From Methanomicrobiales archaeon (GTDB lineage Archaea; Halobacteriota; Methanomicrobia; Methanomicrobiales; Methanospirillaceae): 46,339 bases of DNA. Under the pieces are notes generated by a model. The model did no database searches. It saw only the letters and a program-made list of their open reading frames with translations, and was not told where the DNA came from. The position numbers were made by a program, and so were the translations under genes. Numbering within the stretch: the first letter of the stretch is position 1; each line of letters starts with the position of its first letter. This document shows, piece after piece, positions 1-46,339 of the stretch. The DNA lies in contig JAAYCY010000056.1 in assembly GCA_012729535.1 (NCBI GenBank), positions 1-46,339 on the forward strand, in the 5' to 3' direction.

Positions 1-2
1 AG

Positions 3-323
3 GGATGCAGCTCTGAAGATAAAAACCAGATGCGGATCTCCAAATGGAAGTGTAAGATCCGGGCCTGTGTATCAGAGAAGCATCTGCACCATTGTGGGGA
101 GTGCCCGGAGTTCCCCTGCCGGCTCCGGTCCTCCCTGGACTCCCGGTATCTCAAAACCTACTCGATAGACCTGGCCCAGAATATCAGGCTACTTTGTGCT
201 TTGGGTCCGGATGAGTGGCTTGAGGAGCAGAAGAAGGACCATACCTGCCGGGTCTGTGGGGATCTGATCAATCCGTATTCGCGGGAGTGTTACGGGTGTG
301 GTGAAAAATCACCCCCTGATTAA
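3..323 (+). CDS. DUF3795 family cysteine-rich protein, 5' end outside window
   Basis: The frame is open from the first bases of the window, so the gene starts upstream; an internal ATG at 30 is probably not the real start. The visible C-terminal part has spaced cysteine pairs: a K-C-K-I-R-A-C stretch, then H-C-G-E-C-P-E-F-P-C, and a terminal C-R-V-C / C-Y-G-C pair. These match the cysteine-rich pattern of DUF3795 proteins as I know them, common in methanogens and clostridia and of unknown function, presumably metal binding. It is probably host chromosome or the edge of the accessory region. The family call is by motif only. Confidence 0.75.
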   Translation, partial: GCSSEDKNQMRISKWKCKIRACVSEKHLHHCGECPEFPCRLRSSLDSRYLKTYSIDLAQNIRLLCALGPDEWLEEQKKDHTCRVCGDLINPYSRECYGCGEKSPPD

Positions 324-438
324 GAATAATCCTCCTCCGGCCGGCTGCGCCCAGGCTTGCCAGCCTTCGGACGGGTATTCACCCGCCCACCCACCCGAAG
401 ACAAATCATCTTTCAGGTGCCGGTTCAGCATACATGCA

Positions 439-478
439 GGGGCGGGAAGGGCCCCGCCCCGGTCCCCTATCCTTTCTT
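439..478 (+). terminator. Strong GC hairpin followed by pyrimidine/T-rich tract
   Basis: A perfect 8-bp inverted repeat (GGGGCGGG at 439-446, CCCGCCCC at 453-460) is followed by a C/T-rich tract ending in TTTCTTTT. It could end transcription of the DUF3795 gene. A second small hairpin (CCTGCA 514-519 / TGCAGG 523-528, then TGTTTT) lies further on. Archaeal terminators are mainly T-runs, so the role of the stem is uncertain. Confidence 0.45.
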
Positions 479-586
479 TTCCGGATATTCAAGGGAGAAA
501 AGAAGATCAACCTCCTGCAAAGTGCAGGTGTTTTATGTCAGCCTGTCCAAGTTATTCTGCCGCAGGAGAGACCCTTAAGGGGGTGG

Positions 587-760
587 TCACTCTCCTGTGG
601 TCTCATTTTCTGCAGCAAACCGCTCAAGTTCTTTATCGCTGATCCGGTACTCTATCCCGATTTTTACCGCCTTCATTTTCCCGGTCGTGATCAGCTTCCT
701 AACCGTTTTCGGGGAGATTGCAAACATCTCCGCGACTTGCTCGGTCGTGTAGTATTGCAT
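587..760 (-). CDS. Small excisionase/AlpA-type HTH protein (57 aa)
   Basis: Reading the minus strand from the ATG at 760 gives 57 codons and a TGA at 587. The protein begins MQYYTTEQVAEMFAISPKTV and continues R-K-L-I, a Gly, then K-A-V-K-I-G and Y-R-I-S-D-K-E-L. This is the MerR-like winged helix of the excisionase/AlpA family: recognition helix after 'ISPKTVRK', wing, then a helix starting D-K-E-L. Such proteins bind DNA and either help a tyrosine recombinase excise an element or regulate element genes. It is the leftmost gene on the minus strand, the same strand as the recombinase at 44934-46151, and sits in GC-rich DNA like the rest of the putative backbone. No clear Shine-Dalgarno precedes the start, so it may be leaderless. 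Motif support is strong; the excision role is inferred. Confidence 0.8.
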   Translation of the reverse strand: MQYYTTEQVAEMFAISPKTVRKLITTGKMKAVKIGIEYRISDKELERFAAENETTGE

Positions 761-1548
761 GAATATATGTAGGGTCTTTGAAGGTATCAGAATATCTTTG
801 AGGGATAAGAGGGACCACCACGGAAGCCGAACGGTTGACCCTGCAGACGGGGAAGCGACGACAGGAGCGACCGGATGCAGGAGTCAACTTTTCGGCGTGC
901 TGGGTATCGGGTTTAGCCGATACCCGGGTCCGCAGCCAGATTGAGGGAGGGCCTCCCCTGGCCATCCCGCTTGTAAGGCGAGGACCGGAGCCCCTTCGCC
1001 AAGGGGCAGGACCGCTCCGGCTGCAGAGCAGACGGTCCAGCGGTCCGGGGTCGGTAAAGTATCCGGAGTGGAGGAGATTATACTGACGAATGAGGACCGG
1101 ACCTAGGACGAGCACCACAGCGAAGCGAGGAGCACAGCCGCAGGGAGGACCGGAGTGAGGAAGGGTATGCTCTCCGGAGCGTAGTCTGCTATTCATCTCA
1201 TGCCCAGGAAAAAACCGGAGTGTCGGGAACGAGTGAGCCGGTCCGGAACGGTCCGGCGATTGAGTGACCAAAGCGGAGCACCGGCGAACTGATCCCTGAC
1301 GAGCCGCAGGCGAGGAGGGGATGAGTGAGCATATTCCTGAATGACTCACCAGGCGGCCACACGCCGGACGGAGCGAAGCGGAGGAGGAGTGTGCCCCCAG
1401 AGGGTTCGCCGGCAGGGTGAGGATGAGGCCCCCTCTTCGGCTTGGTAGAGGGGGGCCGGCGAAAGCCAGGGGGAGTCGGTCGCAGGGGCGTAGGATGGAT
1501 TTAGAAAAGCATAACCGCCCTCTTTCAGATACTAATACTATTCATTGT
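761..1548. other. GC-rich, hairpin-dense non-coding region
   Basis: No convincing gene was found in this stretch; the long frames on both strands are low-complexity and rich in Arg, Ser and Pro. It does hold several perfect inverted repeats: GGGTATCGG 902-910 with CCGATACCC 917-925; GCCCCTT 990-996 with AAGGGGC 1001-1007, enclosed by CCGGAGC 985-991 and GCTCCGG further right; and the long stem at 1394-1473. A GAGGACCGGA-like word recurs near 979, 1090 and 1147, and a GAGCGAAGCGAGGAG-like word recurs near 1120, 1301 and 1369. It may be a large structured RNA, a replication or recombination region, or decayed repeats. Confidence 0.6.
1394..1473. other. Long compound stem-loop (possible ncRNA or DNA hairpin)
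   Basis: Three nested arms pair: CCCCC 1394-1398 with GGGGG 1469-1473; TTCGCCGG 1405-1412 with CCGGCGAA 1456-1463; CCCCCTCT 1429-1436 with AGAGGGGG 1447-1454, closing a 10-nt loop. The arms are perfect 8-mers in order, which is unlikely by chance at this spacing even in GC-rich DNA. It lies about 100 nt before the helicase start. Strand and function cannot be decided from the sequence. Confidence 0.6.
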
Positions 1549-1557
1549 TTTTAAAAA
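1548..1557 (+). promoter_or_regulatory. TATA-like box of the DUF499/DUF1156 defence cassette
   Basis: TTTTTAAAAA lies about 20-25 nt before the ATG at 1576, the distance expected for an archaeal TATA box driving a leaderless transcript. There is no Shine-Dalgarno before that ATG. Base composition switches from GC-rich to AT-rich just upstream, near 1500. Confidence 0.5.
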
Positions 1558-1575
1558 CTCTCTGAATCTGATATT

Positions 1576-4500
1576 ATGACGGATATTTCTTCAATACTCG
1601 ATAGATTAATACCGGGCACCCTTATTAAAGGGCCGATGTTTAATGAACCGGTCATAATTATTACTGTTACCGATCTTGATGATCCGGTTGAAATCAAAGG
1701 ACAGGGAGTGAATACCAATAAAGTCCATACTCCATATCTCTCCTATGACCAGGTTCGAGAAATTGAATTTGTTAAGAGTGAAGAACCCTTTTGTGGAGAT
1801 GCAAAAAAATTCAAACTCGCAATAGAGGCAATGAGGATTGGGCTTGCCTATGAATATGATCCCTATTTTTCTCTGTCTATAGCCAGAATTGATCCACTTC
1901 CTCATCAACTTGAAGCCGTATATGATTATTTTCTGAAACTTCCCAGAATTCGATTTTTATTAGCAGATGATCCAGGGGCCGGAAAAACAATTATGGCTGG
2001 GCTTCTGATCAAAGAGTTAAAAAATCGGGGTCTTATCAAACGAATTCTTTTGGTTACTCCAGCGAATCTGACCTTTCAATGGCAGCGGGAGATGAAAGAA
2101 AAATTCAGGGAACAATTCCAGATTGTCAGAGGTGATATTCTTCGCTCATCATATGGTGTAAATCCCTGGGTTGAATACGATCAGGCTATCACCTCAATTT
2201 CATGGATTTCTGTAATTCCTGATGCTCAAGATAGTCTTCTCAAATCCCATTGGGATCTGGTTATTGTTGATGAATCTCATAAAATGAGTGCTTCAAGCCC
2301 GGAACACAAAACACTTGCATATCAAATGGGTGAGAAACTCGCTGACCGGACTGATCATCTCCTTCTCATGACGGCTACCCCCCATAAGGGAGACCCCAAA
2401 GCATTCCGACTCTTCCTCGAACTTCTGGACAAAGATGTGTATGGTGATATCTCCAGTCTTGAAGAGGCGATGAGAAACCGTGATGCTCCCTTTTATCTCC
2501 GTCGGGTAAAAGAAGCCCTCGTTACCTTCCCAGATCCAGAGACCGGGAAGTCAATGAGCCTCTTTACAAAGAGGAATGTTAAAACAGCAACTTTTGAGAT
2601 CAATGAACAGGAACTCGATCTCTATGACAAACTCACCGATTATGTTGAAGAGCAGTCACAGAAGGCAGCCCAGGACAATTCAGCCAGAGGACGGGCACTC
2701 GGCTTTACGATGGCGATGCTCCAGCGTCGTTTCTCTTCAAGTATCTATGCACTTCGTCAAACCCTCGAACGGATGAAAGCAAAGAGAGAAGATATACTCA
2801 GGGATCCTGAAGGATATCGGAAGCGACAGATGGAACGTCGTCTTCCTGATGATTTCTATGAACTCACTGAGGAAGAACAACAGGATATTCTCTCTCAATT
2901 AGAGGAACTGGTAGCCTCATATGATCCTGAAGATCTGAAACAAGATATCCGCAGTCTTTCTATCCTCATTGAAAAAGCAAGAGAATTAGAAGAGAAACAG
3001 ATCGAATCCAAGCTTGTAAAATTAAAGAAAGTGATTACGGAGGAAGGGATCTTTAAAGATCCGACAATGAAACTCCTGCTTTTTACTGAGCATAAGGATA
3101 CGCTGACTTATCTTGTGGAACGGCTCAAGGAGTGGGGTCTGACTGTAACGTACATTGCCGGAGGGATGAAGCCGGGGAGCAGGAATGAACCAGGCACTCG
3201 GCTCTTTGCTGAACAGGATTTCCGTGATTCCTGTCAGATTCTTGTTGCTACCGAGGCAGCTGGTGAAGGTATCAATCTTCAGTTCTGCTGGTTTATGATC
3301 AATTATGATATCCCCTGGAACCCGATGCGACTTGAACAGCGGATGGGTCGTATTCATCGGTACGGACAGGAGAAGGATTGTCTCATCTCTAATTTTGTAT
3401 CAACAAATACCCGTGAAGGCCGGGTTCTTCAGAAATTATTTGAGCGGATCCGGAGGATAGAAGATGATCTCGATCCGAACAGAACTGGTAAGATCTTTAA
3501 TGTTCTTGGAGATATCCTTCCGGCCAACCAATTAGAAAAGATGGTTCGGGATCTCTATGCCCGAAATCTCACCGAAGATGTGATTCACGACCGGCTCATC
3601 CACGATGTGAACACAGAGCGATTCAGAAAAATTACCGAATCAGCTCTTGAAGGTCTTGCAAAGCGTGAACTTAATCTTTCAATGATAGTCAGCAAGAGTG
3701 CTGAAGCGAAAGAAAAGCGTCTTGTTCCTGAAGTCATTGAAGACTTTTTTATTAAATCCGGAGACATCACCTCTCTAAAGCCCAAGGAAAATACTCCCGG
3801 CTCTCATATCTACCGTGTCGGAAGAGTTCCCCGGCATCTTCAGAAGATTGGAGAACATCTCTATGACCGGTATGGAGAACTTGGGAAGGAATACAAAGAA
3901 ATTGTTTTTAGTAAAGAGATTCTCAAGACTCATCCTCTCCTCGAATGGGTTACTCCAGGTCATATTCTCTTTGAGGTTGTCAGGGCTGATATTTTAGAAC
4001 AGGCTGAATCAGAACTGGTTAATGGAGCGGTATTCTACGATATTAACCGAACAACCCCGGCAGTTTGTGATGTGTTTGCTGCATCAGTGAAAGATGGACG
4101 AGGTCAGGTGGTTCACAAACGACTCTTTGTGATTGAGACTGCTGAGGATAATACCATCACGATGCGACAACCGACACTTTTTATTGACCTGATTCCGGCA
4201 TCTGGAGTAACAACGGCCCTGTCCTTTTCACAACCGGATACAGTAGCGGTGAAAAAGGAGTTGTACCGTCATGCCTTCAAAGCATTCCTTGAAGAAGTGG
4301 AAAAAGAACGGATTCAACAGACCGATGTGGTAAAGAAGCATGTCGAGATGAGTTTGAACGAACTAATCAGGCATAAAAATAATATCCTGATTGATTTTCT
4401 CAAACAGAAGAGTACTGGAGATACAGATTCAGGAGTCACAGGAAGGATCACTATCATTCAGAATGAGATTGATGAACTCACCAACCGTCTTGAGAGAAGG

Positions 4501-5004
4501 CGGACCGAAATTGAACAGGAACGAAACTGCAAGATTGAGGATGTTCAGCATATCGGTCGCGCTCTTATACTCCCTCATCCTGGAAGGAAAGAGCCCAAAA
4601 TTGCCCCAATGGTCAGGGACGATGAGATTGAACGAATCGCCGTAGCCGTAGTGACTCAATATGAAGAGAACAGAGGTTGGTCAGTTGAAAGTGTTGAGAA
4701 AGATGACCGTGGATTTGATCTCATATCAAGAAAACCACACCCCGAGGATCCCAAGACTTCAATAGAAGTCCGGTTTATCGAGGTGAAAGGCCGGGCAGGA
4801 ATTGGAGAGATCGGTCTTACCAGTAACGAATACGAGACTGCTAAACGTCTGAAAGAGGATTACTGGCTCTATGTGGTGTATAACTGTGGATCAATTCCTA
4901 AAATTCACATTATCCGGGATCCGGTTCGGCTCGGATGGAAACCGATTACCCAGATTGCACATTATCACGTGGGATCAGACGCCATTCTCGGAGCAGTGGA
5001 CTGA
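1576..5004 (+). CDS. SNF2-type helicase with C-terminal DUF3883 (1142 aa)
   Basis: A superfamily 2 DNA translocase/helicase. Visible motifs: Walker A D-D-P-G-A-G-K-T near residue 135, Walker B variant V-D-E-S-H near 230 (DESH rather than DEAH), T-A-T-P-H near 265, and the C-terminal RecA-like domain with E-Q-R-M-G-R-I-H-R-Y-G-Q near 590. Residues about 1030-1120 carry a DUF3883 domain (F-I-E-V-K-G-R then N-E-Y-E-T-A), a PDDEXK-like fold found at the ends of defence helicases. It is the first gene of a plus-strand operon with a DUF1156 methylase, a DUF4062 NTPase and a DUF499 ATPase. I infer restriction-like anti-virus activity in which the helicase tracks along DNA and the methylase marks self. 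It resembles the BREX helicase at 33810 in its core motifs but is a separate gene. Start chosen at the first ATG after the TATA-like box. Confidence 0.85.
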   Translation: MTDISSILDRLIPGTLIKGPMFNEPVIIITVTDLDDPVEIKGQGVNTNKVHTPYLSYDQVREIEFVKSEEPFCGDAKKFKLAIEAMRIGLAYEYDPYFSLSIARIDPLPHQLEAVYDYFLKLPRIRFLLADDPGAGKTIMAGLLIKELKNRGLIKRILLVTPANLTFQWQREMKEKFREQFQIVRGDILRSSYGVNPWVEYDQAITSISWISVIPDAQDSLLKSHWDLVIVDESHKMSASSPEHKTLAYQMGEKLADRTDHLLLMTATPHKGDPKAFRLFLELLDKDVYGDISSLEEAMRNRDAPFYLRRVKEALVTFPDPETGKSMSLFTKRNVKTATFEINEQELDLYDKLTDYVEEQSQKAAQDNSARGRALGFTMAMLQRRFSSSIYALRQTLERMKAKREDILRDPEGYRKRQMERRLPDDFYELTEEEQQDILSQLEELVASYDPEDLKQDIRSLSILIEKARELEEKQIESKLVKLKKVITEEGIFKDPTMKLLLFTEHKDTLTYLVERLKEWGLTVTYIAGGMKPGSRNEPGTRLFAEQDFRDSCQILVATEAAGEGINLQFCWFMINYDIPWNPMRLEQRMGRIHRYGQEKDCLISNFVSTNTREGRVLQKLFERIRRIEDDLDPNRTGKIFNVLGDILPANQLEKMVRDLYARNLTEDVIHDRLIHDVNTERFRKITESALEGLAKRELNLSMIVSKSAEAKEKRLVPEVIEDFFIKSGDITSLKPKENTPGSHIYRVGRVPRHLQKIGEHLYDRYGELGKEYKEIVFSKEILKTHPLLEWVTPGHILFEVVRADILEQAESELVNGAVFYDINRTTPAVCDVFAASVKDGRGQVVHKRLFVIETAEDNTITMRQPTLFIDLIPASGVTTALSFSQPDTVAVKKELYRHAFKAFLEEVEKERIQQTDVVKKHVEMSLNELIRHKNNILIDFLKQKSTGDTDSGVTGRITIIQNEIDELTNRLERRRTEIEQERNCKIEDVQHIGRALILPHPGRKEPKIAPMVRDDEIERIAVAVVTQYEENRGWSVESVEKDDRGFDLISRKPHPEDPKTSIEVRFIEVKGRAGIGEIGLTSNEYETAKRLKEDYWLYVVYNCGSIPKIHIIRDPVRLGWKPITQIAHYHVGSDAILGAVD

Positions 5005-5030
5005 TAAATAATTAAAATAGTTGTGATATC

Positions 5031-7943
5031 ATGCCTTCCCAAACCATAACCTATCCAAAACGGCTGATTGAAGTCGATCTCCCGATAAAAAAGATATCTG
5101 AACACGCACGCCGTGAAAAATCCATCCGTCATGGTCATATTTCTACCCTTCATATCTGGTGGGCCCGGCGTCCACTCGCTGCCTGTAGGGCAGTAATCTG
5201 TGCTTCACTCTGGCCTGATCCGGCTGATCCTCTTTGTCCGAAAGAATTTATTGAAACTGCCAGAAAAGTGATGGACCGGTTTTGGAATCAGCAACAGGTT
5301 GAGAAGAGGGAATTATCAAAATCTCTGGCTCTTCGTCAGGCTTTATTAGATTTTATTGCTGACTTTGCAAACTGGGATAATTCAACTAAGGAAGAGTATA
5401 TCAATCCAGCCAGGGAATTAACCCAAATCGCTCATGAATCATTAGGCGGAGTAAAAGGGACTAGGCCATTGGTTGTTGATCCATTTGCAGGCGGCGGATC
5501 AATACCACTAGAAGCCCTTCGTGTAGGCGCTGATTCATATGGCAGTGATCTCAATCCAGTTGCAGTTCTTTTGAATAAGGTAGTTCTTGAATATATTCCT
5601 AAACATGGAAAAGAATTGGCTGAAGAAATCAAAAAGTGGGGGATGTGGGTTAAGGCAGAGGCAGAAAAAGAACTTGCTGAATTTTACCCTAATAATTCTG
5701 ATGGTTCAATTCCGATAGCCTATCTATGGGCTAGGACGATCAAGTGTGAAGGACCGGGATGTGGAGTAGAAATCCCTTTACTCCGAACACTTTGGTTATC
5801 AAAACCCAAAGGGAATAAAAATAAAGTTGCTTTAAAAATTACCCCCAACATAAAAGAAAATAGAATTGAATTTGACATTATCAAGGGAGAAAGCTTAGAT
5901 AACGTTGGGAAAGGAACAGTCAATAGAGGATCAGCCACATGCCCTTGTTGTGGATATACCACTCCGGTGATATCTGTCAGGGAACAATTGAGAAAAAAAC
6001 ATGGGGGGACAAATGATGCGAGATTATTCTGTGTTGTCTCTTCGAGTCCAGGTGAACAGGGTAAAACCTATCGACTACCGACAGAAAATGATCTAAAAAT
6101 CGTAAATAATGCAAAAAATGAACTAGCAAGAATCATTAAAGATAATAAAACGGGATTTAGTTTAATACCTGATGAGTTATTGCCTCCAAAAGGCACGCTC
6201 GGATTTCGAGTACAAGGATATGGAATTGAAAAATGGTATGAAATTTTTTCAGATAGACAATTACTTTCTCTAATTACCCTAGTTAAAAAGGTGCATGAAG
6301 CATCAAATCTTTCACAAAATCCTGTTGTTAATGATATATTATCTATTGCCATTAATAGACAAGCAGATTATTTATCCTCCTTAGTTGTTTGGGCAAATAG
6401 TGGAGAATTCATTGCTCATACATTTGGGCGTCAAGCTCTTCCAATGGTATGGGAGTGGCCTGAATGTAATCTTTGGGCTGAAACATCTGGCAATTGGGAA
6501 GGGGCAATTGGATGGATATATCGATTTATTGAAGAATGTTCAATAAATTATCCAATCATTGGTAAATCCTGTCAAGGAAAAGCACAATCTATTGATTTAA
6601 AAGATGATTCTGCTCAGGCGTTCATTACAGATCCGCCATATTATGATTCAGTCCCATATGCGGATTTGTCAGATTTCTTTTATGTTTGGTTCAAGCGATC
6701 TAATAAATCAAATCTATTTTTGGACAACTTGACTCCAAAAATTGATGAAGCTATTGTAGATCCAAGTAAAAGAAAGGATAAGGTTTTTTTTGAAACAAAC
6801 ATTGGTTATGCATTAACAGAAGGAAGACGGATTATCGCTCCAGGTTCTATTGGAGTAGTCGTATTTGCTCATAAGGATACTATCGGTTGGGAGTCTCTTC
6901 TACAGGCAATGCTAAATTCGGGTTGGATTATTACTGGTTCATGGCCAATAGACACAGAAAGACCTGGTAGATTACGTTCCCAAAAATCAGCAGCTCTAGC
7001 ATCTTCTATTCACCTTGTCTGTCGCCCTCGTGAAAATCCTGACGGATCCCTTCGTGAAGAGGTTGGCGACTGGAGAGAGGTACTCCAAGAACTTCCCGGT
7101 CGAATTCATGAATGGATGCCCAGGCTTGCTGCAGAAGGAGTGGTTGGAGCAGACGCTATCTTTGCCTGTCTCGGTCCGGCTCTTGAAATTTTCTCCCGAT
7201 ATTCTTCTGTAGAAAAGCCAAATGGTGAGATTGTCACCCTCCGGGAATATCTTGAGCATGTTTGGGCCGCTGTAGCCAAAGAAGCACTATCCATGATTTT
7301 TACCGGTGCCGATACTTCTGGCTTTGAAGAGGATGCCCGTCTCACAGCCATGTGGCTCTGGACCTTATCAACAGGCGGACCAGTATCATCAGAGAGTGAT
7401 GAAGATGAGGATGAAGACGATGAGAGTGATGAAGAAGAATCCGGTTCAAAGAAGAAGGTGAAAGGATATATCCTTGAATACGATGCTGCCAGAAAGATCG
7501 CTCAGGGATTAGGAGCAGATCTCTCATCTCTTCCAGGCCTTGTTGAAGTTAAAGGAGAGAAAGCCAGACTTTTACCGGTCGGTGAGCGAAGTACCTATCT
7601 CCTTGGAAAATCTGGAACTGTAGTTCAGGCAAAAGGTCGGAAAAGGAAAGATAAACAGGTTACTCTTGGAGGAACTTCTGAAGATGGTTCTGATGTCCCC
7701 CAGGAAGTTGTAGAAATGGGGGAGGTTACACCAGGTAAGACGACCCTTGATCGAATCCATCAGAGCATGATTCTTTTCCAAGCCGGTCGAGGAGAGGCTC
7801 TCAAAGGTTTCCTTCTTGAAAACGCCCGCGAACCGAAGTTCTGGAAACTTGCTCAGTCATTATCGGCTCTTTATCCACCTGGAACAGAGGAGAAAAGATG
7901 GGTGGATGGTGTGTTAGCAAGAAAGAAAGGATTAGGGCTGTGA
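5031..7943 (+). CDS. DUF1156 adenine-specific DNA methyltransferase (970 aa)
   Basis: The N-terminus (L-I-E-V-D-L-P-I-K-K-I-S-E-H-A-R-R-E-K, then W-W-A-R-R-P-L) is the DUF1156 signature. SAM-binding motif I is D-P-F-A-G-G-G-S near residue 150; the catalytic motif is D-P-P-Y near 533, as in N6-adenine (or N4-cytosine) methylases. Cysteine pairs C-E-G-P-G-C near 240 and C-P-C-C near 303 suggest a zinc site. Residues about 784-808 form an acidic run of Glu, Asp and Ser before a K-K-K-V-K patch. It probably methylates host DNA so the helicase and ATPases of the operon ignore it. Roughly 5640-7010 is visibly AT-richer than both ends, suggesting a replaced central, perhaps target-recognition, segment. 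It lies 26 nt after the helicase and 4 nt before the DUF4062 gene. Confidence 0.87.
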   Translation: MPSQTITYPKRLIEVDLPIKKISEHARREKSIRHGHISTLHIWWARRPLAACRAVICASLWPDPADPLCPKEFIETARKVMDRFWNQQQVEKRELSKSLALRQALLDFIADFANWDNSTKEEYINPARELTQIAHESLGGVKGTRPLVVDPFAGGGSIPLEALRVGADSYGSDLNPVAVLLNKVVLEYIPKHGKELAEEIKKWGMWVKAEAEKELAEFYPNNSDGSIPIAYLWARTIKCEGPGCGVEIPLLRTLWLSKPKGNKNKVALKITPNIKENRIEFDIIKGESLDNVGKGTVNRGSATCPCCGYTTPVISVREQLRKKHGGTNDARLFCVVSSSPGEQGKTYRLPTENDLKIVNNAKNELARIIKDNKTGFSLIPDELLPPKGTLGFRVQGYGIEKWYEIFSDRQLLSLITLVKKVHEASNLSQNPVVNDILSIAINRQADYLSSLVVWANSGEFIAHTFGRQALPMVWEWPECNLWAETSGNWEGAIGWIYRFIEECSINYPIIGKSCQGKAQSIDLKDDSAQAFITDPPYYDSVPYADLSDFFYVWFKRSNKSNLFLDNLTPKIDEAIVDPSKRKDKVFFETNIGYALTEGRRIIAPGSIGVVVFAHKDTIGWESLLQAMLNSGWIITGSWPIDTERPGRLRSQKSAALASSIHLVCRPRENPDGSLREEVGDWREVLQELPGRIHEWMPRLAAEGVVGADAIFACLGPALEIFSRYSSVEKPNGEIVTLREYLEHVWAAVAKEALSMIFTGADTSGFEEDARLTAMWLWTLSTGGPVSSESDEDEDEDDESDEEESGSKKKVKGYILEYDAARKIAQGLGADLSSLPGLVEVKGEKARLLPVGERSTYLLGKSGTVVQAKGRKRKDKQVTLGGTSEDGSDVPQEVVEMGEVTPGKTTLDRIHQSMILFQAGRGEALKGFLLENAREPKFWKLAQSLSALYPPGTEEKRWVDGVLARKKGLGL

Positions 7944-7947
7944 TGGG

Positions 7948-10900
7948 ATGGGAGAAAAAAAATCAATTTTCATAAGTTCCACATACACTGATTTGATTGA
8001 AGAACGAAAGGAAGCTATCGATGCTGTTGATATTCAATGGTATGCAATTGCAATGGAAAAGTTTCCATCTTCTGATCGACATGCCAAAAATGATTGTCTG
8101 GAAAAAGTTCGTGAAGCCGATGCAGTTATTCTCATAATAGGTGGACGATATGGGTATATCGATCCCGACGAACACATTTCGATCACAGAAATTGAATATA
8201 ACGAAGCATTACGATTAAAAATCCCAATTTTTGCTTTTTTCAACCAAAATTCAAAAAAAGAAGAAGATTCACCACTTTTTGATAAATTTATAGAACGAGT
8301 AAAAAAAGACAGAAAGCATACAAAATTTAAATCTTGTTCAGAGTTACGTGAAAATATTATTCGTACGATTTGTGAGTATGAAAGAGAAAATGGAGAAATC
8401 GGGGTACTGATTAAGATAGTATGTAATGATACAGATTTTTATGAGCCATATATTAACCCAGAAGAAAGATTTAATTATCTTCAACCATTTGTTGGACGTG
8501 AATCCTCTATTGATGAATTAAATTTCTTTCTCAATTCACCGCACAGGATAGGAATAATTATTGGAGATGGTGGTCTTGGGAAAAGTAAACTCCTCTACGA
8601 ATGGTCACGAATAATAAAAGGAAAGAAAAATGACATTTTAATTCTATTTTTAAGAGAGGGAATTATTCCAACTGAAAATTCATTTCGACAAATCCCCTCT
8701 TCAAAACAAGTAATAATCATAGTAGAGGATGCTCATAAACGAACCGATTATGATTATGTTTTAAACAACCTCTTTTTTTCACACTCTCGTCTAAAAATTA
8801 TTTTTTCAACTCGAAGATATGGTCTACCAGGAATCAAAGTGAGAGTTAGCAACGCACACATACATAAATCAGATATTAAAGAGTTTAATGAGGTAAAACC
8901 ATTAAATAATAGTGATTTAGAGATATTGGGGCATTCTCTATTATCTACAGATAACTACGTATTTATTTCTCAACTACTCTCTCATGCAAGGGGTTCCCCC
9001 TTAATATTCTCAATCTCTTGTTGGTTAATACAAAATAAGCAGATAGATATTGGAACATTATATGCTGATGAAGATTTTGAATATGATGTTTACCAACGGT
9101 TTTTAGACGTAATTTCCCAAAATATAGCAAATTTATTCCCTGATAATCTCTATCAGAAAATTATCCAATTGATTGCGATTTTGAGTCCGTTTGATACTAG
9201 TAATAATGAGCTATTAGTGCATACATCAGATTATCTTCATATTACTACCCAAGAACTTCGCAATTTTTTTAATATCCTAAAAAACTTCGGAGTAATAGAA
9301 ATAACTGGATTTAATGTAAGAATTAAACCCGATGTGCTAGCTGATTACATCCTATTCAAAACATGTTTTGGATCTGATGGCACAACGACAGGATATGCAG
9401 AGAGCATTTTTAATTCCTTTTTTAAAGTATATCCCCAGAATATCCTTCAAAATATCACAGAAGTTGATCAATGGGCATCAAGTAAAAATTATCGATATAG
9501 TATTATTGACAATATTTGGTTACCGATATCCGAGAGTATCATTGAAGGAAATAATCTTCAAAGAATTCAATTACTAAAAGATATTGCGTTCATCTCATAT
9601 TATATCCCCGATAGATCCATTCAATTAGTAAATTCCTGTTTGAGAAAACCACAAGATACAATTTCTGATGGAATCCTTGGATTTGGTCATCTTGAATATA
9701 ATCATCTGAAAGTAACAGATGAACTCTGTGAAATTCTCTACAATATTAGTTTCAAAAAGGAATATTTACCAATTATTTGTGAAAGATTATGGTTCATCGC
9801 TAAGTTGGATACTAGGGAATATATTAGATCATCACCAATTTCAATAGAAAAATTAAAAAAGATTGCAAAGTATGAGTCACAAAAGCCACTTGAATATAAC
9901 AAAATAATACTGGATTTAATTAAATCATGGGTTGAATCTTCTGAAGAAGAGAGATTACAATATCATTTAGTTGATATTTTGTATGAGTTTTTGAAAAAAG
10001 AAGGGGAGGATACAAACTGGAAAGGATTTACTTTTTCTTATCGGCCTGTCTTTTTTCATCCTCAAAAAGTGTCAGATTTGAGGGAGTTATCTTTACATCT
10101 ATTTAATCAAATCATCATATCTAATTCTTTGAAAATCCAGCTACCTGCGGTTGAGGCTCTAATACACTCACTAAATCCTTTAATTATTAAACCCGAAAAC
10201 AAAGAAAAATTTCAAAAAATATTAGAACTTTGGGAAATTGAGGATCTAAGAACTCTTGATCTTATTAAATCAATAATTAAATCAACAGATAATTCGCTAC
10301 TCGCATTTGAAATTTATCTAAAAATTAGTTGGTGTGCTAAAGGGGAGAGTGAAAAATCAAAAAATGTAAGGGATATATTGGAATTAATCTCTTCCAAATT
10401 TGACTTTTCTTTAATTCGTTGTATTCAAGGAAGATTTGAGCGAGAATTCGAGGATGATTATACTAAATATCATGAAAAATTAGACGGTTATATTACTAAT
10501 TCAATTCAAGAATTGATAAAAACAAAATCTCCTCTCGATTTTTTAGAACTACTTGAATCCCAGATTCGAACACATATAGAAGCATCAATAGGAATAAATC
10601 CAAATCAATTCCTCTCAATGCTAGGCACAATTAACCCAAATTATGGGTCAGAAATTGTTAGAACTATATTAAATCAGAACAAAGTTTTTCTCTATCGTTA
10701 TGTTGGATCAATAATCAATGGAATTTCTGGTAATAACTCTGATTTAGCTAAAAAATTATGTGAAGAGATTATTGAAAGAGATATCTATGAAGTACAACTG
10801 TCGTTAAGCCATTTTTTTGTTTGGGGACAATTATGCAATACTCTATCTGATAACGTCTACGAAATAATTCAGTTCTTTCTTAAAAGTGAAAATGAAAATC

Positions 10901-11820
10901 TGAAAATCAATGGAATAAAATCAATAGCTAGATTAAAAGAAAATTATATCGAAGAGGGTTTGAATTATATTAAAGATTGTCAAATTAATGACTCTTTCAA
11001 TTTACTGCAAGCAATTTGTGAAACATCAAGTGATATTCATCATAATTATCCGGATCTCAATATATCTGAAATTCTTGAATCTATTCTTCGAAAAATGGAT
11101 TTTGTGTGTTCATTTGGTGCCGGTTATATGGACTATGAAATCAATCAAGTTCTTGAGATAAGTAGCAAAATAGTACCTCATTCCGTCATTGATATGATTA
11201 TTCGTCGTATCTCAATCGCTGAAGAAAAGTACCAAAACAGAATATATGATTATGAAGTATTTCCCCACAATGGTTTACACATAGAATTAGAGGGGATTTT
11301 TAGTTCTCCTCAATATCATGACTTTCTTATACATATCCGAAATTTAACAATACAATATGATCAAAGATCTTATGGACCAATACCCGAAATCTTTGCTTGG
11401 CTTTCCAATAATTATTCTGAATCCGCTCTTCAGGTATTACTTGAATGGATACAACAAGATAGTGAAGATAAGATCAATGCAGTAACCTATCTGATTAAAG
11501 AGGCTCCCACTGATTTCTTAATTAATAATCATGAATTTTGCAGTAAATTGATTGAAAAATCAGCGGTTACTAGTGAAGAATGCTATAAAAAGAGTATATC
11601 ATCTCTCCTTGGTGTATTCCGCTATCAAGCTCGAACACGAACCTTAGGAGAGCCAGATCCAGTAATTCAAAAATTATATGAAGATTCTCAAAAAATTGCT
11701 GCCCTTTATCCTAAGGGAAGCAATACAGAACAGTTTTACTCCAATTTGTCTAAAGAAGCAATGAAAGATATTGAAATGGAATTATTACATGATGAGCATA
11801 TGCTTGATACACATTCATAG
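7948..11820 (+). CDS. DUF4062 + STAND-like NTPase with long helical C-terminus (1290 aa)
   Basis: Residues 1-100 match DUF4062: K-S-I-F-I-S-S-T-Y-T-D-L-I-E-E-R near the start and A-D-A-V-I-L-I-I-G-G-R-Y-G-Y near residue 60, a TIR/SIR2-like Rossmann region. A P-loop NTPase follows: F-V-G-R-E, Walker A G-D-G-G-L-G-K-S near 205-212, Walker B I-I-I-V-E-D-A-H near 255, and a F-S-T-R-R sensor. The remaining 900 or so residues look mostly alpha-helical with no motif I recognise. This is the layout of STAND sensors: N-terminal effector, NTPase, repeat-like sensor. It starts 4 nt after the methylase stop, so it is translated with it. It is much AT-richer than the genes around it, consistent with a late insertion. 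The immune-sensor role is inferred. Confidence 0.75.
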   Translation: MGEKKSIFISSTYTDLIEERKEAIDAVDIQWYAIAMEKFPSSDRHAKNDCLEKVREADAVILIIGGRYGYIDPDEHISITEIEYNEALRLKIPIFAFFNQNSKKEEDSPLFDKFIERVKKDRKHTKFKSCSELRENIIRTICEYERENGEIGVLIKIVCNDTDFYEPYINPEERFNYLQPFVGRESSIDELNFFLNSPHRIGIIIGDGGLGKSKLLYEWSRIIKGKKNDILILFLREGIIPTENSFRQIPSSKQVIIIVEDAHKRTDYDYVLNNLFFSHSRLKIIFSTRRYGLPGIKVRVSNAHIHKSDIKEFNEVKPLNNSDLEILGHSLLSTDNYVFISQLLSHARGSPLIFSISCWLIQNKQIDIGTLYADEDFEYDVYQRFLDVISQNIANLFPDNLYQKIIQLIAILSPFDTSNNELLVHTSDYLHITTQELRNFFNILKNFGVIEITGFNVRIKPDVLADYILFKTCFGSDGTTTGYAESIFNSFFKVYPQNILQNITEVDQWASSKNYRYSIIDNIWLPISESIIEGNNLQRIQLLKDIAFISYYIPDRSIQLVNSCLRKPQDTISDGILGFGHLEYNHLKVTDELCEILYNISFKKEYLPIICERLWFIAKLDTREYIRSSPISIEKLKKIAKYESQKPLEYNKIILDLIKSWVESSEEERLQYHLVDILYEFLKKEGEDTNWKGFTFSYRPVFFHPQKVSDLRELSLHLFNQIIISNSLKIQLPAVEALIHSLNPLIIKPENKEKFQKILELWEIEDLRTLDLIKSIIKSTDNSLLAFEIYLKISWCAKGESEKSKNVRDILELISSKFDFSLIRCIQGRFEREFEDDYTKYHEKLDGYITNSIQELIKTKSPLDFLELLESQIRTHIEASIGINPNQFLSMLGTINPNYGSEIVRTILNQNKVFLYRYVGSIINGISGNNSDLAKKLCEEIIERDIYEVQLSLSHFFVWGQLCNTLSDNVYEIIQFFLKSENENLKINGIKSIARLKENYIEEGLNYIKDCQINDSFNLLQAICETSSDIHHNYPDLNISEILESILRKMDFVCSFGAGYMDYEINQVLEISSKIVPHSVIDMIIRRISIAEEKYQNRIYDYEVFPHNGLHIELEGIFSSPQYHDFLIHIRNLTIQYDQRSYGPIPEIFAWLSNNYSESALQVLLEWIQQDSEDKINAVTYLIKEAPTDFLINNHEFCSKLIEKSAVTSEECYKKSISSLLGVFRYQARTRTLGEPDPVIQKLYEDSQKIAALYPKGSNTEQFYSNLSKEAMKDIEMELLHDEHMLDTHS

Positions 11821-11880
11821 AAACGCAAATACTGAACCAATTAATAAAGAATTCATATTCTAAAAACATATATTTTTATA

Positions 11881-14799
11881 ATGCCCCCAAAACCCTGGTA
11901 CAAGGTCGTCACCCCTCGGGAAGATCTCCGTGAAGGTCGGCCGCTCGACACCGCAGAGTTTGCAGTCCATCTTGATCACGTCCGTGATGGAAGAGCTCCG
12001 CCGGATTACCAGGATCCACGACGCTTTTTTGACCGTACATTCATGACCGAAAACCTGACTTTTCTTGCCAGTCAGGTAATCAGGAGATTATCCGGGCAGA
12101 AGGTCGAGACCTCGGCGGTTTTTAATCTCGCAACACAATTTGGAGGGGGGAAAACCCATGCCCTCACGTTGCTCTATCATCTGGCGACTTCTGGACCTGA
12201 AGCCGTATCATACACCGGTGTATTTCCTGTCTTGAATGCAGCACAGATTAGTCAGATACCAAAAGCAAGGGTGGCGGTTTTTGTCGGTACTGAGTTTGAT
12301 TCTAATACCGGTCGGGGTGGCGCTGATGGAACTCCTATACGGAAAACTCCATGGGGGGAGATTGCATGGCAACTTGGAGGGATGGAATCATTTGGAAAAG
12401 TACTGATTCAGGAGAAGAAACTTGAAGCTCCTGGTGGAGATGTCATCCGTTCTTTTATCCCGAAAGACACTCCCTGCCTAATCCTCATCGACGAACTGAT
12501 GAATTATGTCACGAGATATCGGAAACAGGGATTATCAGATCAACTCTATGCGTTTCTTCAAAACCTTTCTGAAACCATTCGTGGCCTAGATAATGTGGTT
12601 TTAGTCGTTTCCATACCAGCATCAGAACTTGAGATGACTGCAGAAGATCAGAGTGATTATGATCGTCTCACAAAACTGCTTGACAGGATCGGGAAACCAA
12701 TTCTGATATCTGCAGGAAAGGAAACACATGAGATCATCAGAAGAAGACTCTTTGAATGGGACGGGCTTCCCAAGGAAGCAAATGAGACGATCAAACAATA
12801 TTCTCAATGGATATTAGAACACCGGGATATTCTTCCCGGTTGGTTTCAGACCGAGCAGGCAGATAAGGAGTTTGCTGCCTCATACCCATTTCATCCTCTG
12901 ACCATCTCTGTATTTGAACGGAAATGGCAGGCACTTCCCAAATTTCAGCAGACAAGAGGTGTGTTGAGACTCCTTGCTCATTGGGTTTCCCGGGCATATC
13001 GGGATGGATACAAGGGGGCTCATAAGGATCTTCTTATTGATCCTGGAACGGCTCCTCTTGATGATTCAAATTTTCGCATCGCAGTCTTTGAACAACTTGG
13101 GGAGAGACGCCTTGAAGCAGCGGTTACTACCGATATTGCTGGTTCAACCACCTCGCATGCAATCAGACTTGATCAGGAAGCAGGAGAAGAGATTAAAAAG
13201 GCCAGGCTTCATTTGAAAGTAGCCACTGCAATATTCTTAGAGTCGAACGGAGGCCAGGCGAAAAAAGAGGCTACCATACCTGAACTTCGTCTTGCTCTCG
13301 GTGCTCCTGGCATTGATGTGATGAATATTGAGACTGCTCTTGAAGCTCTTGCTCCTCCTGGGGGGATATGTTATTACCTTCATTCAAATGGGGAAAAGTA
13401 CTGGTTTCATACGGTACCTAATCTTGTCAAAGTAGTTTCAGACCGGAAAGCTGCGGTAGCCCCACAAATCGAATCGGAGATGAAAAAGATTGTTGAAACA
13501 GTCTTTTCTCAGGGAAATAGAATTGATAAAGTGTTCTATCCTCAGCAGAGTAACCAGATATCAAATACCCCCAGTTTAAAACTGGTCATATTATCTCCGG
13601 AACAATCAGTTACAGACGCAAAAACAATCAGCACGATTACCAAAATGACCGAAGAGCATGGAACGAGTGGGAGAACTTACAAAAATGCTCTCATTTGGGT
13701 TATCCCTGACGATATTCATGCTTTGAAAGAAGAGGTGAGAACCTATCTAGCCTGGCTAGACCTGAAAGATAAACCTGAGCCGGGATTTGATAAAGACCAA
13801 CGAAGCCAGGTAGAATTGGGTCTAAAAAAGTCGGAACGTGATGCAAAAGAAGCAGTCTGGCGATCATACATTCATCTTGGACTGTGGGATAAGAGTAATA
13901 CCATCCGGACCCTCGACCTTGGTATGAATACTTCGAGTTCTGCAAACAACATTATCGAACTCATTCTTCATCATCTCGAATTAAATGGGGAGATTACGGA
14001 TAGCATCGCTCCGAATTTTTTAAAGAGAAACTGGCCTCCTGCATTTGTTGAATGGCCGACGCAACACGTTCGAGATACCTTTTACGCATCACCAATCTTT
14101 CCACGATTATTGCATCCGGAGAAAATTGTCGATTGTATAAAGCGGGGAGTTGAGGATGGAACGTTCGGATACGGTGGGGTTTTAGAAAATGGTTCATATG
14201 ATCCATTCTATTATTTTGAGAACCTCCCAACCCAAAACATTGAAATTAGTCAAGATATGTATCTCATCCCCCAGGATAAAGCAAAGTCATACAAAGACCA
14301 AATTTCGAAACCTAAACAAATCTCACGTATTGAAGTTCAGTCACCAAATAATACTATATACTCTGGAAAAACGGGATATTATTCTGCAAAAGGATATGAT
14401 GTGGATGGAAATGAGGTCACTCTTCCATCAATAACATGGACTTCTGATGCGGGATTAATTTCGGATCAAGGAGTGTTGTCGGTTCATGAAACTCCAGGTG
14501 AGTATCATGTCACTTGTTCATCAGGTGATATATCTATTAGTATTCCGGTAATTGTTAAAAAGAAAGAGAAAGATGAACCAGATCCTGAATTGAATCCCGA
14601 GACCTGGACCGGAGAACTCGATCCAAATGAGTGGATGTCATTTTATACCAAAATTATTGACCATGTAGGAGTTTTTAGTGAAGGAATCAAAATAGATGTC
14701 ACCTTCAGCATCACCGATCCGTCCTCTATTGATCCCGACCGACTTGAGAAGATCAATCAGGCATTCAGGGAGATGAGACGGTTTAGGAAGTTGGATTAA
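11881..14799 (+). CDS. DUF499 AAA+ ATPase with C-terminal Ig-like domain (972 aa)
   Basis: The N-terminus (P-W-Y-K-V-V-T-P-R-E-D-L-R-E-G-R) and Walker A variant F-G-G-G-K-T-H near residue 86-93, with Walker B C-L-I-L-I-D-E-L near 199-206, fit the DUF499 ATPase family. Known neighbours of DUF499 are DUF1156 methylases and DUF3883 helicases, exactly the partners here. Residues about 815-905 read as a beta-rich Ig/BIG-type domain (regular D-G-N-E-V-T, T-W-T-S-D, G-V-L-S-V, G-E-Y-H-V-T-C steps), unusual in a cytoplasmic ATPase. A 60-nt AT-rich gap follows the DUF4062 gene; TATATTTTTATA lies directly before the ATG, perhaps too close to act as this gene's own TATA box. Composition returns to a higher GC than the preceding gene. 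Confidence 0.82.
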   Translation: MPPKPWYKVVTPREDLREGRPLDTAEFAVHLDHVRDGRAPPDYQDPRRFFDRTFMTENLTFLASQVIRRLSGQKVETSAVFNLATQFGGGKTHALTLLYHLATSGPEAVSYTGVFPVLNAAQISQIPKARVAVFVGTEFDSNTGRGGADGTPIRKTPWGEIAWQLGGMESFGKVLIQEKKLEAPGGDVIRSFIPKDTPCLILIDELMNYVTRYRKQGLSDQLYAFLQNLSETIRGLDNVVLVVSIPASELEMTAEDQSDYDRLTKLLDRIGKPILISAGKETHEIIRRRLFEWDGLPKEANETIKQYSQWILEHRDILPGWFQTEQADKEFAASYPFHPLTISVFERKWQALPKFQQTRGVLRLLAHWVSRAYRDGYKGAHKDLLIDPGTAPLDDSNFRIAVFEQLGERRLEAAVTTDIAGSTTSHAIRLDQEAGEEIKKARLHLKVATAIFLESNGGQAKKEATIPELRLALGAPGIDVMNIETALEALAPPGGICYYLHSNGEKYWFHTVPNLVKVVSDRKAAVAPQIESEMKKIVETVFSQGNRIDKVFYPQQSNQISNTPSLKLVILSPEQSVTDAKTISTITKMTEEHGTSGRTYKNALIWVIPDDIHALKEEVRTYLAWLDLKDKPEPGFDKDQRSQVELGLKKSERDAKEAVWRSYIHLGLWDKSNTIRTLDLGMNTSSSANNIIELILHHLELNGEITDSIAPNFLKRNWPPAFVEWPTQHVRDTFYASPIFPRLLHPEKIVDCIKRGVEDGTFGYGGVLENGSYDPFYYFENLPTQNIEISQDMYLIPQDKAKSYKDQISKPKQISRIEVQSPNNTIYSGKTGYYSAKGYDVDGNEVTLPSITWTSDAGLISDQGVLSVHETPGEYHVTCSSGDISISIPVIVKKKEKDEPDPELNPETWTGELDPNEWMSFYTKIIDHVGVFSEGIKIDVTFSITDPSSIDPDRLEKINQAFREMRRFRKLD

Positions 14800-14812
14800 T
14801 TCAATAGAAAAT

Positions 14813-14934
14813 GGGGAACCTGGATTTTTCCGGAACATCGGAACGATCAGGTGGTGGTGAATTGACAACAGAAATCAGAGTGCCCGATGCTCTCCCCTGG
14901 CAGTATTATGAAGGACCGGTATCGGGCCGGTCCT
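14813..14934 (+). repeat. 122-nt direct repeat, copy 1 (left flank of RecQ module)
   Basis: This block matches 19784-19905 over 122 nt with about 10 mismatches by hand alignment, six of them clustered in one 21-nt stretch; the first 53 nt have one mismatch. It ends in a perfect 8-bp inverted repeat (AGGACCGG 14912-14919, CCGGTCCT 14927-14934), and similarity between the copies stops exactly at the last base of that hairpin. A second small hairpin, TTCCG/CGGAA, lies in the leader part. It begins 13 nt after the DUF499 stop. Confidence 0.85.
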
Positions 14935-14942
14935 GTAGATAA
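14862..14942 (+). pseudogene. Truncated 5' fragment of a small element gene, copy 1
   Basis: A TTG start preceded by GGTGGTGAA gives 26 codons and then TAA. The peptide (L-T-T-E-I-R-V-P-D-A-L-P-W-Q-Y-Y-E-G-P-V, then S-G-R-S-C-R) matches the start of the frame at 19833 (L-T-I-E-I-R-V-P-E-V-A-P-C-Q-Y-Y-E-G-P-V, then S-G-R-S-S). After S-G-R-S the two copies diverge completely. Several nucleotide differences keep the amino acid similar, so the sequence was once under protein selection. I read it as the stump of a gene cut by the neighbouring module. Confidence 0.6.
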
Positions 14943-15051
14943 ATCAAGGTTTTAACCAGAATAGTACCCCTTTAAAGTTGTTTAATTAAGAAATAGTTCT
15001 CGCCAATTTTAACCACATTAGAATTTAATAATAGTATATCGATTATTGTTC

Positions 15052-15210
15052 ATGGATAACAATGATGCAACAATTAGAACTTGCTCTCAATGTGGCGAGG
15101 AAACCGAAAATGAGTATGATGATTATGAGTGGGAAGATCGCGATTGTCTCTGTGAAATATGTGAGCAGGAAAGAGAAGAAGAAGAATTAATCGCATTAGA
15201 TATTATCTGA
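15052..15210 (+). CDS. Acidic zinc-ribbon microprotein (52 aa)
   Basis: The frame runs from ATG 15052 to TGA 15208-15210. The protein has C-S-Q-C near residue 11 and C-L-C-E-I-C near 33, a plausible treble-clef or ribbon zinc site, with Glu/Asp-rich stretches on either side (E-T-E-N-E-Y-D-D-Y-E-W-E-D and E-R-E-E-E-E). A TTTAATAA box sits about 25 nt upstream, and a hairpin with a T-run follows directly, so it looks like a complete one-gene unit. It faces the coiled-coil gene (15265-16017) convergently. Family unknown. Being small, acidic and next to a helicase-nuclease pair, it could be a regulator or a DNA-mimic inhibitor, but that is a guess. Confidence 0.6.
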   Translation: MDNNDATIRTCSQCGEETENEYDDYEWEDRDCLCEICEQEREEEELIALDII

Positions 15211-15212
15211 TC

Positions 15213-15237
15213 TCTATTCTTAAAAGAATAGATTTTG
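15213..15237. terminator. Bidirectional hairpin terminator
   Basis: TCTATTCT (15213-15220) pairs with AGAATAGA (15225-15232) around a 4-nt loop, followed by TTTTG. It lies 3 nt after the microprotein stop and 28 nt past the end of the convergent coiled-coil gene, so it may serve both. Confidence 0.6.
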
Positions 15238-15264
15238 TTATAAAACACATAATATATGAATTAT

Positions 15265-16017
15265 TCATCGAATAAGTACAAAAATAAAATTCATTATCAA
15301 TAATCCTATGACAAAATATAGAATAATCTCAATCTTTTTTATTAAAGTGTAAATTTCTGAATCCTGTTTCTCATTTTTCTTGAGTTTTGAGTAGATAGCT
15401 GGAACAAATTTTAATGATTTCTCCCATAATGAATCATAACGATTAGAATTTTCATCTATAATTTTTTGAAAGATGATATTATTTTTTTCAGATTGGAGAG
15501 AAAGATTTTTATTAATATTATCTATAGTAGTCAAACCTGTTTTTATTTGTTTATCGGTTTTCTCTTGAAATGCATTTAAAATTAAATAATTCTGTTCGTT
15601 AGTTTTCCATAATTTTTGAAAATTAGAATGATTATTGGTTTGAATTTCTTGAATAATTTCTGTGCTTTTTTGAGTGTTTAAAAGAAGAGATTGGTGACTA
15701 TTTATTATTTCATCCAATTTTGATTTGGTATTAGAGATTTGTTGCCCCATTTCCCCTTGAATAATATGAGTTCTTTCAAAATTACTCTCTACCTTCTGCC
15801 ATAATTCTTGAAATTTTCCTGAACTATCAGGAATATCAACTATTGCTTTCTGAAAATCAAAAAACAAATTCCTCAATAATGATGACTGTTCATCGAATTT
15901 TAAGGAAACTTCATGGAGATGATTAATCTCCTGAGAATATTCGGATACAATTTCCCCAATTTTTAAAATATTTTCTTCTTGTTTTTGAATTAATTCTCGA
16001 CGGTCAATATCAACCAT
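15265..16017 (-). CDS. Coiled-coil protein with C-terminal membrane anchor (250 aa)
   Basis: Residues about 10-210 are a long, Gln/Glu/Lys/Asn-rich helical stretch with heptad-like hydrophobic spacing, read as coiled coil. The last 20 residues or so (I-L-Y-F-V-I-G-L-L-I-M-N-F-I-F-V-L-I) form one hydrophobic segment with a terminal Arg, and there is no N-terminal signal. This is the topology of a tail-anchored protein with its coil in the cytoplasm. The ATG is 2 nt after the RecQ-nuclease stop, and GAGGGG inside the end of that gene acts as ribosome site, so the two are translationally coupled. I do not recognise the family. By context it may anchor the helicase-nuclease at the membrane or sense membrane damage, as coiled-coil membrane subunits do in some defence systems. 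Confidence 0.65.
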   Translation of the reverse strand: MVDIDRRELIQKQEENILKIGEIVSEYSQEINHLHEVSLKFDEQSSLLRNLFFDFQKAIVDIPDSSGKFQELWQKVESNFERTHIIQGEMGQQISNTKSKLDEIINSHQSLLLNTQKSTEIIQEIQTNNHSNFQKLWKTNEQNYLILNAFQEKTDKQIKTGLTTIDNINKNLSLQSEKNNIIFQKIIDENSNRYDSLWEKSLKFVPAIYSKLKKNEKQDSEIYTLIKKIEIILYFVIGLLIMNFIFVLIR

Positions 16018-16019
16018 AA

Positions 16020-19000
16020 TTACCCCTCTTCAGATTTTATTCGTTGAAAATGTCCAATCACCATGTTGGACAACTGCATAACTGAATATTCATGAGATTC
16101 ACTATATTCAGGAGCGATAAGATAAATCTCTTTTACCAAGGACTTATATGAATTATATTCTAACAAATGCATGAGAATATTATCTAACGCCCTATCAGGT
16201 AATGATGAATTTTTTAATGCCGTAATAAATTCCTTAATTGCAATGACAAATTCATCATCGCTTTTGCACTGTTCCTTGAGAAATATAAGACCATTTGCTA
16301 AATCAATAGATTTTTCATATATACCGAGAGCTATTTCACTACACCCGTTAATTATCAGTAATCCTGGGTGAAAGAAAAAATCACTTAACTCTTTTCTGCA
16401 AGAACCAGAAATTTGATTTAATAAATCATGATCAAAAAAATCAATTGATTGGAAATAATTCCACCATATAATGGGGGTATTTGATTCCCGAATATTAATT
16501 ATTTCTGACTTCTCCCTGGCTTTAAGATATGCTAATAATCGTTGTTTGAAAAAATCTTCGCCTAACTTGACACCTTCACGTGAGTAGGTAAGGATATCAT
16601 AATACGCACGTCTTCTTCTTTCAGCGATGTAGGTATACACATAATTAATAAGATGCTCACCACAAGAAAAAACAGTTTCAGTAAAAGACGATTCTTCATT
16701 TCGACAAGATTTGATAATATTATCAATTTCGATAGGACTGAGATACTTCTTCAAATAATTAAAAAATTGTAAATAAACCTGATTCCGTTCGATTTGGGAT
16801 AATATTATTTTATACTTCTGAATTTTTGAATACATCACAAAATAATGATCAATAATCCCAAGAATGGTCAATTGATATAAGGCCCTTTCCACCTCTTCTT
16901 TGGAGATTTTGTGGGAAACATCGTTGATCTCAATTTCTTCAAAATCATCTGGAACAATCTCGATCGCATTATCTTTAGGATAATTGTCTAATGTGGAAAA
17001 AAGATATTTAAAAATTTCAAATTCAAATTGACTTCCTTTAAAACTATTCACTAAAAAAAATGCATTTCTAACAATATCCGGATGATTTGTATAATGGATT
17101 GGTAGTAAATGCTGAATCTTGTTTTCGATCTCTGAAAAGGGTGTTTTTATTGCATTAAAAAGTTCATCTGATATTTCAGGATATTCATCAGTAAATATTA
17201 GTACACATTTCGAAGGCTTTTTGTCCCTACCGGCTCGACCCGCTTGCTGATAAAAATCTTCAGCAGATTGAGGCAAAATATAATGGATTGTGAACCGAAT
17301 ATCGGGTTTATCTATCCCCATACCAAAGGCACTTGTACAAACCATTAAGGGGATTTTTCCAGATATAAAATCATCTTGAGTTTGATTTTTTATTTTTTTC
17401 CAAAGTTGTTCCGGAATGTTAGTATTAGGAGGTTTTCCAGAATATAATCCAATTTTTCCTTCAAAATGGCTCTGAATACTATTCCTTAAACTCTCTATGC
17501 CAATATCTTTTGATTTTACAAAATTTGTGAAAATTAGCCCACACCCGCCATTAGGGGTAATATGGCCTTTAAGTTCATCGAATTCGATAAGTAAACTTTT
17601 CATTCGTTCATTTGGGGAGGTTAATACAAATTTATATGATAATTCTTTGCGTTCAAAAGAAAAGGGTTCAATTATTGCTTCTTCATCAGATAAATCAAGT
17701 TCATTTACAATGTCTTTAAGAACATTATAAGATGCAGTACCAGTTAATCCAAAAAAAACTGGCATAAATGCCCCTTTTTCTTGAGTACTACGTTGAATAC
17801 GTTTTTTGATATTAAGATAGGAGGGACGAAAATCATGACCCCACAAACTCATGCAATGAGCTTCATCAATTACACAATAGGTAATGGGCACATTTGTTAA
17901 ATCTTGAACTAATTGGTTTGAAAAACCCTCGATCTGTAATCTTTCGGGGGCAATGAAAAGATATTGAATATGACCTTTTGAAAATTGATTTAGAATCCTC
18001 TCTTTATCTTCTTCATTCATCGTACTATTGATTTCCCCGACAGAATGTATGCCATAACTTTTAAGATTAAAGGTCTGGTCTTTCATCAGGGAAATAATCG
18101 GATCAATAATTATTATTCGGCCAGGTTGAAGAAGGGCAGAAAGTTGATAGCATAATGATTTTCCTGCACCTGTAGGAAGTAGGCCGATTACTGGTTCTAA
18201 CGATAATGCACGATCAATTATCGCAACCTGTCTCTCTCTGAATTTCTCTTTTCGAAATAAATTATTTAAGAAATAGTCCAGCGATTCTTTCCGGTTATCT
18301 GAAATTCTCCCATGAATTTTTAGAGGATTAGCAGGTAACAATGTCTCGCGATAATCCTGACGGATATAACAAGGACAGACTACTCCTGAACGAGATTTAG
18401 AAAAATCAACCCAATATTCAGAGGAATGATAATAATAGTAAACGATATCGCCATTTTCGGTTCCTAATTTTACGGAATAGTGCTTATTTTTAAGATCATA
18501 TAGTTTTAGAATCGCATCTATTGTCTTATTAATCGAATTCAATATTGGTTCAATGCCAAGTTTTTGTTGGTCGATAATAATAATATCGGTTTTTCCTTTT
18601 CGGATATACTGGCCAATTATATACAACAATTGGGCTTCTATTATTGGAAACGAAATCAGGTTAACAATTGCGTTTCTTCTACTTTGATCGTATTCGCGAA
18701 GTCTTTTTGCGGTTATTAATATCGAATCAGAAATCTCTTTGACGATAATATCCCTGATCTTTTTTACCTGGTTTCTCGATGCATCATTCCAACTATAATC
18801 ATTAGAATTGGGATCTTTTATTAAGGGGATTCGTATTACTGTGTATCCTTCTTTTCGTAATTCCGCGTCCCTTTTTATGTCATCTTCGATTTGGTGTTGA
18901 TGATGCTCTTCATCAATCTCAATAATTATTTTTTCCGGAGGTTTGAAAATGAAAGGTAAATTAACTAAGAAATCAACCCTTTCCTCTCTTTGTTCTTTCC

Positions 19001-19619
19001 TAGTGATTATTGAATCTATATGAACTTGAGGGAGTATAAAAAGTAACAACCTTTTATCAGGAAGTTCCTCTTGAAGGAGATCAAGGAATTTTTTTTCTTG
19101 TTCACCATCAGTTATTGCTTTATACCAATCGATTATTTTGTCGACTTCGTCATCAGTTGTAAGTAATTCAGGGATTAAACATACCTTAAAAAAGTTTGAT
19201 AATAAGGATTCGATATCAGTGGATACAAGAAACTCAATATTCCCAGCACTTGATAATGGATTTAAATCGTTGGAAGTATCAAAAAATATTTTTTCTTTAA
19301 TCGAATCAATTAAAACAGTTTTTTCGGTATCAATAAAACAAGGAGCAGGTCGACCACGTGTGGCTAATTTAGTTAAAATAGATGCAATAAATTGGTTTTC
19401 TGGATCAGATTCAATTTCTGAAATAGTTGAGGTATCATATAAAAACCCATGATGATGACTGAATAGATTTTGAATTATATCATCAGAGAAGCCTTTGCCA
19501 TCTGTTAGAATTTTTATAATAGAAGGAGCGGCAAAAGTGGCTGTGGCTTTTTCATTTTTTAACCATGGGCAAATATTATTTTTTGAAACCATTTCGTGAC
19601 CAATTCTTCGATTATTCAA
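16020..19619 (-). CDS. Vsr/DUF559-like nuclease fused to RecQ-family helicase (1199 aa)
   Basis: After an N-terminal region of unknown type, residues about 205-275 carry a DUF559/Vsr-like endonuclease pattern: V-D-F-L-V, then I-I-I-E-I-D-E-E-H-H, then a conserved-looking R-K-E-G-Y-T-V-I-R-I-P strand. A RecQ-type helicase starts near 460: R-E-R-Q then Walker A P-T-G-A-G-K-S near 480, D-E-A-H-C-M-S-L-W-G-H-D-F-R-P near 585, G-L-T-G-T-A, and Q-Q-A-G-R-A-G-R-D near 792. RecQ enzymes unwind DNA 3'-5'; here the N-terminal nuclease suggests cutting coupled to unwinding. The C-terminal 350 residues look helical. It is AT-rich, opposite in strand to the flanking defence genes, and cotranscribed with the tail-anchored gene. 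Fusion architecture is clear; a role in defence is inferred from the setting. Confidence 0.8.
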   Translation of the reverse strand: MNNRRIGHEMVSKNNICPWLKNEKATATFAAPSIIKILTDGKGFSDDIIQNLFSHHHGFLYDTSTISEIESDPENQFIASILTKLATRGRPAPCFIDTEKTVLIDSIKEKIFFDTSNDLNPLSSAGNIEFLVSTDIESLLSNFFKVCLIPELLTTDDEVDKIIDWYKAITDGEQEKKFLDLLQEELPDKRLLLFILPQVHIDSIITRKEQREERVDFLVNLPFIFKPPEKIIIEIDEEHHQHQIEDDIKRDAELRKEGYTVIRIPLIKDPNSNDYSWNDASRNQVKKIRDIIVKEISDSILITAKRLREYDQSRRNAIVNLISFPIIEAQLLYIIGQYIRKGKTDIIIIDQQKLGIEPILNSINKTIDAILKLYDLKNKHYSVKLGTENGDIVYYYYHSSEYWVDFSKSRSGVVCPCYIRQDYRETLLPANPLKIHGRISDNRKESLDYFLNNLFRKEKFRERQVAIIDRALSLEPVIGLLPTGAGKSLCYQLSALLQPGRIIIIDPIISLMKDQTFNLKSYGIHSVGEINSTMNEEDKERILNQFSKGHIQYLFIAPERLQIEGFSNQLVQDLTNVPITYCVIDEAHCMSLWGHDFRPSYLNIKKRIQRSTQEKGAFMPVFFGLTGTASYNVLKDIVNELDLSDEEAIIEPFSFERKELSYKFVLTSPNERMKSLLIEFDELKGHITPNGGCGLIFTNFVKSKDIGIESLRNSIQSHFEGKIGLYSGKPPNTNIPEQLWKKIKNQTQDDFISGKIPLMVCTSAFGMGIDKPDIRFTIHYILPQSAEDFYQQAGRAGRDKKPSKCVLIFTDEYPEISDELFNAIKTPFSEIENKIQHLLPIHYTNHPDIVRNAFFLVNSFKGSQFEFEIFKYLFSTLDNYPKDNAIEIVPDDFEEIEINDVSHKISKEEVERALYQLTILGIIDHYFVMYSKIQKYKIILSQIERNQVYLQFFNYLKKYLSPIEIDNIIKSCRNEESSFTETVFSCGEHLINYVYTYIAERRRRAYYDILTYSREGVKLGEDFFKQRLLAYLKAREKSEIINIRESNTPIIWWNYFQSIDFFDHDLLNQISGSCRKELSDFFFHPGLLIINGCSEIALGIYEKSIDLANGLIFLKEQCKSDDEFVIAIKEFITALKNSSLPDRALDNILMHLLEYNSYKSLVKEIYLIAPEYSESHEYSVMQLSNMVIGHFQRIKSEEG

Positions 19620-19657
19620 ATAACCAACTCAGGTATTTAGATATTGATTCATCGTAA

Positions 19658-19670
19658 TTTATATTTATAC
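19658..19670 (-). promoter_or_regulatory. TATA-like box for RecQ-nuclease operon
   Basis: On the minus strand TATAAATATAAAT lies about 40-50 nt before the ATG at 19619, allowing a leader of about 15-25 nt. The rest of 19620-19783 is AT-rich and without a gene. Confidence 0.5.
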
Positions 19671-19783
19671 TGACATCTTTATTTTTATTTATTTAATCGG
19701 TATAATATTCAAAATTCAAATACGATATAGAAAATTATTTCTAAATAAATTATTAGGAGAATCTTAAACAAGATTAGAAAAGA

Positions 19784-19905
19784 GGGGAACCTGGGTTTTT
19801 CCGGAACATCGGAACGATCAGGTGGTGGTGAATTGACTATAGAAATCAGGGTGCCCGAGGTTGCACCCTGCCAGTATTATGAAGGACCGGTATCGGGCCG
19901 GTCCT
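19784..19905 (+). repeat. 122-nt direct repeat, copy 2 (right flank of RecQ module)
   Basis: Partner of 14813-14934 in the same orientation, about 92% identical. It carries the same leader, the same GGTGGTGAA ribosome site and TTG start, and the same terminal inverted repeat (AGGACCGG 19883-19890, CCGGTCCT 19898-19905). The interval between the copies contains exactly the microprotein, coiled-coil and RecQ-nuclease genes. Confidence 0.85.
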
Positions 19906-20336
19906 CCATGCTCCCCGAGCCGTGTATCACGGCACATACGTGTCGCATCGCTTACAATAACCGGCTTTCGAAAACCGGTCAGACTTTTTCAGGAAGATAT
20001 CTTCCCGATGATCGAGAGTGCTCCGGCTGCAAGATCAGGAGGGGGATAATCCTCCTCCTCCATATGCAGAGCACCGATCACCTCGCTGGCAAAAATAAGC
20101 GATTCATATGCCAGGCTGCGGTACTTCATCCAGGTTATCACGAGCCCGATACCATTAAGAACAGCTGCTCCGGTAGAGACCAGAGCCAGGGCGAGATTAC
20201 CATCCATCATACTCACCTCCTCCCAGGGCAACCACTTCAGAGACCTGCATCGGACCAGCGGCATAGGTACGGCTGTTTTCTGTGGTATTATTACTCCGGG
20301 TTTCGGTTGAGAGAGACACCTGGCCGGTCCCGTTGA
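19833..20336 (+). pseudogene. Cysteine-containing small element gene, probably chimeric after about residue 70
   Basis: From the TTG at 19833 (good GGTGGTG site) the frame is open for 167 codons, but only the first 70 or so look like protein: L-T-I-E-I-R-V-P at the start, then C-I-T-A-H-T-C and C-S-G-C, a possible zinc site. Beyond about 20040 the frame runs antisense through the better-supported minus-strand membrane genes (19989-20210 and 20197-20766), so that part is probably not real. The natural C-terminus seems lost, or the real gene overlaps the end of the minus gene tail to tail. Function unknown. Confidence 0.4.
19989..20210 (-). CDS. Small membrane protein (73 aa)
   Basis: The start is set at ATG 20210 because GGAGGTGAGT lies immediately upstream, inside the last codons of the preceding gene; longer readings to 20264 lack such a site. 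The protein has one hydrophobic stretch (L-A-L-A-L-V-S-T-G-A-A-V-L-N-G-I-G-L-V-I-T-W) after four residues, then a charged tail with E-E-E-D and P-P-P. It overlaps the upstream gene by 14 nt, so it is the third member of a coupled minus-strand operon. Family not recognised. Its 3' end overlaps a plus-strand gene fragment, so the last 15-20 residues may not be original. Confidence 0.5.
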   Translation of the reverse strand: MMDGNLALALVSTGAAVLNGIGLVITWMKYRSLAYESLIFASEVIGALHMEEEDYPPPDLAAGALSIIGKISS

Positions 20337-20766
20337 TCAGTATCCTGGACCGGGTTCCTCCTTCTCCTACCTGTTTGGTCGAAATGATCTGTCCGTTCTG
20401 CATCAGCCCGGATGAGGCAAGATCTTCTGATCGCCTCTCCTCATTCTTTGTCCCCATGAAGGAACAGAGGAACGAGGAAACATCCGGTATCCGGTAGTTC
20501 CCGGCATACTCATCATACCCGATTGCTCCCGAACTGTTCACCCGGATGGTGGATTCAACCGGTCCGGTGAACCGGAGATCCCGGGAGAGGACCGCCCGCT
20601 CATCAGTGAAGAGATGCTGACTGTACGACTGGTTCAGCCCGATGAATGATCCGGACAGCAAAGCCGCTCCATCACAACTGATGGAGGTTGAGATCATATC
20701 AGCCTGAGAGAACTGCCATCCAATAAAGAGACAGATCGCCCCGGCTATTACGTAGTACCAATTCAT
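20197..20766 (-). CDS. Membrane-anchored, probably extracellular beta-rich protein (189 aa)
   Basis: The second ATG (20766) is chosen because GAGG is 6 nt before it; the first ATG (20772) sits directly against that site. Residues 4-16 (Y-Y-V-I-A-G-A-I-C-L-F-I-G) form an N-terminal membrane segment. The rest is rich in Ser, Thr, Gly and Asn with alternating strands and several N-x-S/T sites, typical of archaeal surface or virion-spike proteins. Two cysteines (about residues 31 and 102) could form a disulphide. It lies between a soluble-looking protein (20809-21312) and a small membrane protein. I suspect envelope or virion components of the host element, but no family is recognised. Confidence 0.55.
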   Translation of the reverse strand: MNWYYVIAGAICLFIGWQFSQADMISTSISCDGAALLSGSFIGLNQSYSQHLFTDERAVLSRDLRFTGPVESTIRVNSSGAIGYDEYAGNYRIPDVSSFLCSFMGTKNEERRSEDLASSGLMQNGQIISTKQVGEGGTRSRILINGTGQVSLSTETRSNNTTENSRTYAAGPMQVSEVVALGGGEYDGW

Positions 20767-20808
20767 TCCCATACCTCGGAAAGGGAAAAAAGGGGGTATT
20801 GTATCTGG

Positions 20809-21312
20809 TTATGCGAGTGCAACTATCGTGTCAGCCCAGGTCTCAAGCCCGGTCCGGATGGCATCAGCCTCATAAGATGAGAGGGTGACGGAATCACGGG
20901 CAAACCGGACCGAGTAGAGCTCACCGTTGGAGTGATGGCACTTGAGGGTGCAGCTGAACCGGTCCTCTGAGCTGTCATGGGACGGGGTGCCCCCCATTGC
21001 GGTATTCAGGGCGGTGGTGGCAACGATGGTGCTGACATCAGTGTTGAAGGCTGACGGAGTCGGAGCCTTGATGCTGATGGTCCCGACAGTCTTGGCCTCG
21101 TTATTCTCATAAATGACCCGGCCGGTATAGGACTCTGATGCCTTCGAGACCCCAGGGAGGGTTACTCCGGCCTGTTCATAGGACGTACATCCCCACGGAT
21201 TATTGGTCAGGATGTCGTCGATAATTGAGGTGAAGGCTGCCATACTGTCAATGGGAGCTGCAAGCTCCCTGACTGCAGTCTTCACCGTTGCAGTCTGTGT
21301 GAAATCTGCCAT
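20809..21312 (-). CDS. Unknown 167-aa protein, first gene of GC-rich mini-operon
   Basis: The start is placed at ATG 21312 (M-A-D-F-T-Q-T-A) with AGGGG about 10 nt upstream; the longer frame to 21342 would run into the leader hairpin. The protein is soluble-looking, Ala/Ser/Thr-rich, with T-L-P-G-V-S-K-A-S-E-S-Y-T-G-R-V-I-Y-E-N and strand-like segments alternating with helices, ending in a helix (A-D-A-I-R-T-G-L-E-T-W-A-D-T-I). Size and composition would suit a small structural protein such as a capsid or matrix subunit, but there is no motif evidence. A TATA-like box and a stem-loop leader lie upstream. Confidence 0.6.
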   Translation of the reverse strand: MADFTQTATVKTAVRELAAPIDSMAAFTSIIDDILTNNPWGCTSYEQAGVTLPGVSKASESYTGRVIYENNEAKTVGTISIKAPTPSAFNTDVSTIVATTALNTAMGGTPSHDSSEDRFSCTLKCHHSNGELYSVRFARDSVTLSSYEADAIRTGLETWADTIVALA

Positions 21313-21328
21313 GTTCGATAGACCCCTG

Positions 21329-21344
21329 CCGTGATTTCTCACGG
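21329..21344 (-). promoter_or_regulatory. Leader stem-loop with GAAA tetraloop
   Basis: On the minus strand CCGTGA-GAAA-TCACGG forms a perfect 6-bp stem with a GNRA tetraloop, just upstream of the ribosome site of the gene at 20809-21312. It should sit at the very 5' end of the mRNA given the TATA box at 21366-21373, so it may stabilise the transcript or be a protein-binding site. Confidence 0.6.
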
Positions 21345-21365
21345 CTGAATAGAAATTGGCGGGAG

Positions 21366-21373
21366 TATATAAA
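21366..21373 (-). promoter_or_regulatory. TATA box for GC-rich mini-operon
   Basis: Minus-strand TTTATATA in otherwise GC-rich DNA, about 25 nt before the leader stem-loop. It is the clearest archaeal core promoter in the window on sequence alone. Confidence 0.65.
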
Positions 21374-21534
21374 TGGTTGAACCGGGATCAGGAATGAGAG
21401 GAGGAGAGAGGTGGGATGAGGGAATGGAGCGACAGAAGCGACAATTGAGAATAATTCATTTAAATGATTCTTTAAAGGGATAATGATCAAGAATTTTGTA
21501 ACTGCACCAGTTTAAAAAAGAAATTCATATTTGG

Positions 21535-21542
21535 TTTAAAAA
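21535..21542 (+). promoter_or_regulatory. TATA-like box of the BREX-3 operon
   Basis: TTTAAAAA lies about 20 nt before the ATG of brxF (21558). No ribosome site precedes that ATG, so the transcript is probably leaderless, as for the other defence cassette. The composition switch from GC-rich backbone to AT-rich cargo is near 21430-21500. Confidence 0.5.
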
Positions 21543-21557
21543 TCAAAACTATTTTAT

Positions 21558-22028
21558 ATGGACTTACAAGTCCTCAGAGATATTGAAAAAAATAATACTG
21601 GATTGTTCTGTTTAATAGGCCCGTCAGGTTCAGGCAAAACTTCTCTTCTTAAAGAAATTTCTGCAAGTATTAATTGTAAGATCATTAATCTTAATCGATT
21701 CATTTCTGAAAAGATATATACCGATGAACTAAACCCAGATTCACAAAATATAGATTTATTTCTCCGAAATCATGCTCGGAAAGAGTGGAGTAATACAATT
21801 TGTTTGGACAATACTGAAGTGATTTTTTCTAAACCCTTTAACGATTTACTACCTTTTTCAATGTTTTCGAGTATTAGTAAAAATATGAAAATAATCATGA
21901 CTGTTTCAGCACGAATTCAAGGTGATCTCATTTATTTTGGAGATATTGGCCATGTAGATTATAAAAAAATCAGCAGAAAAGACATTGATGCACAAATTTT
22001 CTCATTAGATACAGAACGGTGGATTTAG
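21558..22028 (+). CDS. brxF: BREX-3 P-loop protein BrxF (156 aa)
   Basis: A small ATPase-like protein with Walker A G-P-S-G-S-G-K-T at residues 21-28. Its length, P-loop and position directly before a large BrxC-type ATPase fit BrxF, the first gene of BREX type 3 systems. The stop is 10 nt before the brxC ATG, with a GGGGGG ribosome site between. BREX systems stop phage replication and use methylation to mark self; BrxF's exact role is not established as far as I know. The call rests on P-loop, size and gene order. Confidence 0.82.
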   Translation: MDLQVLRDIEKNNTGLFCLIGPSGSGKTSLLKEISASINCKIINLNRFISEKIYTDELNPDSQNIDLFLRNHARKEWSNTICLDNTEVIFSKPFNDLLPFSMFSSISKNMKIIMTVSARIQGDLIYFGDIGHVDYKKISRKDIDAQIFSLDTERWI

Positions 22029-22038
22029 GGGGGATTCT

Positions 22039-25000
22039 ATGAAGTATAAGGATATAGTCCAATTCGATTCAATTGAAGGAACGATTCAGTTAAGAGATGC
22101 TGATGAACTGGCAGGCGCCGAGAGGCTAGTAAAAACTTTTGTGATATCTCAAGGAATGGCCGAAAAACTGGTGGGTCAAATCATACCACAATTGAGTTTA
22201 ACTACGACAATAGATCGAAAAGGCCTGTTTATTGTGGGTAATTATGGGACTGGTAAGTCTCATATGATGTCTGTCCTTACGAGTGTACTTGAGTATCCTA
22301 ATATTTACAAATATATTGCAAATGAAAAGGTCCGAAATGAAATTGAACCATTATCGGGAAAGTATAAAGTAATCAGGACAGAAATCGGGGCAGTAAAAAG
22401 ACCAATTCGCGATATTTTTTGCAGTGTTCTGGAAACAGAACTAGAGAAAATAGGAGTCAATTACAAATTTCCAGCTGCCGATGAGACAAAGAAAGCGAAT
22501 AATAAAGATGATCTCATTGCCATGATGGGAGCATTTCAAGTAAAATATCCCGATACTGGATTGATATTTGCTATTGATGAAATGCTTGAATATCTTCGTC
22601 AAAGGCCTGAATTGGATCTCATTTATGATTTGATATTTTTGAGGGAATTAGGAGAATCCTGTAAATATTCTCATTTTAGGTTTTTAGCAGGCATTCAAGA
22701 GAGTTTATTCGAATCTCCCAGATTTCAATTTGCTGCAGATACTCTTCGAAGGGTAAAGGATCGGTATGAGCAGATACGGATAATGAAAGAAGACATCAGT
22801 TATGTTGTCTCTGAACGATTGCTTAAAAAGGATGATAAACAAAAAGCAATTGTCCGTGAACATCTTTCTCAGTATTCCTCATTATACTCCCAAATGGCTG
22901 AGCGCATGGAGGAATTTGTTTCACTGTATCCAATTCATCCATCATATATTGAGACCCTGGAGCTTTTGTTCATCGTAGAAAATAGACATATTTTGCAGTC
23001 AATTAGTAAAGATCTCACAGCCCTAATGGAGGAGAAAGTACCTCAAGATGCTCCAGGCCTTATCTCTTTTGATCGTTATTGGAAAGTTATGAAACAGGAT
23101 GTTTCGTTATTGTCTGACCCGAATATCCATAAAGTCATAGATAAAGGAACTGTACTTGAAAATCTCATTTCCCGTTCTTTTCCAAAACCCCAATATAAGG
23201 AAGCAGCACTTCGGATCATTCATGGGCTCCTGGTTGCTAGACTCCAAACGATCGATATTTATAAACCCACTGGCCTGACTTCAGAACAAATAAAAGATGA
23301 ACTGTGCATTTTTCTGAAAAGTATACCTGAAAAAGAATCGCAATTCCTCCTAACAACAGTTGAATCTATTATTAAAGATATTGTTACAACCGTTTCAGGG
23401 AAATTTATCTCTAAAAATGAAGAGAATAAACAATACTATATTGATTTAGAAAAGAGTGTTGATATTGATCTGCTCATTGAGGAGAAAGGTGCTGGTCTCA
23501 ATGATGATCAACTGGACAAATACTATTTTGAATCTCTCACCCGTTTGATGGATAGACCAGATACAACCTATGTTAGTGGATATCGTATCTGGGAGCATGA
23601 ACTCATATGGAAAGACCGTAATGTGGGTAGGATGGGATACCTCTTCTTTGGAGCCCCTAATGAGAGATCAACAGCCCAACCACCAAGAGATTTCTATCTT
23701 TATTTCATTCAGCCTTTTAATCCTCCAGTGTTTAATGATGAACATAAACCTGATGAAATCTTCTTTAGGCTCATTAAAAAAGATGATGCATTCATTGATG
23801 CACTTCGGAAATATGGTGGTGCCAGAGAGATGTCTGCTATTACAAATGTAAAAGACAGACAAGATTATGATAGGAAGGCTCAAGGATATCTCAAGGATAT
23901 TGTCCAATGGCTTAGTGCCAATATGGGTCATTCACTTGAAGTAACTTATCAAAGTCAAACAAAGAAACTGGTTGAATGGAGTAAGGAATCAACTATTCCT
24001 CTGGGCCCAGAGGTTCATCGTGCGATAAATGAAATCGCTTCTTATTGTGTATCTCCCCATTTCAATGATATATCTCCTGATTATCCTAAATTCTCAGTAA
24101 CTATCACCTCGACAAACCGGCATGATATGGTAATAGATGCCTTATCCTGGATAAAGGGGAGGACAACGAAATCAGGATCACAGGTATTAGCAGGACTTGA
24201 GTTAATGACTGAAGGAGTCTTAACTCCAGAAAAATCTCGATATTCACAATACATTCTCACTACTCTTTCTGAAAAACAAGGTCAAGTAATAAACCGTCAG
24301 GATCTGATAGGGTTATTAAATGGTGTTGAATATGATAAGAAATTTAGGATAGAGCCTGAATTGTTTATGGTTGTCTTATCAGCACTCGTTTGGAGAGGTT
24401 CTATTGTAATCTCATATGTGCATGGAAAAATCGATGCCAGTAATGTCGATACAATGGCAAAAATGGCTGGAGATGACCTTATTGCCTTCAAACATCTTGA
24501 ACCTCCGAAAACGACTCCAATCGAATTATTAGAATATCTTTTTACAACCATTGGTCTTCGACCTGGAGAAATTTCAAATCCAGCGACACAGGAAAGTGCA
24601 GTTGAATCATTACAAAGAAAGGTAGAACAAGAAGCCAAAAACATTGCAGTAGCTCTTGATCAACTTAATAAACGTGTCACTATTCTTTCTGAACCTCTTC
24701 CTTCAGATGAAGTGATGTCTTCACTCATTATTGAATTAAAACAAGGGAAAGAACTCCTTGAATCACTCCGCAGATTTAACAGTGTGGGTAAATTAAAAAA
24801 TTTCAATCTTTCCCGTGATGATGTTGATCTCATTAAAAAATGCATCACCTCGCTACAGATTATTTCAGAATACTCCCGATTAATCAACGAGTTAAACCCG
24901 ATTACCTCATATATTCAGCAAGTTAGTATCATCCTTCCAACACTGGAAGGAGAAGAGATCAGGAAGGAAATAGATAACGCAAGATCCAAGATTCGATGTT

Positions 25001-25731
25001 GGACTACTCCTCCCTCCTCTGAAGAGATTCGAACTATGAAAACGGATCTTGAGAAAGTAAAAACTCAATATGCAAATAGGTATTTTACTCTTCACAACCG
25101 GGCACGTCTCGGAGTTTCAGAAGACGTAGAGAAGAAGAAACTTCTGAATGATCCTCGTCTCAAGGCCCTTCAACAACTTGCCAACACAGGCATGAATAAT
25201 CCTCTATTGCCTGTATTTACCAATAAATTAACTCATACATTTAAAACGTGTTTCAATTTGACCCAGGATGACTTATTATCTTCTCCTATTTGTCCCCACT
25301 GTCATTTTAAGCCATCTGAAGAACAGATTCTCGGATCAGTTCGGGAAGAGATCTATGAATTGGATGATGAATTAGACGGAATGTACAAAGAAATTACTCA
25401 CCGTTTGATTGAGGATCTTTCAGATCCCATGGTACAAGAGACATTGAGTCTGATGAATAAAGAACATCGGGATACTGTTGAATTATTTATTAATGAAGGT
25501 GTTCTCCCCGATCCAATATCTATTGAATTTGTTCAATCAGTGAAAGAAGCAATTGCTGGATTAACCCGGGTTGTAATTTTCGAAGAAGACTTAATTAAAT
25601 CATTAAGCGGCTCAGGGGCTCCGATTCCAAAAGAAGAATTTGATAAAAGATTTGTCCAATTTATGAAAGATAAAACAAATGGTCTTGATTTGAAAAAAAT
25701 ACGTGTAGTTTTAGAGAAAAAATCCCCGTAA
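22039..25731 (+). CDS. brxC: BREX ATPase BrxC / DUF6079 (1230 aa)
   Basis: Large AAA+-like ATPase: Walker A G-N-Y-G-T-G-K-S near residues 67-74, Walker B L-I-F-A-I-D-E-M near 177-184, then long helical regions. The opening (I-V-Q-F-D-S-I-E-G-T-I-Q-L-R-D-A-D) and length match the BrxC/PglY-type DUF6079 proteins. A C-terminal C-P-H-C-H near 1085 may bind zinc, followed by helices. BrxC is one of the two near-universal BREX components, with PglZ. Ribosome site is a G-run 8 nt before the ATG. Order brxF-brxC-pglX-helicase-pglZ-brxA identifies the system as type 3. Confidence 0.88.
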   Translation: MKYKDIVQFDSIEGTIQLRDADELAGAERLVKTFVISQGMAEKLVGQIIPQLSLTTTIDRKGLFIVGNYGTGKSHMMSVLTSVLEYPNIYKYIANEKVRNEIEPLSGKYKVIRTEIGAVKRPIRDIFCSVLETELEKIGVNYKFPAADETKKANNKDDLIAMMGAFQVKYPDTGLIFAIDEMLEYLRQRPELDLIYDLIFLRELGESCKYSHFRFLAGIQESLFESPRFQFAADTLRRVKDRYEQIRIMKEDISYVVSERLLKKDDKQKAIVREHLSQYSSLYSQMAERMEEFVSLYPIHPSYIETLELLFIVENRHILQSISKDLTALMEEKVPQDAPGLISFDRYWKVMKQDVSLLSDPNIHKVIDKGTVLENLISRSFPKPQYKEAALRIIHGLLVARLQTIDIYKPTGLTSEQIKDELCIFLKSIPEKESQFLLTTVESIIKDIVTTVSGKFISKNEENKQYYIDLEKSVDIDLLIEEKGAGLNDDQLDKYYFESLTRLMDRPDTTYVSGYRIWEHELIWKDRNVGRMGYLFFGAPNERSTAQPPRDFYLYFIQPFNPPVFNDEHKPDEIFFRLIKKDDAFIDALRKYGGAREMSAITNVKDRQDYDRKAQGYLKDIVQWLSANMGHSLEVTYQSQTKKLVEWSKESTIPLGPEVHRAINEIASYCVSPHFNDISPDYPKFSVTITSTNRHDMVIDALSWIKGRTTKSGSQVLAGLELMTEGVLTPEKSRYSQYILTTLSEKQGQVINRQDLIGLLNGVEYDKKFRIEPELFMVVLSALVWRGSIVISYVHGKIDASNVDTMAKMAGDDLIAFKHLEPPKTTPIELLEYLFTTIGLRPGEISNPATQESAVESLQRKVEQEAKNIAVALDQLNKRVTILSEPLPSDEVMSSLIIELKQGKELLESLRRFNSVGKLKNFNLSRDDVDLIKKCITSLQIISEYSRLINELNPITSYIQQVSIILPTLEGEEIRKEIDNARSKIRCWTTPPSSEEIRTMKTDLEKVKTQYANRYFTLHNRARLGVSEDVEKKKLLNDPRLKALQQLANTGMNNPLLPVFTNKLTHTFKTCFNLTQDDLLSSPICPHCHFKPSEEQILGSVREEIYELDDELDGMYKEITHRLIEDLSDPMVQETLSLMNKEHRDTVELFINEGVLPDPISIEFVQSVKEAIAGLTRVVIFEEDLIKSLSGSGAPIPKEEFDKRFVQFMKDKTNGLDLKKIRVVLEKKSP

Positions 25732-25796
25732 GTAGATATTCAGGGTGACACTGTAACTACATTTCTCCTATAATTTCATGTGAATTAGTGACTATA

Positions 25797-28376
25797 ATGC
25801 AGAAAAAACCAGAATTATCAGATTCATTACTTACTGAATTAAAAGGGATTGAAGGATACCCTGATGGAAAAGATGAAAATATAATATTTCTATCAGATCC
25901 TCCAGTATTTACAGCGTGTCCTAATCCCTGGATATCCGAATTCATATCATCAGAAATTAATAGATTTGGGACCACTCATGATTATGATCAGACTCCATAT
26001 ACTGCAGATGTATCGGAGGGAAAAAATGATCCTATCTATAACGTCCATTCCTATCACACGAAAGTTCCACATAAAGCAATAATGAGATATCTTCTCCATT
26101 ATACCAGTCCTGGAGATATTGTTCTTGATGGTTTTTGTGGGACCGGAATGACCGGGGTGGCTTCGTATATGTGTGGACACCCTGATAACGATTTTAAAAA
26201 ACTCATTGAGAAGGAAAATAATACTGTTGAATGGGGAGTTCGAAAAGCAATATTATCAGATCTTTCACCTGCTGCTACATTTATTGCATATGGCTATAAT
26301 AATCCCATTGACCAATTAAAATTATTTAATGATGCTTCACGAATCGCTCTGGAAGTAGAGAAAGAATGTGGGTGGCTTTTTGAAACATACCACGTAATTG
26401 AAGGCCACCAACAATATCAAACAGATATCCAAGGAGAAAAAGTTCCAATCATCGGAAAAATTAATTATATCATCTGGAGCGACGTTTTTATTTGTCCTTC
26501 TTGTATGAAGGATATAATCTTCTGGGATATTGCAATTAAACCAGACGGTACATTTCATAATGATCTTTCCTGTCCTTTTTGTGAAGCTATTATTGAAAAG
26601 AAGGATATGGAGCGGGTCAGAGAATCAGTGTATGATGATTCCTTGCAGCAGACGGTAACCCGAGCAAAACAAGTACCCGTTAAAATAAACTATTCAATAA
26701 CCGATTCGAAAGGGAAGACAATCAGATGTAATAAGGCACCTGATGAACATGATTTAGACATTATTCAAAGAATTTTATCAGAGCACATTCCCTACTGGTA
26801 TCCAACACGGTTGATGCATGAAGGCGAACTTCGAAAACATCCTGAACGGACACATGGGATTACTCACGTTCATCAATATTATACCAAAAGGAACCTTTGG
26901 ATCTTTGCAGCCCTCTTTCATCGTGCAAAACAGCTAGACCATAAAGCATTATTGTTTGTCTTATCCTCCATTCATCTTCATATTAATCGGATGAGAATCT
27001 ATCAACCGGTAAAACCGGGTGGAACCCCAAAACTTCAGGGAACCTTTTTCATCCCTACTATTTCTGTAGAGGTATCTCCTCTCGATGTGTTTCCAAGGAA
27101 GCTCAGAGATATTGGAAATATGTATGAAATGATGGATCCAGAACATCATGCCTGCATTTCAACAGGATCTTCAGGAGACCTTCGTCTGATCCCTTCAGAA
27201 TCGATTGACTACATTTTTATTGATCCTCCTTTTGGTGGGAACCTGCAATACGCTGAATTAAATTATCTCTGGGAATCATGGCTTGGGGTTACTACAAACG
27301 ATGAACCTGAGGCGATCATCACCAAATATCGTCAGAAAGGTCTCTCAGAATATCAGACCCTCATGGAATCATGTTTCAGAGAATTTTACCGGGTATTAAA
27401 ACCTGGCAGATGGATGACAGTAGAGTTTCATAACTCTAAAAATTCGGTGTGGATGGCAATCCAGGAAGGCTTAATGAAAGCTGGTTTTGTTGTTGCAGAT
27501 GTTCGTGTACTCGATAAGAAACAGGGAACATTTTACCAAAAGAATACACCTGGTGCTGTCAAGCAGGATCTTATCATTACATCATATAAACCTGAACACG
27601 ATCTTGAAACACATGCCCATCTAGCTGCTTCTGATGAATCCACCGTCTGGGAGTTTATTCATCAACATTTGGGGCGTCTTCCCATTGTGGATGGGACAGG
27701 GGGAATTATCCGGATCATTGAGGAGAGGAAGGGGTATTTACTCTTTGACCGGATGGTTGCATTTTTTGTGCAGAGGGGTGCACAAATACCAATTTCATCA
27801 GGGGATTTTTATGCTGGCCTGAAACAGCGGTACCCTGAGCGGGATGGCATGTATTTCCTTGATGAACAGGTGGCCACGTATGATAAGCAGCGGATTAAAG
27901 TTGATCGAATCGAACAGACTGTTCTTTTTGTCCATGATGAACGATCTACTGTTCAATGGCTTACCCATCTTCTTTCCGATAAACAGATGACTTATCAGGA
28001 GATTCAACCTCTGTTTCTCAGGGTATTACATCTAGATAAATTTGAGAAATTGCCTGAATTAGCAGACATTCTTGAACAATATTTCCTCAAGACAGATGAA
28101 GAGAGATGGTATACTCCCGACCCTTCACGCCTTTCGGACCTGGAAAAGATGCGGGAACGTGCTCTTCAGAGAGAGTTTGATACGTATCGGACCGGAAAGG
28201 GAAGACTCAAATTATTCAGAACAGAAGCAATCAGGGCCGGATTTAGAAAAGCCTGGACAAAACAGGATTATCAGACAATCATCCTGATTGGACAACGAGT
28301 TCCAGAGAATATTCTCCAGGAAGATGATCAATTGCTCATGTACTACGATAATGCTATGACCCGGGGTGGAACGTGA
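25797..28376 (+). CDS. pglX: BREX-3 DNA methyltransferase PglX, first copy (859 aa)
   Basis: Adenine-type methylase with motif I D-G-F-C-G-T-G-M-T-G near residue 113 and catalytic D-P-P-F-G-G near 478. Cysteine pairs C-P-S-C near 233 and C-P-F-C near 260 suggest a zinc knuckle. The ATG at 25797 is preferred to a GTG three codons earlier because it gives the same N-terminal length as the second copy. PglX methylates host DNA in BREX and is needed for self recognition. The gene is fairly uniform in base composition, unlike its paralogue. It ends overlapping the second copy by 4 nt (GTGA), so the two are translationally coupled. A 65-nt gap separates it from brxC. Confidence 0.87.
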   Translation: MQKKPELSDSLLTELKGIEGYPDGKDENIIFLSDPPVFTACPNPWISEFISSEINRFGTTHDYDQTPYTADVSEGKNDPIYNVHSYHTKVPHKAIMRYLLHYTSPGDIVLDGFCGTGMTGVASYMCGHPDNDFKKLIEKENNTVEWGVRKAILSDLSPAATFIAYGYNNPIDQLKLFNDASRIALEVEKECGWLFETYHVIEGHQQYQTDIQGEKVPIIGKINYIIWSDVFICPSCMKDIIFWDIAIKPDGTFHNDLSCPFCEAIIEKKDMERVRESVYDDSLQQTVTRAKQVPVKINYSITDSKGKTIRCNKAPDEHDLDIIQRILSEHIPYWYPTRLMHEGELRKHPERTHGITHVHQYYTKRNLWIFAALFHRAKQLDHKALLFVLSSIHLHINRMRIYQPVKPGGTPKLQGTFFIPTISVEVSPLDVFPRKLRDIGNMYEMMDPEHHACISTGSSGDLRLIPSESIDYIFIDPPFGGNLQYAELNYLWESWLGVTTNDEPEAIITKYRQKGLSEYQTLMESCFREFYRVLKPGRWMTVEFHNSKNSVWMAIQEGLMKAGFVVADVRVLDKKQGTFYQKNTPGAVKQDLIITSYKPEHDLETHAHLAASDESTVWEFIHQHLGRLPIVDGTGGIIRIIEERKGYLLFDRMVAFFVQRGAQIPISSGDFYAGLKQRYPERDGMYFLDEQVATYDKQRIKVDRIEQTVLFVHDERSTVQWLTHLLSDKQMTYQEIQPLFLRVLHLDKFEKLPELADILEQYFLKTDEERWYTPDPSRLSDLEKMRERALQREFDTYRTGKGRLKLFRTEAIRAGFRKAWTKQDYQTIILIGQRVPENILQEDDQLLMYYDNAMTRGGT

Positions 28377-30988
28377 AAGATAAGAAAGATTACGTTTTGA
28401 CGAAAGAGATTCTGGATTCTCTTCGATCAATTGATGGATTTCCCATTGGAAAAGACGAGGATATAATTGCTCTTTCTGATCCACCGTTTTATACCGCCTG
28501 CCCGAATCCCTGGATTACCGAGTTTATCGAGACGTATGGGACACCCTATGATCCCAATGATGGATATAACCGGGAACCTTTTGCTTCTGATGTTTCTCAA
28601 GGAAGAACCGATCCTGTTTATTTAGCGCATACATATCACACAAAAGTTCCCCATAAAGCGATCATGCGGTACATCCTTCACTATACCAATCCGGGGGATA
28701 TTGTTTTTGATGGATTCTGTGGAAGTGGTATGGTAGGAATTGCTGTTCAGATGTGCGGTTCACCAGATCCTGAATTTCAAGAAAGTGTCAATTGTGATAT
28801 GCCTAATGTTCAATGGGGATCACGAAGGGCAATCATCTGTGATCTTTCCCCTGCTGCAACTTTCATTGCATATAATTATTCAAATCATATAGATTCAGAT
28901 GAATTTAAACAAAATGCTCAACGGGTTTTACAGGAGATTACAAGGGAATATGGATGGATGTATGAAACATACCATCAAATTGATGGACAAATTCAATATA
29001 GACAAGAGATTGATGGATCAAAAAAGCCTATCATTGGGTTAGTAAATTTCATAGTTTGGTCTGATATTTTTATTTGCCCCAATTGTTCTAACGAGATGAT
29101 TTATTGGAACGTTGCGGTTGATAAAGAAAAAGGAGTTGTATTAGATGAAATAACATGTTCTTCTTGCGGAGCGAAATCAACAAAAAGAACTTTGGAGAGG
29201 TCTTGGGAAATAATATTTGATAAAAGTCTAAATGAGACCGTGAAAAGGGCCAAACAATATCCAGTACTGATCAATTATAGTATTATTAATGAAAAGGGAA
29301 AGGAAAAAAGATTTGAGAAATCTCCTGATGATCACGACATTGAGTTAATTAAAAGAATAGATTCACTTGAATTTTCAATATATAGTCCTGTAGATAAAAT
29401 TCCTGAAGGATACAATACAGCTCAACCTCGTCAATCTCATGGGATAGCATATGTAAACCAATTTTTTACTAGACGAAATCTTTTCATAATATCAGGTCTT
29501 TGGGATAAATATCAACAAATCCCGAATAAAATAATAAAAGGATTAGGATACTTTTCAATAACTGCTGCTTTGCGCTATTTGAGTAGGATGTCAAAAATAG
29601 GAACTGAAAATTATTTTAAAGGTGGAGGAGGACCGATTAATGTTGGATTATTGGGGACTTTGTATGTTCCATCATTTTCTGTTGAAAATAGTGTTATAAA
29701 AACACTTAACACTCGATACCCGAAATTGTTTAAGGTATTAGAAAGTTTTTCTTCATCTGGTGAAGTTATAATTACCTCGCAATCAAACTCAAATTTATCA
29801 AATATTCCAAATAATTGCGTTGATTACATTTTTACCGATCCTCCTTTTGGTGGTAATTTAATGTATTCTGAGCTAAATTTTCTATGGGAAGCATGGCTTA
29901 AAGTATTTACTAATAACCAAGATGAAGCGATAATTAATGATTCCCAATATAAGGACTTATTTAAATATCAGCAGATAATGGAAAAATGTTTTCATGAAAA
30001 TTATCGCATTCTCAAACCTGGAAGATGGATTACAGTAGAGTTTCATAACTCTAAAAACTCAGTTTGGATAGCTATCCAAGAATCTTTGTTAAGAGCAAAA
30101 TTTGTTATTGCCGATGTTAGGACCTTGAATAAACAACAAGGAACCTTCAAACAAGTTACAACAACTTCTGCTGTAAAACAAGACCTAATTATTTCGGCTT
30201 ATAAGCCATCAACGACCCTCGAACAAACATTTACACTTACCGCTGGAACCGAAGATGGGGTCTGGGCATTCACGAACGAACATCTTCGTCATCTTCCTGT
30301 GGTTGTTGAAAAAGAAGGTATCATCGAAACGATAGCAGAACGCCAAAACTATCTCCTGTTTGATCGGATGGTCGCCTTCCATGTTCAGCGTGGTATCACC
30401 GTGCCCATTTCTTCTGCGGAATTCTATGCTGGTCTTGCCCAGAGATACCCGGAGCGGGATACTATGTATTTCCTCCCTGAACAGGTTGAGGGGTATGAAT
30501 CGGCGAGATTACAAGCACATGATGTGGGACAACTTTCGATATTTGTCCATGATGAGCGAAGTGCAGTCCAGTGGCTCAGGCAGGAACTTGCAACTCCACA
30601 GACCTATCAGGAGATTCAACCAGCCTTTTTACGGCAACTACACCAGGATTCCCATGAGGCTCTTCCAGAATTATCTGATGTTCTTGAAGAGAATTTCCTT
30701 AAAGATGACCAGGGAAAATGGTATGTTCCAAATCCATCAAAGACATCTGACCTTGAAAAAATACGTGAACGCTCTCTCCTTCGGGAGTTTGGAACGTATG
30801 TTCAGGGTAAAGGAAAATTAAAACTCTTCAGAAGTGAAGCGGTCAGGGCCGGATTTGCAAAGGCATGGAAGGAGCGGGATTACGGGACTATTGTGTCGGT
30901 AGGAAAACGACTCCCGCCAAAGGTACTCCAGGAAGATGATCAATTATTGATGTACTTCGATAATGCGGTCATGAGAGGGGGAGAATGA
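28373..30988 (+). CDS. pglX: BREX-3 DNA methyltransferase PglX, second tandem copy (871 aa)
   Basis: A full-length paralogue of the preceding gene with the same motifs: D-G-F-C-G-S-G-M near residue 112, cysteine pairs C-P-N-C and C-S-S-C near 235-265, D-P-P-F-G-G near 489. The first 165 and last 255 residues resemble copy 1 closely, and a block around V-E-F-H-N-S-K-N-S-V-W is identical, while the middle differs. DNA for the middle (about 28870-30210) is very AT-rich, whereas the two ends have the higher GC of copy 1; the switch at about 30215 is sharp. This looks like domain replacement. Most BREX-3 operons have one PglX, so two imply either two target sequences or a methylase and a non-marking relative. 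It overlaps both neighbours by 4 nt; start codon is GTG. Confidence 0.86.
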   Translation: MKDKKDYVLTKEILDSLRSIDGFPIGKDEDIIALSDPPFYTACPNPWITEFIETYGTPYDPNDGYNREPFASDVSQGRTDPVYLAHTYHTKVPHKAIMRYILHYTNPGDIVFDGFCGSGMVGIAVQMCGSPDPEFQESVNCDMPNVQWGSRRAIICDLSPAATFIAYNYSNHIDSDEFKQNAQRVLQEITREYGWMYETYHQIDGQIQYRQEIDGSKKPIIGLVNFIVWSDIFICPNCSNEMIYWNVAVDKEKGVVLDEITCSSCGAKSTKRTLERSWEIIFDKSLNETVKRAKQYPVLINYSIINEKGKEKRFEKSPDDHDIELIKRIDSLEFSIYSPVDKIPEGYNTAQPRQSHGIAYVNQFFTRRNLFIISGLWDKYQQIPNKIIKGLGYFSITAALRYLSRMSKIGTENYFKGGGGPINVGLLGTLYVPSFSVENSVIKTLNTRYPKLFKVLESFSSSGEVIITSQSNSNLSNIPNNCVDYIFTDPPFGGNLMYSELNFLWEAWLKVFTNNQDEAIINDSQYKDLFKYQQIMEKCFHENYRILKPGRWITVEFHNSKNSVWIAIQESLLRAKFVIADVRTLNKQQGTFKQVTTTSAVKQDLIISAYKPSTTLEQTFTLTAGTEDGVWAFTNEHLRHLPVVVEKEGIIETIAERQNYLLFDRMVAFHVQRGITVPISSAEFYAGLAQRYPERDTMYFLPEQVEGYESARLQAHDVGQLSIFVHDERSAVQWLRQELATPQTYQEIQPAFLRQLHQDSHEALPELSDVLEENFLKDDQGKWYVPNPSKTSDLEKIRERSLLREFGTYVQGKGKLKLFRSEAVRAGFAKAWKERDYGTIVSVGKRLPPKVLQEDDQLLMYFDNAVMRGGE

Positions 30989-33801
30989 TTCGTGGTTCGG
31001 AGTGGAGACGATGGGATCTTCATGTTCATACTCCTGCATCATTTGAACATCAATACAAAATTTTAGAGAATGAGAAAGAGAAATACCCTGGAGATAACGG
31101 ACATTGGGAAAAATATATCGATGAATTAGAGAGAATCAGTGATGTATCAGTCCTTGGAATAACCGACTATTTTTCAATAGAAGGGTATAAAAAAATCCTT
31201 GAATATAGAAGTCAGCGAAGATTATTAAATTTTAACTTAATTGTTCCAAATATTGAATTTAGGTTAGAATCCTTAATAATTGATGGATCTGCAAAAAAAT
31301 TAAACTACCATATTATTTTTAGTGATGATCTGGCACCTGACGTTATTCAAAGAAATTTTCTTAATGATCTTAAAATTAAATTTCCAAATAATGAATCCAG
31401 ATCATTATGTCATGAATCACTAATCGAACTCGGACAATATGTTCAACAGAAAAATCGAGAATTTTTAGACGTTTCAGAGTATATCGCAGGATGTAATAAC
31501 GCGTATGTATCCTTGGATAATATCCTTAGTGCTCTTGAAGAAAAAAAATCAATTTTCTATGGAAAATATTTGCTTGTTCTTCCAGATCGAATTTGGGAAG
31601 ATATTCGATGGAATAGTCAAGGACACACAATAAAGAGCCTCCATTTACATAATTCTCATGCAGTTTTTTCCTCGCAACAAAGTACGGTTGATTTTTGTTT
31701 AGGTAAAAAATTAGATCAGAAAGAAGCATTTTTAAGTGCATTCGGTCGGTTCATTCCTTGTATTCATGGATCAGATGCACATAAATTTGAGGTACTTTGT
31801 AAACCTGTTGGGGAAAAAAACTGTTGGATTAAAGCTAACCCAACTTTTGAGGGATTAAAACAAATTTTATATGAACCAGAAGAACGTGTAAAAATACAAA
31901 AAGACAATCCCGAACCAAGAAAACCAGGTTATATTTTATCTTCAGTAACAATATCAAATGGTTTTATTAATGGAAAGTGCTCCCTTTCAGAGACTCGTAT
32001 ACCTCTCAATAAGAATTTTATTGCGATAACAGGAGGGAAAGGAAGTGGGAAAACTGCATTAATTGACTTAATAGCACATTGCTTTATTGATAGAAGGGAA
32101 TCGAAAGAGAATAAAGATAAAAATTCCTTCATCCAAAGAAATGAAAAAGAACCTTCAAATTTATCGATTACTATTGATTTTGTAGACACATCACTATCCC
32201 CAATTACAAAAAAAATACAAGATGGTAATCTTTGTGAAATTACAAAAATAGAATATTTCCCCCAGGGAAAAATCGATCATTACTGTGGAGATTGGGAATC
32301 ATTAAATCAAAAAATTGAAGAAATCATTTTTCGAAGTGAGGCCATTTGCAATAGTGCCTATGTGCAACAATATAAAGAGCTTGAGAAAAAGATTGCGGAA
32401 TCATCTCAAAGCATAAGTCAATTAAACACATTAATAGTGCAATTAGAAGAAAAAAGTTCAAATAAAATTATTGATGACATTCAACTTCGTCTTTCTGTAA
32501 AAAAGACTGAATTTTCAGATAAAGAAAAATATCTTATTGATATTGAAGGTAATATCGACAAAGAGAAACTTACATTAATTCAGGATCTTTCCGCAAAAAA
32601 TGAAGAGATATCTGCTAAAAAGGTAGCGATTTCTCAAATTAAAGATCAAATTGAAAATGTTCAATCAAAGATTATAGATGAGATTGATCCAATAAAATCA
32701 GAGATTAATAAGATAAACATCTCAATCAAGGAATATAAAGAGTATTTTCCTGTTACTCCCATAGATACTACAAAACAAACTTCTGAATTATCCTCATTAT
32801 CCAAGAGAATTTTATCGGATATTGATTTGTGTGAACAAGAAACTAAGACAATCAATGAACAATTAGAACCATTATTGAAGGAACAAGAAGAACATGCGAA
32901 AATTATTAAAGTAATTAAAATCTTGAAAAAAGAAATAGAGGATATCGAAAAAGAAAAGAAAACCGTAGTTCAATATAAAAAAGATAAAGATAATCTTGTT
33001 ATTCAAAGAGAAACGTTATTTAAAGGAATTCTTAATTACCATAAAGAAAAAACAAACCTCTTTAATGAAATATCTTCATTATTTTCTCAAGGGAAAAAGG
33101 AAATATTGAGTGATGTAGAATTTCATTCGACATCCATTTTTAATAACGAAAAAATTCAAGAAGAAGCACAGAATTTATTTCATTTAAAAAAGGTATCTGA
33201 ACAAGATATTGAGAATTTTGTAGACAATTATGAAGAATTATTAACATCATTTTTTTCAGAAGGTATCAATTTTGATTTGATTCTTTCTCTATTGAATCAA
33301 TTTATTGTAAATAAAAATTCCATCAAAGGAACTAATAATAAGATTGATTTTTATAACTGGCTTTTCGGTAATTATATCGACGATAAGATTGGTATTTCAT
33401 TCGATGGAGTCTCCTTAGATAAACTTTCCATGGGTCAAAAGGGCACTGTTTTATTGAAATTATTCTTATCTGAAGGAGATTATCCCCTATTATTAGATCA
33501 ACCAGAAGAAAACTTGGACAACCGATTTATTTATGATCAACTTGTTAAGGCCATTAAGGAAGCGAAAAAGAAAAGGCAGATAATCATTGCTACTAATAAT
33601 GCTAATTTAGTAGTAAATGCAGACGCCGAACAGATTATTTCTGCATCTTTCATTGATGGTGTAATTTCATACAAACCCGGAGCAATAGAAAGTGATGAAA
33701 TCCGTAATGAAATTCTCCCTGTTTTAGAAGGAGGAAAGGAAGCATTCAGACTACGTGAAAATAAATACGGAAATCTTGGGATCTATGAACAAAAAATATA
33801 G
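30985..33801 (+). CDS. TrlF-like PHP domain + SMC/ABC-type ATPase (938 aa)
   Basis: N-terminal PHP phosphoesterase: D-L-H-V-H-T near residue 12, G-I-T-D-Y near 57, G-S-D-A-H near 261, metal-binding patterns of that family. An ABC/SMC-like ATPase is split around a long coiled coil: Walker A G-G-K-G-S-G-K-T near 349-356, coiled coil about 450-700, signature L-S-M-G-Q-K-G near 813, Walker B L-L-L-D-Q-P-E-E near 833. This is the TrlF architecture. The Walker B region resembles Rad50/PrrC-type ATPases, some of which control RNA- or DNA-cutting effectors. It overlaps pglX copy 2 by 4 nt (ATGA) and is followed by the helicase after 8 nt, so it is truly inside the operon although not a standard BREX-3 gene. 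It may be an effector or back-up defence. Confidence 0.82.
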   Translation: MIRGSEWRRWDLHVHTPASFEHQYKILENEKEKYPGDNGHWEKYIDELERISDVSVLGITDYFSIEGYKKILEYRSQRRLLNFNLIVPNIEFRLESLIIDGSAKKLNYHIIFSDDLAPDVIQRNFLNDLKIKFPNNESRSLCHESLIELGQYVQQKNREFLDVSEYIAGCNNAYVSLDNILSALEEKKSIFYGKYLLVLPDRIWEDIRWNSQGHTIKSLHLHNSHAVFSSQQSTVDFCLGKKLDQKEAFLSAFGRFIPCIHGSDAHKFEVLCKPVGEKNCWIKANPTFEGLKQILYEPEERVKIQKDNPEPRKPGYILSSVTISNGFINGKCSLSETRIPLNKNFIAITGGKGSGKTALIDLIAHCFIDRRESKENKDKNSFIQRNEKEPSNLSITIDFVDTSLSPITKKIQDGNLCEITKIEYFPQGKIDHYCGDWESLNQKIEEIIFRSEAICNSAYVQQYKELEKKIAESSQSISQLNTLIVQLEEKSSNKIIDDIQLRLSVKKTEFSDKEKYLIDIEGNIDKEKLTLIQDLSAKNEEISAKKVAISQIKDQIENVQSKIIDEIDPIKSEINKINISIKEYKEYFPVTPIDTTKQTSELSSLSKRILSDIDLCEQETKTINEQLEPLLKEQEEHAKIIKVIKILKKEIEDIEKEKKTVVQYKKDKDNLVIQRETLFKGILNYHKEKTNLFNEISSLFSQGKKEILSDVEFHSTSIFNNEKIQEEAQNLFHLKKVSEQDIENFVDNYEELLTSFFSEGINFDLILSLLNQFIVNKNSIKGTNNKIDFYNWLFGNYIDDKIGISFDGVSLDKLSMGQKGTVLLKLFLSEGDYPLLLDQPEENLDNRFIYDQLVKAIKEAKKKRQIIIATNNANLVVNADAEQIISASFIDGVISYKPGAIESDEIRNEILPVLEGGKEAFRLRENKYGNLGIYEQKI

Positions 33802-33809
33802 GTGAATTA

Positions 33810-36377
33810 ATGTCAGTCGATGAAATCTCCCCAGGTTCATGGTTATACTCATCAGATGATCGTCAATCCATCCAGATAATATCTCTAATACAACAGGGGA
33901 AATACCGGGTGTGGATTCCTTCGACTGATACCGTAGCTATCAGAGAGAATACTTCCCTGAGTGATATCCCTTCCAATTATTGGGTGAAGGAGCGTATCAT
34001 TGGAATTTCTGCATCTGAAAAATTAAGAGATATTATTCAAAAAGAACCATTGATTTCACCTTTCTCTTCACGAATACTTCCTCTTCCGCATCAATTATAT
34101 GCTTTGGCTAGAGCATATGCATCCCCCAGGGTACGGTTTCTATTAGCTGACGAAGTTGGTCTTGGAAAAACAATTGAGGCCGGCCTGATAATGCAGGAGC
34201 TAAAGGTCAGAGGAAAAATATCAAAGATATTAATTGTTGCCCCTGCTGGTCTTATCAGGCAATGGAGATCGGAACTATCTGAAAAATTTGATGAGGATTT
34301 TACTATTGTAATTCCTGGAGAAACCGCTGAAGCCTCCCCGGAAGCCTGGATGCGGTACAATCAGATTATTACTTCTATTGATGTTATCAAGCCTATAGAA
34401 GACAGAAAAGGATGGACTCCAGAAGAATGTTATCAGTATAATCGTGCCAGATTTTTGGCGGTTACTTCTATTAATTGGGATCTTGTTATCATTGATGAAG
34501 CCCATAAAACAGGAGGGACATCTGAACTGGTTGCTCGATATAAATTAGCAAAAACCCTTACCGAAAAATCAGAACACCTCCTTTTATTGTCTGCAACACC
34601 GCACCAGGGGAAGACGGACGCCTTTCTTCGATTAATGGGTCATTTGGATCCGAAACGATTCAGATCGGCTCAGGAAGTAGAACGAGAAGTCGTATCAGAA
34701 TACGTTATCCGGACTGAAAAACGAAATGCGATAGATGCAGAAGGGAAGCAATTATTCAGAAAACGACACGCCCAAACAATTGCTGTCTCTCTCAAGGAAT
34801 CACCCCTCCAGCATGAGTTGTATGATGCCGTAACCTTTTACGTAAAATACTGGTACGATTATGCAAAAAGAGAAAAAAGAGCAGGAATCGGATTTCTCAT
34901 GGTTCTTATGCAGAGGCTCGTTTCTTCAAGCACTCAAGCAATTTTAGAGACAATGCGCCGTCGCTCATCAGTCGTTGAATCATCATTAGTATCATGCTCT
35001 AATTCTCCAAAAGATTTGGAACAAATGCTTGAGACCGATACCCAGGAATTACTTGAATATCTACTTCAAACTTCTCCCTCTCCTCTTACCGAAGAATATG
35101 AACAGATTCAAAAGATTTTAGCCATCGCTGAACGTTGCACCCGGACAGGACCAGACATCAGATCTGAATCCTTAGAAGCTATCTTAAGAGAGATTATTTC
35201 CCGTGAATCTGATTCCATGGTTAAATTTCTTATTTTCACTGAGTTTGTAGCAACCCAAACGATGCTGAAAGAGTACTTAGAGAAACGAGGATTTTCAGTA
35301 ATCTGTCTTAATGGGAGTATGGATATTGAGGAACGACAGATATCACTACGTCTCTTTTCTGAAAAAATACAGATCCTCATTTCCACTGAGGCCGGAGGAG
35401 AAGGACTCAACCTGCAATTCTGTCATATAGTAATTAATTATGATCTTCCCTGGAACCCGATGAGAGTTGAACAGAGAATCGGCCGTGTGGATAGGATTGG
35501 TCAGAATCGCGATGTTGAAGTATATAACTTAGTATACAAGGATACTGTTGATGAGCGGGTTTGGGAAGTCTTAAACAAAAAACTCTGGATTATTTTACAA
35601 GAACTTGGATTTGATAAATTATCAGATATTCTTGATTCATCAGAAGCAGAACAGAATTTTGATGATCTTTATATGAATGCACTATTAAATCCCGGTGAAT
35701 TACAACAGAAAATTGACCGGCTACTTAATATTATAAAAAGTAGGGCCAACCAAGAACGGGGATACTGGGATGTGATTATCAGTGATCAAGAACTTTCCCC
35801 AGAACAGGCTTATGATTTAATGCACCATCCTCTTCCGTATTGGCTTTCTCAAATGGTTCACAACCTTGTCCCATTATCCGGAGGGAAGATAGGATCAGAC
35901 CTATTTGGATATCAGGTTCTTTGGCCAGATGGATCAAAAAATTATAACTTAGTTTTTGATTTTGACGAGGCACAAGATCCTCATTCACAATTGGCGACTT
36001 TAAAAACCCCTCAAATCCAGAAAATCTTGTCCGAAATTGTAAGAGTAACAGAAACCTGTGATATCCCAATTATTCAATTAGAAGGAATAGGATCGGTAAA
36101 AGGGACTTTCGGTTTATATCATTTGAGAAATTCATCCGGAAATATTCAGGTATTGCCCATATTCCTCGATTATCAAAATAGGCTTTTTCAAACAACAGCA
36201 TTCAAAATATGGGAGATCCTGGGAAGAGGAACATTTCAGATATCTGGGATGACGCAGTTTAAAGAGGCAATTTATTTAAACCTGATGAATTCAGTTGAAC
36301 AATTCTGTTCAAATAATGTAGATAGTACTTCTGAAAAGTATCCAGTATTGTTACTTGCAGTTGGAGACACTGCATGA
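33810..36377 (+). CDS. brxHII: BREX-3 SNF2-type helicase BrxHII (855 aa)
   Basis: Motifs: Walker A D-E-V-G-L-G-K-T near residue 113, I-I-D-E-A-H-K near 226, L-S-A-T-P-H near 261, and V-E-Q-R-I-G-R-V-D-R-I-G-Q near 551. A short beta-rich N-terminal domain (W-L-Y-S-S-D-D-R-Q-S-I-Q) precedes the core. No C-terminal DUF3883 is seen, unlike the helicase at 1576. In BREX-3 the helicase follows pglX and precedes pglZ, as here apart from the inserted TrlF-like gene. It ends overlapping pglZ by 4 nt. It presumably translocates on invading DNA within the BREX complex. Confidence 0.87.
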   Translation: MSVDEISPGSWLYSSDDRQSIQIISLIQQGKYRVWIPSTDTVAIRENTSLSDIPSNYWVKERIIGISASEKLRDIIQKEPLISPFSSRILPLPHQLYALARAYASPRVRFLLADEVGLGKTIEAGLIMQELKVRGKISKILIVAPAGLIRQWRSELSEKFDEDFTIVIPGETAEASPEAWMRYNQIITSIDVIKPIEDRKGWTPEECYQYNRARFLAVTSINWDLVIIDEAHKTGGTSELVARYKLAKTLTEKSEHLLLLSATPHQGKTDAFLRLMGHLDPKRFRSAQEVEREVVSEYVIRTEKRNAIDAEGKQLFRKRHAQTIAVSLKESPLQHELYDAVTFYVKYWYDYAKREKRAGIGFLMVLMQRLVSSSTQAILETMRRRSSVVESSLVSCSNSPKDLEQMLETDTQELLEYLLQTSPSPLTEEYEQIQKILAIAERCTRTGPDIRSESLEAILREIISRESDSMVKFLIFTEFVATQTMLKEYLEKRGFSVICLNGSMDIEERQISLRLFSEKIQILISTEAGGEGLNLQFCHIVINYDLPWNPMRVEQRIGRVDRIGQNRDVEVYNLVYKDTVDERVWEVLNKKLWIILQELGFDKLSDILDSSEAEQNFDDLYMNALLNPGELQQKIDRLLNIIKSRANQERGYWDVIISDQELSPEQAYDLMHHPLPYWLSQMVHNLVPLSGGKIGSDLFGYQVLWPDGSKNYNLVFDFDEAQDPHSQLATLKTPQIQKILSEIVRVTETCDIPIIQLEGIGSVKGTFGLYHLRNSSGNIQVLPIFLDYQNRLFQTTAFKIWEILGRGTFQISGMTQFKEAIYLNLMNSVEQFCSNNVDSTSEKYPVLLLAVGDTA

Positions 36378-38311
36378 AATCATTGCCTGATGCAGTACTA
36401 GAAAAAATAAAGTACTCACGCCATTGGTTTATTTTTGTATATGATCCAGACCAATTACTCCTCGTTGAATCGATTCAAAGGGTGATAATTTCACTGAATT
36501 TTCAATTTTTTCAATTTTTTGATCCATTTTCATTTAGACTTTGGTATGAATCAGAAATTCGCCCAAATCTCTATAATTCTGATCATTCCTTCCACTTTAT
36601 TGTCAGAATAGAAATTCCCATACCTGAAATTCCGTATGATATCTTCATACATGCAGAAACATATGAGGTAGGATTAGCTAGTATTTTCGATAAATTGTCC
36701 ACTCCAGTAGTAAAAAATTTAGATGTATCATTACTTGAACAATTTTACGAATCATATCAGACATTTCTACCCCAAAAAAGACTTGGTTCTAATGAAACAA
36801 CAGAATTAATTCTTCGGCTAGTCTTTTCGATAAACATCGATGCGATTAATACAATTGAAGATCTCTTTGAAAATCTTATAAGAATTCATTATAAACGGAT
36901 ATATCTTCCTTCAGATTATTCAGAATATATACTCCAAAAATTAGAGACTAAAAAATTTTCAGAAGTTGATGGCATAGACATATTTGATTATTCTTCTTTT
37001 ATTGATCATTTGCAGGTTCTATGGAATCAATATCTTGACTCGGTTATTAATGGTGAAAGACCTAAAATATTTCTTGAAAAAACAGAAATATGGGTATATT
37101 TAGATTCGATGATTATTGAAGGGATAATAAGACCTGTTTCATCCCAATCGATCGAGAATCTTCCACCACGATTAAGAATCGGTGTTGCTCATGATTCAGC
37201 TGAAACATTAGAGAACAGATTTCTTGACCTTTTACATCGGACTGTATCATTGGCAAATATTGCAAATCATTATTCTGATTGGCAAAAAATTTGCCCTATA
37301 TGGGCTGACATTCTAAATTTAAGAATGAAGGTTCAAAATCAAAAACACATTGAGAAATTTAATACTGTCCAATCGAATGTTGAAGAATTATTTCTCCATT
37401 GGATTCAAAAATCATACCCATTAATCCTTAATGCCCCATATCTTCCTGAACCAGTAATGGTTCATCATATTCTTCCATATATTAAATCAAAACGGAAGAA
37501 TGGTGACAAAATCGCTCTGATCGTAATAGATGGATTAGCATTTTATGAATGGGAACTAATTCAAAAAGAAATTTTAAAAAATGATAACCCTAAAATTATT
37601 CCAGTATTTGCCCATATACCTACATTAACATCGATATCAAGAAAAAGTATTTTCTCTGGAGTTCCTCCATTTTATTTATTTGAGAATAGTGATCAGAAAT
37701 CTAATTCTATAAATGATATTACACAAAGTAAAGAGAGAAATTTATGGATAAATTATTGGTCCTCATCTGAAACGAGAGGAACAAGGATTTCTCATTTCAC
37801 AGGAATTCGCTTAAAAGATATTACTGATCAATCAAAAATTCAAGAGATTTATCAATCTGACATTGTAGGATTAGTAATTAATACCATTGACGAGTTTATT
37901 CATGAAGAAAATTTTTCATACACTCTTATGCCAAAGAAAATTCGTGAATGGTTAGATCAAGGATTTGTCTCTCAATTTTTTAACACCCTGCAAGAAAGGG
38001 GCTTTAATATCTTTATCACATCAGATCATGGTCATATTTTAGCCCAAGGGATTGGAGATTATAATGAAGGTGAATTATTAACAGAAAATAGTAAGCGGGC
38101 TAAAATATTTAAAGACAAGGCATTCCAATCAAGAGGAATGAGTAAATTAGATGAACAAATTATTTGGCCATCATCAAATTTCAACAATATTTTATTTCCT
38201 TTGTTAATGTCGGGTACCAGATCATATGATAAAAAAAATCATTCCTCTCTTTGTCATGGCGGTATTTCTATTGAAGAAGTATTAGTTCCGTTTATTGAAA
38301 TCCTTCGGTGA
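36374..38311 (+). CDS. pglZ: BREX phosphatase-fold protein PglZ (645 aa)
   Basis: The C-terminal half has the alkaline-phosphatase superfamily pattern: L-I-V-I-D-G-L-A near residue 381 (metal-binding Asp), T-L-T-S-I-S-R-K-S near 418, and I-T-S-D-H-G-H near 548 (metal-binding Asp-His). The N-terminal half is helical without a known motif. PglZ is the signature gene of all BREX systems; its substrate is unknown. Start overlaps the brxHII stop (ATGA). The gene is AT-rich, matching the TrlF-like gene. Confidence 0.87.
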   Translation: MKSLPDAVLEKIKYSRHWFIFVYDPDQLLLVESIQRVIISLNFQFFQFFDPFSFRLWYESEIRPNLYNSDHSFHFIVRIEIPIPEIPYDIFIHAETYEVGLASIFDKLSTPVVKNLDVSLLEQFYESYQTFLPQKRLGSNETTELILRLVFSINIDAINTIEDLFENLIRIHYKRIYLPSDYSEYILQKLETKKFSEVDGIDIFDYSSFIDHLQVLWNQYLDSVINGERPKIFLEKTEIWVYLDSMIIEGIIRPVSSQSIENLPPRLRIGVAHDSAETLENRFLDLLHRTVSLANIANHYSDWQKICPIWADILNLRMKVQNQKHIEKFNTVQSNVEELFLHWIQKSYPLILNAPYLPEPVMVHHILPYIKSKRKNGDKIALIVIDGLAFYEWELIQKEILKNDNPKIIPVFAHIPTLTSISRKSIFSGVPPFYLFENSDQKSNSINDITQSKERNLWINYWSSSETRGTRISHFTGIRLKDITDQSKIQEIYQSDIVGLVINTIDEFIHEENFSYTLMPKKIREWLDQGFVSQFFNTLQERGFNIFITSDHGHILAQGIGDYNEGELLTENSKRAKIFKDKAFQSRGMSKLDEQIIWPSSNFNNILFPLLMSGTRSYDKKNHSSLCHGGISIEEVLVPFIEILR

Positions 38312-38315
38312 GAAT

Positions 38316-39029
38316 GTGAAGAAAAAACAGATTGGATATGATCGAAAAATCCCACATGATTTGATTGATCTTACAGCAGATCATTACTGCAAAACAAAGG
38401 ACCTAGATCTAACCCGAAAATTTCTTCATGAGTTTCTTTCAGAAAAATATCCAAATGAGGCAGGAAGAAAAAAAATCATAACAATATTACTTCGTATTTG
38501 GATTAGAGTCCCAGATAATGATAAACAATTGAGGGATTATGCATGTAATTTATTAAAAAATATCCGAACTAAAGACCGTATATGGCTTCATTATGGACTG
38601 TTAATTCTTGCTTATCCCTTTGTATGTGATATAGTGAGAATTCTCTCAACCAAATTAGGGTTTTATGACGAAGTAAGTTCACCGATGATATATAACGAAT
38701 TAAAAAACACATGGGGTGAACGTTCTTGTGTTCAAAAACAAACTTGTCTTGTTCCATTGACATTATTCGAATGGAATCTCTTACAGAGAAAAAAATACAA
38801 GTACTCGAAAGAAAATCTGCTATCCAGCAATAATAGGGAACTCCAATTATGGCTATTAGCAACTCTTATCAAAGCAAATAGTAATCCTGTAGAAATTTCT
38901 AAGATTACTGATTTACCGATAGCATTTCCTTTCTCTTTCTCCATCACGATGGATGACATTGCCCGGAGTGAATTTTTTACAACTCATTCATCTGGATCGG
39001 GGAGGATTGTTGTTTCATTTAAAATCTAA
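38316..39029 (+). CDS. brxA: BrxA-like helical protein, last BREX-3 gene (237 aa)
   Basis: The start is taken as GTG 38316, 4 nt after the pglZ stop, because GGTGAG lies just before it; a TTG 21 nt earlier is possible. The protein is helical, with R-I-W-I-R-V-P near residue 60, W-L-H-Y-G-L-L-I-L-A-Y-P-F near 93 and a C-terminal winged-helix-like stretch (L-L-A-T-L-I-K-A, then I-A-F-P-F-S-F). Position after pglZ and the 'HYGLLILAYPF' helix suit BrxA, the usual last gene of BREX-3 operons. Similarity is weak by eye, so the assignment relies mostly on gene order. It ends 8 nt before the convergent backbone gene at 39038, a very tight junction at a composition switch. Confidence 0.65.
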   Translation: MKKKQIGYDRKIPHDLIDLTADHYCKTKDLDLTRKFLHEFLSEKYPNEAGRKKIITILLRIWIRVPDNDKQLRDYACNLLKNIRTKDRIWLHYGLLILAYPFVCDIVRILSTKLGFYDEVSSPMIYNELKNTWGERSCVQKQTCLVPLTLFEWNLLQRKKYKYSKENLLSSNNRELQLWLLATLIKANSNPVEISKITDLPIAFPFSFSITMDDIARSEFFTTHSSGSGRIVVSFKI

Positions 39030-39037
39030 GTAAAATA

Positions 39038-39376
39038 TCACATCAATTTCACCCCAAACACCGCCCCTTTCTTCTCTCTCCCCTCCAGTACCCGCTTCAC
39101 CCTCCGGACCGAAACCACATACAACCTCTCTTTAATGACCATCTTCACTCCTCTCCCACTCCCAGACAGGCTCATAACCCCCACTGCTCCTCCATCCTGG
39201 TCACGGATCACCTCATCTCCTAACCGGAGAAGAACCGGGATCACCTGGGCTCTCCCGACCTGAAACGATCCGATCCCGTCCAGGTATATCACAATATTCT
39301 CCCCTTCAATCCGGAACCGGCCCACCTTCTCCAGCAAACGGGACGAACGCTCACGAACAACCGCAAAATTTCCCAC
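39038..39376 (-). CDS. Unknown small basic beta-rich protein (112 aa)
   Basis: A GTG start at 39376 is chosen because CGGAGG lies 6-8 nt upstream; the longer frame to 39436 begins without a site. The protein has strand-like segments (I-V-I-Y-L-D-G-I-G-S-F-Q-V, V-I-P-V-L-L-R-L-G-D-E-V-I) and an Arg/Lys-rich end, resembling small element DNA-binding or beta-barrel proteins. It is the last gene of the minus-strand backbone run and is GC-rich. No family recognised. Confidence 0.55.
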   Translation of the reverse strand: MGNFAVVRERSSRLLEKVGRFRIEGENIVIYLDGIGSFQVGRAQVIPVLLRLGDEVIRDQDGGAVGVMSLSGSGRGVKMVIKERLYVVSVRRVKRVLEGREKKGAVFGVKLM

Positions 39377-39408
39377 GACACACCTCCGGAGGGGAAGTCC
39401 CCTCCAGG

Positions 39409-39573
39409 TCAGACCATCGCTCTCTCCGGTCCGCAAAAGCTCATAAACCTCTTCTCTCTCCTCCTCTGCAGGATCTGGGTCCGGTTCCGGTGATAATATT
39501 CCCGTGAGTTCTTCCGGTGCCGGAAGACCTGATATTCACTTCGGACCAGCCGGAGGGCATCAGCAAGTTGCAC
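39409..39573 (-). CDS. Small basic helical protein (54 aa)
   Basis: A GTG start at 39573 follows GGAGGAGG by 5 nt. The peptide is one predicted helix rich in Arg, Glu and Tyr (R-L-V-R-S-E-Y-Q-V-F-R-H-R-K-N-S, then Y-H-R-N-R-T-Q-I-L-Q-R-R-R-E-K-R). It overlaps the upstream cysteine-rich gene by 14 nt, like other members of this string. Real but unrecognised, or a byproduct of GC-rich sequence; the ribosome site is the main support. Confidence 0.4.
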   Translation of the reverse strand: MQLADALRLVRSEYQVFRHRKNSREYYHRNRTQILQRRREKRFMSFCGPERAMV

Positions 39574-39727
39574 AGGCCTCCTCCAGCGGGCAGATCCGGA
39601 GATACCCGATCCCCTTTCCGGTAAGATCACAGATTCGGTTTCTCCGGACCGAACACTGCACGAACTTCAGGTGAGGACACCCTTTCGTGAAACAGGCTTC
39701 AATGGTCGGCCTTCGGGAGAGTCTCAT
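39560..39727 (-). CDS. Cysteine-rich microprotein (55 aa)
   Basis: ATG 39727 preceded by GGAGG, 55 codons, TGA at 39560. Seven cysteines at about residues 12, 17, 25, 33, 46, 52 and 55 (C-F-T-K-G-C-P-H, C-S-V, I-C-D, R-I-C-P-L-E-E-A-C-A-T-C) suggest zinc or iron-sulphur binding. It overlaps the preceding gene by ATGA and the next by 14 nt. Family unknown. Confidence 0.6.
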   Translation of the reverse strand: MRLSRRPTIEACFTKGCPHLKFVQCSVRRNRICDLTGKGIGYLRICPLEEACATC

Positions 39728-39882
39728 GTTGACCCTCCATATGCCAGCCTCCTTACCCGGGTATACCGGTCACAGGCCAGGCAGTTCATCTGCCAGCGGT
39801 GCAGAGGGCATTGCCCAAGCGTATGCGGACAGTAGATACTCCGGAAGACTAGAGAACGATCTACTGCCAGGGGAGTGATCAC
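39724..39882 (-). CDS. Zinc-finger-like microprotein (52 aa)
   Basis: The GTG start overlaps the primase stop (GTGA) and is preceded by GAGGTGA. Cysteines occur as Y-C-P-H, Q-C-P-L-H and C-L-A-C-D, a plausible zinc site (Cys/His). The TGA overlaps the next ATG. Four-base overlaps on both sides make translational coupling likely. Family unknown. Confidence 0.6.
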   Translation of the reverse strand: MITPLAVDRSLVFRSIYCPHTLGQCPLHRWQMNCLACDRYTRVRRLAYGGST

Positions 39883-42800
39883 GTTCTCACCTCTGACTCG
39901 CAGAGTTGGGAATAGCAGGTCTCACACATCCCGAAGTGATCACCCGGATCCTGCCAGGCGATCGCATCACCATCACAGACATGACACCGGCCGACCGAAG
40001 CCCCGGTCCATCTTTCCAGCCGGGTGACATCAATTATTCCTGGAATGGTCCGGAACTGGCTGGACTGCATCGTCACCGCCCGATGGTAACAGGCCTTGCA
40101 TAGCGTTCCCGGTAGGGTCTTCCCCTTCGTTCGTTCCTGGTAATGGCTTGGCTTTCTCCCACAGACGATGCACGGTTTCTTGTCAGGCCAGCCATCCACC
40201 GGTCTGAAATCCTTCGGGTTGATGGTCGAGATTGATACCCTCCCCGGATAAGCGGAGTCCCCTTTACTCTGGCGGGTGGTTGCAGCAGCCGGCGGCAGAC
40301 TCCCGCTATCATTCGGTGCCTGCACCGTGCAGGGTGACGGGATCGGTGGCCGGGGGGGCAGTCTCGGCCCCTCGTCTGCTGAAACTCCGGGATCATGCAC
40401 AGGTGTACAGACACCTGCAGGTGCAGGATCACCCCTACTACATATTTTCACTTCTTCCGCTGTACTATCCTTCTCTCTCTTCTTCTGAGTTAGATCTGAG
40501 TTATCTTCCTCCTCCTGCTCTGATTTCTCGCGGGAAGATCCCGCAACCTGCTGCGAAGGGCCGTCATTTCCCGCATTACCGCCATCACCAGAGTCGTCCC
40601 CACCAGTAGGACCGGAGAGCCAGACGGCTCCCCCTTCGGCCCAGGCGTCATAGAGATATGGATTCCAGGTGAAGACTTTTGACCGTCGCTGTGTTGAAAG
40701 TCCTTCGTCCCCGGTGGTCACGGTCCGGTCATGAAACGAGATCGCCGGACACTTCTCCAGGAGACCAGAGTACTGATACCCCCGGCTTGTGTACCCGTGG
40801 AGCATCTTGTAGATTACACTATGACTCCAACCGGTTGCACTCTGCATCTGGGCGATGGTCACCTCCTCCAGGTGCAGATCCCGGATGGCATCGATCAGCT
40901 CGGCCTCTTTCCTGGTCAGCTTCGTCACCTGACCGCCACTCTCCCCATGCAGGGCAGCAAAGAGCCGGGCTGCTGCTGCGAAATCCTCTTCGGTTGCGAT
41001 GATGCAGGTCATCCCGTCAACCTCCCTGACCTCCCGCTGCTTCTGCATCAGGACTGCGTTCGTCTTGATCAGGTCGAGCAGCATGTCCGGGTTCCTCCGG
41101 TTCTCTGATGACTGGAACCGGATCCGGTCCGCATACGGGATTACGACCCAGGAAGGACAGACCCGGCGCCAGATCTCCTGGCAGACCTGGACTTCATCAC
41201 GGGTCTGCGGCCGTGTCGAGGGCATCTGCTTTGCATCATTCAGGGTCCGGGCGAGAACCTTTGCGTCCTGCTCCTCGCTGTCGTCAATCCAGACGGTGAG
41301 CATGCGATTCCAGACCTGATCATCTCCGGATCCCTCGACCTTTGCAACCCACCAGACACACCGTTCCGGAATCGTGCAGACCTGACCGGTCCGATCCTTG
41401 GAGACCGTCCGGTATCGGAAAGGTTTCTGAAACGAGGTGGTCACTCCTTTCAGAATCTCCTGCATCTGGTCGGAGAGTGAGATGTCATCCAGGGCAATTA
41501 CGGAGCCTGGCCGGAGCCCTTCGACATAGAAGAGAGCCTTGTCACTCATCCGGCCGTCAAGCCGGAGTTCGTCCGGAACCTGCTGAAGCATCGTGTCAAC
41601 TGTATGGGACTTCCCCTTTCCTGATTCCCCGGTAATGGAAACATGGAGCCCCTTTGAGTTGATCACCGAACGGGAGGCAAGCGACCGGGCTAGACATTCA
41701 GCAACCACCCGGTCCCCTTCATGGTCAAGACCGAACGTGTCGATGATGAACCGAAGCGGATCCCCGGACCCAAGAATCTCATGTGCCCGGAGGATTACCT
41801 TCTCCCGCCGACTCTTCTCCTCACCAGACACTTCAGGAGATATCTTAGATTCAGGGATATCATCATTCAGTTTAGCTATAGCCCGCTTCCGGTTCTGATC
41901 TTTCCTCCAGGCTTCAAAGTCCCGTTTCTTTCCCGGACCATCGAACATCTCTTTCAGGTCAGTCCATCGCTGGCTTCCTCCCCCGCAGCTCTGGTGATGA
42001 CAGCCGGCAAAGATCGCACCGCTCGGAAACTGGACTGCATACGCCCCGTCCCGGTGATCCCCACTAAAGGGACATTCGGATAGGACAAAGAGAGTCCCGC
42101 CCATGTAGGGTTTGGCATCATATCCAAGGTGATGCACATCCAGCCATTCACCGAGATTGATCACCTGGCCGGGCCGGTTCCGGGAGAGCGAGGACTTCAT
42201 CGGACCGGGATCCTCTTTTGGCAGCAGGCTCACCAGTCCCTTCAGTTGTTCAGAAGTCACGACCCTCTCATTTCCGGAGGAGATAATTGCAGATCGCCGG
42301 TGTGGTCGTTCCGGCGTGCTGTCTCCTTTCCGGGAGAGGGTTCCGTAGAGCTTCCAGATTCGTCCGGCGTTGAAGTTCGCGGTGTCCACCAGGCACGGAC
42401 ACCGGGATCCTTCGGTCCGGTTCGAGAAGAGCACCGAGAGCGTTTCGAGGCATCCCTTCACAAGTTCGCGGGATTCGGTATCGTTCGGGAGATTAATCCG
42501 GTAGAGGAGATGAGCCCCGTTCCCGCTGTCACCGATAAGCGGTTCGGGCCAGCCAAGTTCTGACAGGAATCCTTTCACCAGGTCAGCCAGCCAGAGAGCT
42601 GAAGCATGTTCATCCTCTGAAGAAGACACTCCTGACGGCCGGACCGGATCGATATCAATCGGGAGCCACCGCCGCCGGAGGATGTCTGCATCAGCTGTCG
42701 TCGAATCCTTCTTCGAGAGACGGGTCTTGATCCGGTTCGCTCTCCTGGCAAGCAGGGCAGGGTTCACCTCGTTCAGGGTGACATAGATCCCCTGATACCG

Positions 42801-42950
42801 TCCCTCATCACCCAGGATCTTAACCTTCTGCACCAGACTCTCAAACGAGTCAAAGTACCCGGAGGCCATCCCGTCATCACTGATCGCTCTGACCTCGATG
42901 ATCTGTCCTGGTTGAAAAAGAGCGGTGAGGGAGTCATGGATGCTGGTCAT
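39879..42950 (-). CDS. Primase-like AEP domain fused to ATPase, replication protein (1023 aa)
   Basis: Residues about 40-230 look like an archaeo-eukaryotic primase/PrimPol: catalytic I-D-I-D-P near 99 and the 'GNGAHLLY' sxH motif near 146. A zinc-like patch follows (C-P-F-S-G-D-H, then C-H-H-Q-S-C near 310-325). A P-loop ATPase has G-E-S-G-K-G-K-S near 440 and A-L-D-D-I near 480. A winged helix (S-A-T-G-W-S-H-S-V-I-Y-K) lies near 705, then a low-complexity Pro/Ser/Glu region, and two C-terminal zinc ribbons (C-I-V-C / C-K-A-C and C-H-V-C / C-E-T-C). Such fusions initiate replication in archaeal plasmids and viruses. ATG 42950 is preferred, 7 nt after GGAGG; a GTG precedes it. It overlaps the ASCH gene by 17 nt. 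It supports a plasmid- or virus-like origin for the backbone. Confidence 0.82.
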   Translation of the reverse strand: MTSIHDSLTALFQPGQIIEVRAISDDGMASGYFDSFESLVQKVKILGDEGRYQGIYVTLNEVNPALLARRANRIKTRLSKKDSTTADADILRRRWLPIDIDPVRPSGVSSSEDEHASALWLADLVKGFLSELGWPEPLIGDSGNGAHLLYRINLPNDTESRELVKGCLETLSVLFSNRTEGSRCPCLVDTANFNAGRIWKLYGTLSRKGDSTPERPHRRSAIISSGNERVVTSEQLKGLVSLLPKEDPGPMKSSLSRNRPGQVINLGEWLDVHHLGYDAKPYMGGTLFVLSECPFSGDHRDGAYAVQFPSGAIFAGCHHQSCGGGSQRWTDLKEMFDGPGKKRDFEAWRKDQNRKRAIAKLNDDIPESKISPEVSGEEKSRREKVILRAHEILGSGDPLRFIIDTFGLDHEGDRVVAECLARSLASRSVINSKGLHVSITGESGKGKSHTVDTMLQQVPDELRLDGRMSDKALFYVEGLRPGSVIALDDISLSDQMQEILKGVTTSFQKPFRYRTVSKDRTGQVCTIPERCVWWVAKVEGSGDDQVWNRMLTVWIDDSEEQDAKVLARTLNDAKQMPSTRPQTRDEVQVCQEIWRRVCPSWVVIPYADRIRFQSSENRRNPDMLLDLIKTNAVLMQKQREVREVDGMTCIIATEEDFAAAARLFAALHGESGGQVTKLTRKEAELIDAIRDLHLEEVTIAQMQSATGWSHSVIYKMLHGYTSRGYQYSGLLEKCPAISFHDRTVTTGDEGLSTQRRSKVFTWNPYLYDAWAEGGAVWLSGPTGGDDSGDGGNAGNDGPSQQVAGSSREKSEQEEEDNSDLTQKKREKDSTAEEVKICSRGDPAPAGVCTPVHDPGVSADEGPRLPPRPPIPSPCTVQAPNDSGSLPPAAATTRQSKGDSAYPGRVSISTINPKDFRPVDGWPDKKPCIVCGRKPSHYQERTKGKTLPGTLCKACYHRAVTMQSSQFRTIPGIIDVTRLERWTGASVGRCHVCDGDAIAWQDPGDHFGMCETCYSQLCESEVRT

Positions 42951-43314
42951 CACACTCCCTCCGGAAGACTAACGGATGATAACTCTCCGGTGTTGCATCC
43001 CACCGGCAGTAATGGCCGATGTACGCGAAAAAATGCGTGAAGACCGAGGCATCCGGATCCCAGCGGTTGTCATGCACCGCTTTCCAGAACGAGCAGAACT
43101 CGCTCCGGTCAGGGAATCCCTCAAACAAAAAGAGACCGTCAGCAACCTGGCTGAGCACCTGTTCATAGACGGCAACAATCCGGTACAGATGATCACCGAC
43201 CCAGAAGAGATCGCCCACCTCTCCTTTCTGATGATACCGGGTGGTGCAGATCTTCTTTCCCGAGAGGATCAGTTCTGACATGATCGGATGGAACGAAAGA
43301 TCGATCGTCTTCAC
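42934..43314 (-). CDS. ASCH domain protein (126 aa)
   Basis: The N-terminus S-F-H-P-I-M-S-E-L-I-L-S-G-K-K-I-C-T-T-R and G-D-L-F-W-V-G are the pattern of ASCH/PUA-like RNA- or nucleotide-binding domains. Members include RNA-binding regulators and some nucleases. It sits between the PDDEXK-like gene (4-nt overlap) and the primase, so it may help in element replication or nucleic-acid modification. ATG 43314. Moderate certainty about the family, none about substrate. Confidence 0.72.
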   Translation of the reverse strand: MKTIDLSFHPIMSELILSGKKICTTRYHQKGEVGDLFWVGDHLYRIVAVYEQVLSQVADGLFLFEGFPDRSEFCSFWKAVHDNRWDPDASVFTHFFAYIGHYCRWDATPESYHPLVFRRECDDQHP

Positions 43315-43652
43315 AGGAGATCACCCCCGATGGATACCGCTCCTCCGGGCAAAATCCGGTACCGGAGCCATTCATTCCAGGACTTGATCCAGAACTGGAT
43401 CTCACCCGGATGGGAGTTCTCTTTCACAATACTGGTGAGTTTCCTGACCTCCGGCCGGTATGAGCCGATAGAGACCGGGGACCGGGAGCTCTTCACCAGG
43501 AGAAAGATCATCTCATCCTTCCCTCTCCAGGCAACCAGATCAAAGAGTTCGTGTCCGGCTGCCATCATGACCGAAAATCCACGGGAGAGAAGAAGCCGTT
43601 TCGCGGTATAACTCGCGGTCCGTTCGGTTCCGTACTCAGGGTTCTTCCGCAT
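43311..43652 (-). CDS. PDDEXK-like nuclease/Holliday-resolvase-type protein (113 aa)
   Basis: Residues 9-60 hold a compact PDDEXK pattern: a basic helix (R-T-A-S-Y-T-A-K-R-L-L), F-D-L-V-A-W, and a strand F-L-L-V-K-S-S-R. The usual E-x-K is replaced by L-V-K, so the acidic metal ligand may be missing; some phage homologues have Q-V-K there. It could be a VRR-like or resolvase-like nuclease acting on replication intermediates, or inactive. It overlaps ASCH by 4 nt and the upstream cysteine protein by 17 nt. Confidence 0.62.
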   Translation of the reverse strand: MRKNPEYGTERTASYTAKRLLLSRGFSVMMAAGHELFDLVAWRGKDEMIFLLVKSSRSPVSIGSYRPEVRKLTSIVKENSHPGEIQFWIKSWNEWLRYRILPGGAVSIGGDLL

Positions 43653-43788
43653 CGGTCATCACCACCTTCTGTTTCCGGTCACAATACTGCCTGGTACACG
43701 GAGTGTCAGGATCGCGGGTGCAGATGAACTCCTGCCACTTTCCATCCTTCTTTGTCGCCAGGTTCGGGCAGCGTTCAGCAAGAGCCAT
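43636..43788 (-). CDS. Cysteine-containing microprotein (50 aa)
   Basis: ATG 43788, with AGGTGG about 7 nt upstream, gives 50 codons. Four cysteines (E-R-C-P-N-L, I-C-T-R-D, P-C-T-R-Q-Y-C-D-R-K) may bind zinc. It overlaps the next gene by 17 nt and the previous one by 14 nt, matching the coupled style of this operon. Family unknown. Confidence 0.6.
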   Translation of the reverse strand: MALAERCPNLATKKDGKWQEFICTRDPDTPCTRQYCDRKQKVVMTDAEEP

Positions 43789-44035
43789 GTGCTGCCACCT
43801 TCCTAAAAGAGAAATCCTTTTGGACTTCGGTGCTGATACTCAGGTCACTCCCCTGCGATGACGTGCTGGCGAGCATATGTTCAGAAACGGGGGAGCCCGC
43901 TGTTTTGATTGAATCAGGGTCAATCAGTCGTATTATTCCAAGTTCCTCGAAGAACCTGCCGATTCCGTAAAAACCTGTCCGCCGTTCATAGGCGTCCATA
44001 CTTGATTTCAACACTGGTCTAGGCGTTGTGGTCAA
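43775..44035 (-). CDS. Unknown small protein, first gene of the replication operon (86 aa)
   Basis: A TTG start at 44035 is preferred because AGGAGGTG lies 5 nt upstream; ATGs at 44053 and 44092 have no such site. It contains D-A-Y-E-R-R-T-G-F-Y-G-I-G-R-F-F-E-E-L-G-I-I-R-L, a helix that could be DNA binding, then a Ser-rich tail. Being the first gene after the upstream palindrome, it may be an element regulator. No family recognised. Confidence 0.5.
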   Translation of the reverse strand: MTTTPRPVLKSSMDAYERRTGFYGIGRFFEELGIIRLIDPDSIKTAGSPVSEHMLASTSSQGSDLSISTEVQKDFSFRKVAAHGSC

Positions 44036-44076
44036 TCTACCACCTCCTGACATGGCCGCATGTGCCAACCATGCCA

Positions 44077-44086
44077 TGCTATAGCA
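44077..44086. promoter_or_regulatory. Palindrome upstream of replication operon
   Basis: TGCTATAGCA is a perfect 10-nt palindrome embedded in a GCTATAGCATAGC stretch, about 40 nt before the TTG start of the first backbone gene. It could be an operator. The interval 44093-44332 holds no gene that I can support. Confidence 0.45.
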
Positions 44087-44332
44087 TAGCACGGATCATT
44101 CTAAAAAAGTTACGATATTTGTCAGGTAGATTTTCCGCCAGGTGGGTTTGAATTGAAAAAGAACATCAGTATTGAATGAATCAGTCTACTTATGCGCAAG
44201 GGATAGGCAACGCAATGATATTCAATTATCATGGGATTACTTGAGTATTGATAACAGATCTTCAGCAGATTCAGTCATAGATTTGTGAGAGTCATAAACT
44301 CCCTGGTTGAAAAATTCTGGTTCAAATAATAT

Positions 44333-44833
44333 TTATCCCTGTTCAAAAGCCTGCTTAAGAACTGCTAGATCAATCTTCTTCATCGGGAGCATGGCAGCCA
44401 TCACCCTTTGAGCCCTTTGGGTGTCAGGATCAGTGAGGAGGGTTATCATTTCTTCAGGAACTACCTGCCAGGATACTCTGAATTTATCTTTCAGCCATCC
44501 ACACTGTTGAGCTGCCGGATCTCCACCTTCAGAGAGCCTCTCCCAGAAATAGTCGACCTCTTCCTGATTGGCACAATTAATTATGAAGGAGACTGCTTCA
44601 GAAAAATGGAATAATGGACCGCCATTTAACGCAACAAAATTGGACCCATCAAGGGAGAATTCAACGGTCATTACACTCCCTTCCGGTTTATGATGAAATT
44701 CAAATCCTTCTTTTCCGTATCTGGTTACTCTCCCAATAGAAGAGTTCTTGAATATTGATATGTAGAATTTTGCCGCTTCTTCTGCTTGATTATCAAACCA
44801 GAGGCCGGTAGAGATCCGGTGAAAAGATGCCAT
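44333..44833 (-). CDS. VOC superfamily (PhnB / 3-demethylubiquinone methyltransferase-like) protein (166 aa)
   Basis: The opening T-G-L-W-F-D-N-Q-A-E-E-A-A-K-F-Y, followed by S-V-M-T-V-E-F-S-L-D-G-S-N-F-V-A-L-N-G-G-P near residue 55, is the PhnB-like VOC pattern. The family comprises small metal- or ligand-binding proteins mislabelled as methyltransferases; its function is not known. It has moderate GC, unlike the neighbouring GC-rich backbone, and may be cargo or host. ATG 44833 is followed by a normal frame; spacing to the integrase is 100 nt. Confidence 0.82.
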   Translation of the reverse strand: MASFHRISTGLWFDNQAEEAAKFYISIFKNSSIGRVTRYGKEGFEFHHKPEGSVMTVEFSLDGSNFVALNGGPLFHFSEAVSFIINCANQEEVDYFWERLSEGGDPAAQQCGWLKDKFRVSWQVVPEEMITLLTDPDTQRAQRVMAAMLPMKKIDLAVLKQAFEQG

Positions 44834-44933
44834 ACATAGTATAATTCTGGTACATAATTGTTACAATCTTCAGAAAGATCTGATCAATCCCATCACTGAC
44901 CAGTCGGTCATGATGAGTTGGATTGGAAAAAAA

Positions 44934-46151
44934 TTAAGATGGAAGGACAGTTGGTTTTTCTGTCATCCGTTCGAAAAATGCTTTAAACTCTTTTACATGC
45001 TTGAGCATGAACTGTTGAAGATCATCATCATCGCCCAGGGTATCATCATCCAATGAATGTCCACAAATGTGACAATGCTTCGAAACCGGACTGTGAACTT
45101 CCTTACAATGGGGACAGACTTTCGGGACCAACCGTTTTGTTGTGGCTTCAAGTTCCTTATTCGAGATCCCATAGAGTCTGTTGATCTCCCGGTCGATATC
45201 ACTGCCAGTCAGGTGGGCATAGGTGGAGAACATCTTCGAATCGATAGAGCCCCACATCATGAGTTTAATCACTGACTCATTCACTCCCTGCTGAATCAGA
45301 TGAGTGATCCGTGAGTGCCTGAGTACATGGGGAGTGAAGTGTTTCTCGATTCCTGCCCGTTTTGCAGTGACCATGAGGGTTTTGTTCAAGGCTGCACGTG
45401 TTGGAGGATTCTTAAGTTCACTCAGAAAAACAAGGTTCTCACCTGATGGCTCTCCCGGATAATCGCTCTTCCATTTGATCAGGTGTTCTCTGGCCATCAC
45501 CAGTCTGATGTACCGGTCCTTTCCAGTCTTGAAGTTGACATTGATGACAACACCTGTCCCGTCAAATTTGAGATCATTCCAGACCATCTGGCCAATCTCA
45601 CCGATTCGAAATCCTCCTTCATAGAGGGTTGAAAGAAAGGCCCGTTCCCTGCTAGTTCTGCAGACATCCATCATCTGGGAGATCTCAGTGACTGTCAGAA
45701 GATCATTTGCAGTTTTTCGGGAAGTTCTCCGGGGAATTTGGATTTTATCAAGTTTCTTCTCTGGCAGGGAGAGATATTCCTCCTCATTGAGCCAGCGGTA
45801 AAAAGTCTTGAGCATCCCGATGTAATCGGCAATTGTTTCTGGAGCAAATTGTTTGCCCCGAAGGGATGTCCCGGATTTAATTTTTGAAACTCCGGAGTAA
45901 AGATCAGCAATAGAATTTTCTGTGAACGGTCCGATAAACCTTCGAAGGCCAACCAGAACAAAGACGATCTTCTGAGCTCTTTTTACTCCGATATTCCTGG
46001 AGGTCTGTGAGTCAGCAACGTATTCTCTGATCAGGTCTGCATCGTGCTTGGTAATCTGTCCGGATTCGAGAGCTTTCTGGATCGAGCGATCAGGATAGTC
46101 TTGCTTGATACCATGAAAAGCATACTCCGAGGGTGGTCGACTCGGGTGCAT
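44934..46151 (-). CDS. Tyrosine recombinase/integrase with C-terminal zinc ribbon (405 aa)
   Basis: An N-terminal SAM-like domain (about residues 40-130) precedes the catalytic domain. Catalytic residues visible: Arg in G-G-F-R-I-G-E-I near 181, Lys in T-G-K-D-R-Y near 207, H-V-L-R-H-S near 276 (His and Arg), and Tyr in M-F-S-T-Y-A-H-L near 309. A C-terminal zinc ribbon follows (C-P-H-C-K and C-H-I-C-G near 343-361). It is the integrase expected of an element at tRNA-Glu, whose 3' end lies 64 nt upstream of the start. ATG 46151 follows a TATA-like box closely. Similar enzymes with zinc ribbons are common in methanogen elements. Confidence 0.88.
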   Translation of the reverse strand: MHPSRPPSEYAFHGIKQDYPDRSIQKALESGQITKHDADLIREYVADSQTSRNIGVKRAQKIVFVLVGLRRFIGPFTENSIADLYSGVSKIKSGTSLRGKQFAPETIADYIGMLKTFYRWLNEEEYLSLPEKKLDKIQIPRRTSRKTANDLLTVTEISQMMDVCRTSRERAFLSTLYEGGFRIGEIGQMVWNDLKFDGTGVVINVNFKTGKDRYIRLVMAREHLIKWKSDYPGEPSGENLVFLSELKNPPTRAALNKTLMVTAKRAGIEKHFTPHVLRHSRITHLIQQGVNESVIKLMMWGSIDSKMFSTYAHLTGSDIDREINRLYGISNKELEATTKRLVPKVCPHCKEVHSPVSKHCHICGHSLDDDTLGDDDDLQQFMLKHVKEFKAFFERMTEKPTVLPS

Positions 46152-46171
46152 GAGAAAAACGTAGCGTCGTT

Positions 46172-46184
46172 ATATGTATAAATT
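46172..46184 (-). promoter_or_regulatory. TATA-like box of integrase gene
   Basis: Minus-strand ATTTATACATATA lies about 20-30 nt before the ATG at 46151, again without a ribosome site. Confidence 0.5.
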
Positions 46185-46214
46185 TTTGGAAAAGAAGCGA
46201 ACTAATGGTTCCAA

Positions 46215-46287
46215 TGCTGATATGGGGATTTGAACCCCAGTCGCAGGAGTGAGAGTCCTGCATGATTGACCCCTACACTATATCAGC
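46215..46287 (-). tRNA. tRNA-Glu (CTC)
   Basis: The minus strand folds into a full cloverleaf: acceptor GCTGATA pairing with TATCAGC, D-arm, anticodon stem CAGGA/TCCTG around loop CTCTCAC giving anticodon CTC, and T-arm TGGGG-TTCAAAT-CCCCA. The discriminator base is A and CCA is not encoded. No intron. Its 3' end faces the integrase, the usual layout for integration at a tRNA 3' end. No second copy of the T-arm and acceptor region was found by eye in the window, so the distant attachment site is not located. Confidence 0.93.
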
Positions 46288-46314
46288 CGTGCCTCTAAAT
46301 GTTAGCACTTTATT

Positions 46315-46322
46315 CATATAAA
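46315..46322 (-). promoter_or_regulatory. Box A of tRNA-Glu
   Basis: Minus-strand TTTATATG lies about 28 nt before the tRNA 5' end at 46287, a canonical archaeal TATA box position. Confidence 0.7.
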
Positions 46323-46339
46323 GAAAACGGTTTTTTGGA

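Follow-up and report, generated by a model that had tools for sequence, protein, structure and literature searches.

Zorya and Kiwa are membrane-localised systems that target DNA, and SNIPE, a membrane-bound nuclease, uses its DUF4041 domain to bind the tape measure protein (PMC12904381) and cuts phage DNA at the membrane while it is being injected (PMC13190303). In Zorya a helicase-nuclease works with membrane proteins (PMC12904381); ZorAB form a proton-driven motor and ZorD is of the SNF2 type. Helicase and nuclease are joined on one chain in the defence systems ARMADA and Druantia type III, where a YprA (DUF1998) helicase is combined with a C-terminal nuclease of Vsr, PLD or other type, and the available part of the published account describes no tail-anchored coiled-coil partner (PMC12458937). 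A RecQ-type helicase occurs in the small conflict operon RqlHI/PsyrTA, in which RqlH, a protein of about 690 amino acids (aa), has its helicase at the N terminus and, at the C terminus, a PRTase that its toxicity requires (PMC4670107). Lastly, the DUF499-centred, BREX-related Hma system comes with an SNF2-like helicase of its own, together with a methylase and an ATPase (PMC12839542).

We compared these systems with a locus in a contig of 46,339 nucleotides (nt) from a Methanomicrobiales archaeon, referred to here at its full length as the window. A gene for a RecQ-family helicase with an N-terminal Vsr/DUF559-type nuclease (16020–19619, minus strand) is followed there by a gene for a coiled-coil protein (15265–16017, minus strand). 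An earlier note on this DNA had grouped the two with a zinc microprotein as a trio that it did not recognise as a named system; in the part of the literature covered, we likewise found no description of the pair under any name.

The helicase reading frame encodes 1199 aa from a TTG codon, with an equally good ATG start at codon 10, and was characterized with Pfam, NCBIfam, PADLOC, AlphaFold, Foldseek and a 17-member alignment. It belongs to the RecQ family (NCBIfam recQ_fam, TIGR00614; 247.6 bits versus a cut-off of 219.8) and falls below the cut-off for the housekeeping RecQ equivalog (TIGR01389; 285.6 bits versus 640). Pfam also matched DEAD and Helicase_C, the whole-protein AlphaFold model had a pLDDT of 74.8 and Foldseek found the RecQ fold (RECQ1 and RecQ, E~1e-21). 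The core (about aa 440–823; 17151–18302, minus strand) carries GKS at 486–488, DEAH at 585–588 and QxxGRAGR at 791–798, and the C-terminal region (aa 824–1199; 16023–17150, minus strand) comprises a winged-helix-like part and then a helical array; Pfam found no match to the RecQ zinc-binding (RecQ_Zn_bind) or HRDC domains in the protein.

The N-terminal endonuclease that had been proposed for this protein is supported by a Pfam match to DUF559 (PF04480; E 1.8e-5, 25 bits versus a curated cut-off of 20.6), by invariant alignment columns and by structural modelling, which together place the domain at about aa 154–305 (18705–19160, minus strand). Within it, the 205–275 region, suggested earlier as the place to look for a PDDEXK fold, contains RVDF, EIDEEHH and DIKRD, and residues D216, E234, D236, H240, D247, R250 and D251 are invariant in 17/17 aligned homologues, as are the ATPase motifs GKS, DEAH and QxxGRxGR. 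When aa 140–440 were modelled alone (pLDDT 82.9), the model aligned best with Vsr-like PD-(D/E)XK enzymes, although at modest Z scores: VIA-align ranked AbaSI first (Z 8.4 over 131 residues, rmsd 4.9), then I-Bth0305I (Z 7.8) and PvuRts1I (Z 7.3), with Bax1, VRR-NUC, TnsA and Hjc as further PD-(D/E)XK relatives. Because these scores are modest and Foldseek with the nuclease domain alone returned nothing at E below 0.001, the Vsr-like assignment rests on Pfam, the conserved residues and VIA-align in combination. A sub-domain at aa 311–420 gave weak VIA-align matches only, to pieces of PRMT5 and V-ATPase (Z 6–8). Judged by its residues, the protein is most naturally read as a probably active nuclease fused to a probably active motor, and it would be expected to cleave DNA.

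These features set the window pair apart from each described system. As in RqlHI/PsyrTA, the helicase is of RecQ type and matches the PsyrT model of PADLOC, by its core alone, and a relative on an E. coli plasmid has a DprA neighbour. Here, however, a Vsr-type nuclease lies ahead of the helicase, whose partner is a coiled-coil protein with a predicted anchor; Pfam finds no PRTase domain, and the genes beside the helicase are the coiled-coil gene and, on the far side of a repeat, reading frames matching no Pfam family (19989–20772, minus strand), with no DprA-like antitoxin among them, so PsyrTA membership was rejected. The pair shares with ARMADA and Druantia type III the union of helicase and nuclease on one chain, but the order is reversed and the helicase has a RecQ-family match instead of one to DUF1998, which removes it from that group. 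Zorya is similar in its use of a helicase-nuclease alongside membrane proteins, whereas the window has a RecQ helicase and a single C-terminal membrane helix, and PADLOC matched the coiled-coil protein to neither ZorA nor ZorB; lacking these motor proteins, the pair is not a Zorya system. The membrane-held nuclease of SNIPE, cutting phage DNA as it enters, corresponds to the working model that we propose below for the pair, but SNIPE contains no RecQ helicase and Pfam found DUF4041 in neither window protein, which excludes membership. Hma is the immediate upstream neighbour of the pair but forms a separate operon.

The coiled-coil protein, of 250 aa, conforms to its earlier description as a coiled coil with a C-terminal membrane anchor, coupled to the helicase by a 2-nt gap. 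Its start codon lies 2 nt past the helicase stop, beside a ribosome-site-like GAGGGG run, and the predicted transmembrane tail anchor occupies residues 231–249 (15271–15327, minus strand), the hydropathy maximum of the protein (mean 2.93 over 19 residues). Here and at the other loci, hydropathy served to call tail anchors, and coiled coils were recognised from composition and by inspection. The protein scored above the cut-off of no family in Pfam, NCBIfam or PADLOC, and a tblastn search of plasmids with it returned nothing. No similarity in sequence could be detected between it and the partners found at other loci, with which it is therefore equated by position and anatomy.

An anchored protein is encoded downstream of the nuclease-RecQ gene in 33 of 43 readable loci, window included, a total that contains a few near-duplicates. 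In the first set it directly followed the helicase gene at 16 of 22 loci (again with the window), and a forward test on 22 newly fetched loci, with a readable downstream gene in 21, gave 17 anchored proteins; the rest were two coiled-coil proteins lacking a membrane helix, a longer protein with a coiled-coil start and an internal membrane segment, and one locus (L191) with no evident partner. The loci with a tail anchor include L147. Among unrelated open reading frames of 130–300 aa from the same loci, the background was 1 in 181 once one of the two anchored frames listed had been removed as the partner gene of L086 itself, and the sole remaining frame adjoins the Rhodothermus pair (Fisher p versus background: forward test, 5e-20; all loci, 2e-29). 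Ordinary recQ genes (600–730 aa) were followed by a tail-anchored gene in 0 of about 14 cases.

The same gene order was found by tblastn on plasmids of Rhodothermus marinus, E. coli, Raoultella, Haliscomenobacter, Salinibacter, Thermomicrobium and Thermus, with coiled-coil-like partners of 160–290 aa whose only membrane helix is at the very C terminus and whose genes mostly overlap the helicase gene by a few bases; the Thermomicrobium helicase has no recognisable nuclease, and the two Thermus genes are separated by a transposase gene. A scan of the LTGTAS region across 84,980 genomes yielded 39 loci, of which about 20 were relatives of the long form and about 18 held other RecQ genes, for the most part ordinary (600–730 aa). 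At each bacterial or nanoarchaeal long-form locus whose downstream sequence could be read there was a coiled-coil partner, tail-anchored in most cases. Across loci the two genes are coupled by overlaps of 4–17 nt or by short gaps, and helicase and coiled-coil distances correlate (r 0.87; 0/5000 permutations), which shows that the genes travel together; physical contact is not implied, as mere co-inheritance could suffice. The earlier note had made its proposal depend on the helicase and coiled-coil genes occurring together elsewhere, and they do so in many unrelated genomes. Of the trio that it took for a module, this pair stands, while the microprotein, and the repeats as its boundaries, fall away (see below). 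That the two genes form a genuine pair we regard as close to certain.

The anchor is not universal, since some partners, in Chloroflexota, Latescibacterota and two loci of the Bacteroidota sample, have no membrane helix; these non-anchored partners are mostly coiled-coil proteins, and those of Caldilineaceae-type Chloroflexota and of Latescibacterota end in a short basic-hydrophobic tail (for example, KRKGLLL or RGIFFSWR). Several Methanomicrobiales (L018, L019/L076 and L075) have no separate partner gene at all, and three partnerless helicases of this order carry a long C-terminal extension with a basic-hydrophobic end (for example, RVLLKLLAFFRK and RILLKLMAFFRR). We read this as a probable transfer of the anchor function onto the helicase chain, which would support tethering, although no homology is seen between these helicase tails and the partner anchor types. 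Three further loci (L070, L077 and L080) have neither partner nor tail motif, and their C termini may be truncated. The partnerless forms also bear on whether the coiled-coil protein instead regulates or inhibits the nuclease, keeping it sequestered at the membrane until infection brings Zorya-like release or recruitment. Tight translational coupling with the partner gene in second place would suit such a role, and ZorD offers a precedent, being auto-inhibited and recruited at the membrane (PMC12904381); but where the helicase itself bears an anchor-like tail there is no need for a separable inhibitor, and we consider this explanation quite improbable.

Judging from record titles and taxonomy lines, the pair occurs in about twelve phyla of bacteria and archaea and is often plasmid-borne. 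Further phyla were searched with a profile built from 17 helicases, and the counts, which include profile loci falling in the sample, were 4/247 genomes for the window's own phylum, 3/251 for that of a Chloroflexota locus, 6/338 for that of the Opitutae locus, 2/343 for that of the planctomycete locus and 17/395 for that of a Flavobacteriales locus, so that occurrence is patchy (0.6–4.3% of genomes in the sampled phyla). On viral contigs, none of 42 RecQ-like loci had the nuclease motif, and the pair thus shows no sign of phage carriage; a scan of these contigs with the Rhodothermus coiled-coil protein returned nothing.

Relatives of the pair, like the window pair itself, lie among defence genes. 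The G061 relative adjoins HEC-01A/B and the Druantia-type helicase DruE, that of Rhodothermus a CARF-HEPN Csx1 and that of Raoultella type I restriction genes, and PADLOC identified AbiE, SoFic, PsyrT and several PDC candidates among 102 neighbours. This enrichment is to be read qualitatively, because a control around ordinary recQ genes also gave matches, to 51 families, largely UvrD- and ABC-type cross-matches. From this context we judge that the pair probably has a function in defence. A membrane-associated helicase serving repair, replication or DNA uptake on plasmids or islands would account for the plasmid location in several hosts and for the DprA link of the E. coli form. It would be less easily reconciled with the patchy occurrence, with several unrelated defence systems next door, with a host that already has an ordinary recQ and with the fusion to a restriction-type nuclease, and we hold such a role outside immunity to be very unlikely.

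Coiled coils combined with a membrane helix are a common effector anatomy, and the pair could in principle act by abortive infection or as a toxin, either through a helicase-nuclease that, on sensing abnormal DNA, damages the DNA of host and phage without distinction or through an oligomerising membrane protein that kills the cell. The E. coli plasmid form points this way, with an upstream DprA of the ShosA/PsyrA family and an N-terminal HAD-PRTase on its helicase, ahead of DUF559 and RecQ, both relatives of toxin–antitoxin components, as does the documented toxicity of RqlH (PMC4670107). We nevertheless think it unlikely that the pair works in this manner: the nuclease and ATPase residues are conserved without exception, most loci, window included, have no DprA or other antitoxin candidate beside the pair, and a membrane-killing effector needs the membrane helix that some partners lack.

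We lean instead towards a two-gene system, formed by the genes at 16020–19619 and 15265–16017, that would act at the membrane against invading viral or plasmid DNA. The coiled-coil protein would insert into the membrane by its C-terminal helix, and its cytoplasmic rod, or its oligomerisation, would hold the helicase-nuclease at the inner membrane face through a presumed physical interaction. The RecQ motor could then load on single-stranded or branched DNA, translocate, unwind it and feed a strand to the N-terminal Vsr-type PD-(D/E)XK nuclease; DNA entering or replicating at the membrane would be degraded and the nucleoid spared by its location. SNIPE, Zorya and Kiwa are known membrane-localised defences that target DNA, which makes a mechanism of this kind plausible; the pair has none of their defining components. 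Its anatomy speaks for a nuclease placed at the membrane more than for any particular sensor, such as the damage sensing there that the earlier note thought conceivable. More tentatively, and with rather less confidence than in the two-gene system itself, we suggest that the pair represents an unnamed, widespread form of immunity in which a tail-anchored or tail-fused coiled coil tethers a RecQ-PD-(D/E)XK protein, and in which self would be told from non-self by place and DNA structure and not by sequence or modification. If so, RecQ helicases, usually genome caretakers, would join the membrane-bound DNA-destroying defences, and the pair would be a second architecture, after SNIPE, in which membrane place serves for self/non-self discrimination. 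With its invariant catalytic residues and its span over archaea, Bacteroidota, Chloroflexota, Verrucomicrobiota and enterobacterial plasmids, the pair, for which we found no name, is a ready target for tests, and through its E. coli plasmid form these can be done in standard laboratory strains.

In the window the pair is flanked by two defence systems: an Hma-type system (1576–14799; HmaA, HmaB, DUF4062-ATPase and HmaC) and a BREX system (22039–39029; BrxC, two PglX, BrxH, PglZ and BrxA). It is enclosed, together with the microprotein gene, by two direct repeats (14808–14934 and 19779–19905, both plus strand). The microprotein is present as first reported, a 52-aa acidic protein with a CxxC...CxxC pattern that faces the pair (15052–15210, plus strand; ATG at 15052). 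A 75%-identical homologue lies upstream of a TPR-UvrD-like helicase in a congener (G001) in which a full-length nuclease-RecQ was not found; because it occurs there without the pair, we place the microprotein outside the module and discarded it as a third component.

The repeats, described before as near-identical and 122 nt long, are real, although that wording was slightly generous: they are 127 nt each with 91% identity, and are the sole two copies in the genome. Nor do they mark the boundaries of a cassette holding the trio. The second copy forms the left border of a conserved block of the chromosome (19779 to about 20750), and this block, with the repeat native to it, is single-copy in three relatives (G008, G002 and G004), leaving transposon or cassette ends unsupported. 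In G008, about 0.6 kb separates the block from a tRNA-Glu gene that in the window is 25 kb away, beyond BREX and a XerA-like integrase. The best reading of the repeat copy after HmaC is therefore a seam that recombination left behind in an integration hotspot, and not a part of the module.

A composite form ties the RecQ pair (a nuclease-RecQ helicase gene and the coiled-coil partner gene that follows it) to the DprA/PRTase toxin-antitoxin families. On the Escherichia coli plasmid pXJW9B263-1 (L021:4828-10951), and likewise at locus L022, the operon runs from DprA of the ShosA/PsyrA type through a HAD-PRTase-DUF559-RecQ fusion of 1558 aa to a tail-anchored coiled-coil protein, and 7 of the 5426 complete genomes of E. 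coli carry this form. At another plasmid locus, on pRHOM17201 of Rhodothermus marinus (L020:10101-13584), the pair is adjoined on the opposite strand by a further tail-anchored coiled-coil protein, which is preceded by a 775-aa protein that matches no Pfam family and by a small gene carrying a DEAD/DEAH helicase annotation; these opposite-strand genes are possibly another membrane-anchored nucleic-acid system.

Within the window, the region marked by 328-910, 19779-20750 (the conserved block) and 46214-46287 is an integration hotspot. The Hma system and the RecQ pair occupy the space between the left flank and the conserved block, while BREX and a XerA-like integrase sit between that block and tRNA-Glu, an interval of ~0.6 kb in the related genome G008. 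Two further proteins are encoded in or near these defence systems: a 1290-aa DUF4062 and AAA_16 protein between HmaB and HmaC in the Hma operon (7948-11820), with no PADLOC match, and a 1024-aa protein downstream of BREX (39879-42953), with neither a Pfam nor a PADLOC match.

The acidic zinc microprotein (15052-15210) belongs to a family that adjoins helicase-type genes in two congeners, namely the RecQ pair in the window and a TPR-UvrD-like gene in G001 (homologue at about L133:5735-5878). A second family, beginning MADFTQ or MAHFTQ and without a Pfam match, lies close to the islands in both genomes (window 20809-21342 and L133:6071-6547) and in G001 adjoins the microprotein homologue.

In the window helicase, an alpha/beta sub-domain in the region linking nuclease to helicase (aa 311-420; 18360-18689) gave no more than weak fold matches, to pieces of PRMT5 and V-ATPase (Z 6-8). 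Partners at six loci (L071-L074, L084 and L085) are coiled-coil proteins without a membrane helix, ending in conserved short basic-hydrophobic tails such as KRKGLLL and RGIFFSWR, which may represent a peptide or peripheral membrane signal.
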